Origin: Actinomycetota bacterium
GTDB lineage: Bacteria > Actinomycetota > Acidimicrobiia > Acidimicrobiales > Poriferisodalaceae
Assembly: GCA_014238065.1 (NCBI GenBank)
Contig: JABABU010000027.1
Location: forward strand, 62,001 to 126,000
DNA: 64,000 bases
Reading direction: 5' to 3'
Shown here: positions 1 through 64,000 of the stretch, piece by piece
Layout of the letters: every line of letters begins with the position of its first letter
How positions within the stretch are numbered: position 1 is the stretch's first letter
The notes under the pieces: model-generated
Databases searched by the model: none
Told to the model about the DNA's origin: nothing
What the model saw: the letters and a program-made list of their open reading frames with translations, nothing else
Made by a program: the position numbers and the translations under genes

Positions 1-1144
1 ACACAGACACACCGACATCATCTGGCCGTGCGCGCCAGATGAGCTGCAGCGTCTTCTCTATCTGCTCGAGATCCTCACCCGGGTAACCGAACTGAATGAA
101 AAAGGCGATCTTGTAGCCGGCAGCGTGAACCCGATCGGCAGCTTCGATGATCTGCTCGACCTTGGTGCCCTTCTCCATCGCGTCGAGAACTGTCTGCGAG
201 CCAGATTCAGCCCCGATCCAGACGAACGCGGCTCCTGCACGCCCGAACTGCTCTGCAGTGTCACCTTTGACCATGAGGTCGGGTCGACTGAGCGCGTTGA
301 AAGGCCGCACGACGTCATTGGCCTGCATGAGGTCTGCGAACTCCGCGATCCAGCCCGGCTTGAGACCGACGATGTCGTCGGCGAACCAGAGATGATCCGG
401 CGAGTAGAGCTCGTCGAGCATCACGATCTCTTCGACGACGTCTTTGGGTGATCTTGCGTTGTAGCGCTGGCCCCAGATGGGCTTTGCACACCAGTTGCAG
501 TGGTACGGACAGCCGCGAGTCGTCACGAGGTTCACCGAGAAATGACCGTGATGCTCCACCCATACCTCGCGGTACCTGCCCATGTCGATGAGGTCTCGTG
601 CGGGGAATGGCAAGTCGTCAAGGCCCTTCATGTTGCGGCGATCGTCGGTCGACTTGATCGACTGGTCGCCGACGTAGGAAATGCCTGCGACGTCGACGAA
701 CGAGGTTCCGTCCTGCCATCGATCGAGCAGTTCGAGAAGCGTGGCATCGCCCTCGCCGCGGATGACGACCTCGGCTCCCGCTTCGAGGAACAGCGCCACG
801 TTGTCGGTGGCATCGGAGCCACAGACTGCCGTCCGGCACCCGCTATCACTCGCGGCGGCAAGCATTTCGAAAGCCGCGTCGCGCATGTTGAGCAGACACA
901 TCTTCGAGAGATAGTTGAAGTTGTCCTCGAAGATCACAGCCGCTTCTGGCTGATGCTCGGTGAGCATGGCGGTCCACTCCGACGTCGAGTCGGCGAGCAT
1001 CGCGTCGAACAGGACCACTTCGTGGCCGGCGTCCCTTGCCTGGGCCGCAGCGAGCATGGTGCCCAGAGGCGGATAGGGCCGCATGGCCTCGTGGAGCTTC
1101 GGGTCGAACTTCAGAAAGTACGAGTGACCGATGAGCAGCTTCAT
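1..1144 (-). CDS. B12-binding domain radical SAM protein (3' end cut by window)
   Basis: Predicted cobalamin-dependent radical SAM enzyme of the surface-polysaccharide operon; substrate unknown. The first ~140 residues look like a B12-binding Rossmann domain (PPLGTMLAAA, then VVLFDAML). The radical SAM cluster motif CxxxCxxC follows as GCPYHCNWC, with Cys212, Cys216 and Cys219. A later WIGAESGSQ stretch and a GYPGED motif are typical of this superfamily. The ATG start overlaps the stop of the upstream methyltransferase (ATGA), so translation is probably coupled. The frame stays open to the window edge, so the C-terminus is missing. Related proteins methylate or rearrange unactivated carbons; assignment to glycan modification is inferred from context only. 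Confidence 0.85.
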   Translation of the reverse strand, partial: MKLLIGHSYFLKFDPKLHEAMRPYPPLGTMLAAAQARDAGHEVVLFDAMLADSTSEWTAMLTEHQPEAAVIFEDNFNYLSKMCLLNMRDAAFEMLAAASDSGCRTAVCGSDATDNVALFLEAGAEVVIRGEGDATLLELLDRWQDGTSFVDVAGISYVGDQSIKSTDDRRNMKGLDDLPFPARDLIDMGRYREVWVEHHGHFSVNLVTTRGCPYHCNWCAKPIWGQRYNARSPKDVVEEIVMLDELYSPDHLWFADDIVGLKPGWIAEFADLMQANDVVRPFNALSRPDLMVKGDTAEQFGRAGAAFVWIGAESGSQTVLDAMEKGTKVEQIIEAADRVHAAGYKIAFFIQFGYPGEDLEQIEKTLQLIWRARPDDVGVSV

Positions 1145-2040
1145 AGGTCTTGCCTCGTGTCTGCGTGGTGACCAATCGGCGCGACGAGAAGTGGCAGCGT
1201 CGCCAGTTCTCTGCCGGCGCGATACCCAGCGACCTTCCGCCTGATCGAGCGAAGCCCTGTTCCGTCGAGGTCGGTCCTTCGCCATCTGACCCCGCAATCA
1301 GCAAGATCACGATCGGTGAGGAACCCCTTCCCGGCATGGGCCGCAGGTTCCACCCCGAGACTGACGATGTAGTCGCTCATCGATTCGACCATCGCGACCC
1401 CGGCACTCTCCTGCTTGTAGACCGGACTGTCGGCAATCACGATGCGACCACCGAGCCGCAGGATCCGACACGCCTCACTGATCGCCTCACGGAGGGGGAA
1501 GTAGTGAGCTGCCGCGTTGAACACCACCATGTCAGCACTCGCCTCACGCAACGGGATCGCAAGACCATGCGCCCGAGCGACCTGAAACGATTCGGGATAG
1601 TGCCGGCTCGCCGCTAGGCCGTCGTGACCATCGTCGTTGAGATCGAGCGCGAGGAGGCTGTGACCCAGCTCTGCGAGACGTGCGCTCAGCCAACAGTTCC
1701 CCGCCCCGACGTCGACGATGTCGAGGCCATCGCCCTCAATCTGACCGACAAGAGCGCCGAAGGTCAGAGCCCGCCGCGACCACTGGTCGCGGAACTGCCC
1801 GGTGAGATCGTCGTGCGGGAGAGCACGGTAGTACTCGGAACTCGCGCTGGATCTTCCCTCCGCGATGCGCACTGCGGCGTATGTGGATGAGAACTCCTCG
1901 ACACCGGCGAGCATGGTCGCGTCGACGAGCTGAGGAATACCGTTGACGATGGGATAGGTCTCGCCCGAAGCGCTCACGTACGAACTGTCAACCCACGAAA
2001 GCGGCTCGTGGGAGCATGGGGACACGAAGTCGAATGCCAT
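1141..2040 (-). CDS. Class I SAM-dependent methyltransferase with Trm112-like N-terminus
   Basis: A 299-residue protein. Residues ~1-45 resemble a Trm112-like segment (YPIVNGIPQLVD). A Rossmann methyltransferase domain follows, with the SAM-binding motif IVDVGAGNCWLSARL near residue 110, an acidic DLND at the end of strand 2, and VVFNAAAHYF downstream. It sits between two other operon genes, overlapping the radical SAM gene by 4 bases and touching the preceding methyltransferase by one base. Context suggests methylation of a sugar or a carrier-linked intermediate; nothing in the sequence fixes the acceptor. Confidence 0.85.
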   Translation of the reverse strand: MAFDFVSPCSHEPLSWVDSSYVSASGETYPIVNGIPQLVDATMLAGVEEFSSTYAAVRIAEGRSSASSEYYRALPHDDLTGQFRDQWSRRALTFGALVGQIEGDGLDIVDVGAGNCWLSARLAELGHSLLALDLNDDGHDGLAASRHYPESFQVARAHGLAIPLREASADMVVFNAAAHYFPLREAISEACRILRLGGRIVIADSPVYKQESAGVAMVESMSDYIVSLGVEPAAHAGKGFLTDRDLADCGVRWRRTDLDGTGLRSIRRKVAGYRAGRELATLPLLVAPIGHHADTRQDL

Positions 2041-2819
2041 CAGACGCGCTCCAAGACAGCGATCTGATGGTCACCCATGGCAAGTCGGCCGGCAAGGCGT
2101 GCACCGACCGCGTCGACCGACGCCAATGCAGCGCCGATTCGGGGCGCCATCTCCACTGCACGTCGCTGCGCATACGTCGGCAGTGCCCAACCGAGCGCAG
2201 ATGCGTGCCGAAGCCGCCACCTTGCTCCGAGTCGACGGCTGAGCTGACGTGCCGACATGTACCGAACGCTGACACCGGGGTAGCCGTGTTCGATGGTCGG
2301 CTCCTTCGCAAAGCGACGACGCACCCTCGACAGATCTCCGCGGATCAGCCCGGCCATCTGTTCCCATGGAACGACGTGGCCCATCGGTACGAGCACGGCC
2401 ACGCCGCCAACCTCGACACTCTGGGCCAGCTGCTCACCGAAGTCGGCAAGGTCGTCGACACAGCTCACCGCGCCGAAGTTCGAAATCGCCGCCTCGAATT
2501 GTCCCAGTTCAGCTGCCCACGAGCTCTGGTTGAGGTCGCGAACCACGAAGAGCGCAGGAGGGCCGACGCGCTTCTTGGCGATGTCGATCATGCGCGGTGA
2601 AACGTCGATCCCCGTGACGATGGCGCCGCGGGAGGCCATCCACGCGCTGTCGATGCCAGTGCCGCAGCCCACATCCAGCACGCGGGAGCCCGACGAGATC
2701 AGGGGTTCGAGTACCTTGTGCACTCGCCCTCGCAACAACACTCCCAGCCGCGACTGCGCGACCTCGTCGTAGTCAGCAGCAACTCGGTCGAAGGCCGCAC
2801 CGTCGAGTGACGAACTCAC
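2040..2819 (-). CDS. Class I SAM-dependent methyltransferase
   Basis: A 259-residue protein starting at GTG (GTGA overlap with the preceding gene). The motif VLDVGCGTGIDSAWMASRGA binds SAM, followed by GIDVSPRMIDIAKKR, the usual acidic end of strand 2. The C-terminal half is diverged, with no recognised acceptor domain. It is one of two methyltransferases in tandem in this glycan operon. It most likely methylates a sugar or lipid-linked intermediate; the assignment to a substrate is inference only. Confidence 0.85.
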   Translation of the reverse strand: MSSSLDGAAFDRVAADYDEVAQSRLGVLLRGRVHKVLEPLISSGSRVLDVGCGTGIDSAWMASRGAIVTGIDVSPRMIDIAKKRVGPPALFVVRDLNQSSWAAELGQFEAAISNFGAVSCVDDLADFGEQLAQSVEVGGVAVLVPMGHVVPWEQMAGLIRGDLSRVRRRFAKEPTIEHGYPGVSVRYMSARQLSRRLGARWRLRHASALGWALPTYAQRRAVEMAPRIGAALASVDAVGARLAGRLAMGDHQIAVLERV

Positions 2820-3736
2820 AGGGCTCCGTTCCTTCGGAGCCGGTCACGCCAGGCGACTTCGATTCCTGCAGCGTTTCCGACCATATGACCCTTGCAGACG
2901 CTCGGCGAGAACGAAGATTCGTCTGGCTTCGCAACTTCCTCGCGGCGCGAAACGACCCCCTTCAGCTTCTCGATCTTACGGTTCATCTCCCAAGTCTCGA
3001 AGCGATCGAAGATCGAAAGACCCAGCAGCGCCTCGGCGAGTCGCCTCACAGGACCAACTCGCGTTCGAGTCAGCCGGGCACCTTCACCGAAGAGCTGAGC
3101 ATTGGGTAGATGCTTCAGGAGCCAGTCGTTCGCGACGCGCATCTCGTCGAGAAACTCTGCACCGACGATGTCCACCATCTGCGCCAGCTCACGTGCCGTG
3201 TACGACGTCTGTTCGTCGAGCGCGAGCGAGTCGATCGCCACGAGATAGTTCGGGCAGAGGTCGACATGCCGCAACCGTCCGAGGTGCACCATCCCAACGC
3301 ACAAGGCCCTCGCGGTCCACAGCCTTCCTGGCTCCGTGATGACCAGATAGTCGATGTCGTCGTGGTCGGCGACCGAGTCACACGCAAGCCCACCTGTCAC
3401 CGCGATCGAACGAACGAACGGAAGTCGGCCCAGTCTGGCTCCCCAGCGAGCCGCTTCGCACCACATCATCTCGGCGCGGGCGACGCGTTCTGCATGAATC
3501 GGGAGCACTCCAGATCGCCCCGGGAGATGGGCGAGTCCACTGCTCATCTCCAGTCGACCTTCATCGACGAGGCGGTCGAGCGCATCGACGATTTCTTCGC
3601 CGGATGCCGACATCCCGATCAGGAACGTGCGGAGTCGCGTGACTTCGATCGGCATGTCGAAAATGTCTGAATACGCCACCGTCGCAACGACGGCTTCATC
3701 GAGGCTCGATGGTCGAAGTGGATCGGTGATCGTCAT
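2816..3736 (-). CDS. Nucleotidyltransferase-fold protein
   Basis: A 306-residue protein. An N-terminal winged-helix-like segment (VATVAYSDIFDMPIEVTRLR) precedes a nucleotidyltransferase core with VTGGLACDSVADHDDIDYLV, where the DxD pair in DDIDYLV would bind metal. The start was set at ATG 3736 because a good ribosome site (AGGGGA) lies just upstream and the ATG overlaps the previous glycosyltransferase stop (ATGA). A longer reading frame exists upstream but lies inside the neighbouring gene. Related proteins occur in polysaccharide clusters; the reaction here is not established. Confidence 0.7.
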   Translation of the reverse strand: MTITDPLRPSSLDEAVVATVAYSDIFDMPIEVTRLRTFLIGMSASGEEIVDALDRLVDEGRLEMSSGLAHLPGRSGVLPIHAERVARAEMMWCEAARWGARLGRLPFVRSIAVTGGLACDSVADHDDIDYLVITEPGRLWTARALCVGMVHLGRLRHVDLCPNYLVAIDSLALDEQTSYTARELAQMVDIVGAEFLDEMRVANDWLLKHLPNAQLFGEGARLTRTRVGPVRRLAEALLGLSIFDRFETWEMNRKIEKLKGVVSRREEVAKPDESSFSPSVCKGHMVGNAAGIEVAWRDRLRRNGAL

Positions 3737-4770
3737 GACGTTCCCCTGAGCTTGTTGATAGCGCCGTTCACGGCAGCGGCAGTCGCGTCCCACGTGAGAT
3801 GAGCGACGTTCCGTTGTGCGCGTTCTGCAACCTCGTTCGCATGGTCGCGGTTCGCGAGCAGGTCCCCAACTGCAGCAACCGCCTCGGAGACGGATTCGAC
3901 GATCGCGACATCAGGGGCGAGGTGCTCCACCGCAGAAGGAACGGCCGAGCAGACGACTGGTGTCCCTGCGGCAGCGGCTTCGACCACAGGAAGACCGAAC
4001 CCCTCGTGACGAGGAAGCCACACGAACACATCGAGCGCACGGTAGAAACGAGCGAGATCTTCGTCGCTGAGACGCCCGAGATCGTCAACGAATCGAGAGG
4101 TCGGCCGGTCGCTCACACCAAAGACACGTTGAGGCCCGTTCCAGCCGGCAACCACAGCAGACGCGGCACCAGCGGCCACTGCTGTCTCGAGAGTGGCGAG
4201 CACGTCATTTGCGCGCTTGCGCGGAATCGACGAGACCAGCCCGCCGATGAGAGGCGCCGTCACGTCGATCCCGTAGGACCCGAGGCCGAGCAAGCGTCTT
4301 GCTTCGACTCGTTCGACCTCTGCAGCGACGCGGAACCGGTCGTCGATGCCCGGCTCCGCTACAACGATGCGCGCCGGGTCGACCAAGAAGCGCTGCTTGA
4401 CCTCGGCAAGCATCGCCTCACTGTCGACAACCACCATCGACGCCGACTTCGCCAGCGTCGGCAACAATGCTCGATTCGCCCAGCGAGCGCGGCGCGAAAG
4501 CCCTTCGGGGTCAATCAACGGCGCAACATCGTGCAGTGTCACCACATGACGTTGGTGCCTGATCGGCCCGCTCGTCGCAGGGCTCCAGAGCAGCTCACGT
4601 CGGGCTCGTCGTGCCAACAATGTCTGCTCCCAGACCTTGCCGACTGCTCCTCGGGCGAACCGAGGGCGGGGCGCGACTATCAGCGCTTCGTCGAGTCGCG
4701 CCGAGACTTCGACTGCATATCGTCTGAAGCCTCCTGGCTCGGCATGTTGAAACCGACCGTTGACGATCAT
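3733..4770 (-). CDS. Glycosyltransferase, GT4 (GT-B) family
   Basis: A 345-residue GT-B glycosyltransferase. The N-terminal half starts MIVNGRFQHAEPGGFRRYA (acceptor-side loop) and contains HQRHVVTLHDVAPLI. The C-terminal half has the nucleotide-sugar binding segment VFVWLPRHEGFGLPVVEAAA, the E-x7-E-like motif typical of GT4. It transfers a sugar from an NDP-sugar during repeat-unit assembly on the inner membrane face. It is coupled to both neighbours by 4-base overlaps. The donor sugar cannot be read from the sequence. Confidence 0.9.
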   Translation of the reverse strand: MIVNGRFQHAEPGGFRRYAVEVSARLDEALIVAPRPRFARGAVGKVWEQTLLARRARRELLWSPATSGPIRHQRHVVTLHDVAPLIDPEGLSRRARWANRALLPTLAKSASMVVVDSEAMLAEVKQRFLVDPARIVVAEPGIDDRFRVAAEVERVEARRLLGLGSYGIDVTAPLIGGLVSSIPRKRANDVLATLETAVAAGAASAVVAGWNGPQRVFGVSDRPTSRFVDDLGRLSDEDLARFYRALDVFVWLPRHEGFGLPVVEAAAAGTPVVCSAVPSAVEHLAPDVAIVESVSEAVAAVGDLLANRDHANEVAERAQRNVAHLTWDATAAAVNGAINKLRGTS

Positions 4771-5888
4771 CGCATCGCCACGTTCTCGACAACCTCACGG
4801 AGGACATCACCAAAGCGTCGCTCACCAAGGGGGTCGACAGCCGGAGGTGTCGCTCGGGTACCGAGGCCATCTCGAATCACCGTCGCCAGCTGCTCGGCGT
4901 CGCCAAAGTCGTAGAACCAACCATTCACTCCGTCGACCACGTGGTCGAGGAATCCTCTTGCTTCTGGCACCACTGACATGAGGCCGTGAGCTTGGGCCTC
5001 TATCGGCACCAGGCCGAAGTCTTCGGCCGACGTGAGCGCGACGATGGCCGCGTTCCGGTAGGCCCATCTCAGCTGACTGTCGGGGACGTCACCGAGCAGC
5101 CGGAGATTCTTCGGAGCTCGCGAACGCAATCGCTTGAGATCCGGGCCGGCGCCGACCTGCAGGACCTGGATGTCCTGCAGACGCTCTGCGGCGTCAACCA
5201 GCACGTCAAGACGTTTGTATCCGAGCGCCCTGGACGGGCAGAACACGAAGCCGGGGTCGACCCTCGCGATCGGATCGGTCCACGCATCGAGCGTAAGCGA
5301 AGAGCACGGAGGCACAACGGTCGCTGTTTGCCCGAACGCATCGAAGATCTGTCCGGAGATCACGCTGCTGTTGGCGATGATCTCGTCGGCCGCCATCATC
5401 GCCTGTGCATCTCTTCGCCGTGATCCCCGACCCAGCCACTTCGCGGCCGATCGCGCCACCGGGCCGAATCGGTCGAGGTAACGCTCCTGGTCGTGAAGCC
5501 AGCGTGCTGGCGTGTGGCAGTACACCACCTTGCGCCCCGTTGTCTTGACGTGATGGGCGAACCCGCTGCTCGAACAGACGACGACATCGGCGTCGATCAC
5601 CCGACGCTCGAACGCACGCTGGAGCAGAGGGAGCGATGCTCGATGGTGGCGTCGCAGACCGGGCACGGCGTCGATCCCCAGCGGCACGATCGGGTGATCG
5701 CGGAAACCCTGGAACGTTGCTGACGCGTCGTGGAGAGCAGTGTGAATTTCGGCATCGGGAAAGGCACGGGCCATCGAGAGAGCAACGCGCTCGGCTCCAC
5801 CTCGACTGACAAGAAAGTCATGTGCCAGAGCAACCCGGACACCGCCGTTGGTCGCCGTCGAGCGCCACCGTGGATCGATCGCGGTCAC
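4767..5888 (-). CDS. Glycosyltransferase, GT4 (WbaZ-like)
   Basis: A 373-residue GT-B glycosyltransferase. The N-terminus VRVALAHDFLVSRGGAERVA carries the glycine-rich acceptor loop. HTPARWLHDQERYLDRFGP is typical of the WbaZ-type mannosyltransferase group. The C-terminal ALTSAEDFGLVPIEAQAHG is the donor-binding motif. I chose GTG 5888 because it forms a GTGA overlap with the upstream stop, the pattern used by most genes of this operon; an upstream ATG at 5972 would extend into the neighbour. It probably adds one sugar of the repeat unit. Confidence 0.88.
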   Translation of the reverse strand: MTAIDPRWRSTATNGGVRVALAHDFLVSRGGAERVALSMARAFPDAEIHTALHDASATFQGFRDHPIVPLGIDAVPGLRRHHRASLPLLQRAFERRVIDADVVVCSSSGFAHHVKTTGRKVVYCHTPARWLHDQERYLDRFGPVARSAAKWLGRGSRRRDAQAMMAADEIIANSSVISGQIFDAFGQTATVVPPCSSLTLDAWTDPIARVDPGFVFCPSRALGYKRLDVLVDAAERLQDIQVLQVGAGPDLKRLRSRAPKNLRLLGDVPDSQLRWAYRNAAIVALTSAEDFGLVPIEAQAHGLMSVVPEARGFLDHVVDGVNGWFYDFGDAEQLATVIRDGLGTRATPPAVDPLGERRFGDVLREVVENVAMR

Positions 5889-6583
5889 AACATCCCTCCG
5901 ACAACTTCGCGGCACGTATCTGCGAGCGCCGTAGTGGAAGCACCGACGATCGAACGATCGCCAGGCTTCCATCCGTCAACCGAAGTGACGTCGCTGATGG
6001 CGACCGCTAGAGAGACTTCCACGCCTCTCGAGGCCGCAGCCGCGAACAGTGCTGCCCCTTCCATCTCGACTACGTCGGCGCCAGAAGCCAGCACGTCCTC
6101 AACGTCGAGACGGAAGGGAATCGAGGTCGAGTACGTTCGCCCTCGCTGCGCCTGAGTGGCCTCGATGACGCTCGCCGTGAGCGACCTTGAAGCATTCGTT
6201 GACGGAGCGTAGGCAGACGCCACCGCGTCGGAGGTGACAGCCTCATCGACGACGACGAAGGAGCCGGGCACGAGCGCCACATCGTCGCGTTGAACGGCGC
6301 TGGCGATACCCACGGCGACAATCGACGTCACGCCGAGTTCGGCGAGCAGCTCTATCGTGACCGCAGCGACTGCCGGGCCTGGCCCGAGGGGACCCACCGT
6401 CACGACCGACGGGGCACGGCGCGTGGCAACGACTCGACCGAAAGGGCCGGCCATCTCTCGACATCTGCGCGGAAACACATCGGGGTGCATGGCGAGAACA
6501 ATCGCCCGCGGCAACTGAGGCAACGGAATCCCATTGTCGGCAAGATCGGCAAGGTACGCCTTCGCGTCGAGTCCTCGACTCAT
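5885..6583 (-). CDS. Nucleoside phosphorylase / MTAN-like protein
   Basis: A 232-residue protein of the PNP/UDP phosphorylase superfamily. GPLGPGPAVAAVTIELLAELG resembles the phosphate/ribose loop. VVEMEGAALFAAAASRGV is the hallmark MEGA segment that contacts ribose, and AISDVTSVDGW holds the Asp normally used in base recognition. Members cleave N-glycosidic bonds of nucleosides (purine phosphorylase, MTA/SAH nucleosidase, futalosine hydrolase). It is embedded and translationally coupled between two glycosyltransferase genes. A nucleotide- or SAH-recycling role supporting the methyltransferases is possible but is inference. Confidence 0.8.
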   Translation of the reverse strand: MSRGLDAKAYLADLADNGIPLPQLPRAIVLAMHPDVFPRRCREMAGPFGRVVATRRAPSVVTVGPLGPGPAVAAVTIELLAELGVTSIVAVGIASAVQRDDVALVPGSFVVVDEAVTSDAVASAYAPSTNASRSLTASVIEATQAQRGRTYSTSIPFRLDVEDVLASGADVVEMEGAALFAAAASRGVEVSLAVAISDVTSVDGWKPGDRSIVGASTTALADTCREVVGGML

Positions 6584-7746
6584 GATCTAGATCGCTTCGC
6601 GAAGCGTGATGCGGTGTGGGACCGCCATTCTCGGGCGCGCGTCGACAGCGATTCGCGGAGACCAACCCTGCGGCCGTGCCTCGCGTGACGTTCAACCACA
6701 CGCCTGGCCGCTGTATCGGCTCGCGACCCATCGAAGATGTCATCTGCTCGGCAGAGCCGCAGGTCGTTACCTGGCACATCGAAGAGAAGATTCTGCTCGA
6801 GGGGGTGCATCATCGCTCCCCACTCTTGCACGGCATGACGACCCGGCCTGCTGGTGACAGCCCAACCAGTGCTGAAGTCTTCCGGGCCCCGGGTTCCGCG
6901 TAGATCGATCGTGACATCAAGTCCGTTCAATGCACTGACGCGGGGTGCCAGCCACCTGCCATCAGGCTCCATGAACTCGTCGTAGGGAATGAGCTGAGGA
7001 TGATCGAGCCCGTGGAACTGCAGGTCAGCAGGCGCACGCTGGGCCAGTGGCTGTTGAAACGTCGCTGTCGAGGCTTCGAAGTGAACGCCGGCATCTCCGA
7101 AATTCACCGCGTGCGCGTGACGCGACAACAGATACCAACGGTCCTCGGACACCAGAGAACGGACGGCGTCAGGGAACCACTCGTCGTCTTCCAGGGCCGC
7201 GAACGCGCTCGGGAGCTCAACCGACGGCGCATCGGCACCGCCCCGGTGTGATTGCCACTGCTGTGGTGTCCACGCCATGCCGTGGAACCACGGAACCTTG
7301 GCGTAGACGGCATCACTACCGTCGATCATGGGCTCGAAGGGCGTGTGTCGGAAACCGTCGAACCGGGGACTTGACAACGAGATCCCTGCGACGCGCTCGT
7401 CACTGTCGGTGTGTTCGAGCGCGCTCCCGGCAAATCGAAGAAAGTGAGGGCCAACAACAAGGTCATCTTCGAGCAACACCAGTGGACCGAGCTCGTCTAC
7501 GAGATCGCCGCACGCTCTGAAGTGTTCGACAAGGCCGAGATCGTCGCGTTCGATCACCTTCGAAGGACCATGGGTCCAACGGAATTCTCGTGCCAAAGTC
7601 AACGTGTCGTCTCTGCGGCGGCCTCCCCCATCGACCGAAATCACCAACTCGGTTCCGGCGCCGGCAACACAGTTGTCGAGGGACGCGAGCAGCCGGACGA
7701 GAGCAGCCGGACGATCGAAGGTGTTGACAACAACCGCTGGTTTCAC
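6580..7746 (-). CDS. Glycosyltransferase family 2-like
   Basis: A 388-residue GT-A type glycosyltransferase. It opens VKPAVVVNTFDRPAALVRLL, has VISVDGGG in the first nucleotide-binding strand, and LGPLVLLEDDLVVGPHFLRF, whose EDD supplies the DXD-like metal site. The group resembles GNT-I-like/GT2 enzymes. The GTG at 7746 gives the same GTGA overlap with the polymerase gene as elsewhere in the operon. An alternative upstream ATG at 7989 would lie inside the polymerase gene. Donor and acceptor are unknown. Confidence 0.82.
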   Translation of the reverse strand: MKPAVVVNTFDRPAALVRLLASLDNCVAGAGTELVISVDGGGRRRDDTLTLAREFRWTHGPSKVIERDDLGLVEHFRACGDLVDELGPLVLLEDDLVVGPHFLRFAGSALEHTDSDERVAGISLSSPRFDGFRHTPFEPMIDGSDAVYAKVPWFHGMAWTPQQWQSHRGGADAPSVELPSAFAALEDDEWFPDAVRSLVSEDRWYLLSRHAHAVNFGDAGVHFEASTATFQQPLAQRAPADLQFHGLDHPQLIPYDEFMEPDGRWLAPRVSALNGLDVTIDLRGTRGPEDFSTGWAVTSRPGRHAVQEWGAMMHPLEQNLLFDVPGNDLRLCRADDIFDGSRADTAARRVVERHARHGRRVGLRESLSTRAREWRSHTASRFAKRSRS

Positions 7747-9413
7747 GCCGATACTCCAGAGACGATCTGACCCTTGGGCAACCGAGCCCAGAGTCCCGCC
7801 AGAATGCCAAATCCAGCTGCCAATGGCGGAAACATCAGCGGCCACTCGAGCAGGCCTTGAGTGAGTACCGCGACGATCGCCGACCCGATCACCAGTCCTT
7901 CGATGCCGAAGCGGCGCAACCGACGCACAACGTCGATACCGAGAAGCGCGAGCAGTGTCAGAAACGGAACTCCACCCACCACTCCCCAAGCCGACAGCGG
8001 TTCGAGCACGATGTTGTGGGCGTGCGACACCGAGACAGGACGATCCGAGGCGGCGACATCATTCACGACGAACCGCATGTTCGCGGGGCCATGCCCGAAC
8101 ACTGGTCGTTCTGCGAACAGCTCCAGCGACCAACCCCAGATGGCGCGGCGATCCGGCACCGGTCTCGCCCGCACGACGGGTCCGCCTGCTCTAGCCGCCT
8201 TCGAACCGACGACGGTGATCCGACTGGCGGCCTGGGATCCATGCGACTCGAGGAAGAAGGCCTCGCGATCCACAAGCAGATCCCAGATCACGAGGTAGGA
8301 GCCGTCGGGGACCTGCTGGCGAACCTGGACGTTGACCTCAGCCCTCTCACCAGACGCGACGTCGTGGGGCAGGGGCCAGACCTGGGTCAACCACTCATGA
8401 TCTTGCGAGAAGTTTCGCCACCGCGCGGTCAGTACGACCCGGTCGATACCGTTCGCCGGCCATATGTCCCCTGACTTGTTGTGCACGTCGATCGACACAG
8501 TCGTCGTATCGGACAGTGTGAAGTCATCTGGTGGACTGACGTGCGCTTCGAAACGATCAGACCCCACCACGCGATCCTGCAGAGCCGGACTGGCGGCGAA
8601 CGCAACCAGGAGGGCGGAGGTGACAACGGCACTGATGAGCACGAACGAGTGCCGTATGGCAACAGCGATGGCAGCGACGCCTACTCCGACCGCGAGCAAT
8701 CCGGCTCGGCTGGCGGTGAGCGCCACGAGGCACACGAGCCATGCGCCAAGGCAGGCGAGCACAGCGCGAGTTCGTTTCTTCGTCATCGCTGCTGCAGCAA
8801 CGAATCCCACGGCTGCGGGAGCGAAGAACATCGCCGCGATGTTGGCGTGGCTGAAGGGCCGGGTGAGGCGATCCTTCTCACCAAGCAGTGTCACAGTCCC
8901 GCGGTAGCGATCGCCGAGTACGACATCACTGCCTGTGAGATATGCCAACGTAGCCACGGCAGCAGCAAGGATCGAGCCGCATCCGATGGTGAAGAGCAGC
9001 GCTCGACAGTCCTCCCCATCTCGAACGGTGACCGCGACCGCAAAGGCGGTGGCGAAGACGATGAGAATGTCGAACGTTCGCTGGTGAACGACCGCGCTGA
9101 GCTCTGCACCCCATGCCGCAGAGAGAAACGCAACGGTCGCGACAGCGATGGCAGCGGCGACAACGTGGTCCGAGCGGCGCAATACGTGAGATCGCCAGTC
9201 AGTCACGAGCCACCCAAGAGCCCCGGTAGCGGCGACGGCGGCTGCGATGTGGTGTGGACGAAGATTCACGCGTTCGATGCTGAGCACGACGTAGTCGCCG
9301 TCGAAGGCCACAACGAAGCACAGCACCAACAGCGCAGCCGTCGTGACCGCCTGCGGTAGCGCCGATGAGGCGTGGGACGTGACGCTGCCGCGGCTCACGT
9401 CAGTTGCTGTCAC
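7743..9413 (-). CDS. O-antigen ligase / Wzy-like polymerase with extracytoplasmic insertion
   Basis: A multi-pass membrane protein of ~556 residues with about a dozen hydrophobic segments. The Wzy_C/WaaL region includes SHANIAAMFFAPAAVG and, near the C-terminus, FGHGPANMRFVV and SHAHNIVLEPLSAWG, the conserved His-rich part. A soluble block of ~120 residues (about 300-420) containing VSIDVHNKSGDIWPANG, RWRNFSQ and PDGSYLVIWDLLVDR is inserted between membrane segments and looks like an Ig-like sandwich. It should polymerise or ligate polysaccharide on the outer side of the membrane. The start is uncertain: GTG 9413 or GTG 9482. Confidence 0.82.
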   Translation of the reverse strand: MTATDVSRGSVTSHASSALPQAVTTAALLVLCFVVAFDGDYVVLSIERVNLRPHHIAAAVAATGALGWLVTDWRSHVLRRSDHVVAAAIAVATVAFLSAAWGAELSAVVHQRTFDILIVFATAFAVAVTVRDGEDCRALLFTIGCGSILAAAVATLAYLTGSDVVLGDRYRGTVTLLGEKDRLTRPFSHANIAAMFFAPAAVGFVAAAAMTKKRTRAVLACLGAWLVCLVALTASRAGLLAVGVGVAAIAVAIRHSFVLISAVVTSALLVAFAASPALQDRVVGSDRFEAHVSPPDDFTLSDTTTVSIDVHNKSGDIWPANGIDRVVLTARWRNFSQDHEWLTQVWPLPHDVASGERAEVNVQVRQQVPDGSYLVIWDLLVDREAFFLESHGSQAASRITVVGSKAARAGGPVVRARPVPDRRAIWGWSLELFAERPVFGHGPANMRFVVNDVAASDRPVSVSHAHNIVLEPLSAWGVVGGVPFLTLLALLGIDVVRRLRRFGIEGLVIGSAIVAVLTQGLLEWPLMFPPLAAGFGILAGLWARLPKGQIVSGVSA

Positions 9414-9597
9414 GGCGGACCGATCGTCGCCGTGGCGACACCCGCTCGGCTCATCGACATGACGGACCTCTCGTACACACACGCTGCGAGTGACGTCCTC
9501 AAGGTGCTGGACGGATCACTCCCGACGAAGGTAGTCCGGTGCAGTCCCGACTGCGAGATGCTTCCTCGGCTGACATCATCTCTGCGAGGCTTCGCCC

Positions 9598-10803
9598 GTG
9601 ACAACTCGCTCTATCGGATCGAACGCACTCGCTCTTGCCGGGAGCCGCTTCATCTCAGCGACGGGGGCGATCACCGCGTCGGTCATCGCTGCTCGTTCGC
9701 TCGGACCAAGCGGCTTCGGTTCCTTCGTCGCCATCATTGCCCTTGCCTTCGTCGCCAACATCGTCGTGACGTTCGGCACGGACACCCTGGTCGTGCGTGA
9801 AGTTGCAGTCGACCCCGCAACGGAGGAGATCGGTGAGTCGATCGGGCTACAACTCGCCATCGCGTTGCCCTTGATCCTCGCCGCAGCTGTTGCGGTGACA
9901 CTCCGAGCTTCGGGAGCACTCATGATCGCGGCCGTGGGGCTTCTCCCTGGCATCTGGTCGACCACCTCGTTGGCCATTCTCAGAGGGCGAGAACGGATGG
10001 AACTCGCGGCGGTGGCAAACATCGTCGGAGCAGCTGTGGCGGTTGGCGGCGCAGCAATCGCCGCCGCGAACGAAGCTGAGGTCGCCGGCTTCATCGCCAC
10101 ATCTGTCTGCGGTCTGACCGCAACAGCGATCGTGGCAGTCGCTCTGACGCGCCGACTGGTGTCCACGTCGTGGCGTCCTTCACTCAGCACTTGGACGTGG
10201 CGAAGAGCAGCTCCATTCGCATCGATGGTGGCGGCAACCGCGGTGGCATCGAGTTCAGGCGTGCTGGCCCTCGAAGTGTTTGGAGCAGAAGACGCAACCG
10301 GCCACTTCGGCGCCGCGAACCGCATCAGCGAAGGAATGCGTCTTCTTCCCGCTGCATTCTTCGGAGCCGCATTTCCCGCGATGACGCGTTCGGTTCACCT
10401 CACCGAGACCTATTCGAGGACCATCGTCAGGATCACTGTGGCGACAGCGATTCTCATAACCACCGTGGCCCTGGTCGCTCAGCCGATGGTCAACACGATG
10501 TACGGCGGGTTCGACGGCTCGGTCAGACCCCTTCGGGTGCTGTCCATTGGTCTGCTTCCTCTGCTTTTCCGACTGAAATGGTCGTTCGAGTTGATTGCAC
10601 ATGGCGACGAGAAGGCCGCCGCGAACGCATCCATCGTCGCTGCTGCCGTCACCGTTGTTCTGGCCACCACCGCCGCGCTCGTCGGCGGCCCGACGCTCGT
10701 CGCCACCGCCTCGGTCGTCGGCATCGGTGTCCACGCCGTTGTCCTCGGCCTCAAGCGGAGAAAAAACGCAGGCGTCGCCGGTGACTCGGCGCAGCAGCGT
10801 TGA
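9598..10803 (+). CDS. Wzx-like polysaccharide flippase (MATE/MOP superfamily)
   Basis: A 401-residue integral membrane protein with 11-12 predicted helices. It begins GSNALALAGSRFISATGAIT, followed by RSLGPSGFGSFVAIIALAF, the characteristic first two helices of polysaccharide exporters (RxLGpxxfG). FGAANRISEGMRLLPAAFFG marks the start of the second half. It should flip lipid-linked repeat units across the membrane for the divergent polymerase. The GTG start has GCGAGG about 8 bases upstream. Its last ~53 bases overlap the convergent sulfotransferase gene. Confidence 0.88.
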   Translation: MTTRSIGSNALALAGSRFISATGAITASVIAARSLGPSGFGSFVAIIALAFVANIVVTFGTDTLVVREVAVDPATEEIGESIGLQLAIALPLILAAAVAVTLRASGALMIAAVGLLPGIWSTTSLAILRGRERMELAAVANIVGAAVAVGGAAIAAANEAEVAGFIATSVCGLTATAIVAVALTRRLVSTSWRPSLSTWTWRRAAPFASMVAATAVASSSGVLALEVFGAEDATGHFGAANRISEGMRLLPAAFFGAAFPAMTRSVHLTETYSRTIVRITVATAILITTVALVAQPMVNTMYGGFDGSVRPLRVLSIGLLPLLFRLKWSFELIAHGDEKAAANASIVAAAVTVVLATTAALVGGPTLVATASVVGIGVHAVVLGLKRRKNAGVAGDSAQQR

Positions 10804-11374
10804 CATGAGGAAACGCGACATCCGGCACGCTGCGCTCGATGAAGTCGCACAACGGCTGCCAGTCGAGGTTCGATGTCTCGATCCGAAGCAGATCACCTGA
10901 TCGACCTTCGAAGTACTCGCTGACGCCACGATGGTGGGCGTCGTGGACACGGCCGAGTTTTACGGCATCGAAGGTGCGGATGCCGTAGAGCCGTTCATGG
11001 ACATCATTGCCGAGACGTCGGGTTCGACGATCGAGACGAGACAATCCGGGCCCGAACAGCCAGCGCATCGATTCAAGCCATTCATCCTTCGACCGCGTCG
11101 TGTGGATGAACTTCGAGCCAGGACACATCGCGTCGAGTCGGCCGTATAGAAACGGCACCGGATTGTCGGTGAACGCGGTTGCAGTATCGAGATGAGGATG
11201 ACGGTCATCGTGTTGCCCGTCAGCGCTGAACAAGGACATCAACGCAACCGAGGTCGGCGCAGAACGCACTCCGAGAAGTTCGAACGCGCCGTGAAGCGAA
11301 CTCGTCCCTGTCCGCGCCAGCCCGATGCCGAAGATCTTCGGATCTGCCACGCCTTCGTCTGACAGAGATGTCAT
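10751..11374 (-). CDS. Sulfotransferase family protein
   Basis: A 207-residue protein. IFGIGLARTGTSSLHGAFELLG is the 5'-phosphosulfate loop that binds PAPS (RTGTSS), and KFIHTTRSKDEWLESM is the 3'-phosphate-binding segment (TTRxxxEW). It likely sulfates a sugar hydroxyl of the polysaccharide made by this locus, or a lipid carrier. The gene is convergent with the flippase and overlaps its end. Length is at the short side for the family but both cofactor motifs are present. Confidence 0.85.
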   Translation of the reverse strand: MTSLSDEGVADPKIFGIGLARTGTSSLHGAFELLGVRSAPTSVALMSLFSADGQHDDRHPHLDTATAFTDNPVPFLYGRLDAMCPGSKFIHTTRSKDEWLESMRWLFGPGLSRLDRRTRRLGNDVHERLYGIRTFDAVKLGRVHDAHHRGVSEYFEGRSGDLLRIETSNLDWQPLCDFIERSVPDVAFPHVNAAAPSHRRRLRFFSA

Positions 11375-11651
11375 CGACTGAACCTACAGACTTCTTCGAA
11401 AGTGGAACCTGGGCCGAGCGATTGGTCCTCTCATCGTCATGAAGCCGAATGTCATTCTCCGAGTCACATCCGCCTCGGTTGTCGTCCTGCTCGTGAGCGC
11501 TGCGGAGATTCCGAGAGCATCATCTTCGAAGACGACAGCTTCCCATTCGATCTCGAGTTCATCGTCGGCGATGCATCGCTGATCACAGTAACTGCCAGAC
11601 CAATCGCCGTCTCCTGAGAGCGGCGCTAGCGTTGTGATCCGGGAGGACCAC

Positions 11652-12509
11652 TTGACGCTGCAACGATTTGCTGCGACCGACACGGTCGAAGAGATGCTCA
11701 GTGCCTTCGACGACGACGGAGGAATAGTCGTCGAAGGGATGTTCGCCAAAGAGACCATCGAAGCCATGCACCAGGCTGTCCTCGCAACGTCCGCCGGCTT
11801 CGAGCCAGGAGCGGCGACGCAAGGCCTCGGCGAAGAGGGAAAATCGTTCGTCGGCGCACGAACGATCCGGTTCTCCAGCCTCGGAAGGATCTCGCCCGCC
11901 TACTTCGACATACTCGACAACCCTGTGTTCGCAGCACTAGCTGACGCCGTGCTACTACCGAACTGCGGGTCCTACTGGGTCAACACCGGTCAAGCCATGT
12001 TGATCGGCCCAGGAGAGCCGGCACAGGTACTGCACCGCGACGCCAACAATTGGCCCCAGTACATAGAGCCACTGTGGCCAAACTGCCCCGAGGTCACCAT
12101 CAGTGCGATGATCGCCCTCGACGAGGTCACCGAAGAGCTGGGGGCAACTCGCGTCGTCCCGGGCTCGCACAAGTGGCCTGACCTCAAACGTTTCGAGGCC
12201 GATCTCGAAACCGTCCCTGCAGAGATGAGCCCTGGTGACGGCTTCGTCTACAGCGGCAAAGTCCTCCACGGCGGGGGTGCCAATCAGACCAGCGATCAGT
12301 GGCGAAACGCGATGCATCTCAGTTTCGTCGTCGGATGGCTCACGCCAGAAGAAGCCAACGCTCTCGACTACACCACCGAGGAGCTCCAATTTCGGTCGGT
12401 CCGAGTTCAACGAGTGCTGGGGCATCGCTCGTACGACCCTCGCCCGGCCGCAGACGGCGGCGGGTTGTGGCTCAAGCACGTGGCCGCCATCGAAGATCAG
12501 TTCGCGTAG
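11652..12509 (+). CDS. Phytanoyl-CoA dioxygenase (PhyH) family Fe(II)/2OG oxygenase
   Basis: A ~285-residue non-heme iron oxygenase. The facial triad is visible as HRD (His128, Asp130) and the distal His206 in GKVLHGGGANQT, with WRNAMHLSFV supplying the Arg/Ser-type co-substrate contact. I place the start at TTG 11652 because GGGAGG lies 5 bases upstream; GTG 11634 is an alternative. A TAGCGT hexamer upstream could be a -10 box. It hydroxylates an unknown substrate. It lies 3 bases before a second oxygenase and probably forms a two-gene operon with it. Confidence 0.85.
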   Translation: MTLQRFAATDTVEEMLSAFDDDGGIVVEGMFAKETIEAMHQAVLATSAGFEPGAATQGLGEEGKSFVGARTIRFSSLGRISPAYFDILDNPVFAALADAVLLPNCGSYWVNTGQAMLIGPGEPAQVLHRDANNWPQYIEPLWPNCPEVTISAMIALDEVTEELGATRVVPGSHKWPDLKRFEADLETVPAEMSPGDGFVYSGKVLHGGGANQTSDQWRNAMHLSFVVGWLTPEEANALDYTTEELQFRSVRVQRVLGHRSYDPRPAADGGGLWLKHVAAIEDQFA

Positions 12510-12512
12510 ACG

Positions 12513-13520
12513 ATGAACCCAGCGGGTGGGGAGCTGTCGGTTCCGGTGATCGACGTCAGCGCTCTGTTCGACGACACCGACTCAGCGTCGTTCCTCGAAG
12601 TCGCCACCGAAATCGATGCCGCGTGTCGCACCTACGGATTTTTTTCGATTGTCGGGCACGGTGCCGACATGTCGATGTTGGCGAGGCTCGAGAGCGCTGC
12701 CCGAACCTTCTTCGGGCTCACGACTGCTGAGAAGGAGCAGATCGCGATGCCTCTCGGTGGCCTTGCCTGGCGAGGGTGGTTCCCGGCGGGCGGAGAGCTG
12801 ACATCAGGAATACCTGACGGAAAGGAAGGCATTTACTTCGGCACCGAGTTGTCCTCCAGCGATGCCAGAGTCCTCGGAGGACTCCCGTTGCACGGAGCGA
12901 ATCAGTTTCCTGCGAACCCGACCCAACTCGGGCCGTTGGTGCTCGGGTGGCTCGACGAGATGCGCGCCGTCGCCGTCGCCGTCATGCGCGGCATCTCCGT
13001 CGGTCTCGGGCTGAGCCACGAGTTCTTCGAGACCACGCTCACGGCCGATCCCACTGTGCTGTTTCGAATTTTCAGCTATGCGGCTGTTCCATCTGGTCAC
13101 GAAGGCTGGGGCGTGGGAGAACACACCGACTACGGGCTGCTGACGTTGCTCGCCCAGGACGACACCGGAGGCCTCCAAGTACGCATCGGGGACCGATGGA
13201 CGGACATCCCACCGCGCCCAGATGCCATCGTGTGCAACCTCGGCGACATGCTCGAACTGATGACCGGGGGAAAGTACCGCTCGACCCCGCATCGGGTGAT
13301 CAGCCCGACAACTCGCGACCGACTGTCATTTCCCTACTTCTTCGACCCTACGTTCGCGGCCACCGTGACCCCGGTGGTCGACGCTGCCGAAATGGGCGCA
13401 GTGAACGACGAGCGCTGGGATGGCGCTTCACCATTGGCGTTTCAGGGAACCTACGGCGACTACCTCACGGCGAAGGTCGCGAAAGTGTTTCCAGAACTCT
13501 TCGCCTCGCTCGGGTCTTGA
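12513..13520 (+). CDS. Isopenicillin N synthase family Fe(II)/2OG oxygenase
   Basis: A 335-residue oxygenase. The N-terminal DIOX_N region reads VPVIDVSALFDDTDS, with YGFFSIVGHG. The catalytic core has GEHTDYGLLTLLAQDD (His204, Asp206), STPHRV (His260) and RLSFPYFFDP, the RxS pair that binds 2-oxoglutarate. Family members include plant-type dioxygenases and UPF0676 proteins. It follows the PhyH-like gene with only three bases between, suggesting two successive oxidations of one substrate. Confidence 0.88.
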   Translation: MNPAGGELSVPVIDVSALFDDTDSASFLEVATEIDAACRTYGFFSIVGHGADMSMLARLESAARTFFGLTTAEKEQIAMPLGGLAWRGWFPAGGELTSGIPDGKEGIYFGTELSSSDARVLGGLPLHGANQFPANPTQLGPLVLGWLDEMRAVAVAVMRGISVGLGLSHEFFETTLTADPTVLFRIFSYAAVPSGHEGWGVGEHTDYGLLTLLAQDDTGGLQVRIGDRWTDIPPRPDAIVCNLGDMLELMTGGKYRSTPHRVISPTTRDRLSFPYFFDPTFAATVTPVVDAAEMGAVNDERWDGASPLAFQGTYGDYLTAKVAKVFPELFASLGS

Positions 13521-13521
13521 C

Positions 13522-13538
13522 TCTCGAGCGACTCGAGA
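13522..13538 (+). terminator. Hairpin after the oxygenase pair
   Basis: Immediately after the stop codon, TCTCGAG-cga-CTCGAGA forms a perfect 7-bp stem with a 3-base loop between convergent genes. There is no T-run, so terminator activity is an inference from position and symmetry. Confidence 0.45.
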
Positions 13539-13646
13539 CCCGACAATGACGCCATGATCAGCGACCCGAGTGGCGCTCTCGTCGGTCCGGTCGTGGCGGA
13601 TCATCGCGGCTCGCGACTTCGTCCGGGACGAGGATCACGCTCGGAT

Positions 13647-14333
13647 TCACGCCGAAGAAGGGCTGATGACAAACGCTATGACCACGTAGTGAGCCGCGAC
13701 CGCTCCGATCACCAGTAGATGAAAGATCTCGTGGAACCCGAACCATCTCGGGTACGGATTCGGTCGTTCAGTCGCATAGATGACGGCGCCGACCGTGTGA
13801 AGCACCCCTCCGGTGAGCAGCAATCCGAAGCCTGTCACGCCGAGCACTCCCCACAGCAGATGAACGACGGGCGTTATCGCCCAGCCAACAACGATGTAGA
13901 GCGACACGATCAGCCGCCTTGGTAGCGATCGGCGGGTCAGCTGCGTCGCCAGTCCCATCACGGCGCCGGTCCACACCACGACGAGGATGAGGGTCGCGGC
14001 ATTCCTGGGAAGGCTCGACACTGCGATCGGGGTGTAGGTCGCGGCGATGAGGACGAAGATCATCGCATGGTCGAGACGCCTGGCGAAGCCTTCGGCACGC
14101 GTTCCCCATAACACGGTGTGATATGTGCCCGAGACGAGAAACAACCCGATCACGGCCGCGGCATAGATCGCCACAGCAGTCCGCAGTCCTGGTGAGAACA
14201 CAATCACGAGAGGGCACACCACGATCGCGGCCACGGCAGCAATCAAATGAGACCACCCTCGCAACACCGGCCTACGCTCGTCCGTCTGGGTCAGGCTTGC
14301 CTCCACCACACAGACCCTACGCACCCCTGACAC
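13647..14333 (-). CDS. Hemolysin III / PAQR-like membrane protein
   Basis: A 228-residue protein with about seven membrane helices. Family hallmarks are GWSHLIAAVAAI at the start of helix 1, SGTYHTVLWG with the conserved His, LDHAMIFVLIAATYTPIA (Asp-His), and FGFHEIFHLLVIGAVAAHY with the HExxH-like pair. These Ser/His/Asp/His residues form the buried metal site of the PAQR/HlyIII family. Bacterial members are often called hemolysin III but their role is unsettled; lipid hydrolysis or homeostasis is proposed. Confidence 0.85.
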   Translation of the reverse strand: MSGVRRVCVVEASLTQTDERRPVLRGWSHLIAAVAAIVVCPLVIVFSPGLRTAVAIYAAAVIGLFLVSGTYHTVLWGTRAEGFARRLDHAMIFVLIAATYTPIAVSSLPRNAATLILVVVWTGAVMGLATQLTRRSLPRRLIVSLYIVVGWAITPVVHLLWGVLGVTGFGLLLTGGVLHTVGAVIYATERPNPYPRWFGFHEIFHLLVIGAVAAHYVVIAFVISPSSA

Positions 14334-14406
14334 ATCGTTCCGTCAGGCCCCTTCCCACTCAAGACTCGCCACAAAGACGCCGATTCGACCAAGTTCCCGG
14401 AAAGGC

Positions 14407-14874
14407 ATGAAAATGGTTGACTTTGCGAAGAAGGTCCAGAAGAAGGGGGCCGAGATGCTCCTTCCTGGTGAGACAGTGCTCGCCGCGGCACCGATGCAGC
14501 CGGTTGGTTCCTTCGGCAAACAGGTGTCGATGGGCGCCATCGGTGGTCTTGCCGGTGCGGCGATCGGCTCGCGTATGGGCAAGAAGGAGGACGGATCAGT
14601 CGGAGCGGGCGCCAGCGCTGAGTCATTTCCCGGTGGGAACCTCATTCTCGCTGTCACTGATCAGCGAGTGATCGCCTTCGAGCAGAGCTCGATGGGAGGC
14701 AATCCCAAGGCGATCGGCGGTGAGTGGCAGCGTGATCAGGTCTCCGAGCTGTCTCTGGTGAAGAAGAAGTTGACGTATCTCGCAGAGATCAGGTTTGCGG
14801 ACGGTTCAGTGGCTTCCGGCGAGATGGTTCGGGCTGCGAAACCGGACAAGGTTGCAGCCGTCATCAACGGCTGA
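14407..14874 (+). CDS. Small hypothetical protein with glycine-rich helix
   Basis: A 155-residue protein of unknown function. Residues ~35-60 are a Gly/Ala-rich segment (VSMGAIGGLAGAAIGSRMG), possibly membrane associated. The second half, with LAVTDQRVIAFEQSSMGG and a WQRDQVSELSL turn, resembles bacterial PH-like domains that start with a VTDQR/RL strand. It stands alone between convergent and divergent neighbours. No enzyme motif is present. Confidence 0.7.
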   Translation: MKMVDFAKKVQKKGAEMLLPGETVLAAAPMQPVGSFGKQVSMGAIGGLAGAAIGSRMGKKEDGSVGAGASAESFPGGNLILAVTDQRVIAFEQSSMGGNPKAIGGEWQRDQVSELSLVKKKLTYLAEIRFADGSVASGEMVRAAKPDKVAAVING

Positions 14875-14880
14875 CGCGGT

Positions 14881-16158
14881 TCAGGCGCTGCAGCGTCCCT
14901 CATCACTCCGGCGTTTCGGAAGAAGCGACACGATCGCGTACAAGCCCAGCGCCAGGCCGATGAGGCCCGCGTAGTGACTGAGGTCGTGGTAGCTGAAGCT
15001 CTCGATCACGAAACCAGAAGCCAGTCCTGCCATCGCGCCTGCCCCGACCATGAGCAGGTCTGCGGTGCCCTGCACCTCGACTCGTTTCTTGAGCGGTACC
15101 GAGGCGGTGAGGAGCGTACTGGCAGCTACGACACCGAAGCTCCAGCCCAGTCCGATGAAGAACAGTCCGAAGAACACACCCGTGCTGTGCTCTGCGTCGG
15201 TATGGGCCGCCAGTTCGGCGCCAGAGAACAAGATGCCACCGCCCATGGCCACAACGAGCTTTGGGCCGATGACGTCGACGAGCTTTCCGACAACCGGCGC
15301 AAAGAAGTACATCCCGACCATGTGCAGCGAAATCACGAAGCCGACGACTCGCAGTTCGTGGCTACCGTCCTTCATGTGGAGCGGAGTTGCTGTCATCACA
15401 CCGACCATCACGACATGACCGACGATCATCGCTGCGCCGGCCAGCCTCGCGCTCGGGAGCGACCAGATCGTAGACAACGCACTCGTCGTCATTCGGCGCG
15501 GGGTCCCCTCGGCTGTCATACCGCCAGAGAGTTCCAGCGGATCGGGCCGCAACGATCGATTCGTGTAGAACGCGGCAAGCGAGAAGAGAACCATGGCGCA
15601 CAGATACGGACCAGCAAGCTCAGGCAGTCGCAACGCCTCCGCTGCACGCGCACCCTGGTCGAGACCGAGCCATGGCCCGATGGCAGAGCCCCAAGCACCG
15701 GCCCACATGAGCAGCCCGATGGCCTGGGCCCGCGTGCTCTCTGATGCGAGATCAGCAGCGGCGTACCGGCTGGCGAGTGTTCCCGTCTGACCGGCACCGA
15801 TTGCCATGACACCCGGAACGAGGAGCAAGTAGTTATCGGACAATGCGGCGAGCAGACACAACAGAGACCCGGCCAGGCCGACCAGGAATGCCGTCCTGAT
15901 ACCGACTCGTCGACCTTTCCGTGCCATCAGCTTCGCCAGTGGAACAGTGGCAAGCGCGCCCCCGACCGAGACGCAGGCCGCCACGAGCCCGCCGAGCGTA
16001 TCGCTACCCGTGATCTCCTCGCCGAGGATCGCTGCAGCCGCGTACCCACCGGACATCGCAGCTCCGGCTGGAATCACGCCGACCATGAGTACCCGAACGG
16101 TCCGCTTCTGGATGGCCGCCAGCTGATCACGTTCGATCTGAGGTGCGGCTTCGACCAT
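14881..16158 (-). CDS. Major facilitator superfamily transporter
   Basis: A 425-residue protein with twelve hydrophobic segments. The loop between helices 2 and 3 carries AKLMARKGRRVGIR, the MFS A-motif variant (G-K-GRRxG). A central cytoplasmic loop follows FYTNRSLRPDPLE, and a second repeat contains GKLVDVIGPKLV. The start was set at ATG 16158 (MVEAAPQIERD), since the upstream extension is polar and antisense to the intergenic region. It resembles drug/metabolite efflux carriers; the substrate is unknown. Confidence 0.85.
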   Translation of the reverse strand: MVEAAPQIERDQLAAIQKRTVRVLMVGVIPAGAAMSGGYAAAAILGEEITGSDTLGGLVAACVSVGGALATVPLAKLMARKGRRVGIRTAFLVGLAGSLLCLLAALSDNYLLLVPGVMAIGAGQTGTLASRYAAADLASESTRAQAIGLLMWAGAWGSAIGPWLGLDQGARAAEALRLPELAGPYLCAMVLFSLAAFYTNRSLRPDPLELSGGMTAEGTPRRMTTSALSTIWSLPSARLAGAAMIVGHVVMVGVMTATPLHMKDGSHELRVVGFVISLHMVGMYFFAPVVGKLVDVIGPKLVVAMGGGILFSGAELAAHTDAEHSTGVFFGLFFIGLGWSFGVVAASTLLTASVPLKKRVEVQGTADLLMVGAGAMAGLASGFVIESFSYHDLSHYAGLIGLALGLYAIVSLLPKRRSDEGRCSA

Positions 16159-16279
16159 CCGCGCAACGTTACTCCCAGCGGCGTGACTACACGTCTGCCA
16201 ATCGATGGGGAGCCAGACAGTTGTCCTGATGGCCATTCCGGGGTTCTGGGTCGACGATTACGAGTCGTTGTGGTGCATC

Positions 16280-17326
16280 ATGAGCGACGTGGACATCGTC
16301 GAAGCACGGCAGCAATTCAGCCCCGACCACTGCTTTCTCAACACCGCAACTGTCGGGCTCGGAACGCGCGATGCGGCCGAGGCACTTGCGGCCGATCTCG
16401 AACTCTGGCGCTCTGGTCGAGTCGACATCTACTCCTATGACGAGATGATCCACCGCAGCCGGGTGGCCTTCAGCGAACTCGTCGGGGCATCCGACATCGA
16501 TGGCATCGCCATCATGTCGCAGCTCTCGTCGGTGTCAGGGATGGTCGCGGCATCACTGTCACCTGGCGACGAAGTGCTCGCCGCGGAAGAAGACTTCACG
16601 TCATTGCTGTTTCCCTTTCTAGCCAGGGCCGAGGACGGGATTTCGACTCGTGTTGTCCCCCTGGATCACATCATCGAGGCGATCGGCGATCGAACGACGC
16701 TTGTCGCCGTGAGCGCGGTGCAGTCGGCCGATGGCCGGGTGATCGATCTCGATGCGCTCGCCGACACGGCCGATTCCATGGGGGCGATGACATTCATCGA
16801 CTCGACCCACGGGGCCGGATGGCTACCGATGAACGCGGACCGGTTCAGCGTCACCGCGTCGACGGCGTACAAGTGGCTCTGCTGCCCACGCGGTGCGGGC
16901 CTGATGACGATCCGCCCCGACATGCTCGACCGATTCCGCCCGAATGCGGCCAACTGGTACGCAGGCGAACTCCCTTGGGACACGAACTACGGCCCGCCAC
17001 TTCGTCTTGCCCGATCGGCCCGACGCTTCGACATCTCGCCGGCCTGGTCGTCGTGGGCTGCTGCCGCTCCGACGCTCGAGCTCCTGGCAGCAGTCGGAAC
17101 GGAGACGATCCACGCCCACAATCTGGGGCTGGCGAACGCGTTCAGGGAGGGTCTCGGGCTCGAGCCATCGAATTCGGCCATCGTGTCGATGCCCATCGAG
17201 GGCGCGGCCGAGGCACTTGCAGCCGCAGACATCTCCGCCGCGGTCCGGGCGGGTCTGACGCGCCTTTCATTCCATCTCTACAACACGGTCGCTGACGTCG
17301 AAGAGGCGATCGCGGCACTCACATGA
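16280..17326 (+). CDS. Class V aminotransferase-fold PLP enzyme
   Basis: A 348-residue fold-type I PLP enzyme. The start of the fold reads HCFLNTATVGLGTR. The PLP-binding Asp174 lies in FIDSTHGAGWLP, and the Schiff-base Lys198 in TASTAYKWLCCPRGAG. Members act as cysteine desulfurases, isopenicillin epimerases or kynureninase-like lyases; this one lacks an obvious desulfurase Cys loop. ATG 16280 matches the family N-terminus; ATG 16205 is an alternative. It is divergent from the MFS gene. Confidence 0.85.
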   Translation: MSDVDIVEARQQFSPDHCFLNTATVGLGTRDAAEALAADLELWRSGRVDIYSYDEMIHRSRVAFSELVGASDIDGIAIMSQLSSVSGMVAASLSPGDEVLAAEEDFTSLLFPFLARAEDGISTRVVPLDHIIEAIGDRTTLVAVSAVQSADGRVIDLDALADTADSMGAMTFIDSTHGAGWLPMNADRFSVTASTAYKWLCCPRGAGLMTIRPDMLDRFRPNAANWYAGELPWDTNYGPPLRLARSARRFDISPAWSSWAAAAPTLELLAAVGTETIHAHNLGLANAFREGLGLEPSNSAIVSMPIEGAAEALAAADISAAVRAGLTRLSFHLYNTVADVEEAIAALT

Positions 17327-17401
17327 CCTCTGGGCTACAGGCCGAGTCCATCCCAGCATCGAAGCAATGCAGAACGCGTGTCTCGCTGATGACACCCGGG
17401 A

Positions 17402-17432
17402 CCGAATGCCGAGGTCAGACCCCGGCGTTCGG
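17402..17432. terminator. Bidirectional hairpin between convergent genes
   Basis: CCGAATGCCG and CGGCGTTCGG pair over 10 bp (one G-T wobble) with an 11-base loop. The hairpin overlaps the last codons of the leftward molybdenum-enzyme gene and lies after the rightward PLP-enzyme gene. No U-tract is present. Confidence 0.4.
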
Positions 17433-19703
17433 TGTGTGAATCACCGGACTCATTTCCCGGATGCTTCGCCACACCCGCTGAGGTGTCAGCGGGAGGTCGA
17501 TGTGCTCGACACCACGGTTCGACAGGGCGTCGATCACCGCGTTGTGGGCAGCAGCGGTTGCTCCGTTGCAACCATTCTCGCCGATGCCGCGGCTGCCGAT
17601 GATGTTCCGGTCCGACACCGCGTTCATCGTGGCTGTCGTCATCGTGCCCACCTCGACAGCTGAAGGAATCGCGTAGTTCGTGAGCATCGCAGTTTCCGGA
17701 TTGCCGTCGGCATCGAACGACATGAACTCCCACAGTGCCTGCGATACACCCGCTATCGCTCCACCGTGTTGCTGGCCCTGGACGATCTCTGGTTCGAGAA
17801 CGACGCCGCAATCGTCGACGGCGACGTGGTCGATCAGACGGACATGACCAGTGTCGGTGTCGACCTCGACGATGGAAGCGTGAGTTCCATACGGATGTGC
17901 CTCTCCGAATGTCGCGTCGTCGCGAATTGCTTCGAGGCAGCCGCGATCAGTCCCCGACGCGATGGCGGCCCACGTGACCCGCTTCGACGGTACGCCCTTG
18001 ACCGAGAGACCCGCAGCCAACCCGGACTCGGCCGCAACCACGACGATGTCGTCCTCTGCTGCCTCGAGTTCGTTCGCCGCGATGGGGCGTCCGGCCTCGA
18101 CAAGATCGTCGCACGCGTTGAGCAGCGCCGAGGCGAGCACCTGACTCGCTCGTGACCCGCCGGTCGTGAGACCGCGATCGATCGCAGCGGTGTCGGAATC
18201 GACGACGTCGACATCGAGTGGATCGACGCCGAGTCGGGTGCTCACGAGATTGGCCCACGTGGTCAGGTGACCCTGTCCATGCGAGGGCGATCCACACGCA
18301 ATCGACACCCGACCAGAGGCGTGGATCTGCACCACAGCGGAATCAGTCGGGTTGCCACGTCCAGATGTCTGCGAGTAACAGGCGAACCCGATGCCAATCT
18401 CGTGCCGCGCCTCGGCAGATCGTCGTTCGCTCTGTTCACGTCGCCAGTGGTCGCGGCGAACGAGCATCACAGCGTGGTCAAGCGCTTCGACCGGATCAGC
18501 CGAGTCATAGGTGACTTCGCCGGCGGCGGTGAGCGGGAAATCGTCACGCGTGTAGAGGTTGCGCCGTCGAAGTTCGACCGGGTCCATGCCGAGCCGTATC
18601 GCTGCGATGTCGAGCGCTCGCTCTCGAGCGTGGTTCGCTTCGGGCTGACCAGCCCCGCGGTACGCACCGACAGGCGGCGTGTTGGTGAGCACGCTTTTGC
18701 CCTTCCACCTGAACTTCGGTGTGCGATAGAGGCCCGCGGCCTGGCGTCGGACCGACACCAGTAACCCGGCGCCACCATGGGCAGCCGATCCGGCATCGCC
18801 GATGGCCGCGAAGTCCATGCCGACAATGTCGCCGGCACCGGTCAACCCGAGCCGGACAGTCGAGTGGATGTCTCGGCCTTGGGACATGCCGGTGAGATTT
18901 TCGACCCTGCCCTGCAACCACCGCACCGATCGGCCGAGCAGAATCGCTGCCTTGGCGACAACCGTGAACTCGACAGGCAGGGCGACTCGGCCCCCGAAGC
19001 CACCACCGACCGCTGGTGCTCTGACCCGAATCTGTTCAGCCGACAGCCCGACGATGGCGGCGAGTTCGCTTCGCATCCCATGTACGCCCTGCGACGTCGC
19101 CCACACGTCCAATCCTCCGTCGGTGGGAGTGACGACGACACCGTCGTTCTCCATCGGAACCGATGTGAGGCGCGAGTTCCTGACGTGGACTTCCACGATG
19201 ACGTCGGCGCCGACCACGGGATCTTCGGCACCATCGTCAATCTGGTGGACAAGGTTCGTGCCAGCGTCTGGGTACATCGGCGGCGCAGCTTCGGAGCGCT
19301 CCGGCACGACGATCGGTTCGAGCGGAGCGAGTTCGGCGAACACGAATTCGGCAGCGTCCTCGGCAGCTTCTCGTGTCTCGGCGATGACGACCGCCACGGC
19401 CTCGCCCACATGGCGAACCGTGTCCTTCACCAACGGGTAGCGGGTCATCGTCAGCGGAAGCGATGGCACGTGCACCTGGCGTTCGAGGCCGATCGTTTCA
19501 CCCGTGAATACGGCAATGACTCCTTCCATCTGCTCGGCCTCGCTGACGTCGACGGCGACAACGTTCGCGTGAGCCTCTGCCGATCGCACAAAGTGCGCGT
19601 GGAGACAATCGGGTACCTCGAGGTCAGCAACGAACTTCGAAGCACCAATGAGCAGATCAGGATCCTCGAGTCGCATCCCTTTCACTCTCGCGCAGCTGGA
19701 CAC
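17415..19703 (-). CDS. Xanthine dehydrogenase/aldehyde oxidase family molybdenum subunit
   Basis: A 762-residue protein covering the complete large subunit. The N-terminal hammerhead domain contains [18 protein letters not shown]. The molybdopterin domain shows [44 protein letters not shown] and [16 protein letters not shown]; the Glu of the last motif is the catalytic base. It lacks the CoxL AYRCSFR loop, so it belongs to the broader form II group. No FAD or 2Fe-2S subunit genes are adjacent, so the electron-transfer partners must be encoded elsewhere. Substrate unknown (aldehyde or N-heterocycle hydroxylation). Confidence 0.88.
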
Positions 19704-19739
19704 CCGGCGTTAGCCTCATCGCGTCGCAAAGGAGAAACT

Positions 19740-20693
19740 ATGAACGTCGAGACCTACACAGGACTCGGTCTCCACCAGATGTTCGACGAGGAGCGAGTCG
19801 GGCTCACAGTCAACGGACGTGAAAACGCGGAACTGGCCAACGCACTCAACACCGAGGGCGATGCGGCATACCACCCTTGCCCTCAGGCATTCCGCGAGGG
19901 CGACACTTCTCGAGGCACAGTGATCCACCTCGAGGAGTGGACCCAGTCCGACATTTTCGCGAACACCACCCGCGGATTGGCTGTCTACCAACCTGCAGTC
20001 GTTCCGACAGGACCGGCTCCATTGATGGTCTTCAACGACGGACTCTGGTACCTGGACGAAGCCGGATCAGTCCGCGCAGCTGCAGTCCTCGACACACTCA
20101 TCGCACGAGGCGATCTCCCCTCGATGGTTGCGATCTTTCTCATGCCCGGCCGCCCGCAGCCTGACCCATCAAGCACGGCCGACGACTACGACAGCGAGCA
20201 GCATGTCGCAGCAAGCAACCAGCGCCGCCACGAATACGACAGCCTGACCGACGCCTACGTCACCTTCCTCGACGAAGAACTCATTCCCAGTCTGGCCTCG
20301 CAATTCGGATTGGTAATCAGTGACGACCCCGCAGAGCGAGCCATTTGTGGCATCAGCAGCGGCGGCATCAGCGCATTTACCGCCGCCTGGTTCAGACCTG
20401 AGTCGTTCGGAAAGGTGCTCAGTCACTGCGGTTCATTCGTGAACATCCTGGGAGGCCACAATTACCCCTACCTGATTCGTAGTACCGAGCGGAAGCCGAT
20501 CCGCGTGATGCTCACCAGCGGAGAGTTGGACGGCAACATCATCACGGGCAACTGGCCGCTCGCGAACCAGCAGATGGCCGCCGCGCTCGACTTCGCCGGA
20601 TACGACCATCGATTCGAGTTCGGCAGAGGGGGCCACAACCTCCGTCACGGCGGCGCAATTTTCGCCGACTCGTTGCGGTGGCTGTGGCGCTGA
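19740..20693 (+). CDS. Enterochelin-esterase-like serine hydrolase
   Basis: A 317-residue alpha/beta hydrolase of the putative esterase family. [18 protein letters not shown] carries the nucleophile elbow GxSxG, and GHNYPYLIR and [11 protein letters not shown] contain His candidates (the last positioned as the catalytic His). The start is ATG 19740, preceded by AAAGGAG (19728-19734). A TAGCCT hexamer at 19711-19716 is a plausible -10 box. It may hydrolyse ester bonds; substrate unknown. It is divergent from the molybdenum-enzyme gene. Confidence 0.82.
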
Positions 20694-20703
20694 GACCCCA
20701 ACC

Positions 20704-21351
20704 GTGAGCATTCGCGGCACCTACTCGCCGAACTCGGCTGTCATCCGCGCTCTCGCCTACTTCGCGGTTTGCTGGATCATTGCGGGGCTGTCTGGGGTGA
20801 CAGCGACCGTGTTCGGCGAAGCAATTGCGACATCGAGCCAACTCCAATCTGTCGAGTGGTGGATGTCCACGGTCGGATGTCTCACGGTGATCGTCGTCGC
20901 GTACGGCGTGATCTGGCCGAAGGGGACCGTTACTCATGACCGGCGCAGGCACACACCGATGGTCCTTGGTTTCGGGTTGCTGTGGGGCATCTCACAGGGT
21001 CAGCTCTATCTGGCCATTCGCATGGGGGCAGCTGAGATCAACGACAACAGGCTCGTCATCGGCGTTCTCACCTTTGGCGTCATCTCCACCGTCACCGGTC
21101 TCTGGCACGACCGCTACTGGGACCGCTTCGTATCTCCGCCACACAACATCCAAGCGTGGAACGGTCGCAAGGTTGTGTTCTGTCACGTGCCCAACCTCGT
21201 GGTCACGCTGACCTATCTCGCTGTGCACGACAACCACGCGATCTTCGTTGCACTTCAGACGCTCGCCCTGGTTCTCTCGACTTGGTTCATGCATTTCCCA
21301 GCACCCACCTGGCCCCTCGGCCCAGGATCGGGCGAGCCACGCGTCGGCTAG
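20704..21351 (+). CDS. Hypothetical multi-pass membrane protein
   Basis: A 215-residue protein with five or six hydrophobic segments, among them AYFAVCWIIAGLSGVTATVF and CLTVIVVAYGVIWP. It contains His/Trp-rich loops (GLWHDRYWDRF, HDNHAIF). No known catalytic motif is seen. It follows the esterase gene by 10 bases and probably shares its transcript. Its stop codon lies next to the operator at 21353. Confidence 0.65.
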   Translation: MSIRGTYSPNSAVIRALAYFAVCWIIAGLSGVTATVFGEAIATSSQLQSVEWWMSTVGCLTVIVVAYGVIWPKGTVTHDRRRHTPMVLGFGLLWGISQGQLYLAIRMGAAEINDNRLVIGVLTFGVISTVTGLWHDRYWDRFVSPPHNIQAWNGRKVVFCHVPNLVVTLTYLAVHDNHAIFVALQTLALVLSTWFMHFPAPTWPLGPGSGEPRVG

Positions 21352-21352
21352 C

Positions 21353-21377
21353 GTTCCGTTCAGAGGAACGCCGTTTC
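21353..21377 (+). promoter_or_regulatory. IclR-type operator site A
   Basis: GTTCC-N7-GGAAC-N3-GTTTC, 25 bp, oriented toward the decarboxylase/isomerase-like gene whose GTG lies 15 bases downstream. The first and third half-sites are direct repeats 20 bp apart; the first and second form a palindrome. Confidence 0.7.
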
Positions 21378-21392
21378 ACCGGGGAGCATCAC

Positions 21393-22139
21393 GTGCCTGA
21401 CGTCGTTGGATACCGAGCCAAGATCGGTGTGATCGTCCCGTCGACGAACACCGTTGTCGAACACGATCTGAACCGCATTCGGCCCGCAGGTGTCACATTT
21501 CACAGCGGCCGGTTCTTCGTCGAGGCAACCGACCTCAGCAGCGACGAGGCGTTCCTGTACTTTCTCGACCTGATCCGCGACACCATTCCAACCGCCGTTC
21601 GCGACGTGATGACGTGCGAACCGGACCACATCCTCATGGGCATGTCGGCCGAGACCTTCTGGGGCGGCAAAGAGGGAAATGCCGCGTTCGAGGCACGGGT
21701 CAGGGAGATCAGTGGCGACCTTGGCATCACATCTGGTGCTGATGCCTGCAACGCGGCTCTCGAACGTCTCGGCGTCGAGCGCATTGCGTGTATCACTCCG
21801 TATCAAAGTGTCGGCGACGAGCAAGTCCATGGCTACTTCACCGAATGCGGATACGACGTAAAGCGCGTCCACGGCCTGAAGTGCGCGACCGCAACGTCCA
21901 TTGCCGACGTCACTCCGGAGACCATCGTGGACGAACTCCGGAGACTCGACGGCGACGACATCGACGCCATTGTTCAGTGCGGGACGAACCTGTCGATGGT
22001 CGAGGTCGCCGACCAGGCCGAGCGCTGGCTCGGGAAGCCGGTCCTCGCCATCAATGCCGTCTGCCTGTGGCACGCCCTTCGCACGATGGGATTCGACGAT
22101 CAGTTCAGCGGCCATGGGATGATGCTGCGTGAGTTCTGA
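21393..22139 (+). CDS. Maleate isomerase / arylmalonate decarboxylase family protein
   Basis: A 248-residue member of the Asp/Glu/hydantoin racemase superfamily. KIGVIVPSTNTVVEHDL is the conserved opening (PSxNTxxE). LMGMSAETFWGG fills the first catalytic loop, where maleate isomerase has Cys; IVQCGTNLSMVEVAD carries the second-loop Cys. One Cys retained with the other replaced is the pattern of arylmalonate decarboxylase. The start is GTG 21393 with GGGGAG 6 bases upstream. It probably acts on a substituted maleate or malonate. It overlaps the next monooxygenase gene by 11 bases. Confidence 0.8.
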   Translation: MPDVVGYRAKIGVIVPSTNTVVEHDLNRIRPAGVTFHSGRFFVEATDLSSDEAFLYFLDLIRDTIPTAVRDVMTCEPDHILMGMSAETFWGGKEGNAAFEARVREISGDLGITSGADACNAALERLGVERIACITPYQSVGDEQVHGYFTECGYDVKRVHGLKCATATSIADVTPETIVDELRRLDGDDIDAIVQCGTNLSMVEVADQAERWLGKPVLAINAVCLWHALRTMGFDDQFSGHGMMLREF

Positions 22140-23373
22140 CTCGTCGGGTCCGCATGTCGCCGTCATCGGAGCAGGGCCGGTGGGCTGCGTTGCCGCCGCT
22201 GTTCTTGCAGACCTCGATATCCGCGTCACCATCTTCGAGGCCGCGCCACAGCTTCCGCTCGAACTTCGAGCCTCGACGTTTCATCCCGCCACGCTCGAAC
22301 TGCTGACACCCCTCGGGGTGGTTCCCGAAATGATCGAACGCGGCCTCGTCGCCGAACGATTCGCGTACCGCGACCGGCGTCACGGCCTCGTTGCCGAGTT
22401 CGATCTCGGATCGGTGGGCGACGTGACGCGATACCCGTTCAGACTGCAGTGCGAACAGTTCAAGCTGTGCCAGATCTTGCTGGACCGGTTCGCAGCGAAC
22501 GAGGCCGTCGAGGTCCGCTTCTCCATGCCGGTTGCCCGAGTTGACCAGAACGACCACCGGGCGACAGTGCACTTCACCTCTGGCGAGTCAGAAAGCTTCG
22601 ACGCCATCGTGGGCGCCGATGGTGCGGGTAGCAACGTCAGAAAGGCGCTCGACCTCACGTTCGAGGGGATGACCTACGCCGATCGGTATGTCGTCGTGTC
22701 GACGCCGTTCGACATGGCCGTCCATCTCGACGATCTCTCCTACGTCAACTACATCAGTGACCCCGATGAGTGGCTCGTGTTGCTTCGCACGGTCGATCTG
22801 TGGCGAGCGCTGTTTCCAGTCGGCGACGACGAATCGGACGAACAGGCGTTGTCGGACGAGAGTGCTGAACGCCGCCTGCAGAGCGTCGTTTCGCGACCCG
22901 AACGCTACGAGATCGCCCACAGAACGATTTACCAGGTCCATCAGAGGGTCGCGAACGAGTTCCGGGTCGATCGCGCCGTCATCGTGGGCGATGCCGCGCA
23001 CATCAACAACCCACTCGGCGGCATGGGCATGAACGGTGGCGTCCACGACGCGGTGCTGCTCGGACGCGGTCTCGCTGGGCACCTCAACGGTCAGATCACC
23101 AGCCAGCAACTCGACCACTTCGCGACCATTCGACGCGACCTCGCCATCGACTACGTCCGACGCCACACCCATGCGAACGCGGTGAGTCTGGCGGCACCAT
23201 CTGGTGAGGCCAGACAAGCGGCACTCGCCAACATGGCAGTCACTGCCCGCGAACCAGATGAGGCCCGCCAGTACGTCCTCCAGGCTTCGATGATCAAGGC
23301 TCTGTGGTCGATGGAAGCCGAACTCGACAGTGTTCACGCTTGGCCGGACGGGCTCGCGAGACCTCTTTCCTGA
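22129..23373 (+). CDS. FAD-dependent aromatic-type monooxygenase (PheA/TfdB group)
   Basis: A 414-residue class A flavin monooxygenase. HVAVIGAGPVGCVAAAVLAD is the GxGxxG dinucleotide motif, IFEAAPQ the acidic end of strand 2, DAIVGADGAGSNVRKAL the DG motif, and VIVGDAAHINNPLGGMGMNG the GD motif. Such enzymes hydroxylate phenolic or N-heteroaromatic rings using NAD(P)H and O2. The GTG start overlaps the preceding gene, so both are under operator A. A role in hydroxylating a pyrrole- or aromatic-derived intermediate is inferred from context. Confidence 0.88.
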   Translation: MSSDSSGPHVAVIGAGPVGCVAAAVLADLDIRVTIFEAAPQLPLELRASTFHPATLELLTPLGVVPEMIERGLVAERFAYRDRRHGLVAEFDLGSVGDVTRYPFRLQCEQFKLCQILLDRFAANEAVEVRFSMPVARVDQNDHRATVHFTSGESESFDAIVGADGAGSNVRKALDLTFEGMTYADRYVVVSTPFDMAVHLDDLSYVNYISDPDEWLVLLRTVDLWRALFPVGDDESDEQALSDESAERRLQSVVSRPERYEIAHRTIYQVHQRVANEFRVDRAVIVGDAAHINNPLGGMGMNGGVHDAVLLGRGLAGHLNGQITSQQLDHFATIRRDLAIDYVRRHTHANAVSLAAPSGEARQAALANMAVTAREPDEARQYVLQASMIKALWSMEAELDSVHAWPDGLARPLS

Positions 23374-23404
23374 TCTCGTTCACCGGTGCTGTCGGTGCAA
23401 CGGT

Positions 23405-23429
23405 GTTTCGTTGACCGGAACAGTGTTTC
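23405..23429 (+). promoter_or_regulatory. IclR-type operator site B
   Basis: GTTTC-N7-GGAAC-N3-GTTTC, oriented toward the secreted-protein gene at 23480. The N7 spacer contains TTGACC, which serves as the -35 box of an apparent promoter, so a bound regulator would cover the -35. Confidence 0.72.
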
Positions 23430-23439
23430 GTTCTAGCCT
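23411..23439 (+). promoter_or_regulatory. Sigma70-type promoter overlapping operator B
   Basis: TTGACC (23411-23416), a 17-base spacer and TAGCCT (23434-23439) match an actinobacterial housekeeping promoter. The -35 lies between the operator's palindromic half-sites, suggesting direct repression or closely coupled activation. Confidence 0.6.
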
Positions 23440-23479
23440 CACCGCCCAAGCGACCAACGGGTCGAGACGGGGAGTTCCA

Positions 23480-24097
23480 ATGTCGCGCAAAGCAACGTCC
23501 ATCTTCGTACTTGTGATGCTTGCCATTGCCATAACTGGCAGCCCAGCGGCCGCCGATCACGGTGAGGGCCACAACGGTGAGACGATGGTGCTGTCGAACT
23601 CAGAGGGCCTGGAAGACGGCGAAACCCTCACCGTCGAACTCACGAGTTTCCTCCCCGGAGCCACGGTCACAGTCGTCACCTGTTACCGATATCCAGCAGC
23701 AGGACCTTCAGACTGCGAACTCAGCAATTACGGCATGCACACGGCAAGCATCGGCAATGACGGATCGGCGACAATCGAGTACCCCGTGTCACACGTTCCT
23801 GATCGGTGCGATGCCTCGACACCCTGCTTCATCGTTGCCGGCGACGGCATCGGCGCAAACGCCAACTACGCGGCAGTCGAAGTGACCTTTAGTGGTGCAG
23901 TGGCTTCCGAGACCACAGAGGCACCGTCCACCACTGCAGCACCGGCCACCACTGCAGCACCGGCCACGACCGAGTCACCATCGGCTGCCGATGGTGACGA
24001 TGGCGGAACCAACACGGGGCTCATCATCGCGATCATCGCGATCGCGGCAGCCGTCATCGGTGGCGGCGCCTACGTCGCCAAGAGCCGCAAGGGCTGA
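23480..24097 (+). CDS. Secreted neocarzinostatin-like domain protein with C-terminal anchor
   Basis: A 205-residue protein. A signal peptide (SIFVLVMLAIAITGSPAAA) leads into an Ig-like domain (SEGLEDGETLTVELTSFLPG, VVTCYRYP, CDASTPCFIV) with paired cysteines. Its layout resembles the neocarzinostatin/macromomycin family, which binds enediyne chromophores. A TTAAPA-repeat linker follows, then a membrane helix (GLIIAIIAIAAAVIGGGAYV) and a short basic tail, so the domain is displayed outside the cell. The ATG has GGGGAG 5 bases upstream. It is under operator B. Binding of a hydrophobic ligand at the surface is plausible but unproven. Confidence 0.72.
   Translation: MSRKATSIFVLVMLAIAITGSPAAADHGEGHNGETMVLSNSEGLEDGETLTVELTSFLPGATVTVVTCYRYPAAGPSDCELSNYGMHTASIGNDGSATIEYPVSHVPDRCDASTPCFIVAGDGIGANANYAAVEVTFSGAVASETTEAPSTTAAPATTAAPATTESPSAADGDDGGTNTGLIIAIIAIAAAVIGGGAYVAKSRKG
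23930..23965 (+). repeat. Two exact 18-bp tandem units encoding TTAAPA
   Basis: The 18-base unit (ACCACTGCAGCACCGGCC) occurs twice in tandem, in frame, in the Thr/Ala/Pro linker of the anchored protein. Imperfect continuations flank it. Such repeats can vary the length of a cell-wall spacer. Confidence 0.85.
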
Positions 24098-24106
24098 CCG
24101 ACACAA

Positions 24107-25345
24107 GTGCGTCGAATCTGGCCGGCGTACACGCTGATCGCGCTCTTTGCGGCCTCGTGTGGTGACAGCGAGGGCGCTGCCCCGACCTGGCAGGCCCAGT
24201 TCGGAAGCCAGGAGGACGAGACTGCCTTCGCTGTGGCCTCGTTGAACGATGGGAGCGTCGTCACCGCCTTCTCGACAACGGGCTCCATCGGCGAATCGAA
24301 CAACGGCAACCGCGATGTCGTGCTGATGCGCTTAGATTCTTCAGGGGACGAACTGTGGACCGTCCAGTTCGGAGGACCGGCCAACGATTCACCGCTCGGC
24401 GTCTCGGTCTCGAGCGACGGCCACATCTACGTCGGCGGTTACACCGAAGGTGATCTCGCTGGCCCGAACCAAGGGTCAGCAGACGTGTGGGTCGCGCAGT
24501 TCGGCCAGGACGGTGCCGAGCAATGGCGTCGACAGTTCGGCGGCGAGCAGTGGGACCGGGGTTTCGACGTCACGGCCTTCGACGACGGGGTGTACGTGTC
24601 TGGTTACACCGCGAGTGTGCTCGACTCGGCCTCCGACCGCGACGGCTTCGACGGGTTCGCGGCCCGGTTCGAAGCTGATGGGACCCAGAGTTGGATACGA
24701 CAGTTCGGCACCGATAGCACCGATTGGGGACAGGGATCGGCACTCGCTCCCGACGGTGGGATCTATGTCACCGGATACACCGAGGGCGACTTCGGTGGAC
24801 CCAATCTCGGTGACAAGGATGCGTTCGTTGTCCGACTCGGCCCCGACGGCAACCTGATCTGGGTTCGTCAGTTCGGCTCGGAAGGACTCGACTGGACTCA
24901 AGGCGTGGGCACTGCTGACAACGGAGGGGCTCTTGTTGCTGGATCAACCGAAGGCGACGTGGCCGCCGGCAATGCGGGGGGACGGGACGCTCTCGTCGCT
25001 GCCTTCCATGCCGACGGCACCCAGAGGTTCGCCACGCAGTTCGGCACCTCAGAGCTCGACACGGTGTTCGGCGTCAGGCAGGTCGGCGATCGGATCGTGG
25101 CAACGGGGTCGACGGCTGGTTCTTTGCCGGACACGATCGGTGCCGGCGATGCAATGCTGCTATGGCTCGACTCGGAAGGTGAGATCGTCCACAGAACGAT
25201 CATCGGTTCCGCAGCCCTGGACGAAGGGACGGGTCTCGACGTCACCGGGTCCGAATCCTTCGTGTACGTCGGATACACCTACGGCGATGTGGCCGCCAAG
25301 AACGCCGGCGGGGCAGACATCATCATCGGCGTCCTCGCGGGGTAG
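24107..25345 (+). CDS. Lipoprotein with SBBP-type beta-propeller repeats
   Basis: A 412-residue protein. The signal peptide ends in a lipobox (LFAASC, Cys18). It is followed by about seven ~50-residue repeats, each with a W-x-x-QFG core (WQAQFGS, WTVQFGG, WRRQFGG, WIRQFGT, WVRQFGS) and a Y-V-x-G-Y-T-x-G-D strand (YVGGYTEGD, YVTGYTEGD). This is the SBBP beta-propeller repeat. It should be tethered to the outer face of the membrane and may bind a ligand or partner. It starts at GTG, 9 bases after the anchored protein, in the same operon under operator B. Confidence 0.82.
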   Translation: MRRIWPAYTLIALFAASCGDSEGAAPTWQAQFGSQEDETAFAVASLNDGSVVTAFSTTGSIGESNNGNRDVVLMRLDSSGDELWTVQFGGPANDSPLGVSVSSDGHIYVGGYTEGDLAGPNQGSADVWVAQFGQDGAEQWRRQFGGEQWDRGFDVTAFDDGVYVSGYTASVLDSASDRDGFDGFAARFEADGTQSWIRQFGTDSTDWGQGSALAPDGGIYVTGYTEGDFGGPNLGDKDAFVVRLGPDGNLIWVRQFGSEGLDWTQGVGTADNGGALVAGSTEGDVAAGNAGGRDALVAAFHADGTQRFATQFGTSELDTVFGVRQVGDRIVATGSTAGSLPDTIGAGDAMLLWLDSEGEIVHRTIIGSAALDEGTGLDVTGSESFVYVGYTYGDVAAKNAGGADIIIGVLAG

Positions 25346-25372
25346 CTTCATGACGTGGCGGTTGTGAACAGC

Positions 25373-25397
25373 GTTCCGCTGAACGGAACAGCGGCTC
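25373..25397 (+). promoter_or_regulatory. IclR-type operator site C
   Basis: GTTCC-N7-GGAAC-N3-GGCTC: a perfect palindrome core with a degenerate third half-site. It lies 18 bases before the preferred start of the racemase-family gene, about the same distance as site A from its paralogue. Confidence 0.6.
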
Positions 25398-25415
25398 TCC
25401 ATGGCTGAGACGGAC

Positions 25416-26156
25416 ATGTCCGCCGTTGGGCGACGGGGCCGCCTGGGCGTGATCGCGCCCTCGACGAACACCGTCGTCGAACATGATCTGGCCATGATCC
25501 GGCCAGACGGCGTGACCTTCCACACCGGCAGGATGTACATCGAGAACCCCGCGCTCGACAGCGACGAATCCTTCGAGTTGCTGCTTGGTGAGATACGCCA
25601 ATCGATTACCACAGCGATCCGAGACGTCATGACCGCGAAACCGACTCACCTGCTCATGGGAATGAGCGCCGAGACGTTCTGGGGCGGCATCGCAGGGAAC
25701 GCCGCCTTCGAGAAACGGGTGCACGACCAGAGCGGCCTTTCCGTCACAACCGGGGCGCGGTCATGCCGAGATGCGTTGTCAGCGTTCGGTGCCGAACGCA
25801 TCGGAGTGTTCAGCCCATATCAGCCAGTGGCCGACCGACAGGTGTCGGCCTATTTCACCGAAGCCGGATTCGAAGTAGCCGCCGTCACAGGCCTCCGGTG
25901 CGACTCGGCAACGTCCATCGCCGAAGTGCACGAGCCAGAGATCAATCACATCGTGGAGCAGGTTGACGGACCCGATGTCGACGCGATCGTCCAGGTCGGC
26001 ACCAACCTGTCGTTCGTTCGTCAAGCTGCCGCACTCGAGGCGGAACTCGACAAGCCAGTACTGGCCATCAACGTCGCAACCCTGTGGCACGCGCTGCGGA
26101 CGACCGGCATCGACGACCGCATCCACGGGTTCGGGAGGATCCTTGCCGAACACTGA
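25416..26156 (+). CDS. Maleate isomerase / arylmalonate decarboxylase family protein (paralogue)
   Basis: A 246-residue paralogue of the protein at 21393. It shares GVIAPSTNTVVEHDLAMIRP, LLMGMSAETFWGG and ALRTTGIDDRIHGFG. In the second catalytic loop it reads IVQVGTNLSFVRQ: the Cys of the paralogue is Val here, so it may have lost or changed its chemistry. Another Cys lies in GARSCRDAL. The start is set at ATG 25416 because this aligns with the paralogue's N-terminus; ATG 25401 adds five residues. It heads the operon that encodes the LIV-type transporter. Confidence 0.75.
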   Translation: MSAVGRRGRLGVIAPSTNTVVEHDLAMIRPDGVTFHTGRMYIENPALDSDESFELLLGEIRQSITTAIRDVMTAKPTHLLMGMSAETFWGGIAGNAAFEKRVHDQSGLSVTTGARSCRDALSAFGAERIGVFSPYQPVADRQVSAYFTEAGFEVAAVTGLRCDSATSIAEVHEPEINHIVEQVDGPDVDAIVQVGTNLSFVRQAAALEAELDKPVLAINVATLWHALRTTGIDDRIHGFGRILAEH

Positions 26157-27429
26157 CTCCGCACGCGCCACTGGCGAACTACTGATCGACGACATGACAG
26201 ACGCGGAACGCGATCGCGCCCGTAGCGTCGACTCGGTTCTCCCCGCGCTTGCCGCAGCCGCGGCCAGAGCAGACCGACTCGGCGAGTTCCCCGCCGAGCA
26301 CGTCGCAACAGTCTCCGCGGCCGGGTTACTCGGTCTGCTCGTCCCTGAACAATACGGCGGCATGGGGGGCGGGCTTCGTGACCTGTCGGCCGCAACGTTC
26401 GCCATGGCAACGGCATGCGCATCGACGTCACTCGCTTATTTTTTCCAGTGCAGTGGAGCTTCTCGTGGCCTCCTACCCCTCGACGCCATCGAGGCAGGCC
26501 TGTTCCCTGAAGACGACATCGAGTCGGTTCGACACTTCGGCGAACTGGTCCTGCGACGCATGGGTGATGAGGGCCGCTGGGTCGCGAACTTTGCCTCGGA
26601 GTCCGTGCGAACGAAAGGCGCTGCGATCACCATCGCCACAGAAGCCACTCGCACCGACGGCGGATGGGTTCTGAACGGCGTGAAGTCGTTCGGCTGCGCC
26701 ACAGGTGTGGCAGACGACTACCTGGTCACGGCCAAGCTCGACACCGGGGACACTGCCGACCACCTCGCCATCTTCCTCATTCCTCGCGACACGCCAGGTG
26801 TCGGTGAACGCACCAAGTGGGACGCTGTGGGCATGCGCGCCACAGCTACTCACGGCATCGTCCTCGAAAATGCCTTCGTCCCGACCGGTCACGCGCTCAC
26901 GGCCTTCGGCTCGTTCGTGAAGATGACCCAGGTGAGCCGAGGCAGCTTCGTCGGTAACCAGGTAGCGCTGTCGTCGGTGTACATCGGAGCGGCTCAGGCC
27001 GTGTACGACTTCGCCATCGAGTACCTCAGCACCACGACGTATCATGAGTCGAAGGAGGCGATCGGGACGAGTCCCCTTCACAAGCAGCTCATCGGGAAGA
27101 TGCGCGCTCACCTCGACACCGCCTACCTCTGGGCTCGCCGCCAGATCGAACTCGAGACAGCAGTTCCACACATCCTGCCGAAGGACGACGTGGTGGCCAC
27201 ATGGCGGATCGCCAAGGGTGAGATCGCCGACAACTGCTTCCAGGTCGCCGTCCAAGCGTTCAAGGCTTGCGGCACATCGAACACCGGGATGGACGGCATC
27301 ATCTCGCGGTCGCTACGCGACCTCTCGATGGGCCTCGTTCAGGGTTTCCCGGCCGAACGTGGGCGGCTCGAAGCTGCCGAGTACCTGATCGCCGGTCGAG
27401 AAGGCGCACAGTTCGGCACCACAAAATGA
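26143..27429 (+). CDS. Acyl-CoA dehydrogenase superfamily flavoprotein
   Basis: A ~428-residue protein of the acyl-CoA dehydrogenase fold. LVPEQYGGMGGGLRDL is the N-terminal helical signature. WVLNGVKSFGCATGVADDYLV is the beta-domain FAD contact, and VAVQAFKACGTSNTGMDGI the C-terminal helix. The usual catalytic Glu motif (YEGT) is not evident; GFPAERG stands there, so a DszC/HpaB-like flavin monooxygenase is an alternative. TTG 26143 has GGGAGG upstream; ATG 26194 is possible. It belongs to the operator C operon. Confidence 0.8.
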   Translation: MPNTDSARATGELLIDDMTDAERDRARSVDSVLPALAAAAARADRLGEFPAEHVATVSAAGLLGLLVPEQYGGMGGGLRDLSAATFAMATACASTSLAYFFQCSGASRGLLPLDAIEAGLFPEDDIESVRHFGELVLRRMGDEGRWVANFASESVRTKGAAITIATEATRTDGGWVLNGVKSFGCATGVADDYLVTAKLDTGDTADHLAIFLIPRDTPGVGERTKWDAVGMRATATHGIVLENAFVPTGHALTAFGSFVKMTQVSRGSFVGNQVALSSVYIGAAQAVYDFAIEYLSTTTYHESKEAIGTSPLHKQLIGKMRAHLDTAYLWARRQIELETAVPHILPKDDVVATWRIAKGEIADNCFQVAVQAFKACGTSNTGMDGIISRSLRDLSMGLVQGFPAERGRLEAAEYLIAGREGAQFGTTK

Positions 27430-27704
27430 ACCGAATGATCTCTCGACCTTGGTTCGTACCAGGCCTAGCCACCCTCGGCTACCTGGCCGGGTTCAACGAT
27501 GAGGCGCTCCACCTCATCGGCCAGTGGTGGCTCGATCTCGGTCGTTGGGTGCAAACTGCTGTAGTTGTTGTGCTCCTTGGGCTCATCGTCTATCTCGCGG
27601 CAGACCGACTGAAGGAGCGAAGAAGTGCCCACGCCGCAGCTGTCCGTGCGACAGGGGCGTCTCGACCGAACATGCCAACCATCGCCGATGAGGTGTCCAC
27701 ATGA
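27426..27704 (+). CDS. Small membrane protein of the transporter operon
   Basis: A 92-residue protein with one clear membrane helix (WVQTAVVVVLLGLIVYLAA), a weaker N-terminal hydrophobic stretch (WFVPGLATLGYLAGF) and a basic, soluble C-terminus. It is linked by ATGA overlaps to the flavoprotein upstream and the substrate-binding protein downstream. No family recognised. A role as a small subunit or stabiliser of the transporter is a guess from position. Confidence 0.65.
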   Translation: MNRMISRPWFVPGLATLGYLAGFNDEALHLIGQWWLDLGRWVQTAVVVVLLGLIVYLAADRLKERRSAHAAAVRATGASRPNMPTIADEVST

Positions 27705-29059
27705 CCACGCTCACCCGCACCGCGCCGATGTCGGTGCTGATCATCGCGGTAGCTCTGTGTGCTGCTGCCTGCTCACAAGCCGGTGACAGCACCACTTCGA
27801 CGACCACCTCGACCGCTGAAACCACAGCAGCTGGTACAGACGACCTCGTTCGAGCTGGAGCGGACACGCCTGGCGTCACCGACGAGATCATCACCCTCGC
27901 GTTCGTAGTGGTCGACACCTCGAAGGTCGCCGCAGCATTCGGGTGGGACGTGCCAGATGAGGGCGACCGCGTGGCTCAGATCGAGGCGCTCGTCGCTGAC
28001 GCCAACGCCAACGGTGGGATCGCCGGAAGAATGATCGACGCCAAGATCCATGTCTATGACGCCATCACCGACGGCCCAGTCGCCGAAGAGCGTCTCTGCA
28101 ACGCGATCACCCAGGACGACAAGGCTTTCGCGGTGGTGCTTTTCGGCCAGTTCCAAGAGAACGCGAGGCCGTGCTACGCCAACGCCAAGACGCTCATGTT
28201 CGACGCGACGCTGTACCCCATCGACCAGACCGGGTACGACGAACTCGCGCCCTATCTCTGGTCGCCGTTCCTACCGTCCTACGACGACATCGTTTCTGGC
28301 CTCGCCACCGGCCTCATCGACAACGGCTGGTTCGACGAAGCGACTGTCGGCGTCATAGCCATCGAATCCGACCTGAGTCAGCGCGTCTACGACGAGCAAT
28401 TCCTCCCTCGGCTGACCGCAGCCGGCGTCGAGGTCGCGTCGTACAACACCATCGATCCGACCGACGGAACTGCGTTCAACAACGACCAGCTCCAGGCCAT
28501 CGTGAACTTCAAGCAAGCCGGGGTCAACAAGGTCGTCGGGATTGGCGGTTCCCGGCTCGTTTCGTGGTTCATCGATACGTCGATCACGCAGAACTTCGCG
28601 CCCGCCTATGCGATCACCAGCCACGACGCTCCCGAGTTCAACGTCTTCAACTACCCAGAGATGCTCCCCGGCTCGAGCGGAATCTCGGTGCTCCCCGGCT
28701 TCGATGTCAATGACGATCAGTACGCATTCCCCTCCAACGACGCCGAGGCACAATGCCTCGACACGTTCACCGCCGCCGGCCTGCCGTTCGAGAGCCGGGC
28801 GAATGTGAGGAGTGGTCTGTTGTTCTGTGACTCGATCCGACTGCTGACCATCGTCGGCTCTGACCTCGATGAGCTCTCAGCCCAGGGTGTCAGCGAGGCC
28901 ATCTGGCGTCTGGGTGCCGGATTCCAGTCGGCGGCAGCGTACGACGTCACGTTCGAAGAGGGAAGTTATACCGGAGCCAGCGCGTATCACTCGTTCGCTT
29001 TCGACGAGGGCTGTCAATGCATGGCTACGTTCGGCGACACGATGGTCTTTGGCGAGTGA
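27701..29059 (+). CDS. LIV-type ABC transporter substrate-binding lipoprotein
   Basis: A 452-residue lipoprotein: lipobox CAAAC (Cys24), a Thr/Ser-rich linker, then a type I periplasmic-binding fold (ITLAFVVVDTSKVAAAFGWD, RVAQIEALVADANANGGIAG, KTLMFDATLYP, VGVIAIESDLSQ). The pattern NANGGIAGRMID is typical of branched-chain amino acid-type receptors, whose actual ligands are diverse (aromatics, amides, urea). The operon context suggests uptake of the compound degraded by this regulon. The C-terminus holds two Cys (EGCQCMATF). Confidence 0.85.
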   Translation: MTTLTRTAPMSVLIIAVALCAAACSQAGDSTTSTTTSTAETTAAGTDDLVRAGADTPGVTDEIITLAFVVVDTSKVAAAFGWDVPDEGDRVAQIEALVADANANGGIAGRMIDAKIHVYDAITDGPVAEERLCNAITQDDKAFAVVLFGQFQENARPCYANAKTLMFDATLYPIDQTGYDELAPYLWSPFLPSYDDIVSGLATGLIDNGWFDEATVGVIAIESDLSQRVYDEQFLPRLTAAGVEVASYNTIDPTDGTAFNNDQLQAIVNFKQAGVNKVVGIGGSRLVSWFIDTSITQNFAPAYAITSHDAPEFNVFNYPEMLPGSSGISVLPGFDVNDDQYAFPSNDAEAQCLDTFTAAGLPFESRANVRSGLLFCDSIRLLTIVGSDLDELSAQGVSEAIWRLGAGFQSAAAYDVTFEEGSYTGASAYHSFAFDEGCQCMATFGDTMVFGE

Positions 29060-29128
29060 GCGGTCGGTGGCGACACGACACTCGACGAGTGACCGATTCG
29101 TTCGCCACCAGCAGCTGACGGCAATGTC

Positions 29129-31078
29129 GTGACTCGGTTCGGAACATTCGCCCTCGGGCTACATGCCTCGACGGTGGCCATGGTCATCTCCATCCTCGTT
29201 GTCCACCGATCTGACATCAGTGGCGATCTGGGCGCGGTCGACGGCCTCGTTGCCGAGTCGGCCATCTTCGCGGCGGCTGCGCTCGCGGCGGCGGTTGCCG
29301 TTGGTCGCCTTCGTGACATCGTGCCGGCCGGTCTCACCATCTTTGTCGGCGCGATCGTTTCGACCGTCGGCCTCACGCTCATGGCGTGGACCATCGACAT
29401 CACGTGGTTCACCTCGGGAGGCGTCATGGTGGCTGCCGGGGCAGCTCCTGGGCTCGTACTCACGCGAATCCTGATAACGACACACGGCACACGGCACACT
29501 CATCGTCGGCTCGCCGATCGCGTGTGGGCCTCGATCGCACTCGGGGCCGCGACTCCGCTCATCATGGACATGTTGTTCGACATCGCGCCGAGCACGGCGC
29601 TGTGGACGGCGATGGGCGTCTCGTGCCTCGCCGCTGCTTCGCTCGCCCCTCTTGCCCTGTTGCACGACGAAGACGATCATTGCGCCAATTCGATTCGCGC
29701 CTTCGACACCCCATGGATCGTCCGTAGCCGGCTGCTGGCGGTCTCCGCAGGAGGTGCGATCTTCGGCGGTGGGGAGGCGGCCCGACGTCTACTCGAAGGT
29801 GAGTGGCAGCGCAGCCCGACGCAGACCGCTGCCGTGCTCGCCGCGGGACCCCTGGCCGCGGCTGCGGCCACGACACTCGGCCGCTGGTACCACCGCCTCG
29901 ACGACCTCAACGGAAGTCAGCGAGCCGATGCTGTCGGACTTCAGGTGTTCGTGGCAGGGACGGCGGCCACGATCGGCGGACTGTCGTTCACCTACGTCGG
30001 ACTCGTTGTCTCGTGGGCCATTGCGGGAGCTGCCCTTGGGCTCGCGGTTGGCGGCATCGATGCAGCAACGAACTCGTCAGTTCACCCCAGCATGCGACGC
30101 AAGGTCGCAGTTCGGCAGTTGATCGACATTGCCGTCGGGGGCACATTCGCCTCTGTCCTGAACGCGCACGTCATCGGTTCGTGGTCGGATCAATGGAAGA
30201 TCGCCCTCACCGGTGTTCCTCTCGCGCTCGCAGGGTGGGCGATCAGACGGTTCGCAGACCCGGCCAGAACTGAAGACACCGACGAGATGATCGCAACCGC
30301 GACGTCGGTACCGCGCCGAGTACTCAGTTTCGACAACTCACCGATCCCTGCACTCGTAGTCGACTCCCTGGACGTTGCCTACGGATCTGTCCAGGTGCTG
30401 TTCAGTGTCGGTCTCACTGTCGAGGAAGGCCAGATCGTAGCCCTGCTCGGCACCAACGGCGCCGGCAAGACAACTCTGCTGCGAGCTATCTCAGGGCTCG
30501 AGCCCACCATCGGCGGACGAATCATCTACGAGGGACTCGACATCACCCGAACCAGACCGACGTGGCGCGTTGGCATGGGTCTCCATCAGATCGTCGGAGG
30601 GAGCGCAGTTGCCGGTGACCTCACCGTCGCCGAGAATCTACGACTGTTCACCCACCTCGTTCCAGCCGCGGAGCGATCGGCTGCTCTGTCCGAGGCCTAC
30701 GAACTGTTTCCGAGGCTCGCCGAGCGACGCGGTCAGGTGAGCCTGACCTTGTCTGGCGGCGAGAAACAGATGCTCGCCCTCTCGAAGGCGCTGATGCACC
30801 GGCCGCGACTTCTACTGATCGACGAGTTCTCGTTGGGATTGGCACCGACCATCATCGCCGAACTACTTCCCGTCGTTCGTCAGATCGCGGACCGAGGCAC
30901 TGCGATTCTGCTCGTCGAACAATCGGTGAACCTCGCGCTATCGATCGCCGACCATGCCTTCGTCATGGAGAAAGGCTCGATCGGCCACCACGGGCCGGCG
31001 GCCGAGCTGAGGAACCAACCGGATCTCCTCCGGGCCGCTTATCTCGAGGGCCTCCACACGATCGTGGCCGACCACTGA
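29129..31078 (+). CDS. Fusion of MFS-like membrane domain and LivF-type ABC ATPase
   Basis: A 649-residue protein. Residues ~1-385 hold ten or more membrane helices of MFS-like character. Residues ~405-649 form a LivF-type ATPase with Walker A GTNGAGKTT (~440), signature LSGGEKQ (~540), Walker B LLLIDE (~560) and a LVEQSV switch where other ABC proteins have His. It should power import with the permease-ATPase fusion that follows; the stop/start overlap is ATGA. The membrane domain's purpose is unclear: it could be an extra channel or a membrane anchor. Confidence 0.83.
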   Translation: MTRFGTFALGLHASTVAMVISILVVHRSDISGDLGAVDGLVAESAIFAAAALAAAVAVGRLRDIVPAGLTIFVGAIVSTVGLTLMAWTIDITWFTSGGVMVAAGAAPGLVLTRILITTHGTRHTHRRLADRVWASIALGAATPLIMDMLFDIAPSTALWTAMGVSCLAAASLAPLALLHDEDDHCANSIRAFDTPWIVRSRLLAVSAGGAIFGGGEAARRLLEGEWQRSPTQTAAVLAAGPLAAAAATTLGRWYHRLDDLNGSQRADAVGLQVFVAGTAATIGGLSFTYVGLVVSWAIAGAALGLAVGGIDAATNSSVHPSMRRKVAVRQLIDIAVGGTFASVLNAHVIGSWSDQWKIALTGVPLALAGWAIRRFADPARTEDTDEMIATATSVPRRVLSFDNSPIPALVVDSLDVAYGSVQVLFSVGLTVEEGQIVALLGTNGAGKTTLLRAISGLEPTIGGRIIYEGLDITRTRPTWRVGMGLHQIVGGSAVAGDLTVAENLRLFTHLVPAAERSAALSEAYELFPRLAERRGQVSLTLSGGEKQMLALSKALMHRPRLLLIDEFSLGLAPTIIAELLPVVRQIADRGTAILLVEQSVNLALSIADHAFVMEKGSIGHHGPAAELRNQPDLLRAAYLEGLHTIVADH

Positions 31079-33840
31079 TGGGCAGTTATGACGTCTCGTC
31101 GCCACTGGTTCTTCTTGGCCTGATCTTCGGGACCGGCTACTCGCTGCTCGGCATCGGGCTTGTGCTCGCCTATCGATCCAGCGGGTTCATCAACTTCGCG
31201 CACGGGGCGACGGGACTGTTCACGGCTTCAATGATGTCGGTTGTCGTCCGCGACTACGGGGTGCCGTACTGGTTGGGGTTCCTCGGCGCCTTGGTTGCAG
31301 CCGCATGCATCGGGGCCGCGCTCGAAGTGGTGATCGTGAGAAAGCTGAGCGGTTCGCCGAAAGTGTTGGCCATGGTCGCAACGCTCGGCACAGGCCAGGC
31401 ATTGCTACTACTCGCGCTGTCGTTCTCAGGCGGCGGACTCGGAGGCGGCAATTTTCCTCAGCCACCGTGGTTCCCGGATTTCGACCTTGATGCATACGTC
31501 TCACCTTCTGCGACAGCGCTCCTCGTGCTCTCGCCGATTGTGGTCGTCGGGCTCTACCAGTTCCTGCAGCGGTCGAGATTCGGACTGGCGATCCGGGGCG
31601 CAGCATCCAACCCCGACGCGGCCACACTCGCCGGCGCAGATCCGCACTACCTGGCGATGCTCTCATGGGCGCTGGCTGGAGCCATCGCCGCGTTTGCCGC
31701 CATGCTCATCATCCCGAATCAGAGTACCGTCACGCCAGACACGCTCGGCCCCGACTTCATCATCCGAGGTCTCGCCGTCGCCGCGCTCGCTCGATTCGCG
31801 AACCTTCCCGTTGCCCTTGCTGCCGGTCTCGGAATTGGTGTCGCAGAGCAGCTCATCGCAACGAATCCCGACAGTTCCGGCTATTTCGAAGTGCTGCTCT
31901 TCGCTCTGATCTTGGTTGGCGTAGCACGCACGTTCTCTTCGCCACGCGAAGAAACCGAACCGTGGACCACAGTCTCGACAGCAGACCGTCTGCCCGATGA
32001 ATACCTCGACATCTGGCTCATCAGACACCTCGGCTGGGTTGCGGCAGCGGTCGCGTTGGTCGCCGCGATCCTGATACCGATCTGGGCCAGCAACGAGTCG
32101 GCTTTCATCTGCTCGACGGTGCTCGCGTTCGCGATCATCGCGATGTCAATCAGCTTCCTCACAGGACTTGGTGGACAGCTCTCCCTCGGCCAGGTCGGGT
32201 TCGCAGCCATCGGGGCGGTGGCAGCGGTCGAGGTCTCGTCGCGTTTCGGCACACTCATCGGCGCCATGCTGGTGTCAGCGGTCGTGGGCGCTGCTGTTTC
32301 GGCGGCGGTAGGGTTACCGGCTCTCCGGGTCAGGGGGTTGCTCCTCGCCGTGGCGACGCTGGCGTTTGCTCTCGTCACGTCTTCGTGGCTCCTCCGTCAG
32401 GACTGGGCATTCGGCGCTGGTGCTTCGACGCGGCCCATCACTTTGCTCGGGTCCGAACTCGAGACGTCACGCGGGTACTACTACGTGGCGCTCGGATCGT
32501 TCGTGGTCGTCGCCACGCTTGCGACCATCGTTCGCCAATCGTCCATCGGCCGTCACCTCATCGCTGTTCGCGACAACGACAACGCTGCCCGCGTGTTTCA
32601 GATCGCGAGTCGGCGAACGTTGCTCGGTACCTACGCCCTCGCTGGAGCCATCGCCGGGGTCGGCGGCTCAGTGCTGGCGTTCAACAACACGTTCGTGAGT
32701 CGGGCGATATTCACGCCGTCGGCCAGTGTCGACGTCGTTGCGATCGCCGTCGTGGGCGGACTTGGCGAACTCATGGGCCCACTGCTGGGTGCCGCATACC
32801 TGATCGGTATCCCTGAGTTCTTCGACCTCGAACTCTCGGCCCTCGCCGGTCTCAATGCAGCCTGGCTGATTCTGATCCTCGAGCAACCGCGGGGACTGGT
32901 GGGCCTCTTCTCCTCGACGAAGCGCCATGTCATCGATGCCATCGCCCGGCTGCACGGCGTCACGGTCACCGATGACATCGAACCGGTTGCCACTCCCGCC
33001 ACCTCAGCGCTCTCCTTGCAACCGGCGTCAGCACCCCAAGCCGACCAGTCCGGTCAGCCGCTTCTCGAGGTCATCACACTCACCCGAAACTTCGGCGATC
33101 TGATGGCAGTCGACAACGTTACGTTCAAGGTTGCAAGGGGCGAGACACTCGGACTCATCGGTCCGAACGGGGCGGGAAAGACGACGTTGTTCGAGCTCGT
33201 CAGTGGCTTCATCAAGCCCGACGTAGGACGCGTCATCTACGACGGTGCCGACATCACCTCGCTCTCCCCAGAGGCACGTAGCCGACTCGGACTGGTGCGA
33301 TCGTTCCAGAACGCCACGCTGTTCCCTACGATGACCCCCCTTCAGGTCGCGATGATGGCCACCCAAGCGGCCACTCGTCGGCGGCTGGTGCTGGCCGGCG
33401 GGGCCGCTGAGCGCTCGATGGAGAAGTCGGCGACGGAGACACTCGCTGCCTTTGGCCTCGGCGAGATCGCCGACGAGCCGATCTCACAGCTCCCGACAGG
33501 GACAAGACGTCTCGTCGAGCTGGCCGCGAACGTTGCGCTGCAGCCCCGACTCCTCTTGCTCGATGAACCCTCAGCCGGCATCGCGCAGGCCGAGACGGAG
33601 GCACTTGGTGCTGCCATCATGTCGATTCGAGACAGCTTCGACATTACGATCGTCGTGATCGAGCACGACATGCCTCTCCTGACGTCGATCTGTGAACGCA
33701 TGATCGCGCTCGAGGTCGGCGCCATCATCGCCGAAGGCACTCCTCACGAGATCCAGCGCCATGAGGCGGTCGTCAGGAGCTACCTGGGTACCGACACCGA
33801 CGCGATCGCAAAGTCAGGCCCCGTCGACCTCCGCGAATAG
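31078..33840 (+). CDS. LivH-LivM-LivG fusion: ABC permease/permease/ATPase
   Basis: A 920-residue single-chain core of a LIV-type importer. Residues ~1-290 are LivH-like (LAYRSSGFINFAHGATGLF). Residues ~320-605 are LivM-like (FLTGLGGQLSLGQVGFAAIG, AVRDNDNAARVFQI). Residues ~660-905 are LivG-like, with Walker A GPNGAGKTT (~695) and Walker B LLLLDEPSAG. The LivG signature is degenerate (LPTGTRRLVEL in place of LSGGQ), so the LivF domain of the preceding protein may supply the canonical site. The end overlaps the convergent SDR gene by 27 bases. Confidence 0.88.
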   Translation: MGSYDVSSPLVLLGLIFGTGYSLLGIGLVLAYRSSGFINFAHGATGLFTASMMSVVVRDYGVPYWLGFLGALVAAACIGAALEVVIVRKLSGSPKVLAMVATLGTGQALLLLALSFSGGGLGGGNFPQPPWFPDFDLDAYVSPSATALLVLSPIVVVGLYQFLQRSRFGLAIRGAASNPDAATLAGADPHYLAMLSWALAGAIAAFAAMLIIPNQSTVTPDTLGPDFIIRGLAVAALARFANLPVALAAGLGIGVAEQLIATNPDSSGYFEVLLFALILVGVARTFSSPREETEPWTTVSTADRLPDEYLDIWLIRHLGWVAAAVALVAAILIPIWASNESAFICSTVLAFAIIAMSISFLTGLGGQLSLGQVGFAAIGAVAAVEVSSRFGTLIGAMLVSAVVGAAVSAAVGLPALRVRGLLLAVATLAFALVTSSWLLRQDWAFGAGASTRPITLLGSELETSRGYYYVALGSFVVVATLATIVRQSSIGRHLIAVRDNDNAARVFQIASRRTLLGTYALAGAIAGVGGSVLAFNNTFVSRAIFTPSASVDVVAIAVVGGLGELMGPLLGAAYLIGIPEFFDLELSALAGLNAAWLILILEQPRGLVGLFSSTKRHVIDAIARLHGVTVTDDIEPVATPATSALSLQPASAPQADQSGQPLLEVITLTRNFGDLMAVDNVTFKVARGETLGLIGPNGAGKTTLFELVSGFIKPDVGRVIYDGADITSLSPEARSRLGLVRSFQNATLFPTMTPLQVAMMATQAATRRRLVLAGGAAERSMEKSATETLAAFGLGEIADEPISQLPTGTRRLVELAANVALQPRLLLLDEPSAGIAQAETEALGAAIMSIRDSFDITIVVIEHDMPLLTSICERMIALEVGAIIAEGTPHEIQRHEAVVRSYLGTDTDAIAKSGPVDLRE

Positions 33841-34620
33841 ATCGCGCTTGTTGAACGCCGCTGTCATGAATCGGCGGCTCGCCTTGCGGCGTGTCAGCCA
33901 AGCAATCCGTGCCCCGGAAGTGTCGGCGGCGAGCACCTGGTCGGCGAGCCAAGGAGTCACGGTGTGGACGTCATCGCCCAGGATGTTGAAGATCTTTTTC
34001 GCCTTCTCCCATTGCTCGGACGTGAGGTCGTAATCGCCGACCAAAAGGTCCGTCACGACGATTCCTGGCGAGAGCGTGCATATCTGGACCGGCGTGTCGG
34101 CCGTGTCCTTTCGCAGTGCCTTCTGCATGTAACGAACTGCCCGCTTGGTTGAGCCGTATGCGGCCATTCCTGCCTGCGTCGCACCGTCGGAACCGAAGCC
34201 TTCGGTATTCCACAGCTGACCGTGTCCCTGATCGAGCATGTTGGTGATCGCAACCTTCGATGCGAGAAGTGCACCGGTGATGTTGGTGCCCACGACGGCT
34301 TCGATCGCCTCGTCGCTCTGCTTCCACAGCGGTTTACGCTCGATCGACATGCCGGCGTTGTTGATCCACACATCGACGCCACCGAACTTCTCCGAAGCGA
34401 CGTCCCAGACCCCTTGGAGCTGCGACGAGTCGGTCACATGACAGACCGAACCGGCGACACGACCTTCGCCGTAGTAGCCGCCGAGTTCGGTGACAGCAGC
34501 CGCCACCGACGACTCAGACCGCCCGGTGATTGTGACCTGGCACTCTCGTTTCAGAAACTCACGGGCCAGCCCGTTGCCGATTCCTCGGGTTCCGCCCGTG
34601 ATGACGACTCGTTTGCTCAT
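33814..34620 (-). CDS. Short-chain dehydrogenase resembling chlorophyll b reductase (NYC1/NOL)
   Basis: A 268-residue classical SDR: TGGTRGIG (8-15) binds NAD(P), NNAG (87-90), catalytic Tyr155 and Lys159 in AAYGSTKR. Beyond the generic motifs, it shows features I associate with plant NYC1/NOL: LAREFLK, VWINNAG, GFGSDG before the active Tyr, LSPGIVVTDLL, then a FNIL segment and a WLTRRKASRRF-like tail. Those enzymes reduce chlorophyll b to 7-hydroxymethyl chlorophyll a. The match is from memory, not a search. It is the last gene of a leftward operon with a serine hydrolase and a Dabb protein. Confidence 0.75.
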   Translation of the reverse strand: MSKRVVITGGTRGIGNGLAREFLKRECQVTITGRSESSVAAAVTELGGYYGEGRVAGSVCHVTDSSQLQGVWDVASEKFGGVDVWINNAGMSIERKPLWKQSDEAIEAVVGTNITGALLASKVAITNMLDQGHGQLWNTEGFGSDGATQAGMAAYGSTKRAVRYMQKALRKDTADTPVQICTLSPGIVVTDLLVGDYDLTSEQWEKAKKIFNILGDDVHTVTPWLADQVLAADTSGARIAWLTRRKASRRFMTAAFNKRDLFAEVDGA

Positions 34621-34641
34621 GTCTTGGCTCCAGCCACGCCG

Positions 34642-35559
34642 TCAGCGCCTTGTGAAATTCTGTACGCCGCCGTGATCGGCGAACCCATCGAGGGTCTGAC
34701 CGTCCACGAACGTACAGATGATGTCGGCGAGCAGATCGCGCGCCTCGACATCGTCACCGCGCAGATCAGGCTCGAGAAATGCTCGTCCGGTGGTCTCGTC
34801 GATCGGGTCACACATGGTGAAGTGGTTGCCGTCGACCAACTCGATGAGATACGAGTCGTCGTCGTGTCGGTCAATTGCCTCATCGAAGGTTCGGCGTACC
34901 GGATTGTGTTCGCCTTCGTCGGATCGGTAGCGGTCGCGACTGGCGGCGATGACTGCGTCGGACCCACCACATACAAGCAGCACCGGAACCGCCGAGGGCA
35001 CCGCAACCACCGCAGTTTCACCGTGGCCGAGCGCCGTGGCCGTCATCGTGTGAGCGCCGTAGACGGCGACTGATCTGAGCCCGGGAATCCATGCGGGATT
35101 GGTGTTGTGCAAGGCAACTGTTCCGCCTGCCGAGTGTCCGACCAGCGACACTGCTGCGAGATCGCACACGTCAGATCCGACGTCAGCAAGTGCAACGAGG
35201 AGAGGATTGATGGCCGACGCTGAGCATCGTGTTCCGACGACGCCGGGAGCGAGGGCCATCATGTCGAGACCTGGTGTTATGCCAACGCCGGCAGGTCCGA
35301 GTTCACCGATGGTCGAGTAGGTCACAGCACAGTTGCCGGCCTCGACGAGCCGAACCGCCAGCCATCGGTACCCGTCGGGGGCAACGTTGATGCCGGGCAT
35401 GATCAACACTGTCGGACGAGGAGGCTCATCGATGGGTGGCACTTCACCTGTGAGCCGTGCCTCTTCCATTCGTTCGTCGTCCGCGGCGTAAAAGAGCGTG
35501 CCGACTCCTGCCTCGGACTCCGGAGCGTCGAACGCGAAGTGGCGGCCTCTGACGATCAC
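34642..35559 (-). CDS. Serine alpha/beta hydrolase (chlorophyllase-like architecture)
   Basis: A 305-residue hydrolase. TVLIMPGINVAPDGYRWLA provides the oxyanion region, VSLVGHSAGGTVAL holds the nucleophile Ser143, LLVCGGSD a likely acid-strand Asp, and ELVDGNHFTMCD the catalytic His. GTG 35559 was chosen as the start because it overlaps the Dabb stop (GTGA). It precedes the NYC1-like SDR by 21 bases. Removal of phytol or another ester from a tetrapyrrole is an inference from neighbours; a general lipase or dienelactone hydrolase is the alternative. Confidence 0.8.
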   Translation of the reverse strand: MIVRGRHFAFDAPESEAGVGTLFYAADDERMEEARLTGEVPPIDEPPRPTVLIMPGINVAPDGYRWLAVRLVEAGNCAVTYSTIGELGPAGVGITPGLDMMALAPGVVGTRCSASAINPLLVALADVGSDVCDLAAVSLVGHSAGGTVALHNTNPAWIPGLRSVAVYGAHTMTATALGHGETAVVAVPSAVPVLLVCGGSDAVIAASRDRYRSDEGEHNPVRRTFDEAIDRHDDDSYLIELVDGNHFTMCDPIDETTGRAFLEPDLRGDDVEARDLLADIICTFVDGQTLDGFADHGGVQNFTRR

Positions 35560-35843
35560 GAAGCGGCGGTGTAATCGATGGTCGTCGCCGCTGACATCAG
35601 GTCGAGAACAACCGCCCTGACTTCGAGGTGGACCGCATCTGATTCGTAGGCGTGGTAGGCCTCGAGATCTGTCCACGTCGTCGTGAGCGCAATGTCGGCC
35701 GAGTAGGCGCCGGCCAACTCGTTGACATCGACCCGCAGGTCGATCATCCCGTCGACCTTGCCCCTCATCGACTCCATGACGTCTTGGCAGCGTTTGGAAG
35801 TCCGAGGATCGGCGAGGCTGACGAGAACGGTGTGTACATGCAT
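35556..35843 (-). CDS. Dabb (A/B-barrel) domain protein
   Basis: A 95-residue single-domain protein starting MHVHTVLVSLADPRTS, with GMIDLRVDVNELAG, ALTTTWTDLEAYHAYESDAVH and a conserved His-x-E pattern. This is typical of the stress-responsive dimeric A/B-barrel family, which includes EthD-like and heme-degrading relatives. It is first in the leftward operon and shares the divergent region containing operator G. It may bind or process a small hydrophobic intermediate. Confidence 0.78.
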   Translation of the reverse strand: MHVHTVLVSLADPRTSKRCQDVMESMRGKVDGMIDLRVDVNELAGAYSADIALTTTWTDLEAYHAYESDAVHLEVRAVVLDLMSAATTIDYTAAS

Positions 35844-35866
35844 GACGAACTCGTCCTGAACTGCTT

Positions 35867-35891
35867 GTTCCGCTTGGGGGAACAGGGTTTC
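35867..35891 (+). promoter_or_regulatory. IclR-type operator site G
   Basis: GTTCC-N7-GGAAC-N3-GTTTC, one of the two best matches, in the 79-base divergent region. It is oriented toward the rightward lipocalin-like operon, but the palindromic core could also serve the leftward SDR operon. Confidence 0.72.
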
Positions 35892-35910
35892 TCTCGGCGG
35901 ACCAGCAATC

Positions 35911-35916
35911 TACGAT
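35911..35916 (+). promoter_or_regulatory. -10 box giving a probable leaderless transcript
   Basis: TACGAT fits the TANNNT -10 consensus; the expected start of transcription, 7 bases after it, coincides with the GTG start codon at 35923. No ribosome site precedes the GTG, which agrees with leaderless initiation. A -35 would overlap the third half-site of operator G. Confidence 0.5.
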
Positions 35917-35922
35917 GGCCCC

Positions 35923-36381
35923 GTGAACAGCGTCAACCGCGACTACGGACCCGCCAGCCCCCGCCCATACCAGTGCTTCATGGGTCGATGGGAGGGATTG
36001 TGTAAGAGCTTCACGCCTGATGGCCAGTTCCTCGATGCCTCAGCGGTCCACATGGACGTCTATTGGCTCGACGAGCAGACGTGGCACCTCCATGAGCACT
36101 TCGAGAACCTCTACGAGGTCGGCGAGACGACCTACGACACTCCGATCTCGGTCGACGGAAAGCGGTGCTGGGCGACGAGCGACATGATCAACCTGAATGG
36201 CACAGAACTCACGGCCTTCAACTACGTGTTCACGATCGATTCTGCTGTCAGCGGCACCATCGTCTACAACAACCACTACTTCATCGACACCGACACGCGG
36301 CGAATCATCACGCACAAGGTTCGGGACGGCGCCACGCACCTCTTCCAGATCCAGGACTTCGTAAGGATTCAGCGACCATGA
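35923..36381 (+). CDS. Lipocalin-like (GxW) single-domain protein 1
   Basis: A 152-residue protein with one predicted beta-barrel. FMGRWEGLCKSFTPDGQF contains the GxW start motif of calycins. Alternating strands follow (HMDVYWLDEQTWHLHEHFE, AFNYVFTIDS, TIVYNNHYFI). It has no signal peptide, so it is cytoplasmic. Several His/Trp/Tyr residues line the predicted barrel. It heads the rightward operon under operator G. A carrier or enzyme for a tetrapyrrole or similar hydrophobic compound is my inference. Confidence 0.65.
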   Translation: MNSVNRDYGPASPRPYQCFMGRWEGLCKSFTPDGQFLDASAVHMDVYWLDEQTWHLHEHFENLYEVGETTYDTPISVDGKRCWATSDMINLNGTELTAFNYVFTIDSAVSGTIVYNNHYFIDTDTRRIITHKVRDGATHLFQIQDFVRIQRP

Positions 36382-37190
36382 TCGTGCAGAGCAGTTCCCC
36401 TGATGGCACCCACTTCGTCATCGCCATGCAACAGCACACCACGTTCGCTGGACAACTCGCCGCCCACTTCGGCAACGACGACTTCGCGGCCATCGCACCC
36501 GCCGAGCCGATGCAGTTCATCGTCGACAACCACGATGCCGGATGGGCCAACCTCGATACCGAAGCGCCCCAGAGCTCCGAAACCGGTCTTCCCTACAACC
36601 TCACGGCGACACCCTTGCCACAAATCATCAGCACCAGTGCCGGCTCACCGGCACTGAACGAGGAGCACCACCCGTTCTCTGGGATCATCTCGTCGATGCA
36701 CACATACGGGTTGTATACCGGCCGCTACGGACTGTCGGACAAGATCTTCCTCGACGCAATCCCCGCTGACCTTCGGCCAAGCGTCGACGGGATGCTCGCC
36801 GCCGAAAGTGACCGACAGGAGCGTCTCAAGGGCGTGCTGGCCCTCTCTGATCCCGACTATGCCTCGGACGACTTCTTGTTCCACGCATACAAGCAACTGC
36901 AGTTCTTCGACACCCTGTCGCTCTACTTCCACATGACACCGGAGGGCGAACGAGGAGAGGCCGAATTCCTCAACGTTCCACGGTCGGTCGGCGACGACGT
37001 GTCGATCACGGTCACTGAGCTCGGTAACGGTCATTACGATGTGACGCCATTTCCTTTCGACACCGATGGACTCACCGTCGGTACCGAGGGCCGCTATCTC
37101 GCGCCGCAGGAGTCAGGAACACCGCTGCCAGGCGTGCTGGCCACCACTGCTGTCTCCGAACAGGTCGTCACGCTCACCGGCGCTTCATGA
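36378..37190 (+). CDS. DUF3891 family protein
   Basis: A 270-residue protein beginning MIVQSSSPDGTHFVIAMQQH, with HTTFAGQLAAHFG and VDNHDAGW, the His/His-Asp residues of the DUF3891 family, plus HHPFSGIISSMHTYGLYTGRYG. The H...HD pattern suggests a metal-dependent helical (HD-like) fold. Function unknown. It is coupled by ATGA overlaps to lipocalin-like genes on both sides, so it probably acts on the same compound. A hydrolase or de-chelating role would be speculative. Confidence 0.72.
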   Translation: MIVQSSSPDGTHFVIAMQQHTTFAGQLAAHFGNDDFAAIAPAEPMQFIVDNHDAGWANLDTEAPQSSETGLPYNLTATPLPQIISTSAGSPALNEEHHPFSGIISSMHTYGLYTGRYGLSDKIFLDAIPADLRPSVDGMLAAESDRQERLKGVLALSDPDYASDDFLFHAYKQLQFFDTLSLYFHMTPEGERGEAEFLNVPRSVGDDVSITVTELGNGHYDVTPFPFDTDGLTVGTEGRYLAPQESGTPLPGVLATTAVSEQVVTLTGAS

Positions 37191-38116
37191 CCGCGGGCGG
37201 GACAAAGGGCTCCCTTTCCAAGGGCAGTTTCTCCAAGGGAGTCGGCCAGTGGATCGGTGCCGCTGAAGTCTTCGACGGCGACGGCCAGTTCTGCGGACAC
37301 GGACGAGACGAACGCACGGTCGTGGCCGACGACGGCGCGGGAAGCGTGAGCGTCGAAGTCAGCTTCGAGGGGCCCTTCGCACTCGCCGGCAACTACACCA
37401 TCGTCGACGGAGGTGACCACCGGCGTTACGAGGGGCCACTGAATCACGGGTACGCCGAAGTTCTCGGCGATGGCCTCGTCACGGCCAACAACTACTGGCC
37501 TGACCTGGGCCTCTCACAGCGGTTCTTCCTGATGGTGCTACCCGGCAACTCGACACAGCTGTCTCTCGCGCTCATCAGCCGCGGCGACAGAGCCCGCTGG
37601 ACCGTTGCCGGCGAATACCGGCGCCAAGTCGACACAGGAGAGCCAACCCCACTTGCTCATGTGCCGATCGACCCTGGCTCCGTTCGCAACGATGCGACCG
37701 CCGGACGTGGCGAGGTCATGTTTCATCGGGAAGGGCGGTGGGTCGGCGCGCTGACACACCTCGACGGCAACCTCGGCGACCCAAAGAGTGACGACTACAC
37801 CGAAGTCGTAGAGTCGAACGGAGACAGCGTCCACCGCTCGATTCAGGGGAGCCGGTTCGTCGCCGACCACAACTTCATTTCGAACACCGATGGATGGTCG
37901 GAATGGTGTCCGACCGGCGGTGTTGTCGGCAGCGCATCGCTCTGGGGTGGCAGAGCCCGCTCGGGTCAGCTGATCCATCAAGCCAGCGGGCTTCGGGTCT
38001 GGACACGAAACATCACCACACTCGATGGCACGATCAGAGCCGTGGTCGACACCTGGTTCCGTGGCGAGGATCGCATTGGCGCGACGTTCGGCGTGCTGAC
38101 CTTCGAGCCGGCATGA
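37187..38116 (+). CDS. Lipocalin-like (GxW) two-domain protein 2
   Basis: A 309-residue protein with two similar barrels. Domain 1 starts VGQWIGAAEVFDGDG (Trp22); domain 2 starts REGRWVGALTHLDGN. Both have a G-x-W-x-G opening and a DG turn, as in the neighbouring proteins. Domain 1 also has YEGPLNHGYAEV and NNYWPDLGLSQRF, paralleling YLGPD and HYYSP in the related protein at 39582. No signal peptide or enzyme motif is present. Overlaps upstream and downstream genes by ATGA. Confidence 0.65.
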   Translation: MTAGGTKGSLSKGSFSKGVGQWIGAAEVFDGDGQFCGHGRDERTVVADDGAGSVSVEVSFEGPFALAGNYTIVDGGDHRRYEGPLNHGYAEVLGDGLVTANNYWPDLGLSQRFFLMVLPGNSTQLSLALISRGDRARWTVAGEYRRQVDTGEPTPLAHVPIDPGSVRNDATAGRGEVMFHREGRWVGALTHLDGNLGDPKSDDYTEVVESNGDSVHRSIQGSRFVADHNFISNTDGWSEWCPTGGVVGSASLWGGRARSGQLIHQASGLRVWTRNITTLDGTIRAVVDTWFRGEDRIGATFGVLTFEPA

Positions 38117-38790
38117 GCGATGCGACGCCCCGGGACGACTTCGATGGCGCGTGGATGGTCAAGGAATACGTCCACGATCCTGGCGGTGAGCTGATCGGAA
38201 CAGTTTCACAGCGACGCCTCGTCGAACCAGCTGACACCGATCGGTTTCGCGTGACACAGCACTGCTCCGTCTCTGACGAACTCCGCGATCACCCGATGAT
38301 TCGGTTCGAGGGCACGTGGATGTTCGACCTCGCAATCGAAGGAGCACAGCGCCACTACCTCGGCCCTGATGTCATCGGTATGGGAACCCAGTGGGCTCCT
38401 GGAGCAATGACTGGCGTCGGCCAGTGGCCCAGGTTCGGTCACGATTTCGAGTCCTATGCCGTCCTCATCGCCCCAGATCGGCAGCTGACCGGTGGCTTCT
38501 TCTCGACCGCCGGCCAGTCATTCGTTGACATCATCGGCATAGCCGTGCCAGAGGTACTCGGCGTCGAACCGCAGCTGGAACTCACCGCAGGAGCCCCCGA
38601 TCTCGACCGCGACGCCTGGCCCGTTCAGCGGGCCGTTGGGCCCATGCGCATCGGAACAGCACAAGCGACCCCGAACCTACGCCGTCGATGCTGGACGATG
38701 CATGACGTGCTCGGGGGTTCAACCATCACGATCGTCGAGACCGTTGATGCCGGTGGCGTGTCGACCACCATCACCGCTCAGCCGAACTGA
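38113..38790 (+). CDS. Lipocalin-like (GxW) protein 3
   Basis: A 225-residue protein with an opening FDGAWMVKEYVHDPGGEL (GxW) and a strand pattern RHYLGPDVIGMGTQWAPGAM, which matches the YLGPD element of the related protein at 39582. The C-terminal part may be a partial second barrel (RRRCWTMHDVLGGSTITIVE). It ends the rightward operon, one base before the convergent VOC gene. Function inferred only by association. Confidence 0.62.
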   Translation: MSDATPRDDFDGAWMVKEYVHDPGGELIGTVSQRRLVEPADTDRFRVTQHCSVSDELRDHPMIRFEGTWMFDLAIEGAQRHYLGPDVIGMGTQWAPGAMTGVGQWPRFGHDFESYAVLIAPDRQLTGGFFSTAGQSFVDIIGIAVPEVLGVEPQLELTAGAPDLDRDAWPVQRAVGPMRIGTAQATPNLRRRCWTMHDVLGGSTITIVETVDAGGVSTTITAQPN

Positions 38791-38791
38791 C

Positions 38792-39589
38792 TCATCTCGC
38801 CGGCCTGACATCGATCACCACTCCGCCTGGCGAGACCATCCTGTGCGGAGACGCGTCCCGAACGGTGAACCCGACCGCCTGAATCCCTGCCAGATCAGCG
38901 CCTGCAAAGTCGGCACCATCGTGACCGACGAACCTCAACAGCTCGAACCGGATGGGGTCGTTGGCAGCGTTTGCGAACATCACCATCTCGAGTTCGATCG
39001 TGGTATCCGGCAGACACATGAACGCGGCCACTTCTGAGGAGCCGAAAGCCAAGTCCATCCCACGGGTTGCGCCGCGGTCTTCCCACCATGGCGCTTCGGC
39101 AGCTCGATCTGCGACTGCCCACACCAGGCTGTGGATCTGCGAGTGAAGTTCGTCGGCGTTGTCGTCCAGGAGGCTCGCTCGACGACTCGGACTTTCGATG
39201 AGCACGACCGGGACGTGGTCGGGACCCCAGATCGTGACTTGACGCATCGAGAACGGTCCGATGTCGATCGTGGCGATAGGGCCGGGATCGCCCCCGGCGA
39301 CCACGGCTCGCTCGACGCTCTCCTCCATCGCAGTCGTGTAGATGTCGAGACCGCGGGGCCCAAGGTCGTAGCCGGTGAGTCGAGATCCCTCCTTCGCCTC
39401 GCTCAACACCAACTCGGTCGGGTGCCCAGAACCGCGGCCCATCGTGACTGAGTCGGCGTCTGCGGCTTCGACGCCGAAGTCGAACGCCCCGAAGAAGCGG
39501 ACCGTGGCGTCGATGTTGGTGGTCCCGATCACCACATGGCTGGCCGACCCGAACACGGCTGAAGAGCCGACTGGCCACTGCTCAGTCAT
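38792..39589 (-). CDS. VOC (glyoxalase/bleomycin-resistance fold) protein
   Basis: A 265-residue protein of two paired beta-alpha-beta-beta-beta modules: ASHVVIGTTNIDATVRFFGA opens the first, GVVIDVRPA closes the last. The second half contains CLPDTTIELEMVMFAN. Possible metal ligands include His18 in ASHVV and a Glu in ELEMVMF. The VOC fold covers extradiol dioxygenases, glyoxalases and epimerases. It is last in the leftward operon with the Rieske oxygenase and RCC-reductase-like genes, overlapping its predecessor by 8 bases. Confidence 0.78.
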   Translation of the reverse strand: MTEQWPVGSSAVFGSASHVVIGTTNIDATVRFFGAFDFGVEAADADSVTMGRGSGHPTELVLSEAKEGSRLTGYDLGPRGLDIYTTAMEESVERAVVAGGDPGPIATIDIGPFSMRQVTIWGPDHVPVVLIESPSRRASLLDDNADELHSQIHSLVWAVADRAAEAPWWEDRGATRGMDLAFGSSEVAAFMCLPDTTIELEMVMFANAANDPIRFELLRFVGHDGADFAGADLAGIQAVGFTVRDASPHRMVSPGGVVIDVRPAR

Positions 39590-40517
39590 CCGCCGCCCAG
39601 GTCAGCGGGCCGAACACGAAGTCGGTGAGCTGATCACCCCACGAGATCTTCCATGCAACGGCCATCGTGTGATCGCGGTCGATGAAGAACTCGCGACCCT
39701 TCACTTTCCATGGCTCCTTGCAGTGATGTTGGGTCGTGTACAACGCCCTGCCGTACCCAATGGCATTGCCGAACAGGTCGGGCCCCTCGTAGGTGTGGCG
39801 ATTCGAGTTGCGGGTACGCGTGTAGGTGAACCTCCGATCGATGGATCCACCAAGCGTCCAGGTGTGGGTCGCCCGAACGAGGTCGATCGGTTCGTGGCGT
39901 ATGGACACCTCGACTTCACCCTTGCGCTCCTGATCGGGGCCATAGACCTCGCACACGCCTTTCCAACTTCCAGCGGTGCGGTCTGGCAGCACGTGCGGGA
40001 GGGTGGCCATCTCGCGTTCGGCCTCGAGAAACGCGTCGATGCGGGCCTTGGTGTCCGGATTCGTGTCGTAATCGTGAGCGTTCTGGTACACGCCGTTGAA
40101 GACCGAGAACAGTGTCGGGCCCTCGTACAGCAGCGAGGAGTACACCTGGGTGATCCCGTCGGGAAGGATCTGGTTGAGCGTGTTGAGATCGGCTCGCCAC
40201 GCCGGCGAGTAGTAATGCGAGTCGACGATGGAGCCGTACGGATGGCCACCACCGAAGAAGTCGGGGCCGAGGTAGATGCGATTCGCACCCTGGTCGTCGA
40301 CACCGAACGCGAAGTTGTTGATCTCGAATCGGTTACGCAGCGGACCCGTGTTCATGAAGTTGCAGTGCATGTAATAGGTGGTGATGCCGTCCTCAAACAC
40401 TGAGGACCGGTTGACCTTGTTGAAGCCGGTGTGGCCTCCTTCTGCGTCGAACACTGACGGAATGCCGTACCACTCACCGGTGATTCGCTGTTGCCATTCG
40501 CTGACTTCTTCGCTCAC
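39582..40517 (-). CDS. Lipocalin-like (GxW) two-domain protein 4
   Basis: A 311-residue protein with two barrels. Domain 1 opens ITGEWYGIPSVFDAEGGHTG and contains YLGPDFFGGGHPYG and HYYSPAWRADL. Domain 2 opens TAGSWKGVCEVYGPDQER and contains YEGPDLFGNAIGYGRAL. Both repeats share GxW-x-G and a Y-x-G-P-D-x-F-G strand, so a duplication is likely. No signal peptide. It lies directly after an RCC-reductase-like gene in the operator D operon, linking this domain family to the oxygenase genes. Confidence 0.68.
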   Translation of the reverse strand: MSEEVSEWQQRITGEWYGIPSVFDAEGGHTGFNKVNRSSVFEDGITTYYMHCNFMNTGPLRNRFEINNFAFGVDDQGANRIYLGPDFFGGGHPYGSIVDSHYYSPAWRADLNTLNQILPDGITQVYSSLLYEGPTLFSVFNGVYQNAHDYDTNPDTKARIDAFLEAEREMATLPHVLPDRTAGSWKGVCEVYGPDQERKGEVEVSIRHEPIDLVRATHTWTLGGSIDRRFTYTRTRNSNRHTYEGPDLFGNAIGYGRALYTTQHHCKEPWKVKGREFFIDRDHTMAVAWKISWGDQLTDFVFGPLTWAADD

Positions 40518-40518
40518 A

Positions 40519-41232
40519 TCAATTCCCCTCGTCGATGAGACTGGCTTGGATTTCGGCGCTGACCTCTACACCGAGAAGACGGTCGACTTGGGCCCACACC
40601 GGATCGACGTCTGGATTGAAGATCGAACCGCGATTCGCCCGGTCTCTTGCCTCGAGCTGAGCGTCGGTGACACCAGCCATTGCGCTCACCGGAACGCCTT
40701 CGGCAACGAGGGAGAGCCAGTGATCGCGATAGGCATCAACGGTCGCGTCGATCGACGCGAAGGCATCTGCGTCGGCACGGTGAGCCAGCATCCACGCCGA
40801 CATCAACTGCCACTGCCGAGGTGAGAGGTGCGCAGGCGTGAGGCCTTCGAGTTCCAGCGCATCGTCGTGGGCCTCGGTGAGGGGCACGAAGCAGTGATCG
40901 AGGTAGGCCAAGTTCGCGCCAGGGTCGACTCTCGGAATCAAGTCGAGGTGGAACGCATAGTGCTGGCCGGCGTGCACAGAGTCGAGGGTGAAGTGGGGGA
41001 CGGCGCTGTGACGACCGGTGAAGGCGAACATCATGTGGCTGTCGAGGCCGAACGCCTCGACCGTCATCGACACGTACACGACGCGAGCGTCGATTCCCTC
41101 CAGAACTCGATGGACACCGACGTCAGATCCGTCCAACGCCGAGCTCAGCTGACGGTCGAGCGACGTCTCGAGGCCGAGTGTCCGCGCCACGTGGTCGATC
41201 GTTCGGCCGCACAGATTGCCGGGAAGACTCAT
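40519..41232 (-). CDS. Red chlorophyll catabolite reductase-like (FDBR superfamily) protein A
   Basis: A 237-residue protein. VPHFTLDSVHAGQHYAFHL (78-96) followed by DLIPRVDPGANLAYLDHCF resembles the central P-x-F-x-x-[ED] strand and LDL-x-x-R-x-D-L-x-x-x-YL core of plant red chlorophyll catabolite reductase and the bilin reductase superfamily. Asp84 falls where the plant enzyme has a substrate-binding Glu. The C-terminus NPDVDPVWAQVDRLLG also fits. The start is ATG 41232 (ATGA overlap with the oxygenase). The assignment is from remembered family sequences; a structure-based search would test it. Confidence 0.68.
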   Translation of the reverse strand: MSLPGNLCGRTIDHVARTLGLETSLDRQLSSALDGSDVGVHRVLEGIDARVVYVSMTVEAFGLDSHMMFAFTGRHSAVPHFTLDSVHAGQHYAFHLDLIPRVDPGANLAYLDHCFVPLTEAHDDALELEGLTPAHLSPRQWQLMSAWMLAHRADADAFASIDATVDAYRDHWLSLVAEGVPVSAMAGVTDAQLEARDRANRGSIFNPDVDPVWAQVDRLLGVEVSAEIQASLIDEGN

Positions 41233-42371
41233 GTGTCCATCTCTTCGACGGTCGGAAACACCCATGCGTTGGCAAGCTCAGGATCGGAGATTCTCGCGGG
41301 CGAGGCGATCACTGCTGCTGAACGGCGGGCTTGTTCGTCGGTCGGCGTCGGAAGACCCCAGCCCTTGTCGAGTTGAGCTTGACGCCATCGGCGGTAGGCC
41401 AGCTGGATGCCGTCGGATTTCACGTGCAGCTCGGCCGACAGATCGAATGGCAGCAACTCAGGTCGCTGCGACTCGACCGTCGGCTGGTCTTCGTTGAAGA
41501 TCTTCAGCGTGCGTCGAATCGAGTCCTTGTCGGCCCATCCACCGGTGAAGAAGGTCCGGAGCATGATGAACTTCGACGTGGTGTGCGACTCGTCGCGCGG
41601 AACAGCCGCGGTGAAAATACGAATCTCGCCGAGAGGCAACCGGACGATCAACATCGACACGTTCGGGGGATAGAAGCCCGTCGTCGTGGTCACCGGCTTG
41701 CGTTCTTTGTTCTTGCCGATCACCGCCCAGATGCCGGAAGGCACAGGTGGGTGGAGGTCGACCGACGCGGTCACCACTGCCAGATGGTCACCGATGGTGA
41801 GTTCTTCGATCTCGAAGTCGGCGATCTCTGGTTCGTCGGGGTTGCCGAACGAGCCGGCGTGGACGAAGGGCGTGTGCGAGATATCGACGGCGTTCTCAAG
41901 GACTCGGTCGTAGTTGGCGACCCAGTCGAAGTCGCCTTCCACGGCGCGGTAGCCATCGGCTTTCGCGTCGAGCGCCAGATCGAGACCCTCCAACTCCGGC
42001 ATCGGTGGACGCTGGTCTTCGGCAAGGTCGCCGAGAAACACCCACACGAAGCCATAGCGCTCGATACATGGGTAGGTGTCGACCCTGGCCTTTTTCGGAA
42101 TGGCGAGCCCTTCACGATTGGCAGGGATAGACACGCACATGCCGGAACTGTCGTACATCCACCCGTGGTACGGACACTGCACGCAGTTGCTGATGACCGT
42201 GCCACCGGCAAGCGAGCCGCCGCGATGGACACACAGGTCGGACTGCGCGTTGACGGTGCCGTCCTTCGAACGCCACAACACGAGATCGTGGCCGTGAACG
42301 GCGACGGCAACTGGTTTGTCGGCAACGACCGACCCGAACTCGATCGCATACCAGTGGTTCTTGATCAACAT
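41229..42371 (-). CDS. Rieske non-heme iron oxygenase
   Basis: A 380-residue oxygenase alpha subunit. The Rieske centre is Cys47-x-His49 and Cys66-x-x-His69 (DLCVHRGG, CVQCPYHGW). The mononuclear iron site is NAVDISHTPFVH with Asp163 as bridge, His166 and His171. The group includes phthalate/vanillate-type and PaO-type oxygenases. Plant PaO opens the chlorin ring of pheophorbide a; the C-terminal CxxC of PaO is not seen here. It stands between two RCC-reductase-like genes, the same functional pair as in plants. Start ATG 42371 lies 7 bases after the upstream gene. Confidence 0.87.
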   Translation of the reverse strand: MLIKNHWYAIEFGSVVADKPVAVAVHGHDLVLWRSKDGTVNAQSDLCVHRGGSLAGGTVISNCVQCPYHGWMYDSSGMCVSIPANREGLAIPKKARVDTYPCIERYGFVWVFLGDLAEDQRPPMPELEGLDLALDAKADGYRAVEGDFDWVANYDRVLENAVDISHTPFVHAGSFGNPDEPEIADFEIEELTIGDHLAVVTASVDLHPPVPSGIWAVIGKNKERKPVTTTTGFYPPNVSMLIVRLPLGEIRIFTAAVPRDESHTTSKFIMLRTFFTGGWADKDSIRRTLKIFNEDQPTVESQRPELLPFDLSAELHVKSDGIQLAYRRWRQAQLDKGWGLPTPTDEQARRSAAVIASPARISDPELANAWVFPTVEEMDT

Positions 42372-42378
42372 CGTGATG

Positions 42379-43191
42379 TCAGGTTGGTCGAGGGAGTTGA
42401 CGATCGCCACCCCAAAGGGCGGCGACGAGACGGCTGGTGAGGTTGTCACCGAAGAACCGAACGGCCATGACGTTGGCCGGATCGCGCTCAGCGATGTTTC
42501 TACGACGCGTGAGATCGTCGGCGGCCAGCTGGACGCGCCGCTCGGCCGGAACCGGCTCTGCTTCGTCGACGAATGCAAGCCATTGGTCGACCCGCGTATG
42601 CGCGAGCTGGGAGATCTGGTTCAGGCGCTCTTCGCTGTACGTGCGTCCGGGGGTGGTGAAACAGATTGCTGTTTCAGACAGCGCTTGACGAACGTAGAGC
42701 GCTTTCGATGTGAACGGCGCAAGACCCTCATCGGCACGTAACTCGAGGAAGTCGTCGTTCATTGGTTCGAAGTACTTGTCGAGCGAGTCGGTGTCAAGCA
42801 TGAGATCGGATCTGGCGTTGAAGTCGATGTAGAACCACAGGTCGGGCAGAGTTCCCCAGGCAATGCCGAGATGCGGCACGTCGATCTGGGGTCCGAGCCA
42901 CGCCGTGAGGTGCATGTTTGTGAAACCGAGGGTCGGGTTGCCAATCCACGAGTGGACGAGCCAGTCGATCTCCGGGCCGGAGTAGGCGGCCAACCGGCCC
43001 GCCGGATACTCGTTCTCACCGCGGTACGACTCGAGATCGTCGGTGCTCGGGTCGCGGGTGAGTTCGAACCTGGCTCGGATCTTTGTCATGAGTTCTTCGG
43101 TGATCGACCACAACCGCTCGAAGGTGGCCGAAGAGTCAGTTGGTGCACGCTTGTCGAAGATTTCCTCGACGCCTTGAAGTGTCTCTTTCAT
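42379..43191 (-). CDS. Red chlorophyll catabolite reductase-like (FDBR superfamily) protein B
   Basis: A 270-residue protein. Parts I match to plant RCC reductase: LWFYIDFNARSDLML (119-132), a DKYFEPMNDDFLELR helix, PFTSKALYVRQALSETAI (159-176), WLAFVDEAE, and the ending AVRFFGDNLTSRLVAALWG (plant: FGEEVSSRVVHAI). RCC reductase reduces the linear tetrapyrrole made by PaO, with ferredoxin as donor and no cofactor. ATG 43191 has GAGGAG 4 bases upstream; an ATG at 43227 is less likely. It is first in the leftward operon below operator D. The similarity is by inspection. Confidence 0.7.
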   Translation of the reverse strand: MKETLQGVEEIFDKRAPTDSSATFERLWSITEELMTKIRARFELTRDPSTDDLESYRGENEYPAGRLAAYSGPEIDWLVHSWIGNPTLGFTNMHLTAWLGPQIDVPHLGIAWGTLPDLWFYIDFNARSDLMLDTDSLDKYFEPMNDDFLELRADEGLAPFTSKALYVRQALSETAICFTTPGRTYSEERLNQISQLAHTRVDQWLAFVDEAEPVPAERRVQLAADDLTRRRNIAERDPANVMAVRFFGDNLTSRLVAALWGGDRQLPRPT

Positions 43192-43265
43192 CGTCTCCTC
43201 ATGGCCTTCGAGTCCAGTGTTCAACAATCCCAGTATCCAAAAAACCAGTACCCGACAAACTCAGT

Positions 43266-43290
43266 GTTCCGAGGAGCGGAACGATGTTTC
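43266..43290 (+). promoter_or_regulatory. IclR-type operator site D
   Basis: GTTCC-N7-GGAAC-N3-GTTTC in the 155-base divergent region between the RCC-reductase/Rieske operon and the CitE-like gene. Oriented rightward. A further GAAAC 9 bases after the last half-site extends the symmetry. TAGCAT at 43307-43312 is a plausible -10 for the rightward gene. Confidence 0.72.
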
Positions 43291-43346
43291 GTTGGGTGAG
43301 AAACGTTAGCATCGGCCCTCGAACAGGGGTCAGTCGAGCAGGGAAG

Positions 43347-44138
43347 ATGACGAGAAGCAGTCTCTATGTGCCAGGCGATCGGCCCGCACGCTTCGACAAG
43401 GCGCTGGCATCGGGCGCCGACGCCGTCATTCTCGACCTCGAGGACGGTGTTTCAGCCGACAAGAAGACCATCGCTCGGAGCAACGTGTGCTCGTGGCTCG
43501 GCGCCAACGGGACAGCCGCTGCTCTGGTCAGAGTCAACAGCGGAAACACGGGCGACAAGGACATCGAAGCCCTTCGAGCTGTCGGTCTTCCGAGGCTCGT
43601 CGTCCCGAAGGCGACACCAGAGACCTGCGCCATCAAAGGTGCCGTGGTCGTTGCGTTGATCGAAACCGCAGAGGGCGTCGCTCGGATCGACGAGATCGCC
43701 CAGCTGACCCAAGTGAGGCGCATCGCCATCGGCGAGGCCGATCTCGCCGAAGACCTCGGCATGTGGCCATCGCACGACGGCCGAGAGTTCGCAACAATTC
43801 GCGCTCAGATCGTCGTCGCGTCTGCTCACCGAGGCCTCGAGGCGCCGGCTGGACCGGTGCCGACCGACATCGAAGACCTCGAAGCACTCGAAGCGAGTTC
43901 GGATATTCTCCGCAGGACAGGGTTCGGCGGACGCTCGGTGATCCATCCAAGGCAGGTCGAAGTCGTCAACCGGGTATTCGAGCCTTCGACGTCCGAGATC
44001 GAATGGGCGCGCGGGGTCCTCTCGGCAGACCGAGCATCGGGTGGCCAGATCGCTGTCTACGACGGCGGGTTCGTCGACGCCCCGATCGTCGCTCGCGCCC
44101 GCCGGATCCTCGACAGAGTCGGCGAGCCGAACTCGTGA
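43347..44138 (+). CDS. HpcH/HpaI aldolase / citrate lyase beta (CitE-like) protein
   Basis: A 263-residue TIM-barrel lyase. RSSLYVPGDRPARFDKALASG is the typical opening, VILDLEDGVSADKK holds the metal-binding acidic cluster, VALIETAEGVARIDEIA the conserved Glu, AIGEADLAEDLG the second metal site, and GFGGRSVIHPRQVEVVN the CoA/substrate end. Members cleave malyl-, citramalyl- or methylmalyl-CoA-type compounds. The start is ATG 43347 with AGGGAA just upstream. Under operator D, it could split a substituted malyl-CoA at the end of the pathway; stand-alone CitE-like proteins act as such lyases. Confidence 0.86.
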   Translation: MTRSSLYVPGDRPARFDKALASGADAVILDLEDGVSADKKTIARSNVCSWLGANGTAAALVRVNSGNTGDKDIEALRAVGLPRLVVPKATPETCAIKGAVVVALIETAEGVARIDEIAQLTQVRRIAIGEADLAEDLGMWPSHDGREFATIRAQIVVASAHRGLEAPAGPVPTDIEDLEALEASSDILRRTGFGGRSVIHPRQVEVVNRVFEPSTSEIEWARGVLSADRASGGQIAVYDGGFVDAPIVARARRILDRVGEPNS

Positions 44139-44207
44139 AGGGCTACGACAACTTCGTCCACAGCATTGTCACAGTCCCCGATGTCGGGACCGGACTGCTG
44201 AGGGGCG

Positions 44208-45770
44208 TCAGCTGACGAGAGGAGCCGAGGCTCTCCATGATCGGCCCCCAACCAGATCGGTGTTTTTCGAAATCTCTCTGGCCAACGCCCGGATCGGGTG
44301 AAGCGAACCCAGTACAGGCCCACCGTCGGGCGAACGAACGCGCTCAGGAGTGTTGATCGTCCCGTCGTACTCGGACGAGCGCTGCGGTGACCAGAGTGAA
44401 TCGAGCGGCGGGTTGAGGATCATCGACGCCACGTCGTGTTCGGAACTCGAGCAGGCGACGAGGCACAACCGATTCTCGGCCGCACGTTCGCGGATGCCCA
44501 AATCACTCTCCCACCAGTTCGTGGGCTCGTATGAGACCAACGCGATGTGGGCTCCCTCGATCGCGGCCAGCCGGAACGCTTCAGGGAAAAGATGATCATC
44601 GCCGACAAAGAGGGCGACCGTACCGAAAGGGCTGTCCCAAAGCGAAAGCTCGCCGGCGAGATCAGCGTCATCAGCGGTGGCCGATGAGCTGTGGATCTGC
44701 CGTTGCTTGTGCACCACGCCTCGGCTCGACCACACGGAGGCGGTCCGGATTCCCCTGTCAACAGCAGTCGACATCAGATAGACACCGTCGGGAATCGCTT
44801 CGGGCGGCGCGACGCCTTCAGCCAGCACCACCAGCTGCACACCGTCGGCCATCGCATCGACAGCCTGCTCGGTCGAGGTGATTGCGGCTACAACGACATC
44901 CTCTGGAACATTGCCGCTGGGAACGTTCGACCGCGACTGTCCAAGCGGCGCGTACAGGGCAGGCCGACGACCAACGAGTCGGCCGTGGTCGACGGCGCCG
45001 AGATCGACATCAGCCCACACCACTGCCTCACCTGTTCGTGAGGCCTTGGCCAGAATCGTGCCGTCTGGCCCGACGATCTGGCTCTCGCCAGCACCATCGA
45101 GCGCTGTCCGCGGAATCCCGAGCGCTTCACTGAAGACATCGACTTGCTCTACAGGCAGGAGCGGACCGACCTTGTTCGCGGCGACCACGAACACGCCGTT
45201 CTCGACAGCGCGGACAGGAATGTGCAGGGCTGCCTCGTCCAACGCAAACGAGTTGAGGCTGTTCGTGAGCAGCCGTGCGCCTCGCACCGCGTAGCTGCGT
45301 GGCGTCTCAAACGTCACACCGTCCATGCATGCGTACAGCCCGATCGGACCGAATCGAGTCTGGGCCAGGTCGTTGACGCAGTCTCCGCCGACGAGGTGGG
45401 CACGCTCATTGCCCATCAACGTCTGCTTGGGAACGGCTGCAATGACCGTGCCCAGGTCATCGATCAACACGCTGGTGACCGTCACCTCGTCGTCGCGCGG
45501 GGTGGTAACGGTGACGGCAACATGGAGCCCTCCCGCACGCGCTCTTCTTGCGATCGAGCCGAGCCATTCGCCATCCAGCGAGAGGGCGACAGCTCTACAG
45601 TGATCCCGATCGCGGTACACCGAGATGTGATTCGAGAACTCTGGAAGAACCAGGAGATCGACCTCAGACGCGATGGCGTTGTCGATCAACCGAAGACAGC
45701 TGGCGAGGTTCTCGTCGAGATCCTGCGTCGCGGCGAACTGCCCTGCCGCGACACGAAGTCGATCGATCAC
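44208..45770 (-). CDS. Tandem nitrilase-superfamily protein (second domain degenerate)
   Basis: A 520-residue protein. Residues ~1-280 form an intact carbon-nitrogen hydrolase domain with the Glu44-Lys115-Cys148 triad (LVLPEFS, VPKQTLMG, GLYACMDG). Residues ~290-510 repeat the fold (VQLVVLAEGVAPPE, VHKQRQ, TVALFVGDDHLFPEAF) but the nucleophile Cys is Gly. Double nitrilase domains usually hydrolyse amides or carbamoyl groups. It overlaps iclR (GTGA) and is probably co-transcribed with it. Its role could be deamidation of a pathway intermediate. Confidence 0.8.
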   Translation of the reverse strand: MIDRLRVAAGQFAATQDLDENLASCLRLIDNAIASEVDLLVLPEFSNHISVYRDRDHCRAVALSLDGEWLGSIARRARAGGLHVAVTVTTPRDDEVTVTSVLIDDLGTVIAAVPKQTLMGNERAHLVGGDCVNDLAQTRFGPIGLYACMDGVTFETPRSYAVRGARLLTNSLNSFALDEAALHIPVRAVENGVFVVAANKVGPLLPVEQVDVFSEALGIPRTALDGAGESQIVGPDGTILAKASRTGEAVVWADVDLGAVDHGRLVGRRPALYAPLGQSRSNVPSGNVPEDVVVAAITSTEQAVDAMADGVQLVVLAEGVAPPEAIPDGVYLMSTAVDRGIRTASVWSSRGVVHKQRQIHSSSATADDADLAGELSLWDSPFGTVALFVGDDHLFPEAFRLAAIEGAHIALVSYEPTNWWESDLGIRERAAENRLCLVACSSSEHDVASMILNPPLDSLWSPQRSSEYDGTINTPERVRSPDGGPVLGSLHPIRALAREISKNTDLVGGRSWRASAPLVS

Positions 45771-46594
45771 CGATCGGCACCAACTCGGGCACCGAGTTGT
45801 GCCGACAGCTTCCGAGTCGCAGCGACGACCTCTCCGGCCACCATCAGCACCTCATCACGGAAACGATCGACAGGCCCACACACGCTGATGACCGCTATCG
45901 GGGTGTTCGTGTGATCGAGGATCGGAGCCGCCACCGAGCCGGCTCCGGCCTGACGCTCGCCAAGTGACACCGCGTAGCCGCGGTCGAGGATCTCAGCCAG
46001 CTCATCTCGTAATGCTGACTCGTTCACCACGGTGAGGTCGGTCAGCGCATCGAGCGGATGAGCGGCGAGATAGCGATCGATCTCTCCTGGCGCCAGCCAT
46101 GCAAGGAATGCTTTCGACGATGCTCCTGCGTAGAGAGGGAACGAGGCCGCCAGTTGCACGGTCATCTTCACTTCGCGTTGCGGCGTCACCTGATCGACAT
46201 ACACCCTGCGATCTCCGTGCATGACCGACAAGGTTGCGGTCTCGTTGGTTGCAGCAGACAACCCACGCATCGCTTCGAGCGACAGTGAACGAACGTCGAG
46301 TTGATCGAGGTAGGCGGCAGCCAACTGCAACACGGCAGGGCCAAGCGCATAGCGACGGGTCTTCGGGTCGCTGATCACGAGTCCGTGCTCGGCGAGCGAC
46401 GTCACGATGCGGTGAACAACCGCCTTCGAGATGCCGAGGCTCTTCGAGATCTCGGTGATACCGACAGTGCCGTCGGCCTCCGCAAAACAGAACAGCACAT
46501 CGGCAGCCCGTTCGATGGTTGCCACGCTGCGTGAGTTGGGACTGTCAGTCACTCGCGCTCCCATGTCGAGTAGCGATGGTGGCAGCGTAGCCAC
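45767..46594 (-). CDS. IclR family transcriptional regulator
   Basis: A 275-residue regulator. The N-terminal winged helix spans ~25-85: SVATIERAADVLFCFAEADG, then TEISKSLGISKAVVHRIVTSL as the recognition helix. The effector domain follows, with YAGASSKAFLAWL, LDRGYAVSLGERQAG and ISVCGPVDRF, hallmark IclR positions. The start is GTG 46594 or ATG 46564. A copy of the shared operator (site E) lies just upstream, so autoregulation is likely. It is the obvious candidate to recognise all seven sites. Confidence 0.9.
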   Translation of the reverse strand: MATLPPSLLDMGARVTDSPNSRSVATIERAADVLFCFAEADGTVGITEISKSLGISKAVVHRIVTSLAEHGLVISDPKTRRYALGPAVLQLAAAYLDQLDVRSLSLEAMRGLSAATNETATLSVMHGDRRVYVDQVTPQREVKMTVQLAASFPLYAGASSKAFLAWLAPGEIDRYLAAHPLDALTDLTVVNESALRDELAEILDRGYAVSLGERQAGAGSVAAPILDHTNTPIAVISVCGPVDRFRDEVLMVAGEVVAATRKLSAQLGARVGADR

Positions 46595-46606
46595 CCGGCG
46601 AGCGCT

Positions 46607-46631
46607 GTTCCGCCTAGCAAAACATGCTGAT
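46607..46631 (-). promoter_or_regulatory. IclR-type operator site E (autoregulatory)
   Basis: On the minus strand the site overlaps GTTTT-N7-GGAAC-N3-GCTCG, oriented toward iclR. It is the weakest of the sites: two half-sites are clear, the third degenerate. Confidence 0.5.
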
Positions 46632-46699
46632 GACCGTTTGGCAACGCCAGGTCACCGGTGATTGCGGCATCGGTGTCGACAGGTCAGACTGCACAATAT

Positions 46700-46724
46700 G
46701 TTCCACTCACGGAAACGCTGTTCC
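46700..46724 (+). promoter_or_regulatory. IclR-type operator site F
   Basis: GTTCC-N7-GAAAC-N3-GTTCC, oriented toward the CoA-transferase operon, start codon 32 bases downstream. TATGTT (46698-46703) overlaps its left edge and could be the -10, which would make the site a repressor block. Confidence 0.68.
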
Positions 46725-46756
46725 GCTCGGCCGACCATCGGGGCCCGAGAGCGCTC

Positions 46757-47983
46757 GTGACCGCCTACCTCGACAACGGATCGACCGACGCCAGGTCGGG
46801 TCCCCTGACCGACCTGAAGGTGCTCGACATCTCGACGGTTCTGGCAGGGCCATTCGCGGCACAGGTGCTCGGTGACTACGGAGCTGATGTCATCAAGATC
46901 GAGCACCCCACCAAAGGCGACAGCCTGCGTGGCCAGGGGACCCAAGTTCGCGGCGAAGGTCTGTGGTGGAAGATCGTCAACCGCAACAAGCGCAACCTGG
47001 CGCTGTATCTCGGCCATCCCGACGGCGCAGCGATCTTCACCCAACTGGCCGCCACAGCCGACGTCATCATCGAAAACTTCAGACCAGGCACGCTTGAGCG
47101 GTGGGGCCTCGGCTACGACGTGTTGTCGGCCGGCAATCCTGGACTCGTGTTGTGCAGAGTCACCGGCTTCGGGCAAACGGGTCCATACTCAGGCCGGCCG
47201 GCGTTCGGCACCCTCGTCGAGGCAATGAGCGGGTTCGCTCACATGACAGGAGAAGCAGACGGACCTCCGACACTTCCACCATTCGGACTGGCCGACAGTG
47301 TGGCTTCACTGGCGGCAGTGAACGGCATCATGATGGCCATCCACGAGCGCTCGAACAGCGGGAAAGGTCAAGTCATCGATCTGGCGATTCTCGAACCTCT
47401 CGCCGCTGCGCTCGGCCCGCACATCGTCACGTACGACCAGACCGGCTCGATCGTCAGACGCAACGGCAATCGATCCTCGAACAACGCGCCCCGCAACACA
47501 TACAAGACCAGTGACGGTCGTTGGGTCGCGGTGTCGTCGAGCGCCGACTCGATTGCCAGGCGAGCCATGGAACTCGTCGGGCACCCTGAAGTCTGTGACG
47601 AACCGTGGTTCGCCACAGGGGCAGGCAGAGCAGAGCACGCAGACCTGATCGACGACCATGTTGCGGCATGGATCGGTGCCAGACCGCTCAAGCAGGTCAT
47701 CACCGAGTTCGCGGCCGCCGAAGTGGCGTTGGCACCCGTGTACGACGTCGAGCAGTACATGGCCGACGAGCAAGTTGAAGCACGCAACGCCGTCGCCACC
47801 GTTTCCGACCCGATCCTCGGGGAGATCAAGATGCAGAACATCCTGTTCGGCATGTCCGACACGCCTGGCGGCATCCGCCACACGGGCAGGGCCATCGGCG
47901 CCGACACCGACTCGATCCTTGACGAACTCGGCTTCGACACCTCGCACGTCGAAAATCTCCGAGCCGCGGGAGTCATCGCATGA
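46757..47983 (+). CDS. Class III CoA-transferase (CaiB/BaiF family) 1
   Basis: A 408-residue CoA-transferase. KVLDISTVLAGPFAAQVLGDYGADVIKIE is the family opening, with LWWKIVNRNKRNLAL and PFGLADSVASLAAVNG. Asp180 in LADSVA aligns with the catalytic Asp that forms the acyl-anhydride. It moves CoA from a donor thioester to an organic acid. The start is GTG 46757, downstream of operator F; an upstream ATG exists but would place the operator inside the gene. First of six genes with overlapping ends. Confidence 0.88.
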   Translation: MTAYLDNGSTDARSGPLTDLKVLDISTVLAGPFAAQVLGDYGADVIKIEHPTKGDSLRGQGTQVRGEGLWWKIVNRNKRNLALYLGHPDGAAIFTQLAATADVIIENFRPGTLERWGLGYDVLSAGNPGLVLCRVTGFGQTGPYSGRPAFGTLVEAMSGFAHMTGEADGPPTLPPFGLADSVASLAAVNGIMMAIHERSNSGKGQVIDLAILEPLAAALGPHIVTYDQTGSIVRRNGNRSSNNAPRNTYKTSDGRWVAVSSSADSIARRAMELVGHPEVCDEPWFATGAGRAEHADLIDDHVAAWIGARPLKQVITEFAAAEVALAPVYDVEQYMADEQVEARNAVATVSDPILGEIKMQNILFGMSDTPGGIRHTGRAIGADTDSILDELGFDTSHVENLRAAGVIA

Positions 47984-48786
47984 CCGCACGACAGCTACTC
48001 GACGCGCTCGCAGACGCAACGGTGATCGACCTCGGCCGACCGATGCGAAACGGTATGGCGCAATCGCCAAACCACCCGCCGTTTCGACACTGCCTCGATC
48101 GTCGTCACGGCGACAAGGTGCGTAACGACGGAGGATCGGCCGCGGCCGACCTGCTGACGACCGGGTGTCACGTCGGCACCCACGTCGACGCCCTCGCCCA
48201 CGTCAGCCACGACGGCCGACTTCACGGTGGCGTCGACGCATTCGAGGCTCAGTCGGAGGGGGTGTTCCACTCGCTCGGCATCCACGAACTCCCGCCGTTC
48301 GTCGGCCGCGGCATCATGCTCGACATCCCTGCGCTGCTCGGGGTCGCCGTGTGCGAACCCGGGTACGAGATCACGGTGTCCGACCTCGAAGCCGCTGAAG
48401 CTGCTCAATCCACACCCATCGGCGGTGGCGACGCTGTCCTGATCCGCAGTGGCTGGGGCGCTCACTTCGACACAGCCGAGCATTACCGCGGAACGTCGTC
48501 CGGTGTGCCAGGAGTCGGGGAGGCTGGTGCGACCTGGTTGGCTGATCGCGGAGTTGCGCTGGCCGGCGCTGACACCATCGCGTTCGAGTGCCTTCCAGCC
48601 GGCGCCGGCCACGCACTGCTTCCCGCACATCGGGTTCTGCTTGTCGAGGCTGGCATCAACATCATCGAAGCCCTCGATCTCGAAGGCATCTCGGCTTCTG
48701 GAATGCACGAGTTCATGTTCGTGCTCGGCCATCTCTCGATCTACGGGGCTACCGGCGCCCCAGCGCGGCCGCTCGCCATCGCATGA
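47980..48786 (+). CDS. Cyclase-family amidohydrolase (kynurenine formamidase-like)
   Basis: A 268-residue metal-dependent hydrolase. GCHVGTHVDALAHVSHDG is the HxGTHxDxxxH metal motif. Other conserved parts are LDIPALLGV and RSGWGAHFDTAEHYRG. Family members open formamide or lactone rings, e.g. kynurenine formamidase, isatin hydrolase. Isatin hydrolase opens an imide-like ring, so opening of a maleimide or lactam is conceivable here. It overlaps CoA-transferase 1 and the MmgE/PrpD gene (ATGA). Confidence 0.85.
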   Translation: MTARQLLDALADATVIDLGRPMRNGMAQSPNHPPFRHCLDRRHGDKVRNDGGSAAADLLTTGCHVGTHVDALAHVSHDGRLHGGVDAFEAQSEGVFHSLGIHELPPFVGRGIMLDIPALLGVAVCEPGYEITVSDLEAAEAAQSTPIGGGDAVLIRSGWGAHFDTAEHYRGTSSGVPGVGEAGATWLADRGVALAGADTIAFECLPAGAGHALLPAHRVLLVEAGINIIEALDLEGISASGMHEFMFVLGHLSIYGATGAPARPLAIA

Positions 48787-50219
48787 GCGCCCCAACCACC
48801 ACACCGACGATCATCGAGGCACTTGCCACGATGGCGGCTGGCCCTGTGCCATCCGATGTGATCCGTGCGGTCCCTTCCAGGGTGATCGACATCGTCGGCA
48901 TCGCGGCGAGGGCAACCACACTCGACACGAGCGCAGCCGTCGTCGGCTTCTCGATCGACCAACAGACCGCGCCACGGGCGACGGCGATCGGCGCAGAGCC
49001 CGCAATGTCGGCAGCCGAGGCTGCGTTCGTCAACGGCGTCCTCGCACACTCACTCGACTACGACGACACGCATCTTCCTTCGATCCTGCACCCGAGCGCT
49101 TCTGTGGTGCCTGCGGCATTGGCCACCGCAGAGCACGCTGGCGCCGACGGAGCTACCACAGCCGCTGCGATCGCCGTTGGCCTCGAAGTAGCGGTCCGGC
49201 TCGGCATGGGTGGGTACGACACGGAAGGGCGACAATCGATCTATTTCGAGCGTGGCCAACATGCGACGTCGATCTGCGGCGCCATTGGTTCGGCCGCAGC
49301 GGCGGCACGGATCCTGAGCGGAGAGTCCGAGGCGTTCATCGGCCACGCGATGGGCATCGCCGCCAGCATGGCCAGCGGCATCATCGAAGCGAACCGGGCC
49401 GGTGGAACAGTCAAGCGTCTCCACTGCGGGTGGGCAGCACGATCGGGAGTCACCGCGGCACAGTTGGCAATAGCAGGCCTCACCGGGCCCCCGACAGCAA
49501 TCGAAGGGCGGTTCGGCCTCTACTCCGCGTTTCTCGGCGACGAGGGAAACGTCGACGCGACAGTCGACCGGATCGGCGAGCACTGGGAAAGTCAGCGCAT
49601 CTTCATCAAGCCGTACCCCGCGAATCATTTCACGCACACAGCCATCGATGCAGCGATTGCGCTTCGCGAGGCCGGTGTGCGGCCGGATGACATCGCGTCG
49701 GCCACCTTGATGGTCGCAGCGCCGACGGTGCGAACCATCGGCGACCCCCTTCCGACCAAGCAGCGCCCGGAGACCGGATACCAAGCGCAGTTCAGCGGGC
49801 CGTACGCCGTTGCAGCCGGACTGATCGGTGGTGGGGGACTCGGGCTCGGGCTGGCCGACTTCACCGACGCGCTTGCCGTCGATCCACAACACCGCGCGCT
49901 CATGGCGAAGATCAACGTCGTCGGTGACCGCACCCTCGACGAGATCTATCCGTTTCAGTTTCCTTGCCGGCTTCAGGTCACGACCACCGACGGTTCGCAA
50001 CACCAGTGTGACGTGCTCACGAACCGCGGTGGCCCCGAACGGCCCCTGTCGGTCGACGAGCTGGCCCGGAAGTTCTCGGACAACGTCGAAGAACTGCTTC
50101 CTCCAGCCGCGATCGAGCAGCTCACCGAAGGGCTTGCCTCATTCACAACCGTGCCTTCCATCACCAGCGTGCTTTCGCCACTTGGCCGCATCACCACCCG
50201 GATCGAATCGACGGCATGA
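48783..50219 (+). CDS. MmgE/PrpD family protein
   Basis: A 478-residue protein. GVLAHSLDYDDTHLPSILHPSA is the strongly conserved active-site stretch (ahaLDyDDth), followed by GLEVAVRLG, KRLHCGWAARSGVTAA, and KPYPANHFTHTAIDA. The family covers 2-methylcitrate dehydratase, cis-aconitate decarboxylase and iminodisuccinate epimerase. Hydration of a substituted maleate/citraconate would fit the neighbourhood. The start is ATG 48783, in the six-gene operon below operator F. Confidence 0.87.
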   Translation: MSAPTTTPTIIEALATMAAGPVPSDVIRAVPSRVIDIVGIAARATTLDTSAAVVGFSIDQQTAPRATAIGAEPAMSAAEAAFVNGVLAHSLDYDDTHLPSILHPSASVVPAALATAEHAGADGATTAAAIAVGLEVAVRLGMGGYDTEGRQSIYFERGQHATSICGAIGSAAAAARILSGESEAFIGHAMGIAASMASGIIEANRAGGTVKRLHCGWAARSGVTAAQLAIAGLTGPPTAIEGRFGLYSAFLGDEGNVDATVDRIGEHWESQRIFIKPYPANHFTHTAIDAAIALREAGVRPDDIASATLMVAAPTVRTIGDPLPTKQRPETGYQAQFSGPYAVAAGLIGGGGLGLGLADFTDALAVDPQHRALMAKINVVGDRTLDEIYPFQFPCRLQVTTTDGSQHQCDVLTNRGGPERPLSVDELARKFSDNVEELLPPAAIEQLTEGLASFTTVPSITSVLSPLGRITTRIESTA

Positions 50220-51865
50220 CCCTCGACCCCGTGACCCTGGCCGTCCTCCAGGGACGCCTCGAGCAGATCGTCGACGAAATGGATGCCACCCTCTTCCGCT
50301 CGGCATTCAATCCGATCATCGCGGAAGCCCATGACGCTTCGCACGGCATCTACGACGCAACGACAGGGGCGACTGTCGCCCAAGGAAGCGCAGGCCTCCC
50401 CGTGTTCGTCGGTTCGATGGCAGGAGCGGTCGCGCTCACGATCGATGCTGCGAACGCGTCTGGCGGACCGAGCGAAGGCGACATTTGGATCTTCAACGAT
50501 CCATACCGAGGCGGCACGCACCTCAACGACATGAAGCTGGTGCAGCCGTTCTTCGTCGACGGTGACTTGTTCTGCTGGCTCGCATCAGTCGGCCACTACA
50601 CCGACGTCGGTGGCTCTGTGCCAGGCAACTACAACCCCGCGGCCGTCGAAAGCGCTCAGGAGGGCGTGCTGATTCCTCCGATGAAGCTGCGCGATCGAGG
50701 CGTGCTCCGTGACGACGTGGTGAACCTCATCCGGTCGATCTCGCGAGTGCCGGTGAATGCGTACGGCGACCTGCAAGGCCAGCTGAACTCGCTCCATCTC
50801 GGTACCGCCCGGTTCACCACACTCGTCGACGACTTCGGAGCAACGACCGTTGCCGAGGGCTTCTCCGAGCTGACAGCGCGGGCAGCTGAACTGATGCGGA
50901 GCAGGATCGCCGGCCTTCCCGACGGCACATATTCACTCGACGACCATCTGGACAACGATGGCAACACCGACGAACTCATCCAGGTCGCTCTCGACCTCAC
51001 CATCGACGGTGACGAGATGGTCCTCGACTTCTCGCGAACATCAACTGCGGTTGCAGGCCCGGTCAACATCTCGCGATCGACGGCCATCGCCGCCTGCTAC
51101 GTCGCACTGAAGCACATCTTTCTCGACGTCCCCGCAAATGCTGGTTGCCTCGAGCCGATAGACATCAGGATTCCCGACGGGTCGCTCCTCGACGCCACCT
51201 GGCCACGGCCGGTTGCCGGTTACACCGAAACGATCCTGCGAGTCATGGACGTCATGTTCGGTACCCTCGCCGAAGCCGACCCGGCCATCAGCAACGGCTC
51301 CTCATACGGCACCATCAATGCCTTGTCGATCGCCGGCGCAGCCGACCCGGACAACCGCTGGGTGATGTTCACGTTCTACGGCGGCGGGCTTGGCGGTTCG
51401 CCAGTGAGCGACGGTCTCAATCACGGAAACGCTCCCCTGTCGACGGCGACGATTCCTCCTGTCGAAGTGCTCGAAGCGAGCTACCCGGTTCGTTACACCC
51501 GATGGTCGCTTCGACCCGACTCAGGAGGCCACGGCGAGCACCGCGGAGGCCTCGGCGCAGAGTATGAGATTGAATTGCTCGACGAAGCTGCCGACGTGTT
51601 CGTGTTCGGTGATCGTGCCCGAGTCGGCCCTCCCGGCGTGGTCGGGGGCGGCGCGGCGGCGACAAACGACATTCGTTTCATTGTCGACGGCAAGGAGATC
51701 GTGCCCGATCTCGGCTCGAAAGCCATCGGGGTGGTGCTACAACGTGGCGACCGAATCGTGATGTCGACACCAGGTGGGGGCGGCTACGGCAACCGAGCCG
51801 ACCGAACTGACTCCGACATCGAGCGAGACCTCCGCCTCGGCTACGTCACAAAGACCGAACAGTGA
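50216..51865 (+). CDS. hyuB: Hydantoinase B / oxoprolinase beta family protein (HyuB)
   Basis: A 549-residue subunit. LDPVTLAVLQGRLEQIVDEMDATLFRSAF is the family start. It contains NDPYRGGTHLNDMKLVQPFF and RPDSGGHGEHRGGLG, the Gly-rich metal-site segments, and ends PGGGGYG. With HyuA it hydrolyses cyclic amides (hydantoins, 5-oxoproline) with ATP, or carboxylates ketones in related complexes. The gene order B then A is reversed compared with many loci but the pair is intact. A lactam or maleimide substrate is an inference from context. Confidence 0.88.
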   Translation: MTLDPVTLAVLQGRLEQIVDEMDATLFRSAFNPIIAEAHDASHGIYDATTGATVAQGSAGLPVFVGSMAGAVALTIDAANASGGPSEGDIWIFNDPYRGGTHLNDMKLVQPFFVDGDLFCWLASVGHYTDVGGSVPGNYNPAAVESAQEGVLIPPMKLRDRGVLRDDVVNLIRSISRVPVNAYGDLQGQLNSLHLGTARFTTLVDDFGATTVAEGFSELTARAAELMRSRIAGLPDGTYSLDDHLDNDGNTDELIQVALDLTIDGDEMVLDFSRTSTAVAGPVNISRSTAIAACYVALKHIFLDVPANAGCLEPIDIRIPDGSLLDATWPRPVAGYTETILRVMDVMFGTLAEADPAISNGSSYGTINALSIAGAADPDNRWVMFTFYGGGLGGSPVSDGLNHGNAPLSTATIPPVEVLEASYPVRYTRWSLRPDSGGHGEHRGGLGAEYEIELLDEAADVFVFGDRARVGPPGVVGGGAAATNDIRFIVDGKEIVPDLGSKAIGVVLQRGDRIVMSTPGGGGYGNRADRTDSDIERDLRLGYVTKTEQ

Positions 51866-53904
51866 CCAACTCTGCGGGCATCGTGATCGGCATCGATGTC
51901 GGCGGTACGTTCACCGACATCGTCAAGGTCGACGAGGCGACCAGCGAAGTACAGATCGCGAAAGTTCCTTCAACCCGCGGCGACGAAGCGAGCGGATTCC
52001 TCCGAGGCATCACCACTGTCGTCGACGACGTGAGTTCGGTGTCGGCCATCGTCCACGGAACGACGGTCGGCACCAACGCAATCCTCGAACGCAAGGGTGC
52101 AGTGACCGGCATCATCACCACCGCTGGCTTCCGCGATGTGCTCGAGATGCGGCGTCGCGATAGGCCGAGCACATGGGGGCTGTGGGGCCAGTTCGTCCCG
52201 ATCATCGATCGCGATCGCCGCTTCGAAGTCCCTGAGCGCACTGGTGCCGACGGATCGATCGTCGAAGCCGTCGACCTCAGCGCCGTCAGGCAGCGGGCCG
52301 CGGAGTTGCTCGACGCTGGAGCAACAGCGTGCTGCGTGTCGTTCATAAACGCACACGCCAACGCGGACAACGAGCGCGCCGCCGTTGCGGCCGTTCGAAC
52401 GATGTGGCCCAACGCCCACGTCACCAGCGCTGTCGAACTGCTGTCGGAGATCAGGGAGTTCGAGCGGACGTCGACCGCTGCCCTCAACGCCTATCTGCAG
52501 CCTGTCATCGGCGACTACCTCGAACACCTCGAACTCTCTCTCGGCGAACACGGCTTCAATGGCAGCTTCCTCATCGTGCAATCGAACGGCGGAGTGATGA
52601 CGTCGACCGCAGCGAGGGCACTCCCTGTCCGCACAGCACTCAGCGGACCAGCCGCAGGTGTCATCGCCGCCGCGCATCTCGCCGGCGCGGCAGGGCACCA
52701 CAATGTGATCACGTGCGACATGGGTGGCACCAGCTTCGACGTTGCGGTCATCGCCAACGGCGCGACCGTGACCAGCGCTCAGACATCTGTCGATTTCGGC
52801 CTGGTCGTGCGGACACCGATGATCGAGATCTCGACCATCGGTGCCGGTGGCGGCTCGATCGCTTCGGTCGATGAGGGTGGAATCCTCAGGATCGGTCCCG
52901 AGTCGGCAGGTTCAGTCCCTGGCCCTGCCTGCTACGGCCGGGGGAACGATCGACCGACAGTCACGGACGCTCATCTCGTCCTCGGTCGACTGAACGGCGA
53001 TGTGCCCATCGGTGGGCTCGAATGTCTGGATCAGGACGCGGCCGTAGATGCGATCGACCGATACGTCGGGCACCCGCTCGACCTCGACACCGACGAGGCG
53101 GCCGCGGCCGTACTCCGCGTAGCCACTAGCAGGATGGCGGGCGCTATCAGGTTGGTGTCGGTCCAGCGCGGGCACGATCCATCCGAATTCATCGCCATGC
53201 CATTCGGTGGCGCCGGCGCGCTGCACGTATGCGGCTTGCTCGCCGACATCGGACTCTCCGCAGCGCTCATTCCAAAGTACCCGGGTGTCATCAGTGCCTT
53301 CGGAGCGACCATCGCAGACACCAGGCACGACCTCGTCCAGACAGTTGGCCAGACTGTCGCCGCCCTGTCCGGTGACGACCTCGCCGCCAAGCTCGCGGCA
53401 GCCGAAGAGGAGCTCCGGGCCTTCGTTTCCGACGCCGACCTCGTGTTCGACGGCATCGCCGTACGCCACGAACTCGACATGTCTTACGTCGGCCAGACCC
53501 ACACCGTGGTCGTTCCGCTCGATGATGTCGACCAAATCGACTCGACATCGGTTCTCCACGCCTTCGACACCGCCTATCGCGCCACCTATGGACGAACGCT
53601 CGACTCGATCGCGGCGAGGGTCATGTCAGCCCGATCGATCATCGTCGGCCGCCGACCGAAGCTCCAACTCAACAGTTCGGCGCGTGAGACACATAGCGGG
53701 ACCAGGTCGGCTGCTGTCCGTCGAGAGGTCTACTTCGATGGCGCCTGGACATCGACGCCTGTTCTGCAGCGACTCGACCTTCCGACCGGATGGACGGCCG
53801 AAGGGCCAGTCATCCTGGAACAATCCGACGCCACCATCGCCATCGAACCGGGTTTCCGAGCCGCTATCGACGATCACGGCAACGTTATGGTGACCACGAC
53901 ATGA
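51862..53904 (+). CDS. hyuA: Hydantoinase A / oxoprolinase alpha family protein (HyuA)
   Basis: A 680-residue ATPase subunit of the ASKHA fold. Phosphate loops: VIGIDVGGTFTDIVKVD and VITCDMGGTSFDVAVI. It also has VHGTTVGTNAILERKGA, SNGGVMTS and FGGAGALHVCGLL. It activates the amide with ATP for hydrolysis by HyuB. Start GTG overlaps hyuB; it also overlaps the isochorismatase gene. It binds nucleotide in the cytoplasm. Length is normal for the family. Confidence 0.9.
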   Translation: MTNSAGIVIGIDVGGTFTDIVKVDEATSEVQIAKVPSTRGDEASGFLRGITTVVDDVSSVSAIVHGTTVGTNAILERKGAVTGIITTAGFRDVLEMRRRDRPSTWGLWGQFVPIIDRDRRFEVPERTGADGSIVEAVDLSAVRQRAAELLDAGATACCVSFINAHANADNERAAVAAVRTMWPNAHVTSAVELLSEIREFERTSTAALNAYLQPVIGDYLEHLELSLGEHGFNGSFLIVQSNGGVMTSTAARALPVRTALSGPAAGVIAAAHLAGAAGHHNVITCDMGGTSFDVAVIANGATVTSAQTSVDFGLVVRTPMIEISTIGAGGGSIASVDEGGILRIGPESAGSVPGPACYGRGNDRPTVTDAHLVLGRLNGDVPIGGLECLDQDAAVDAIDRYVGHPLDLDTDEAAAAVLRVATSRMAGAIRLVSVQRGHDPSEFIAMPFGGAGALHVCGLLADIGLSAALIPKYPGVISAFGATIADTRHDLVQTVGQTVAALSGDDLAAKLAAAEEELRAFVSDADLVFDGIAVRHELDMSYVGQTHTVVVPLDDVDQIDSTSVLHAFDTAYRATYGRTLDSIAARVMSARSIIVGRRPKLQLNSSARETHSGTRSAAVRREVYFDGAWTSTPVLQRLDLPTGWTAEGPVILEQSDATIAIEPGFRAAIDDHGNVMVTTT

Positions 53905-54491
53905 GCGGCGAGCCTCGGCGGGCCCTCCTCCTCGTCGACCTGCAGAACGACTTCATCCACCGGCAGGGAGCCTACGCTCGGGGCGGAGCCACCTCCAGAG
54001 CCATCGCGGAGGTGTCGTCGCGAGTCGGTCCGCTCGTCGAGGCAGCCAGAGCCGCGGAAGTTCCCATCGTCGCAACTCTGTTCACCCTCGTCCAAACACC
54101 TACCGGACCGTTGATCGGAGACCACCTCGCTCGGCTACGCCCGTTTTTGGCCGCTGGCGACTTCGCTCCCGGGTCGTGGGGTCAGGATGTGGTTGCCGAA
54201 GTCGCCCCGGCCGATGTGACTGTCGAGAAAGTGGCCTACTCGGCCTTTCACCAGAGCCGCCTCGACTTCGTCCTGAGGCAGCTCGGGGTGACCGACTTGA
54301 TGGTCACCGGCATCGTCACGAATGGAGGCGTGGCCTCGACAGTCCGAGCTGCCCATGTTCTCGACTACTCGACTGTGGTCGTCTCCGATGGATGTGCGGC
54401 GTTCTCCGACGAAGCCCACGAGGCGACCATCGCCTCGCTGGCAACAGTCAGCGAGATCACGACAATCGAGGACGCCCGTGCGTCATTCTGA
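53901..54491 (+). CDS. Isochorismatase-fold hydrolase with Cys-to-Gly change
   Basis: A 196-residue protein of the isochorismatase/cysteine hydrolase fold. LLLVDLQNDF gives Asp13 and TVEKVAYSAF gives Lys110. In GIVTNGGVASTVRAA the nucleophile Cys is Gly143. This Gly is also present in true isochorismatases such as EntB, which hydrolyse vinyl ethers rather than amides. So a maleamidase (NicF-like) reaction is unlikely, and ether cleavage or loss of activity is possible. It ends the operon below operator F and overlaps the convergent lyase gene by 9 bases. Confidence 0.8.
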   Translation: MSGEPRRALLLVDLQNDFIHRQGAYARGGATSRAIAEVSSRVGPLVEAARAAEVPIVATLFTLVQTPTGPLIGDHLARLRPFLAAGDFAPGSWGQDVVAEVAPADVTVEKVAYSAFHQSRLDFVLRQLGVTDLMVTGIVTNGGVASTVRAAHVLDYSTVVVSDGCAAFSDEAHEATIASLATVSEITTIEDARASF

Positions 54492-55391
54492 TGTCGCCAC
54501 CGGAAAGCCGCCTGCTTTGGCCACGAGGCTAGGAACCTCATGACCGAGTTCTTCTTCCAGCCAGGTGCTGGTTGCTATGAGGGCATCGAGGTCGAGTCCG
54601 GTGTCGTAGCTCATCTCGTGGAGCATGTAGACGACATCTTCGGTCGGCACGTTGCCCGTGGCGCGAGGAGCGAAGGGGCAACCTCCGACGCCACCGAGGC
54701 TCGAGTCGAACACCTTGACTCCTGCACCGACCGCTGCGCCGATGTTGGCCAGCGCCGTGTTGCGCGTGTTGTGGAAGTGGCCTCGGAGAGCGGCACCCGG
54801 CATGGCCTCAGCCACCAGCCCGAACAACTCGACCACCTGCGACGGAACTCCGACCCCGATGGTGTCAGCCACAACGATTTCGTCAGGCTCGGTGTCGGCG
54901 ATGATTCGGGCGATGTCGGCGATCTTCGAAGAAGCGACTCGTCCTTCAAACGGACACCCGCAGGCAGCCGAAATGGTGACAGCCGTTGCCGCACCCGCAG
55001 CGCGGGCCGTGTCGGAAATCGTTCGCCAGCGAGCGATGGCCTCCTCGATGGTTGCGCCCTGGTTCCGCTGCGAGAAGGTTTCGGTCGCCACGATGACGCC
55101 GTTGATCTCGTCAGCCCCGGCTTCGATAGCCCGTTCGACGCCACGCTGGTTCAACGCCAACGCGCTGTATCTCACGCCGGGCACCCTATCGATGCCGGCC
55201 ATCACGCCTTCACCGTCGGCCATTTTCGGCACTGCCTTCGGGCTGACGAAACTCGCGGCCTCGATACGGGTGTGGCCGGCTGCGGCAAGACGGGAAACCA
55301 GCTCGATCTTGGTGGCCGTACTCAGGTCGGCCGGATCGGCCTGGAGGCCGTCCCGCGGCGACACCTCGACGATCTGAATCCGATTCCCCAT
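54483..55391 (-). CDS. HMG-CoA lyase family protein
   Basis: A 302-residue TIM-barrel lyase. VEVSPRDGLQADPADL binds substrate and metal (DGLQ). SFVSPKAVPKMAD, EINGVIVATETFSQRN, GHFHNTRNTALANIGAA (metal His pair) and GGVGGCPFAPRATGNVPTED with the catalytic Cys are all hallmark segments. It splits 3-hydroxy-3-methylglutaryl-CoA or an analogue into acetyl-CoA and a keto acid. The start is ATG 55391. It is divergent from CoA-transferase 2 with 23 bases between starts, so a shared regulatory region is likely. Confidence 0.9.
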   Translation of the reverse strand: MGNRIQIVEVSPRDGLQADPADLSTATKIELVSRLAAAGHTRIEAASFVSPKAVPKMADGEGVMAGIDRVPGVRYSALALNQRGVERAIEAGADEINGVIVATETFSQRNQGATIEEAIARWRTISDTARAAGAATAVTISAACGCPFEGRVASSKIADIARIIADTEPDEIVVADTIGVGVPSQVVELFGLVAEAMPGAALRGHFHNTRNTALANIGAAVGAGVKVFDSSLGGVGGCPFAPRATGNVPTEDVVYMLHEMSYDTGLDLDALIATSTWLEEELGHEVPSLVAKAGGFPVATSE

Positions 55392-55414
55392 GATGTGAGG
55401 AGCATACTGACGCA

Positions 55415-56611
55415 ATGTCTGGCGCCCTGAGTGACATACGCGTGATCGAAATGGGAACCCTCCTCGCAGGGCCCTTCTGTGGTCAGCTGCTGGCCGACCA
55501 CGGTGCAGAAGTGGTGAAGATCGAACCACCGGGCAACGGCGATCCAATGCGGGTCTGGGGCCAGGAGAAGGCAGAGGGCAAGGGCCTGTGGTGGCCGGTG
55601 GTCGCCCGCGGCAAGAAGTCGGTCACGATCAACCTGCGAGAAGCAGCCGGCCAAGACCTCGTGAAGCAACTCGTCGGCGAGGCAGACATCCTCGTCGAGA
55701 ACTTCCGACCGGGGACAATGGAGCGCTGGGGCCTCGATCCCGAGACGCTCCACGCCATCAACCCGCGTCTCATCATCACCAGGGTCAGCGGCTACGGCCA
55801 GACCGGCCCGTACTCGTCACGACCGGGTTTCGGGGCGATCGGTGAAGCTCTCGGAGGCATCAGGTACACCACCGGCGAATCCGACCGTATGCCATCACGT
55901 ACTGGCATCAGCATCGGCGACTCGCTGACAGCAATGTTCGCCACCATCGGCACCTTGAACGCCCTTCATGCTCGCACCAGAACCGGATCTGGTCAGGTGG
56001 TCGATGCTGCGCTCTACGAATCCGTACTTGCGGTGATGGAGTCGCTGCTGACCGAGTTCCACGTGGCCGGATTCATCCGCGAGCGCACCGGATCTCTCAT
56101 CCCGAACATCGCACCCGCGAACGTCTACCCCACCGCGGATGACAAGATGCACCTGATCTCCGGCAACCAGGACACGGTCTTCCGTCGGCTTGCGGTGGCG
56201 ATGGGGCAACCCGAACTCGGAACCGACGAACGATTTGCGACCCATCTCGGTCGCGGTGACAACCAGTTCGAGCTCGACGACTTGATCAGAGAGTGGTCGG
56301 CAACGCTGACATCGGAGGAACTGCGAGAGGTACTGAACGAAAACGCCGTCCCGAACGGACCGATGTACCGCGCCCCGGAGATGCTCGAAGACGAGCACTT
56401 CGTGGCCAGAGAGGCCATCCGCTGGGTGGAGAGCGACGACTTCGGCGATCTGCCGATGCAGAACGTGGTCCCTAAACTCTCTGACACGCCCGGCAACATC
56501 CGTTGGGCTGGACCACGACTCGGCGAACACAACGCCGAGGTTCTCCGTCACATCCTCGGCCTCGACGACGAGGCCATCGAAGCACTTCGCGCCAAGAACG
56601 TGATCGAATAG
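55415..56611 (+). CDS. Class III CoA-transferase (CaiB/BaiF family) 2
   Basis: A 398-residue CoA-transferase. DIRVIEMGTLLAGPFCGQLL opens it, with HGAEVVKIEPPGNGDPMR, VENFRPGTMERWGLDPETLH and GISIGDSLTAM; Asp169 is the catalytic residue. It may activate the acid that the divergent HMG-CoA-lyase-like enzyme cleaves. The start ATG has GAGGAG upstream. It has the same length as the CoA-transferase at 46757 but is clearly diverged. Confidence 0.9.
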   Translation: MSGALSDIRVIEMGTLLAGPFCGQLLADHGAEVVKIEPPGNGDPMRVWGQEKAEGKGLWWPVVARGKKSVTINLREAAGQDLVKQLVGEADILVENFRPGTMERWGLDPETLHAINPRLIITRVSGYGQTGPYSSRPGFGAIGEALGGIRYTTGESDRMPSRTGISIGDSLTAMFATIGTLNALHARTRTGSGQVVDAALYESVLAVMESLLTEFHVAGFIRERTGSLIPNIAPANVYPTADDKMHLISGNQDTVFRRLAVAMGQPELGTDERFATHLGRGDNQFELDDLIREWSATLTSEELREVLNENAVPNGPMYRAPEMLEDEHFVAREAIRWVESDDFGDLPMQNVVPKLSDTPGNIRWAGPRLGEHNAEVLRHILGLDDEAIEALRAKNVIE

Positions 56612-56616
56612 ACGCC

Positions 56617-57252
56617 ATGACAGACGCACTCGCCGACGACTACCTGAGCGCAGGCTTCAGCGGACGCCTCGGGTTCGGGCAGCGACCAGCGCTGGTCGTC
56701 ATCGACTTCTGCCGCGCCTACCTCGACCCCAAGTCCCCACTTTACGCTGACGTCGAGGACGCCAGAGCATCCAGCGAGCGCATCCTTGATGCAGCACGAT
56801 CGGCCGGAATCCCGATCGCCCACACGAGGGTCGAGTTCCAGCCTGACGGCGCAGACGGCGGCGTGTTTTTCCGAAAAGTCGATGCCCTCAGGTGCTTCGT
56901 CCGTGGAAATCCACTCGGCGAGTATGGCGAAGGGCTCACACCGATCGACGGCGAGACAATCGTCACGAAGCAGTACGCATCGGGCTTCTTCGGGACCTCA
57001 CTAGCTTCGATGCTCACCAGTCGCGGCATCGACACGCTGATTCACACGGGGGTGTCGACCAGTGGCTGCGTCAGAGCAACCGCAGTCGACGCATGCCAAT
57101 ACGGCTTCATCCCCATCGTCGTACGCGAGGCCGTCGGCGACCGCGACGATGCGATTCATGAGTCAAACCTCTTCGACCTCGACGCGAAGTACGCCGACGT
57201 GGTCGGCGAGGCCGATGTGATCTCCTACCTCGCAGGCCCCGCCAGCAGCTAG
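56617..57252 (+). CDS. Isochorismatase family cysteine hydrolase
   Basis: A 211-residue amidohydrolase with a complete triad: Asp30 in ALVVIDFCRAYLD, Lys118 in IVTKQYASGFFGT, and Cys151 in GVSTSGCVRATAVDA. The TSGCVRATAVDA stretch is characteristic of N-carbamoylsarcosine amidase-like proteins. It should hydrolyse a C-N bond in an amide or carbamoyl compound. It lies 5 bases after CoA-transferase 2, in the same operon. This retains the cysteine that the paralogue at 53901 has lost. Confidence 0.86.
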   Translation: MTDALADDYLSAGFSGRLGFGQRPALVVIDFCRAYLDPKSPLYADVEDARASSERILDAARSAGIPIAHTRVEFQPDGADGGVFFRKVDALRCFVRGNPLGEYGEGLTPIDGETIVTKQYASGFFGTSLASMLTSRGIDTLIHTGVSTSGCVRATAVDACQYGFIPIVVREAVGDRDDAIHESNLFDLDAKYADVVGEADVISYLAGPASS

Positions 57253-57524
57253 GCAGGGGCAGCGCACGATCGTGTCAAGGCCTTCGCGGGCCTCGAACCG
57301 ACGAGATCCGTGAACACAACCATCAAGACAACAACTCTCGTCTCTGATGTGCCCTCCGTCAACGGCCAAGACCGGACTGGTCGTGTGACCCGACCGCCCG
57401 CTCGACGAGAAGCGTTTCGACGAGGGAGAACAAGTGTCCCGACCAGTGGATATGGTGGCACCCAGCAACTTCCCCTCAGAGAATCCGGCCGCCTGACCGT
57501 CGCCGGACCAAGGCAGGAGTTGCC

Positions 57525-57893
57525 ATGATCAACGATCATTTTCCGAACCCCATCTTCGAGGGCACGCGTGGACGCGTGCTCTCCGTTCTGTGCGGAGCTT
57601 CAGACAGGCTCTCCGGTGGCCAGATCGCCAGCGAAAGCAGGTCGACGCGATCGACATGCCATGGTGTCCTGCGCGAGCTAGTCGACATCGGCATCGCTCG
57701 TCGGCACGACCATCCATCTGTGACGATGTTTGAGCTCGAGGACAACGCCATCGCTCGGGCCATGGACACCCTGCACGACGAACACGCTCATCGCGAGACG
57801 AAGGCCGCTGCCGTGCTGATTCTGCGTCACGTGCTTCCGGAATGGGCCGGGAAACGCGCTGAGTTGAACTCGATCGCGGCAACTGCTGCATGA
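57525..57893 (+). CDS. Winged-helix transcriptional regulator
   Basis: A 122-residue protein. EGTRGRVLSVLCGASDRLSG, QIASESRSTRSTCHGVLREL and VDIGIARRHDHPSVTMFEL form a helix-turn-helix with a beta wing, as in MarR/ArsR-like small regulators. A C-terminal helix (HAHRETKAAAVLILRHVLPE) could mediate dimerisation. The start ATG has AGGCAGGAG 5 bases upstream. The 272 bases before it carry no recognisable gene, perhaps only its control region. Confidence 0.72.
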   Translation: MINDHFPNPIFEGTRGRVLSVLCGASDRLSGGQIASESRSTRSTCHGVLRELVDIGIARRHDHPSVTMFELEDNAIARAMDTLHDEHAHRETKAAAVLILRHVLPEWAGKRAELNSIAATAA

Positions 57894-57915
57894 CTGACCG
57901 CGCCATGATGCCAAC

Positions 57916-58194
57916 ATGAGCATCAGGCGCGTACATGCGCACATCAAGAACAACCGCGCCGGTGAGGAGATCTACACGGTCACGCCGGCTCGGTTGGCCG
58001 ATGCACGGCAACGGACTCGTGACCGCACCCCTGACCACCGAAACGAGGGCCTGCTCGACCGACGCCGGTTCGGTCTCATGAAGGCCGGTCTGATCAACCC
58101 AAGGTGTGGACTTCCAGATCCCCATCGGCATAGCGCTGACGCAGAACCTTCTTGTCGAACTTGCCAACCGAGGTCTTCGGTACCTCATCGATGA
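57916..58194 (+). pseudogene. Possible N-terminal remnant of a D-2-hydroxyacid dehydrogenase-like gene
   Basis: The frame MSIRRVHAHIKNNRAGEEIY...TVTPARLADARQR resembles the start of some D-isomer-specific hydroxyacid dehydrogenases, but after ~50 residues it becomes low-complexity Arg-rich sequence and runs antisense into the acyl-CoA synthetase gene. No Rossmann GxGxxG follows. It may be a truncated fragment or chance; I am not confident. Confidence 0.25.
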
Positions 58195-59707
58195 ACGTCC
58201 ACCGCTCGGGAAGCCACCACTTGGCGACCTTGTCGCCAAGGAACTCGCGAAGCTCAGACGGCTCGGCATTGGCGCCGTCGACCAGCACGACGCACGACAT
58301 CGGCCGCTCGTCCCATCGCTCGTCAGGCACGCCGACGACGGCCGCTTCGAGAACCGCGGGGTGAGCCATCAGCTCGTTCTCCAGATCGACAGAGCTGATC
58401 CACTCGCCGCCCGACTTGATGACGTCCTTCGCCCTGTCCGAGATCTGGATGAAGCCGTTCGGCTCGATCGAACCAACATCGCCTGTGCAGAGCCAACCGT
58501 CGTGGAACTTCTCGTCGCTCGGGTCGAGGTAGTACGAGCCGGTGATCCACGGTCCACGAATCTCGATCTCGCCCTGGGCCTCACCGTCCCACGGCAGAAC
58601 GACTCCGTCGTCGCTACAGATCCGCACCTGAACACCGGGAAGGATTCGACCGGTCTTCACCCGCCAATCGATCTCGTCATCCGGGTCCGAGGCCATGGGC
58701 GGATGCGCAAGCGCGGCCAGCGGACTCGTCTCGGTCATACCCCATCCCTGCAGGATCGGCACGCCGTAGTTCGACTTGTACGCCTCTATGAGCGCACGCG
58801 GAACGGCCGAGCCGCCGCAGATGATGTAGCGCAACGAGCTCAGATCTGCGTCCGGTTGATTCACGAGCACGTCGTTCAACACCGTCGGTACCGCTCCCGA
58901 AATCGTTGGTCGTGTCTCCGCGATGATCCGCGCAATCGGTTCGGCCTGCAAGAACTGCTGCGGCAAGACCATGTCGGCCCCGACGGCGAATGCGGCATAC
59001 GGAATACCCCATGCATTGGCGTGGAACTGCGGGACGATGAGCAGTACACGATCGCCCTCTGCCACGCCAAGTGTCTGGCGAGCCATCACACCAAACGCGT
59101 GAAGGTAGGTCGAACGATGCGAGTAGGCGACACCCTTGGGGTTACCTGTCGTGCCGCTGGTGTAACACATCGCTGCCGCAGCTCGTTCGTCGAGTTCCGG
59201 ATACCGGAAACCGGGTTTCTGTGCGGCGATGAGCTCCTCATAGTCGATGACATCGCCCAGACCCGAATAGTCGCCCGGGCCACACGAAACGAACAGTTTC
59301 ACGGTCTGGAGCTGATCACGCACCCGCGCCAGGAGTGGCGCAATCGAGCCGTCGACCAGCACGATCTTGTCCTCGGCATGATTGATGACATAGGCAAGCT
59401 GATCGGGGAAAAGGCGAATGTTCAGTGTGTGCAGCACCGCTCCCATGCATGGAACGGCGAGGTAGGCCTCGAGGTGGCGCTGGTTGTTCCACATGAACGT
59501 GCCGACGCGGTCACCTTGCTCGACTCCGAATTTTTCGAGAGCGGCAGCGAGTTGATCGGCCCGATCCGCGACCTCGGCAAAGGTTGCAGTCGCGATGTCG
59601 CCAGGCCCGTTGTAGGTGAGAATTTCGGCGTCGGCGTGAATTCGCCTTCCGTGTTCCATCAGCGCCGCGATAGTGAGCGGGAAGTCCTGCATGGTGCTCT
59701 GGATCAT
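58094..59707 (-). CDS. Acyl-CoA synthetase (AMP-binding, fatty-acid CoA ligase type)
   Basis: A 537-residue adenylate-forming ligase. [20 protein letters not shown] is the P-loop (A3). [15 protein letters not shown] is the acyl site (A5), and [33 protein letters not shown] is the A7-A8 hinge. [11 protein letters not shown] contains the A10 Lys. It activates a medium- or long-chain carboxylate to its CoA ester through an adenylate. An ATG at 59689 is an alternative start. It is leftward, divergent from the DUF1330-like gene. Confidence 0.92.
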
Positions 59708-59854
59708 CCTGTCGAGTCTTGCTCAGTCAATCGGCGCTGTCCATCCGCCGACGACCCACTTGCCACCGTGATCGCAGAGCAACACATCGCTTCGCGTGCT
59801 GGCCGTGCGCGGTGAACCCGGACGCCCGTGATCAGATCTCGAGCATCCGTGAGC

Positions 59855-59860
59855 TAACTT
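59855..59860 (+). promoter_or_regulatory. Putative -10 box upstream of the DUF1330-like gene
   Basis: TAACTT fits TANNNT and lies 31 bases before the AGGGGG ribosome site of the next gene. No convincing -35 was found. Confidence 0.4.
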
Positions 59861-59903
59861 TGGCCCGCACAACATCGATCCAACTCTCCGAGGGGGACCC
59901 CAC

Positions 59904-60203
59904 ATGGCAGTCATCGCTGTGCTCACCTACGACGTCGACGATGCAGACGTTTACAAGACCTACGTACCAGGAAGCCTTGGCACGATCATCCCCAGCATCC
60001 AGAAGCACGGCGGCGCGCCGATCTTCTCCGGTCCCGCCGACACCCGCGAGGGCGGAGCCAAGACAATGCACGTCGGCATCAAGTTCCCCGACGCAGACGC
60101 ATTCGACGCATGGCTGGCCGAGCCCGACTACGCCGAAGCAAAGGCCATCCGCTTGTCATGCACGAGCAACTATCACACCTTCGTGATCGACGCCCTCGGC
60201 TGA
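59904..60203 (+). CDS. DUF1330-like small protein
   Basis: A 99-residue protein, VIAVLTYDVDDADVYKTYVPG then IIPSIQKHGGAPIFSG, with MHVGIKFPDADAFDAWLAE, matching the small alpha-beta DUF1330 fold (dimeric ferredoxin-like barrel related to Dabb). The ATG has AGGGGG 7 bases upstream. Function unknown. It is a separate gene, followed by 148 bases of non-coding sequence. Confidence 0.7.
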   Translation: MAVIAVLTYDVDDADVYKTYVPGSLGTIIPSIQKHGGAPIFSGPADTREGGAKTMHVGIKFPDADAFDAWLAEPDYAEAKAIRLSCTSNYHTFVIDALG

Positions 60204-60339
60204 TCACCTGAATCGTCAGGTCAGACCGCCGCGATCGGTTCGGAGCGGCATCAGTCCGGCCGACGTCATCGTCGACCCCTCGGGACGTACTCGCGACCCA
60301 CGTCGTATCATCCACGAGCGCTTGGTCCGCCGACTGCTC

Positions 60340-60345
60340 TACGAT
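60340..60345 (+). promoter_or_regulatory. -10 box giving a probable leaderless ATG
   Basis: TACGAT is followed after 6 bases by the ATG at 60352, so transcription would start at or next to the start codon. The same hexamer and spacing occur at 35911. No ribosome site is seen. Confidence 0.42.
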
Positions 60346-60351
60346 CCTCCG

Positions 60352-61341
60352 ATGCCTCAGATCAGTCTCGCTCAGATCGAACAGACCACTCGCCGAGCGC
60401 TCGAAGGTCACGGCGCGTCAGCCGGGGTAGCGGGAGCGGTCGCTCACGCCGTCCGAGTCGCCGAGGGAAACAGCAACAAGATCTGCGGGCTGTACTACGT
60501 GGAGAGCTATTGCCGACAGCTCGAATCCGGACGCGTGAAGGGTGATGTCGAGCCAACGGTCATCACTGACAAGCCAGGTGCCGTGCGGGTCGACGCCAAG
60601 CTCGGATTTGCTCAACCTGCGTTCGCGGCCGGCTTCTCCGCCGCTGTCGATGCGGCCCGGGAGAACGGGATCTGCGGCTACTCGATCGAGCGGTCGCACA
60701 CGTGCACCGCAGTTGGCTATTTCACCGAACAATTCGCCAAGGAAGGTCTTCTCGCCATCGGGATGACGAACGCAACCGCCGTCGTGTCGCCTCCAGGTGG
60801 ATCGGAGCGTCTTCTCGGGACGAACCCGATCGCGATGGCTGTCCCCGACGGACAGGGTGGCGTCGCGTTCCAGTTCGACTTCAGCACCAGCGCGATCGCC
60901 CTCGGGAAGATCACGATGGCTGCCGCGGCAGGCGAGTCGATTCCGGAGGGTTGGGCCGTCGACGCCGTGGGGAATCCCACCACTGATCCAAAGGCTGCGC
61001 TGGCCGGTTCACTTCTGTCCGCTGGCGGGCACAAGGGGTTCGGCATCGGTCTTCTCGTCGAGTTGCTGGCTGCCGGCCTCACGGGCGGGCGACTCAGCAC
61101 TGACGTCGCGCCGCTGAAGGCCGCCGATGGACCAGCGCATGCCCTCGGCCAGTTCTACGTCGTGATCGATCCGGGTGCTTACAGCGGTGACGGCTTCTAC
61201 GACCGACTCGCCGCTCTCGCTGCCAACGTCGAAGCACAAGACGGGGCGCGACTGCCGGGCGCGGCAAGAACCACGCCCGACGAAGTCGATGTCGACGACG
61301 CGGCGTGGGACGCCGTCAACGCACTCGCCAGCCGAGGATGA
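60352..61341 (+). CDS. Ldh family (malate/L-lactate/ureidoglycolate-type) dehydrogenase
   Basis: A 329-residue NAD(P)-dependent dehydrogenase of the non-Rossmann Ldh2/MDH2 fold. GICGYSIERSHTCTAVGYF carries the His position, LLAIGMTNATAVVSPPGGSERLLGTNPIAMAVP is the cofactor-binding stretch, and GGHKGFGIGLLVELLAAGLTGG the conserved Lys-Gly motif. It oxidises a 2-hydroxy acid to the keto acid. The start ATG appears leaderless. It overlaps the M24-type gene by ATGA, so the two form an operon. Confidence 0.87.
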   Translation: MPQISLAQIEQTTRRALEGHGASAGVAGAVAHAVRVAEGNSNKICGLYYVESYCRQLESGRVKGDVEPTVITDKPGAVRVDAKLGFAQPAFAAGFSAAVDAARENGICGYSIERSHTCTAVGYFTEQFAKEGLLAIGMTNATAVVSPPGGSERLLGTNPIAMAVPDGQGGVAFQFDFSTSAIALGKITMAAAAGESIPEGWAVDAVGNPTTDPKAALAGSLLSAGGHKGFGIGLLVELLAAGLTGGRLSTDVAPLKAADGPAHALGQFYVVIDPGAYSGDGFYDRLAALAANVEAQDGARLPGAARTTPDEVDVDDAAWDAVNALASRG

Positions 61342-62531
61342 CTTCAGATCCTCAAGCGCCGACGTTGTACTTCTCGACCGAGGAGTTCGCGACCCGACTC
61401 GCCGCAACCCGCGAGGCCATGGAGGCCAGCCGTCTCGACGTCCTCATCGTGCACGATCCGTCGAACATGGCTTGGCTCACCGGATACGACGGATGGTCGT
61501 TCTACACACCCCAGTGCGTGGTCATCGGGCCCGACGGCGATCCGGTGTGGTTCGGCAGGGGCATGGATGCGGCTGGGGCAAAGCGAACGACCTACTTGTC
61601 AGACAACGACATCATCGGGTACGCCGACCACTTCGTCATGTCGACCGAGCGTCACGCCATGGACGACCTCACGGTTCGTCTCACGTCGCGTGGCTGGGCC
61701 GCTGGGCGAATCGGCGTCGAGATGGACAACTACTACTTCTCGGCGAGGGCATTCGCCTGCCTCTCGACCGGACTCCCCAATGCAGAACTCGTCGATGCGA
61801 CGGCACTCGTCAATTGGCGCCGACTGGTGAAGTCGGCGGCCGAGATCGAGTACATGCGAATAGCAGCCCGCATCGTCGAGGGCATGCACAGTCGAATCCT
61901 CGATGTCATCGAGCCTGGGGTCCGAAAGAACGACCTTGTCGCCGAGATCTATCACGCCGGCATCACGGGAACCGAAAGTCATGGTGGCGACTACCCGGCC
62001 ATCGTGCCAATGCTCCCCACCGGGGTCGATGCTTCTGCCGCCCACCTCACTTGGGATGACTCGCCCATGCAGCGCGGCGCGGGGACGTTCTTCGAGATCG
62101 CGGGTGTACACAAGCGCTACCACGTGCCCTTGTGCCGAACGATCTATCTGGGAGAGCCGCCACAGCACTTCTTCGACGCAGAGACAGCGGTGGTTGCCTC
62201 GATCGCGGCAGGTCTCGACGCGGCCCGACCTGGTAACACGTGCCAGGACATGTCCCGAGCGTTCTTGACCGAACTCCGGAGCCACGGCTTCGACAAGGAG
62301 AGCAGAGCCGGCTACTCGATCGGTCTGAGCTACCCCCCCGACTGGGGCGAGCGGAACATCAGCATCAGAGAGGGCGATCACACCGAGTTCCGTCCAGGGA
62401 TGACGATTCACTTCATGCCGGCCCTGTGGCAAGACGACTGGGGCTTGGAGATCACTGAGTCGATCCTGATCACTGGGAGTGGGGCCGAGCCGCTGTGCGA
62501 CGTGCCACGCCAACTGTTCGTGAAGGACTGA
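61338..62531 (+). CDS. M24 (creatinase-fold) protein resembling ectoine hydrolase DoeA
   Basis: A 397-residue protein. The N-terminal creatinase domain has VLIVHDPSNMAWLTGYDGW. The pita-bread domain contains FFEIAGVHKRYHVPLCRTI, GLSYPPDWGERN and MTIHFMPALWQDDWGLEITESIL, segments I associate with DoeA-type ectoine hydrolases. The canonical M24 metal-binding Asp pair is absent, as in DoeA. Ectoine ring opening is plausible, but no other doe gene is near. It overlaps the Ldh-like gene and is followed by an epimerase gene. Confidence 0.8.
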   Translation: MTSDPQAPTLYFSTEEFATRLAATREAMEASRLDVLIVHDPSNMAWLTGYDGWSFYTPQCVVIGPDGDPVWFGRGMDAAGAKRTTYLSDNDIIGYADHFVMSTERHAMDDLTVRLTSRGWAAGRIGVEMDNYYFSARAFACLSTGLPNAELVDATALVNWRRLVKSAAEIEYMRIAARIVEGMHSRILDVIEPGVRKNDLVAEIYHAGITGTESHGGDYPAIVPMLPTGVDASAAHLTWDDSPMQRGAGTFFEIAGVHKRYHVPLCRTIYLGEPPQHFFDAETAVVASIAAGLDAARPGNTCQDMSRAFLTELRSHGFDKESRAGYSIGLSYPPDWGERNISIREGDHTEFRPGMTIHFMPALWQDDWGLEITESILITGSGAEPLCDVPRQLFVKD

Positions 62532-62532
62532 C

Positions 62533-63516
62533 ATGAGCGAAGAACGATTCCTGGTGACCGGTTCGATGGGATGCATCGGCGCATGGGTACTCCGCAATCT
62601 GGTTCGCGACGGCATCGAAGTGCTTGCAACCGATCTGTCGACCGACCCGACAAGGCCATCGCAGGTGATGACCCCCGCCGAGCTTCGGTCGATCCGGTTC
62701 GAACAACTCGACGTCACGGACCCCGACACTGTGCGCTCCGCGGTCGTCGAGAACGGCATCACACACGTCGTTCATCTTGCCGGTCTGCAAGTTCCGTTCT
62801 GCAAGGCCAACCCCACGCTCGGTGCCCAGGTGAACGTGGTCGGCACCGTGAACATCTTCGAGGCAGTCCGTGCCGCACCGGAACAGGTTCGAGGCATGTC
62901 GTACGCCAGCTCGCTCGCGGTGCTCGGGCCTGGCGAGATGTACGCCGACCTACCGATTCGCGACGACGTGCGACTCGCCCCAACGACGCTCTACGGTGCC
63001 TACAAGCAGGCGAACGAGCGCACCGCCAAAGTGTTCTGGGAAGACTGGGGTGTCGGCAGCATCGGTCTTCGTCCCTATGTCGTATACGGGGTCGGACGCG
63101 ATCAGGGTATGACCGCCGATACCGCCAAGGCGATTCTCGCAGCCGCGGCAGAGCGAACCTACGAGATTCGCTTCGGTGGCGAGGTCACGCTGCAGTACGC
63201 CGACGACGTCGCCAAGATGTTCATCGAGTCGGCTCGTGCCGAGCACGAAGGTGCTGCGGTGTGCAATCTGAGGAACACCGTGATCGCGGTCAACGACTTC
63301 GTGTCCAAGCTCGCTCAGCACGTTCCGCATCACCAGGTGACCTACGACTCCGAGAGTTCGCTGGCGTGGCCCGCTGACATCGACGACTCGGGGCTCCGCT
63401 CAATTCTCGGAACGCTTCCCCACACTTCACTCGATGACGCCATGGTCGAGGCGCTCGCGATGTATCGAGACTTGTTGAGAACCGGAAACATCGACCTGGC
63501 ACAGCTCGAGACCTGA
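62533..63516 (+). CDS. NAD-dependent epimerase/dehydratase (extended SDR)
   Basis: A 327-residue extended SDR. FLVTGSMGCIGAWVLRNLV is the GxxGxxG NAD-binding start, ATDLSTDP the acidic strand end, VVHLAGLQVPFCKANP conserved, YGAYKQ the YxxxK catalytic pair (Tyr153/Lys157 region). The substrate may be a nucleotide sugar or another hydroxy/keto compound. It begins two bases after the M24 gene stop and ends just before the convergent DUF2786-like gene. Confidence 0.87.
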   Translation: MSEERFLVTGSMGCIGAWVLRNLVRDGIEVLATDLSTDPTRPSQVMTPAELRSIRFEQLDVTDPDTVRSAVVENGITHVVHLAGLQVPFCKANPTLGAQVNVVGTVNIFEAVRAAPEQVRGMSYASSLAVLGPGEMYADLPIRDDVRLAPTTLYGAYKQANERTAKVFWEDWGVGSIGLRPYVVYGVGRDQGMTADTAKAILAAAAERTYEIRFGGEVTLQYADDVAKMFIESARAEHEGAAVCNLRNTVIAVNDFVSKLAQHVPHHQVTYDSESSLAWPADIDDSGLRSILGTLPHTSLDDAMVEALAMYRDLLRTGNIDLAQLET

Positions 63517-63533
63517 CCCAGCCGAGAGCACGG

Positions 63534-64000
63534 TCAACTCGCGTTTGTGAGGCGAGCTCCACGCGGCCCGAGATCTGCTTTGTCGCCGGCAACTTGACCA
63601 GCGAGAAAGCCGGTGCCATTCGACAGGCTCGGCCGACGAGACGTCGTGCGCGGAAACGCCTCGCGCACCGCGTCGCTCACCTCCATCTCGCGGGAGGCGA
63701 GCACAGGCAGTACGTCCTCGCCGACCTCTTGTGTTGCTTCCGCGGCTGCAATGTCTCGAATGTCGCTGAGTCGCTTCGCAACCCTGGCGCCATAGCCGAT
63801 GAAGAACGCCGCGCGGAACGACTTGAGCCGCGATGGGTCGAGCCCTCCAACCCGTTCGGCTTGCATCATCTCACTGCCGGCCTGGACCAGAAGCGACGTG
63901 TACAGAAGTTCGACCGCCGCGAGATCGTGCTCGAAACCGAACACGGTCGATGTCGTTCTGCCTGACTCGTACACGGCGCGGCACGAGTTCGGTCGCGAGA
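63534..64000 (-). CDS. DUF2786-type protein, C-terminal part (5' end beyond window)
   Basis: The frame is open to the window edge, so the start is missing. It reads PNSCRAVYESGRTTSTVFGFEHDLAAVELL and then LYTSLLVQAGSEMM, FRAAFFIGYGARVAKRLSDI, a stretch typical of the second half of DUF2786/DUF7168 proteins. Function unknown in the family; often found with mobile or phage-linked genes, but nothing of that kind is visible here. The tail is polar and basic. Confidence 0.7.
   Translation of the reverse strand, partial: SRPNSCRAVYESGRTTSTVFGFEHDLAAVELLYTSLLVQAGSEMMQAERVGGLDPSRLKSFRAAFFIGYGARVAKRLSDIRDIAAAEATQEVGEDVLPVLASREMEVSDAVREAFPRTTSRRPSLSNGTGFLAGQVAGDKADLGPRGARLTNAS

Follow-up and report, generated by a model that had tools for sequence, protein, structure and literature searches.

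A candidate cyclic-imide-opening operon shares an operator with tetrapyrrole-type genes in an acidimicrobial actinobacterium

The window analysed here, a stretch of 64 kb of DNA, carries an operon (46757-54491) that combines hydantoinase-type genes with a CoA-transferase gene and lies beside genes resembling those of pigment breakdown. Which ring would such an operon open, and what would become of the product? We consider that the operon may form a module under IclR control whose products open a five-membered cyclic imide (or a ring resembling one) and break down the acid so formed via CoA chemistry, a reading to which we give a probability of roughly 0.45.

Genes of the operon and its surroundings

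The operon contains six genes on the + strand, in the order that the preliminary description had claimed: class III CoA-transferase, cyclase-family hydrolase, MmgE/PrpD, HyuB, HyuA and isochorismatase fold. All six proteins exceeded their Pfam cut-off, and the five junctions are all 4-nt ATGA/GTGA overlaps (inferred starts 46757, 47980, 48783, 50216, 51862 and 53901). CoAT1, the class III CoA-transferase (46757-47983, +), matches PF02515 (CoA_transf_3) with 382.6 bits; its best NCBIfam model is succinate--glutarate CoA-transferase, at 237.1 bits and thus below the cut-off of 750. The cyclase-family metal-dependent hydrolase (47980-48786, +; PF04199 (Cyclase), 103.1 bits) keeps H64, H68, D70 and H74 in at least 97% of 32 aligned orthologue rows. 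The MmgE/PrpD-family protein (48783-50219, +; MmgE_PrpD_N/C, 174.3/118.6 bits) is nearest among PDB entries to cis-aconitate decarboxylase (118 bits) and IDS epimerase (114 bits), and remains below the NCBIfam equivalog cut-offs for 2-methylcitrate dehydratase PrpD (37-49 bits vs 458-950). HyuB (50216-51865, +; Hydantoinase_B, 528.2 bits) and HyuA (51862-53904, +; Hydantoinase_A, 294.8 bits) belong to the hydantoinase-oxoprolinase family, both domains scoring above the Pfam cut-off, and HyuA is predicted from its family to be ATP-dependent. NCBIfam cut-offs were reached by none of HyuA, HyuB, CoAT1, the cyclase, MmgE and the CitE-like protein described below.

The last gene of the operon encodes Isoch1 (53901-54491, +; Isochorismatase, 138.5 bits). 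All three copies seen (window, L105 and L145) have Gly (TNGGV) at the place of the catalytic Cys, which we take, reading Isoch1 against its neighbour Isoch2, to be that of the D-K-C triad. The change rules out Isoch1 as a NicF-like maleamate amidase, and the expectation that the isochorismatase-fold protein of the operon would be a working amidase was not borne out. Three genes that adjoin the operon (54483-57252) were absent from the earlier list, a second C-C lyase among them. This HMG-CoA-lyase-type enzyme (HMGL; 54483-55391, -) scored 334.1 bits with NCBIfam PRK05692, above the cut-off of 246, and R65, D66, H257, H259, C290 and N299 (ORF numbering), to which we ascribe catalytic roles, are kept in at least 97% of 16 rows. 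CoAT2 (55415-56611, +) is a second class III CoA-transferase (PF02515, 411.8 bits). Isoch2 (56617-57252, +), identified from profile and PDB matches as an isochorismatase-fold amidohydrolase, has the catalytic Cys in all four aligned rows. It scored 175.6 bits with N-carbamoylsarcosine amidohydrolase vs 127.4 bits with PDB 3ot4/3uao, presumably NicF (maleamate amidohydrolase).

Upstream of the operon lie a nitrilase-superfamily amidase (44208-45770, -; PF00795, 121.1 bits), with E44, K115 and C148 kept in at least 97% of 70 orthologue rows, and a CitE-like acyl-CoA lyase (43347-44138, +). The latter is nearest to RipC citramalyl-CoA lyase but below the NCBIfam RipC equivalog cut-off (141.7 bits vs 375); its R131, E175 and D201 (ORF numbering) are kept in at least 97% of 32 rows. 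Divergent from the CitE-like gene is a short operon of tetrapyrrole type, comprising a red-chlorophyll-catabolite-reductase (RCCR)-family protein (42379-43191, -; PF06405, 55.2 bits, above the cut-off of 24.9), a Rieske oxygenase with a VanA_C domain (41229-42371, -; PF19112, 98.2 bits; PF00355, 76.1 bits) and a third protein (40519-41232, -) predicted to have a second RCCR/FDBR fold. The AlphaFold2 model of the last (pLDDT 96) retrieved RCCR 2zxk as its best Foldseek match (E 3.3e-11, query TM 0.75), followed by PcyA and PebA. The structure of a conserved protein at 39582 is a double barrel and pointed to no function.

Two Amdase proteins (PF17645) are encoded further away, at 21393-22139 (+) and 25401-26156 (+). 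They have Ser/Cys and Ser/Val, respectively, vs Cys/Cys in the annotated NdpH proteins of L146 and L147, in an alignment in which a gap was moved by eye to match the first cysteine site. The two-Cys active site that the designation 'maleate-isomerase-like' would imply is therefore missing in both, which rules out maleate isomerase as the fate of maleate. Near them lie an FAD-dependent monooxygenase of aromatic-hydroxylase type (22129-23373, +; PF01494, 165 bits) and, by profile matches, an acyl-CoA-dehydrogenase/DszC-type flavoprotein (25963-27429, +, its start probably further 3'), which were matched in 49 and 36, respectively, of the 65 loci L035-L099. The flanks of the 15 loci L020-L034 held none of the Amdase and flavin genes, which in the window lie 15-20 kb from RCCR, that is, beyond the reach of such flanks.

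A shared operator and an exchangeable ring opener

The IclR-family regulator (45767-46594, -; PF01614, 133.4 bits; PF09339, 53.8 bits) is divergent from the operon. Searches with the IclR-type palindrome TGTTCCGCNNNGCGGAACA, allowing up to 3 mismatches, retrieved 6 sites in the 64-kb window, against a mean of 0.53 in shuffles, none of 100 of which reached 6. Across the 3.94-Mb genome the pattern occurred in 39 places vs 16 for a reversed control; at up to 2 mismatches there were 9 places, of which 5 were inside the window. Two sites occupy the IclR/CoAT1 gap, at 46606-46624 and, 38 nt upstream of CoAT1, at 46719-46737. A third (43265-43283) lies between the divergent RCCR and CitE-like genes, a fourth (35866-35884) between an alpha/beta-hydrolase gene (-) and lipocalin-like/DUF3891 genes (+), and a fifth (25372-25390) upstream of the Amdase gene at 25401. 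The sixth, weaker and with 3 mismatches (23404-23422), is downstream of the gene that follows the Amdase gene 21393-22139. An operator common to several transcription units, as first described, is thus upheld. Of the two further operons assigned to it, the CitE-like gene shares site 43265 with the divergent RCCR operon and Amdase gene 25401-26156 has site 25372, whereas none was found ahead of Amdase gene 21393-22139.

Among relatives, the operator was found just upstream of RCCR in all 15 loci L020-L034, in the IclR/CoAT1 gap of 7 of the 11 that hold both genes and by the alpha/beta-hydrolase gene in all 12 that have it; L020-L034 gave 37 sites, and the control pattern gave 0. Conservation is not clear in the mainly actinomycete RCCR loci L035-L099, whose 1.26 Mb contained 21 sites vs 3 for the control. 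The shared-operator argument is therefore restricted to Acidimicrobiia-type loci and stand-alone modules. IclR and operator accompany the module in genomes without RCCR too, with no site within 300 bp upstream in 3 of 13 stand-alone-type loci that have iclR.

The ring opener itself is exchanged. We compared 14 RCCR-linked loci that have the operon (window, L020-L028, L030, L033, L105 and L145): five encode HyuB or HyuAB, and nine have in its place a cyclic amidohydrolase of the dihydropyrimidinase/hydantoinase/imidase type, encoded between MmgE and HMGL. HyuAB and the dihydropyrimidinase type were never seen together in these 14, two of which (L020 and L022) break off within HyuAB. Nineteen modules without RCCR, as far as the region was read, comprised 14 of the dihydropyrimidinase type (L139 counted among them on a match cut short at the border of its region), one of the PuuE type and four in which none was seen; L102, a 3.1-kb contig end, was left out of the counts. 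G019 has CoAT1, cyclase and MmgE genes with no recognised ring opener nearby, and a Chloroflexi RCCR locus (L072) encodes the same dihydropyrimidinase-type enzyme at 58.5% identity. Hydantoins and allantoin are further substrates of the same three opener families. PMC4437985 places dihydropyrimidinases in one group with imidases and describes their action on imides, and HxnM, related to PuuE, is described as a cyclic imidase in PMC9304392. That one module should draw on three families of cyclic-amide openers, unrelated to each other, suggests that the ring it opens is an imide or hydantoin. Their exchange is new comparative evidence, and it supports the proposed lower pathway in part.

The distribution of the module is wider than that of RCCR. 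Among 396 Actinomycetota genomes its MmgE was present in 22 and RCCR in three, all within the 22; in a survey of 118 genomes of the order, all three with RCCR held cyclase and MmgE orthologues. With 19 of the 22 MmgE genomes lacking RCCR, the substrate of the module need not derive from tetrapyrroles, and strict tetrapyrrole specificity is ruled out. No cyclase, MmgE, HyuA or HyuB was found in the flanks of the other 65 RCCR loci (L035-L099). The lyase families recur next to RCCR in part of these loci; the HMGL match in L044, tallied in the 50% class, has 49.5% identity. The module thus extends beyond the tetrapyrrole genes, and these seem to have been added to its regulon. The preliminary description saw here a lower pathway following tetrapyrrole ring opening. 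What stands of it is a ring-opening hydrolase in one regulon with tetrapyrrole-type enzymes, given the opener exchange, the operator at RCCR and CoAT1 and the second RCCR/FDBR fold; the Isoch1 amidase, the two-Cys site of the Amdase proteins and strict specificity do not.

A possible route and competing readings

That the module opens a cyclic imide is, from these comparisons, probable. HyuAB would open the ring at the expense of ATP, the step for which relatives would use a dihydropyrimidinase-type or PuuE-type imidase, and the amide nitrogen would be taken off by the Cys amidohydrolase Isoch2 or by the nitrilase. The metal 'cyclase' and MmgE/PrpD might then process the unsaturated dicarboxylate by hydration, isomerisation or decarboxylation, the enzyme for hydration being putative. 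A CoA-transferase would activate the dicarboxylate, and CitE-type or HMGL-type lyases would cleave the CoA product to a 2-oxo acid and an acyl-CoA. Since the RCCR, Rieske and second RCCR-fold genes stand under the same operator, the likely ring source would be the end rings of a tetrapyrrole after its opening, that is, alkyl-methylmaleimides; we put such an origin for the imide at slightly below even odds, and hold the individual steps and products with lower confidence. An ethyl side chain would lead to pyruvate and butyryl-CoA, and a propionate side chain (haematinic acid) to pyruvate and glutaryl-CoA. It counts against a maleimide route that, in the leaves studied in PMC7318184, its account names haematinic acid as found and maleimides as not found.

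If the opener acted instead on a hydantoin-like ring from another source, the operon would serve hydantoin/ureide or dihydropyrimidine utilisation, and the tetrapyrrole genes would share its regulator only since both supply nitrogen or carbon. The nearest solved relatives of HyuAB, an N-methylhydantoinase and a hydantoinase/5-oxoprolinase pair, agree with this, as do the best scores of the exchange enzyme (allantoinase and D-hydantoinase models), the match of the PuuE-type enzyme to allantoinase PuuE (106.2 bits, cut-off 424.6), the kinship of Isoch2 to N-carbamoylsarcosine amidohydrolase and the frequency of the module without RCCR. However, none of the cited matches reached its equivalog cut-off, the operator precedes RCCR in every one of the 15 loci, and class III CoA-transferase, CitE/HMGL and MmgE would suit a branched C4-C8 dicarboxylate, not a hydantoin-derived amino acid. 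We hold hydantoin utilisation to be rather unlikely.

We find it quite improbable that HyuAB opens a pyrrolinone (a BOX-type monopyrrole lactam or the end ring of a bilin), as caprolactamase and 5-oxoprolinase do with their lactams, with the nitrilase going on to hydrolyse the amide of the side chain. Caprolactamase alpha and beta are the best NCBIfam models of HyuA and HyuB, but at 482.3 and 276.6 bits these are far under the equivalog cut-off of 1000 each and are not CapAB by this measure. BOX A, B and C are described as in vitro oxidation products of chlorophyll a in PMC7318184, and a nitrilase match was obtained in 70 of 80 RCCR loci, one at only 25% identity. The opener is nevertheless swapped for dihydropyrimidinase- and PuuE-type enzymes, families known for acting on imides, hydantoins and ureides (compare PMC4437985 and PMC9304392) and not known for simple lactams. 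In a formylkynurenine or other aromatic-amide pathway, the cyclase would be a kynurenine formamidase. It matches arylformamidase weakly (32.7 bits), and kynurenine formamidase and isatin hydrolase are among its weak PDB matches; this score is far below the arylformamidase (KynB) TIGR03035 cut-off of 223, and the assignment was set aside on it. No kynureninase- or tryptophan-dioxygenase-type family was seen among the window proteins scanned, a part of the ORFs, and the partner genes encode CoA and lyase enzymes. We give such a pathway very little probability.

Known systems and implications

An imide-opening module would resemble several known pathways in part. It would share with the aerobic nicotinate/nicotine lower pathway (NicF; maleate isomerase NicE/NdpH) a proposed maleamate-type ring-opened intermediate, an isochorismatase-fold amidohydrolase and Amdase-superfamily proteins in the regulon. 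Unlike that pathway, the window has Amdase proteins without the two cysteines, an Isoch1 without Cys and CoA-transferases and lyases instead of isomerisation to fumarate, and its pathway would act on dialkyl maleates. In clostridia, nicotinate fermentation ends with a dialkylmaleate being hydrated and cleaved to pyruvate and an acyl product, by 2,3-dimethylmaleate hydratase and 2,3-dimethylmalate lyase, chemistry like that proposed here. Dimethylmalate lyase belongs to the PEP-mutase/ICL superfamily, and lyases of this superfamily (best model methylisocitrate lyase, below cut-off) occur in four RCCR-linked Acidimicrobiia-type loci (L020, L022, L029 and L105). Of the 65 loci L035-L099, 9 also have one, with an identity of at least 39%. 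The window differs in using CitE/HMGL and MmgE/PrpD, and the L020 protein had no match in it at E 1e-3. Itaconate/citramalate degradation (CoA-transferase, hydratase and RipC/Ccl lyase) likewise pairs a CoA-transferase with a CitE-type lyase, the window adding ring-opening hydrolases, amidases and a cyclase to a CitE-like protein below the RipC cut-off. Cyclic-imide utilisation (Aspergillus HxnM, Pseudomonas putida imidase, vertebrate imidase/dihydropyrimidinase) has a parallel in the relatives with dihydropyrimidinase- or PuuE-type enzymes, whereas the opener in the window is HyuAB, a putative imide opener. As in plant chlorophyll breakdown (Rieske PAO and RCCR), a Rieske oxygenase goes with an RCCR-family protein, here with both genes in one operon; the window Rieske protein has a VanA_C C-terminal domain and no PAO-family Pfam match, there are two RCCR-fold proteins, and a downstream mineralisation module is proposed, for which we know of no counterpart in any plant. 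PMC10151467, in which RCCRs serve as outgroup, describes pre-PcyA clusters that include genes for haem oxygenase, V4R and globin; these clusters differ from that of the window.

A complete bacterial route mineralising chlorophyll- or haem-derived pigments is a more tentative extension, possible but with the odds against it. The tetrapyrrole would be split into alkyl-methylmaleimides by Rieske/RCCR-type enzymes and flavin monooxygenases, whichever of the three interchangeable imide hydrolases is encoded would open these, and CoA-transferase and CitE/HMGL would lead to pyruvate and acyl-CoAs; the imide module would first have been a stand-alone IclR regulon, which recruited pigment-cutting operons as they gained its operator. 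Chlorophyll is made and degraded at about 10^12 kg a year, according to PMC7318184, which also reports haematinic acid and other mono- and dipyrrolic products in leaves, and maleimides in sediments. In the open-licence literature searched, mostly by listings, we found no description of a route by which bacteria channel tetrapyrrole fragments into central metabolism, or of a bacterial RCCR/maleimide pathway. With RCCR-type enzymes tied by a regulon to an imide-opening and CoA/lyase module, the question would become directly testable with a few purified enzymes and maleimides, bought or synthesised. Such a regulon would name a possible biological sink for tetrapyrrole fragments, and an operon that shares its switch with pigment-breakdown-like enzymes hints at how bacteria might eat chlorophyll-like pigments completely.

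Operon, regulator and common operator

The host genome comprises 3.94 Mb in 56 contigs and is about 95% complete. The enzyme list of the preliminary description is correct, and the six-gene operon at 46757-54491 was borne out. All six products, the class III CoA-transferase CoAT1, a cyclase-family protein, the MmgE/PrpD enzyme (MmgE), HyuB, HyuA and the isochorismatase-fold protein Isoch1, score above the Pfam cut-off, and each of the five gene junctions is a 4-nt overlap. An IclR regulator gene is divergent from it. Adjoining it, and absent from that description, are an HMG-CoA-lyase-type gene (HMGL, minus strand) and genes for a second CoA-transferase (CoAT2) and a second isochorismatase-fold protein (Isoch2). 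Elsewhere in the window, a gene at 27701 for a periplasmic binding protein-like product adjoins two fused branched-chain-type ABC genes on the plus strand, 29129-31078 (membrane segments, recognized by eye, plus ATPase in one protein) and 31078-33840 (permease domains plus ATPase in one protein). An SBBP beta-propeller protein and a Neocarzinostatin-family-like match below the cut-off lie amid regulon genes at 23330-25345 (plus strand).

The 19-bp palindrome TGTTCCGCNNNGCGGAACA, first spotted by eye in intergenic sequence, occurs with up to three mismatches at six sites in the window against 0.53 expected. Genome-wide the count is 39 places, compared with 16 for the reversed control; of the nine best (up to two mismatches), five fall in the window. 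In 15 Acidimicrobiia-type loci encoding a protein of the red-chlorophyll-catabolite-reductase family (RCCR), we detected 37 sites and no control site. They lie directly upstream of RCCR in all 15, at the alpha/beta-hydrolase gene in all 12 loci that have it, and in the IclR/CoAT1 gap in seven of the 11 with both genes; some appear inside the gene for the CitE-like lyase because of a long 5' extension of the query used for it. This enrichment in window and genome, together with its recurrence in relatives, supports well the earlier proposal of a common operator, except at 21393, one of the two PF17645 (Amdase) genes, for which no site was seen.

Exchange of the ring-opening enzyme

The operon had been proposed to act on maleimides derived from tetrapyrrole breakdown. 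The strongest new evidence for this imide idea is that relatives exchange the ring opener. Nine loci linked to RCCR (L021, L023-L028, L030 and L033) gave no match to HyuB, HyuA or Isoch1 and have a single cyclic amidohydrolase of about 486 residues between MmgE and HMGL. Its top models are allantoinase, dihydropyrimidinase and hydantoinase, all below cut-off, and among solved structures its top scores are with D-hydantoinases. Four metal-ligand-type motifs are present in all nine, a loose test since they were drawn from L023; as written, one is missing from the more distant amidohydrolase of L072 and two from that of L101. HyuB or HyuAB is present in the window, L020, L022, L105 and L145, and was never seen with the amidohydrolase in one locus, although L020 and L022 are cut inside HyuAB. 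In a midpoint-rooted MmgE tree, the RCCR-linked rows form one clade (14 rows, 96/83) in which the HyuAB row L145 is first to branch; the nine amidohydrolase rows are grouped (100/99), and the other HyuAB rows have no resolved order.

Among 19 modules lacking RCCR, 14 (L101 and 13 of L128-L144) encode the amidohydrolase, inside or adjoining the CoAT1-cyclase-MmgE run in six (L101, L128-L132) and at another place within the 20-kb region, often on the far side of iclR, in the remainder. A PuuE/polysaccharide-deacetylase-type protein takes its place in L100, and no ring opener was seen in four, two of them at contig ends. Both the cyclic imidase HxnM and an imidase of Pseudomonas putida are relatives of PuuE-type proteins (PMC9304392), and PMC4437985 places dihydropyrimidinases in one group with imidases, imides being among the substrates. 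The three unrelated families (HyuAB, dihydropyrimidinase type and PuuE type) have the opening of cyclic imides, hydantoins or ureides in common.

Neighbourhoods with and without RCCR

The best 80 of 146 loci with RCCR relatives were fetched. The closest named relatives of the window RCCR come from metagenome genomes, mostly titled Acidimicrobiia or Acidimicrobiales, and one Rhodospirillaceae (L020). Eleven of the 15 Acidimicrobiia-type loci retain a block of CoAT1, cyclase, MmgE, IclR, nitrilase, CitE, RCCR, Rieske protein and second RCCR-fold protein; L029, L031 and L032 end at contig ends, and in L034 the lower operon was not seen within its flanks. In the other 65 loci, mostly of actinomycetes, the alpha/beta hydrolase, Rieske protein, second RCCR-fold protein and 39582-type protein are each found in 59 to 60, Amdase in 57, a nitrilase match in 56 and an FAD monooxygenase in 49; cyclase, MmgE, HyuA and HyuB were found within the flanks of none. 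These flanks also contain a CitE-type gene (15 loci), HMGL at 49.5% identity or more (five), CoAT2 above 60% identity (three) and Isoch2 (two). A PEP-mutase/ICL-type lyase at 39% identity or more is present in nine, and a tenth, weaker match lies about 9 kb off in L087. The CitE, HMGL and PEP-mutase/ICL counts indicate that hydroxy-acid-type lyases recur beside RCCR, albeit not at every locus.

The conserved protein at 39582-40517 (minus strand) matches no Pfam or NCBIfam model. Homologues (at least 35% identity) lie beside RCCR in all 15 Acidimicrobiia-type loci and 59 of the 65 others. Its AlphaFold2 model (pLDDT 93) is a double beta barrel, closest among solved folds to BFA1 and a cyanobacterial DUF3598 protein, and it is perhaps a pigment carrier. 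The DUF3891 protein at 36165-37190 (plus strand, 114.9 bits) accompanies RCCR in 12 of the 15 loci; of the 65 others, L072 and L089, both of Chloroflexi, have it there, and in the remaining 63 it was not found. On the Chloroflexi contig L072 (2405-11788), RCCR occurs together with DUF3891, lipocalin-like genes, the dihydropyrimidinase-type hydrolase and an acyl-CoA-dehydrogenase-type flavoprotein, so this linkage spans phyla.

RCCR was found in three of 118 genomes of the order, all three also with cyclase (at least 57% identity) and MmgE (at least 50%) orthologues; three further genomes, one partly covered, have both orthologues. Across 396 genomes of the phylum, some incomplete, MmgE (E ≤1e-90) was detected in 22 and RCCR (E ≤1e-40) in three, all among the 22. 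Stand-alone modules typically contain IclR, CoAT1, CitE, cyclase, MmgE and amidohydrolase. The 18 MmgE-module loci L128-L145 hold 25 operator sites against two control sites, and ten of the 13 with iclR, one of which (L145) has RCCR, show a site no more than 300 bp upstream of that gene. Stand-alone modules thus bear the same operator, and the regulon does not depend on RCCR. Eight of them encode an FAD-binding flavoprotein (L137:8637-10034 and homologues), adjoining the amidohydrolase in seven; it is fumarate-reductase-like, judged by eye only, and could oxidize or reduce a ring C-C bond.

A 16.7-kb stretch of a Novosphingobium plasmid (L149) has matches to HyuAB, a PEP-mutase-type lyase, FAD monooxygenase, Amdase, CoA-transferase and HMGL together and none to RCCR, so these enzymes co-occur without it too. 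This can be read in two directions: the reactions form a set, and they do not require the pigment. In Tistrella mobilis pTM2 (L148), the neighbours of an Amdase gene encode a CoA ester lyase, a MaoC dehydratase, an acyl-CoA dehydrogenase family protein and an amidase; the 12.7 kb covered contained no RCCR match.

Catalytic residues and substrate

Nitrilase E44, K115 and C148 (70 rows), the cyclase motif H64/H68/D70/H74 (32 rows), CitE R131/E175/D201 (32 rows) and six HMGL active-site residues (16 rows) are each kept in at least 97% of rows. At the nucleophile position, Isoch1 of the window, L105 and L145 carries Gly, as do isochorismatases proper; it is therefore not a Cys amidase, and its proposed step fails. 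Isoch2 retains the Cys and is closest to N-carbamoylsarcosine amidohydrolase, then to the maleamate amidohydrolase 3ot4/3uao. The proposed maleate-isomerase step also falls. The Amdase proteins (21393-22139 and 25401-26156) have Ser/Cys and Ser/Val against the Cys/Cys of two annotated NdpH maleate isomerases, in an alignment whose gap at the first Cys site was shifted by eye. With Cys at one of the two positions, the 21393 protein resembles arylmalonate decarboxylase, described in PMC12576825 as using one Cys.

The imide idea has gained real support from the ring-opener exchange. The window RCCR is a member of its family, and the model of the 40519 protein (pLDDT 96) has RCCR and bilin reductases as its top structural matches; the upper-pathway substrate is therefore likely a tetrapyrrole, with a chlorophyll catabolite or a bilin as candidates. 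The C-terminal domain of the Rieske protein is of the VanA type. That the imide derives from tetrapyrroles is plausible but unproved, and the simplest reading would be that the pigment-cutting genes were recruited because they make the module's substrate.
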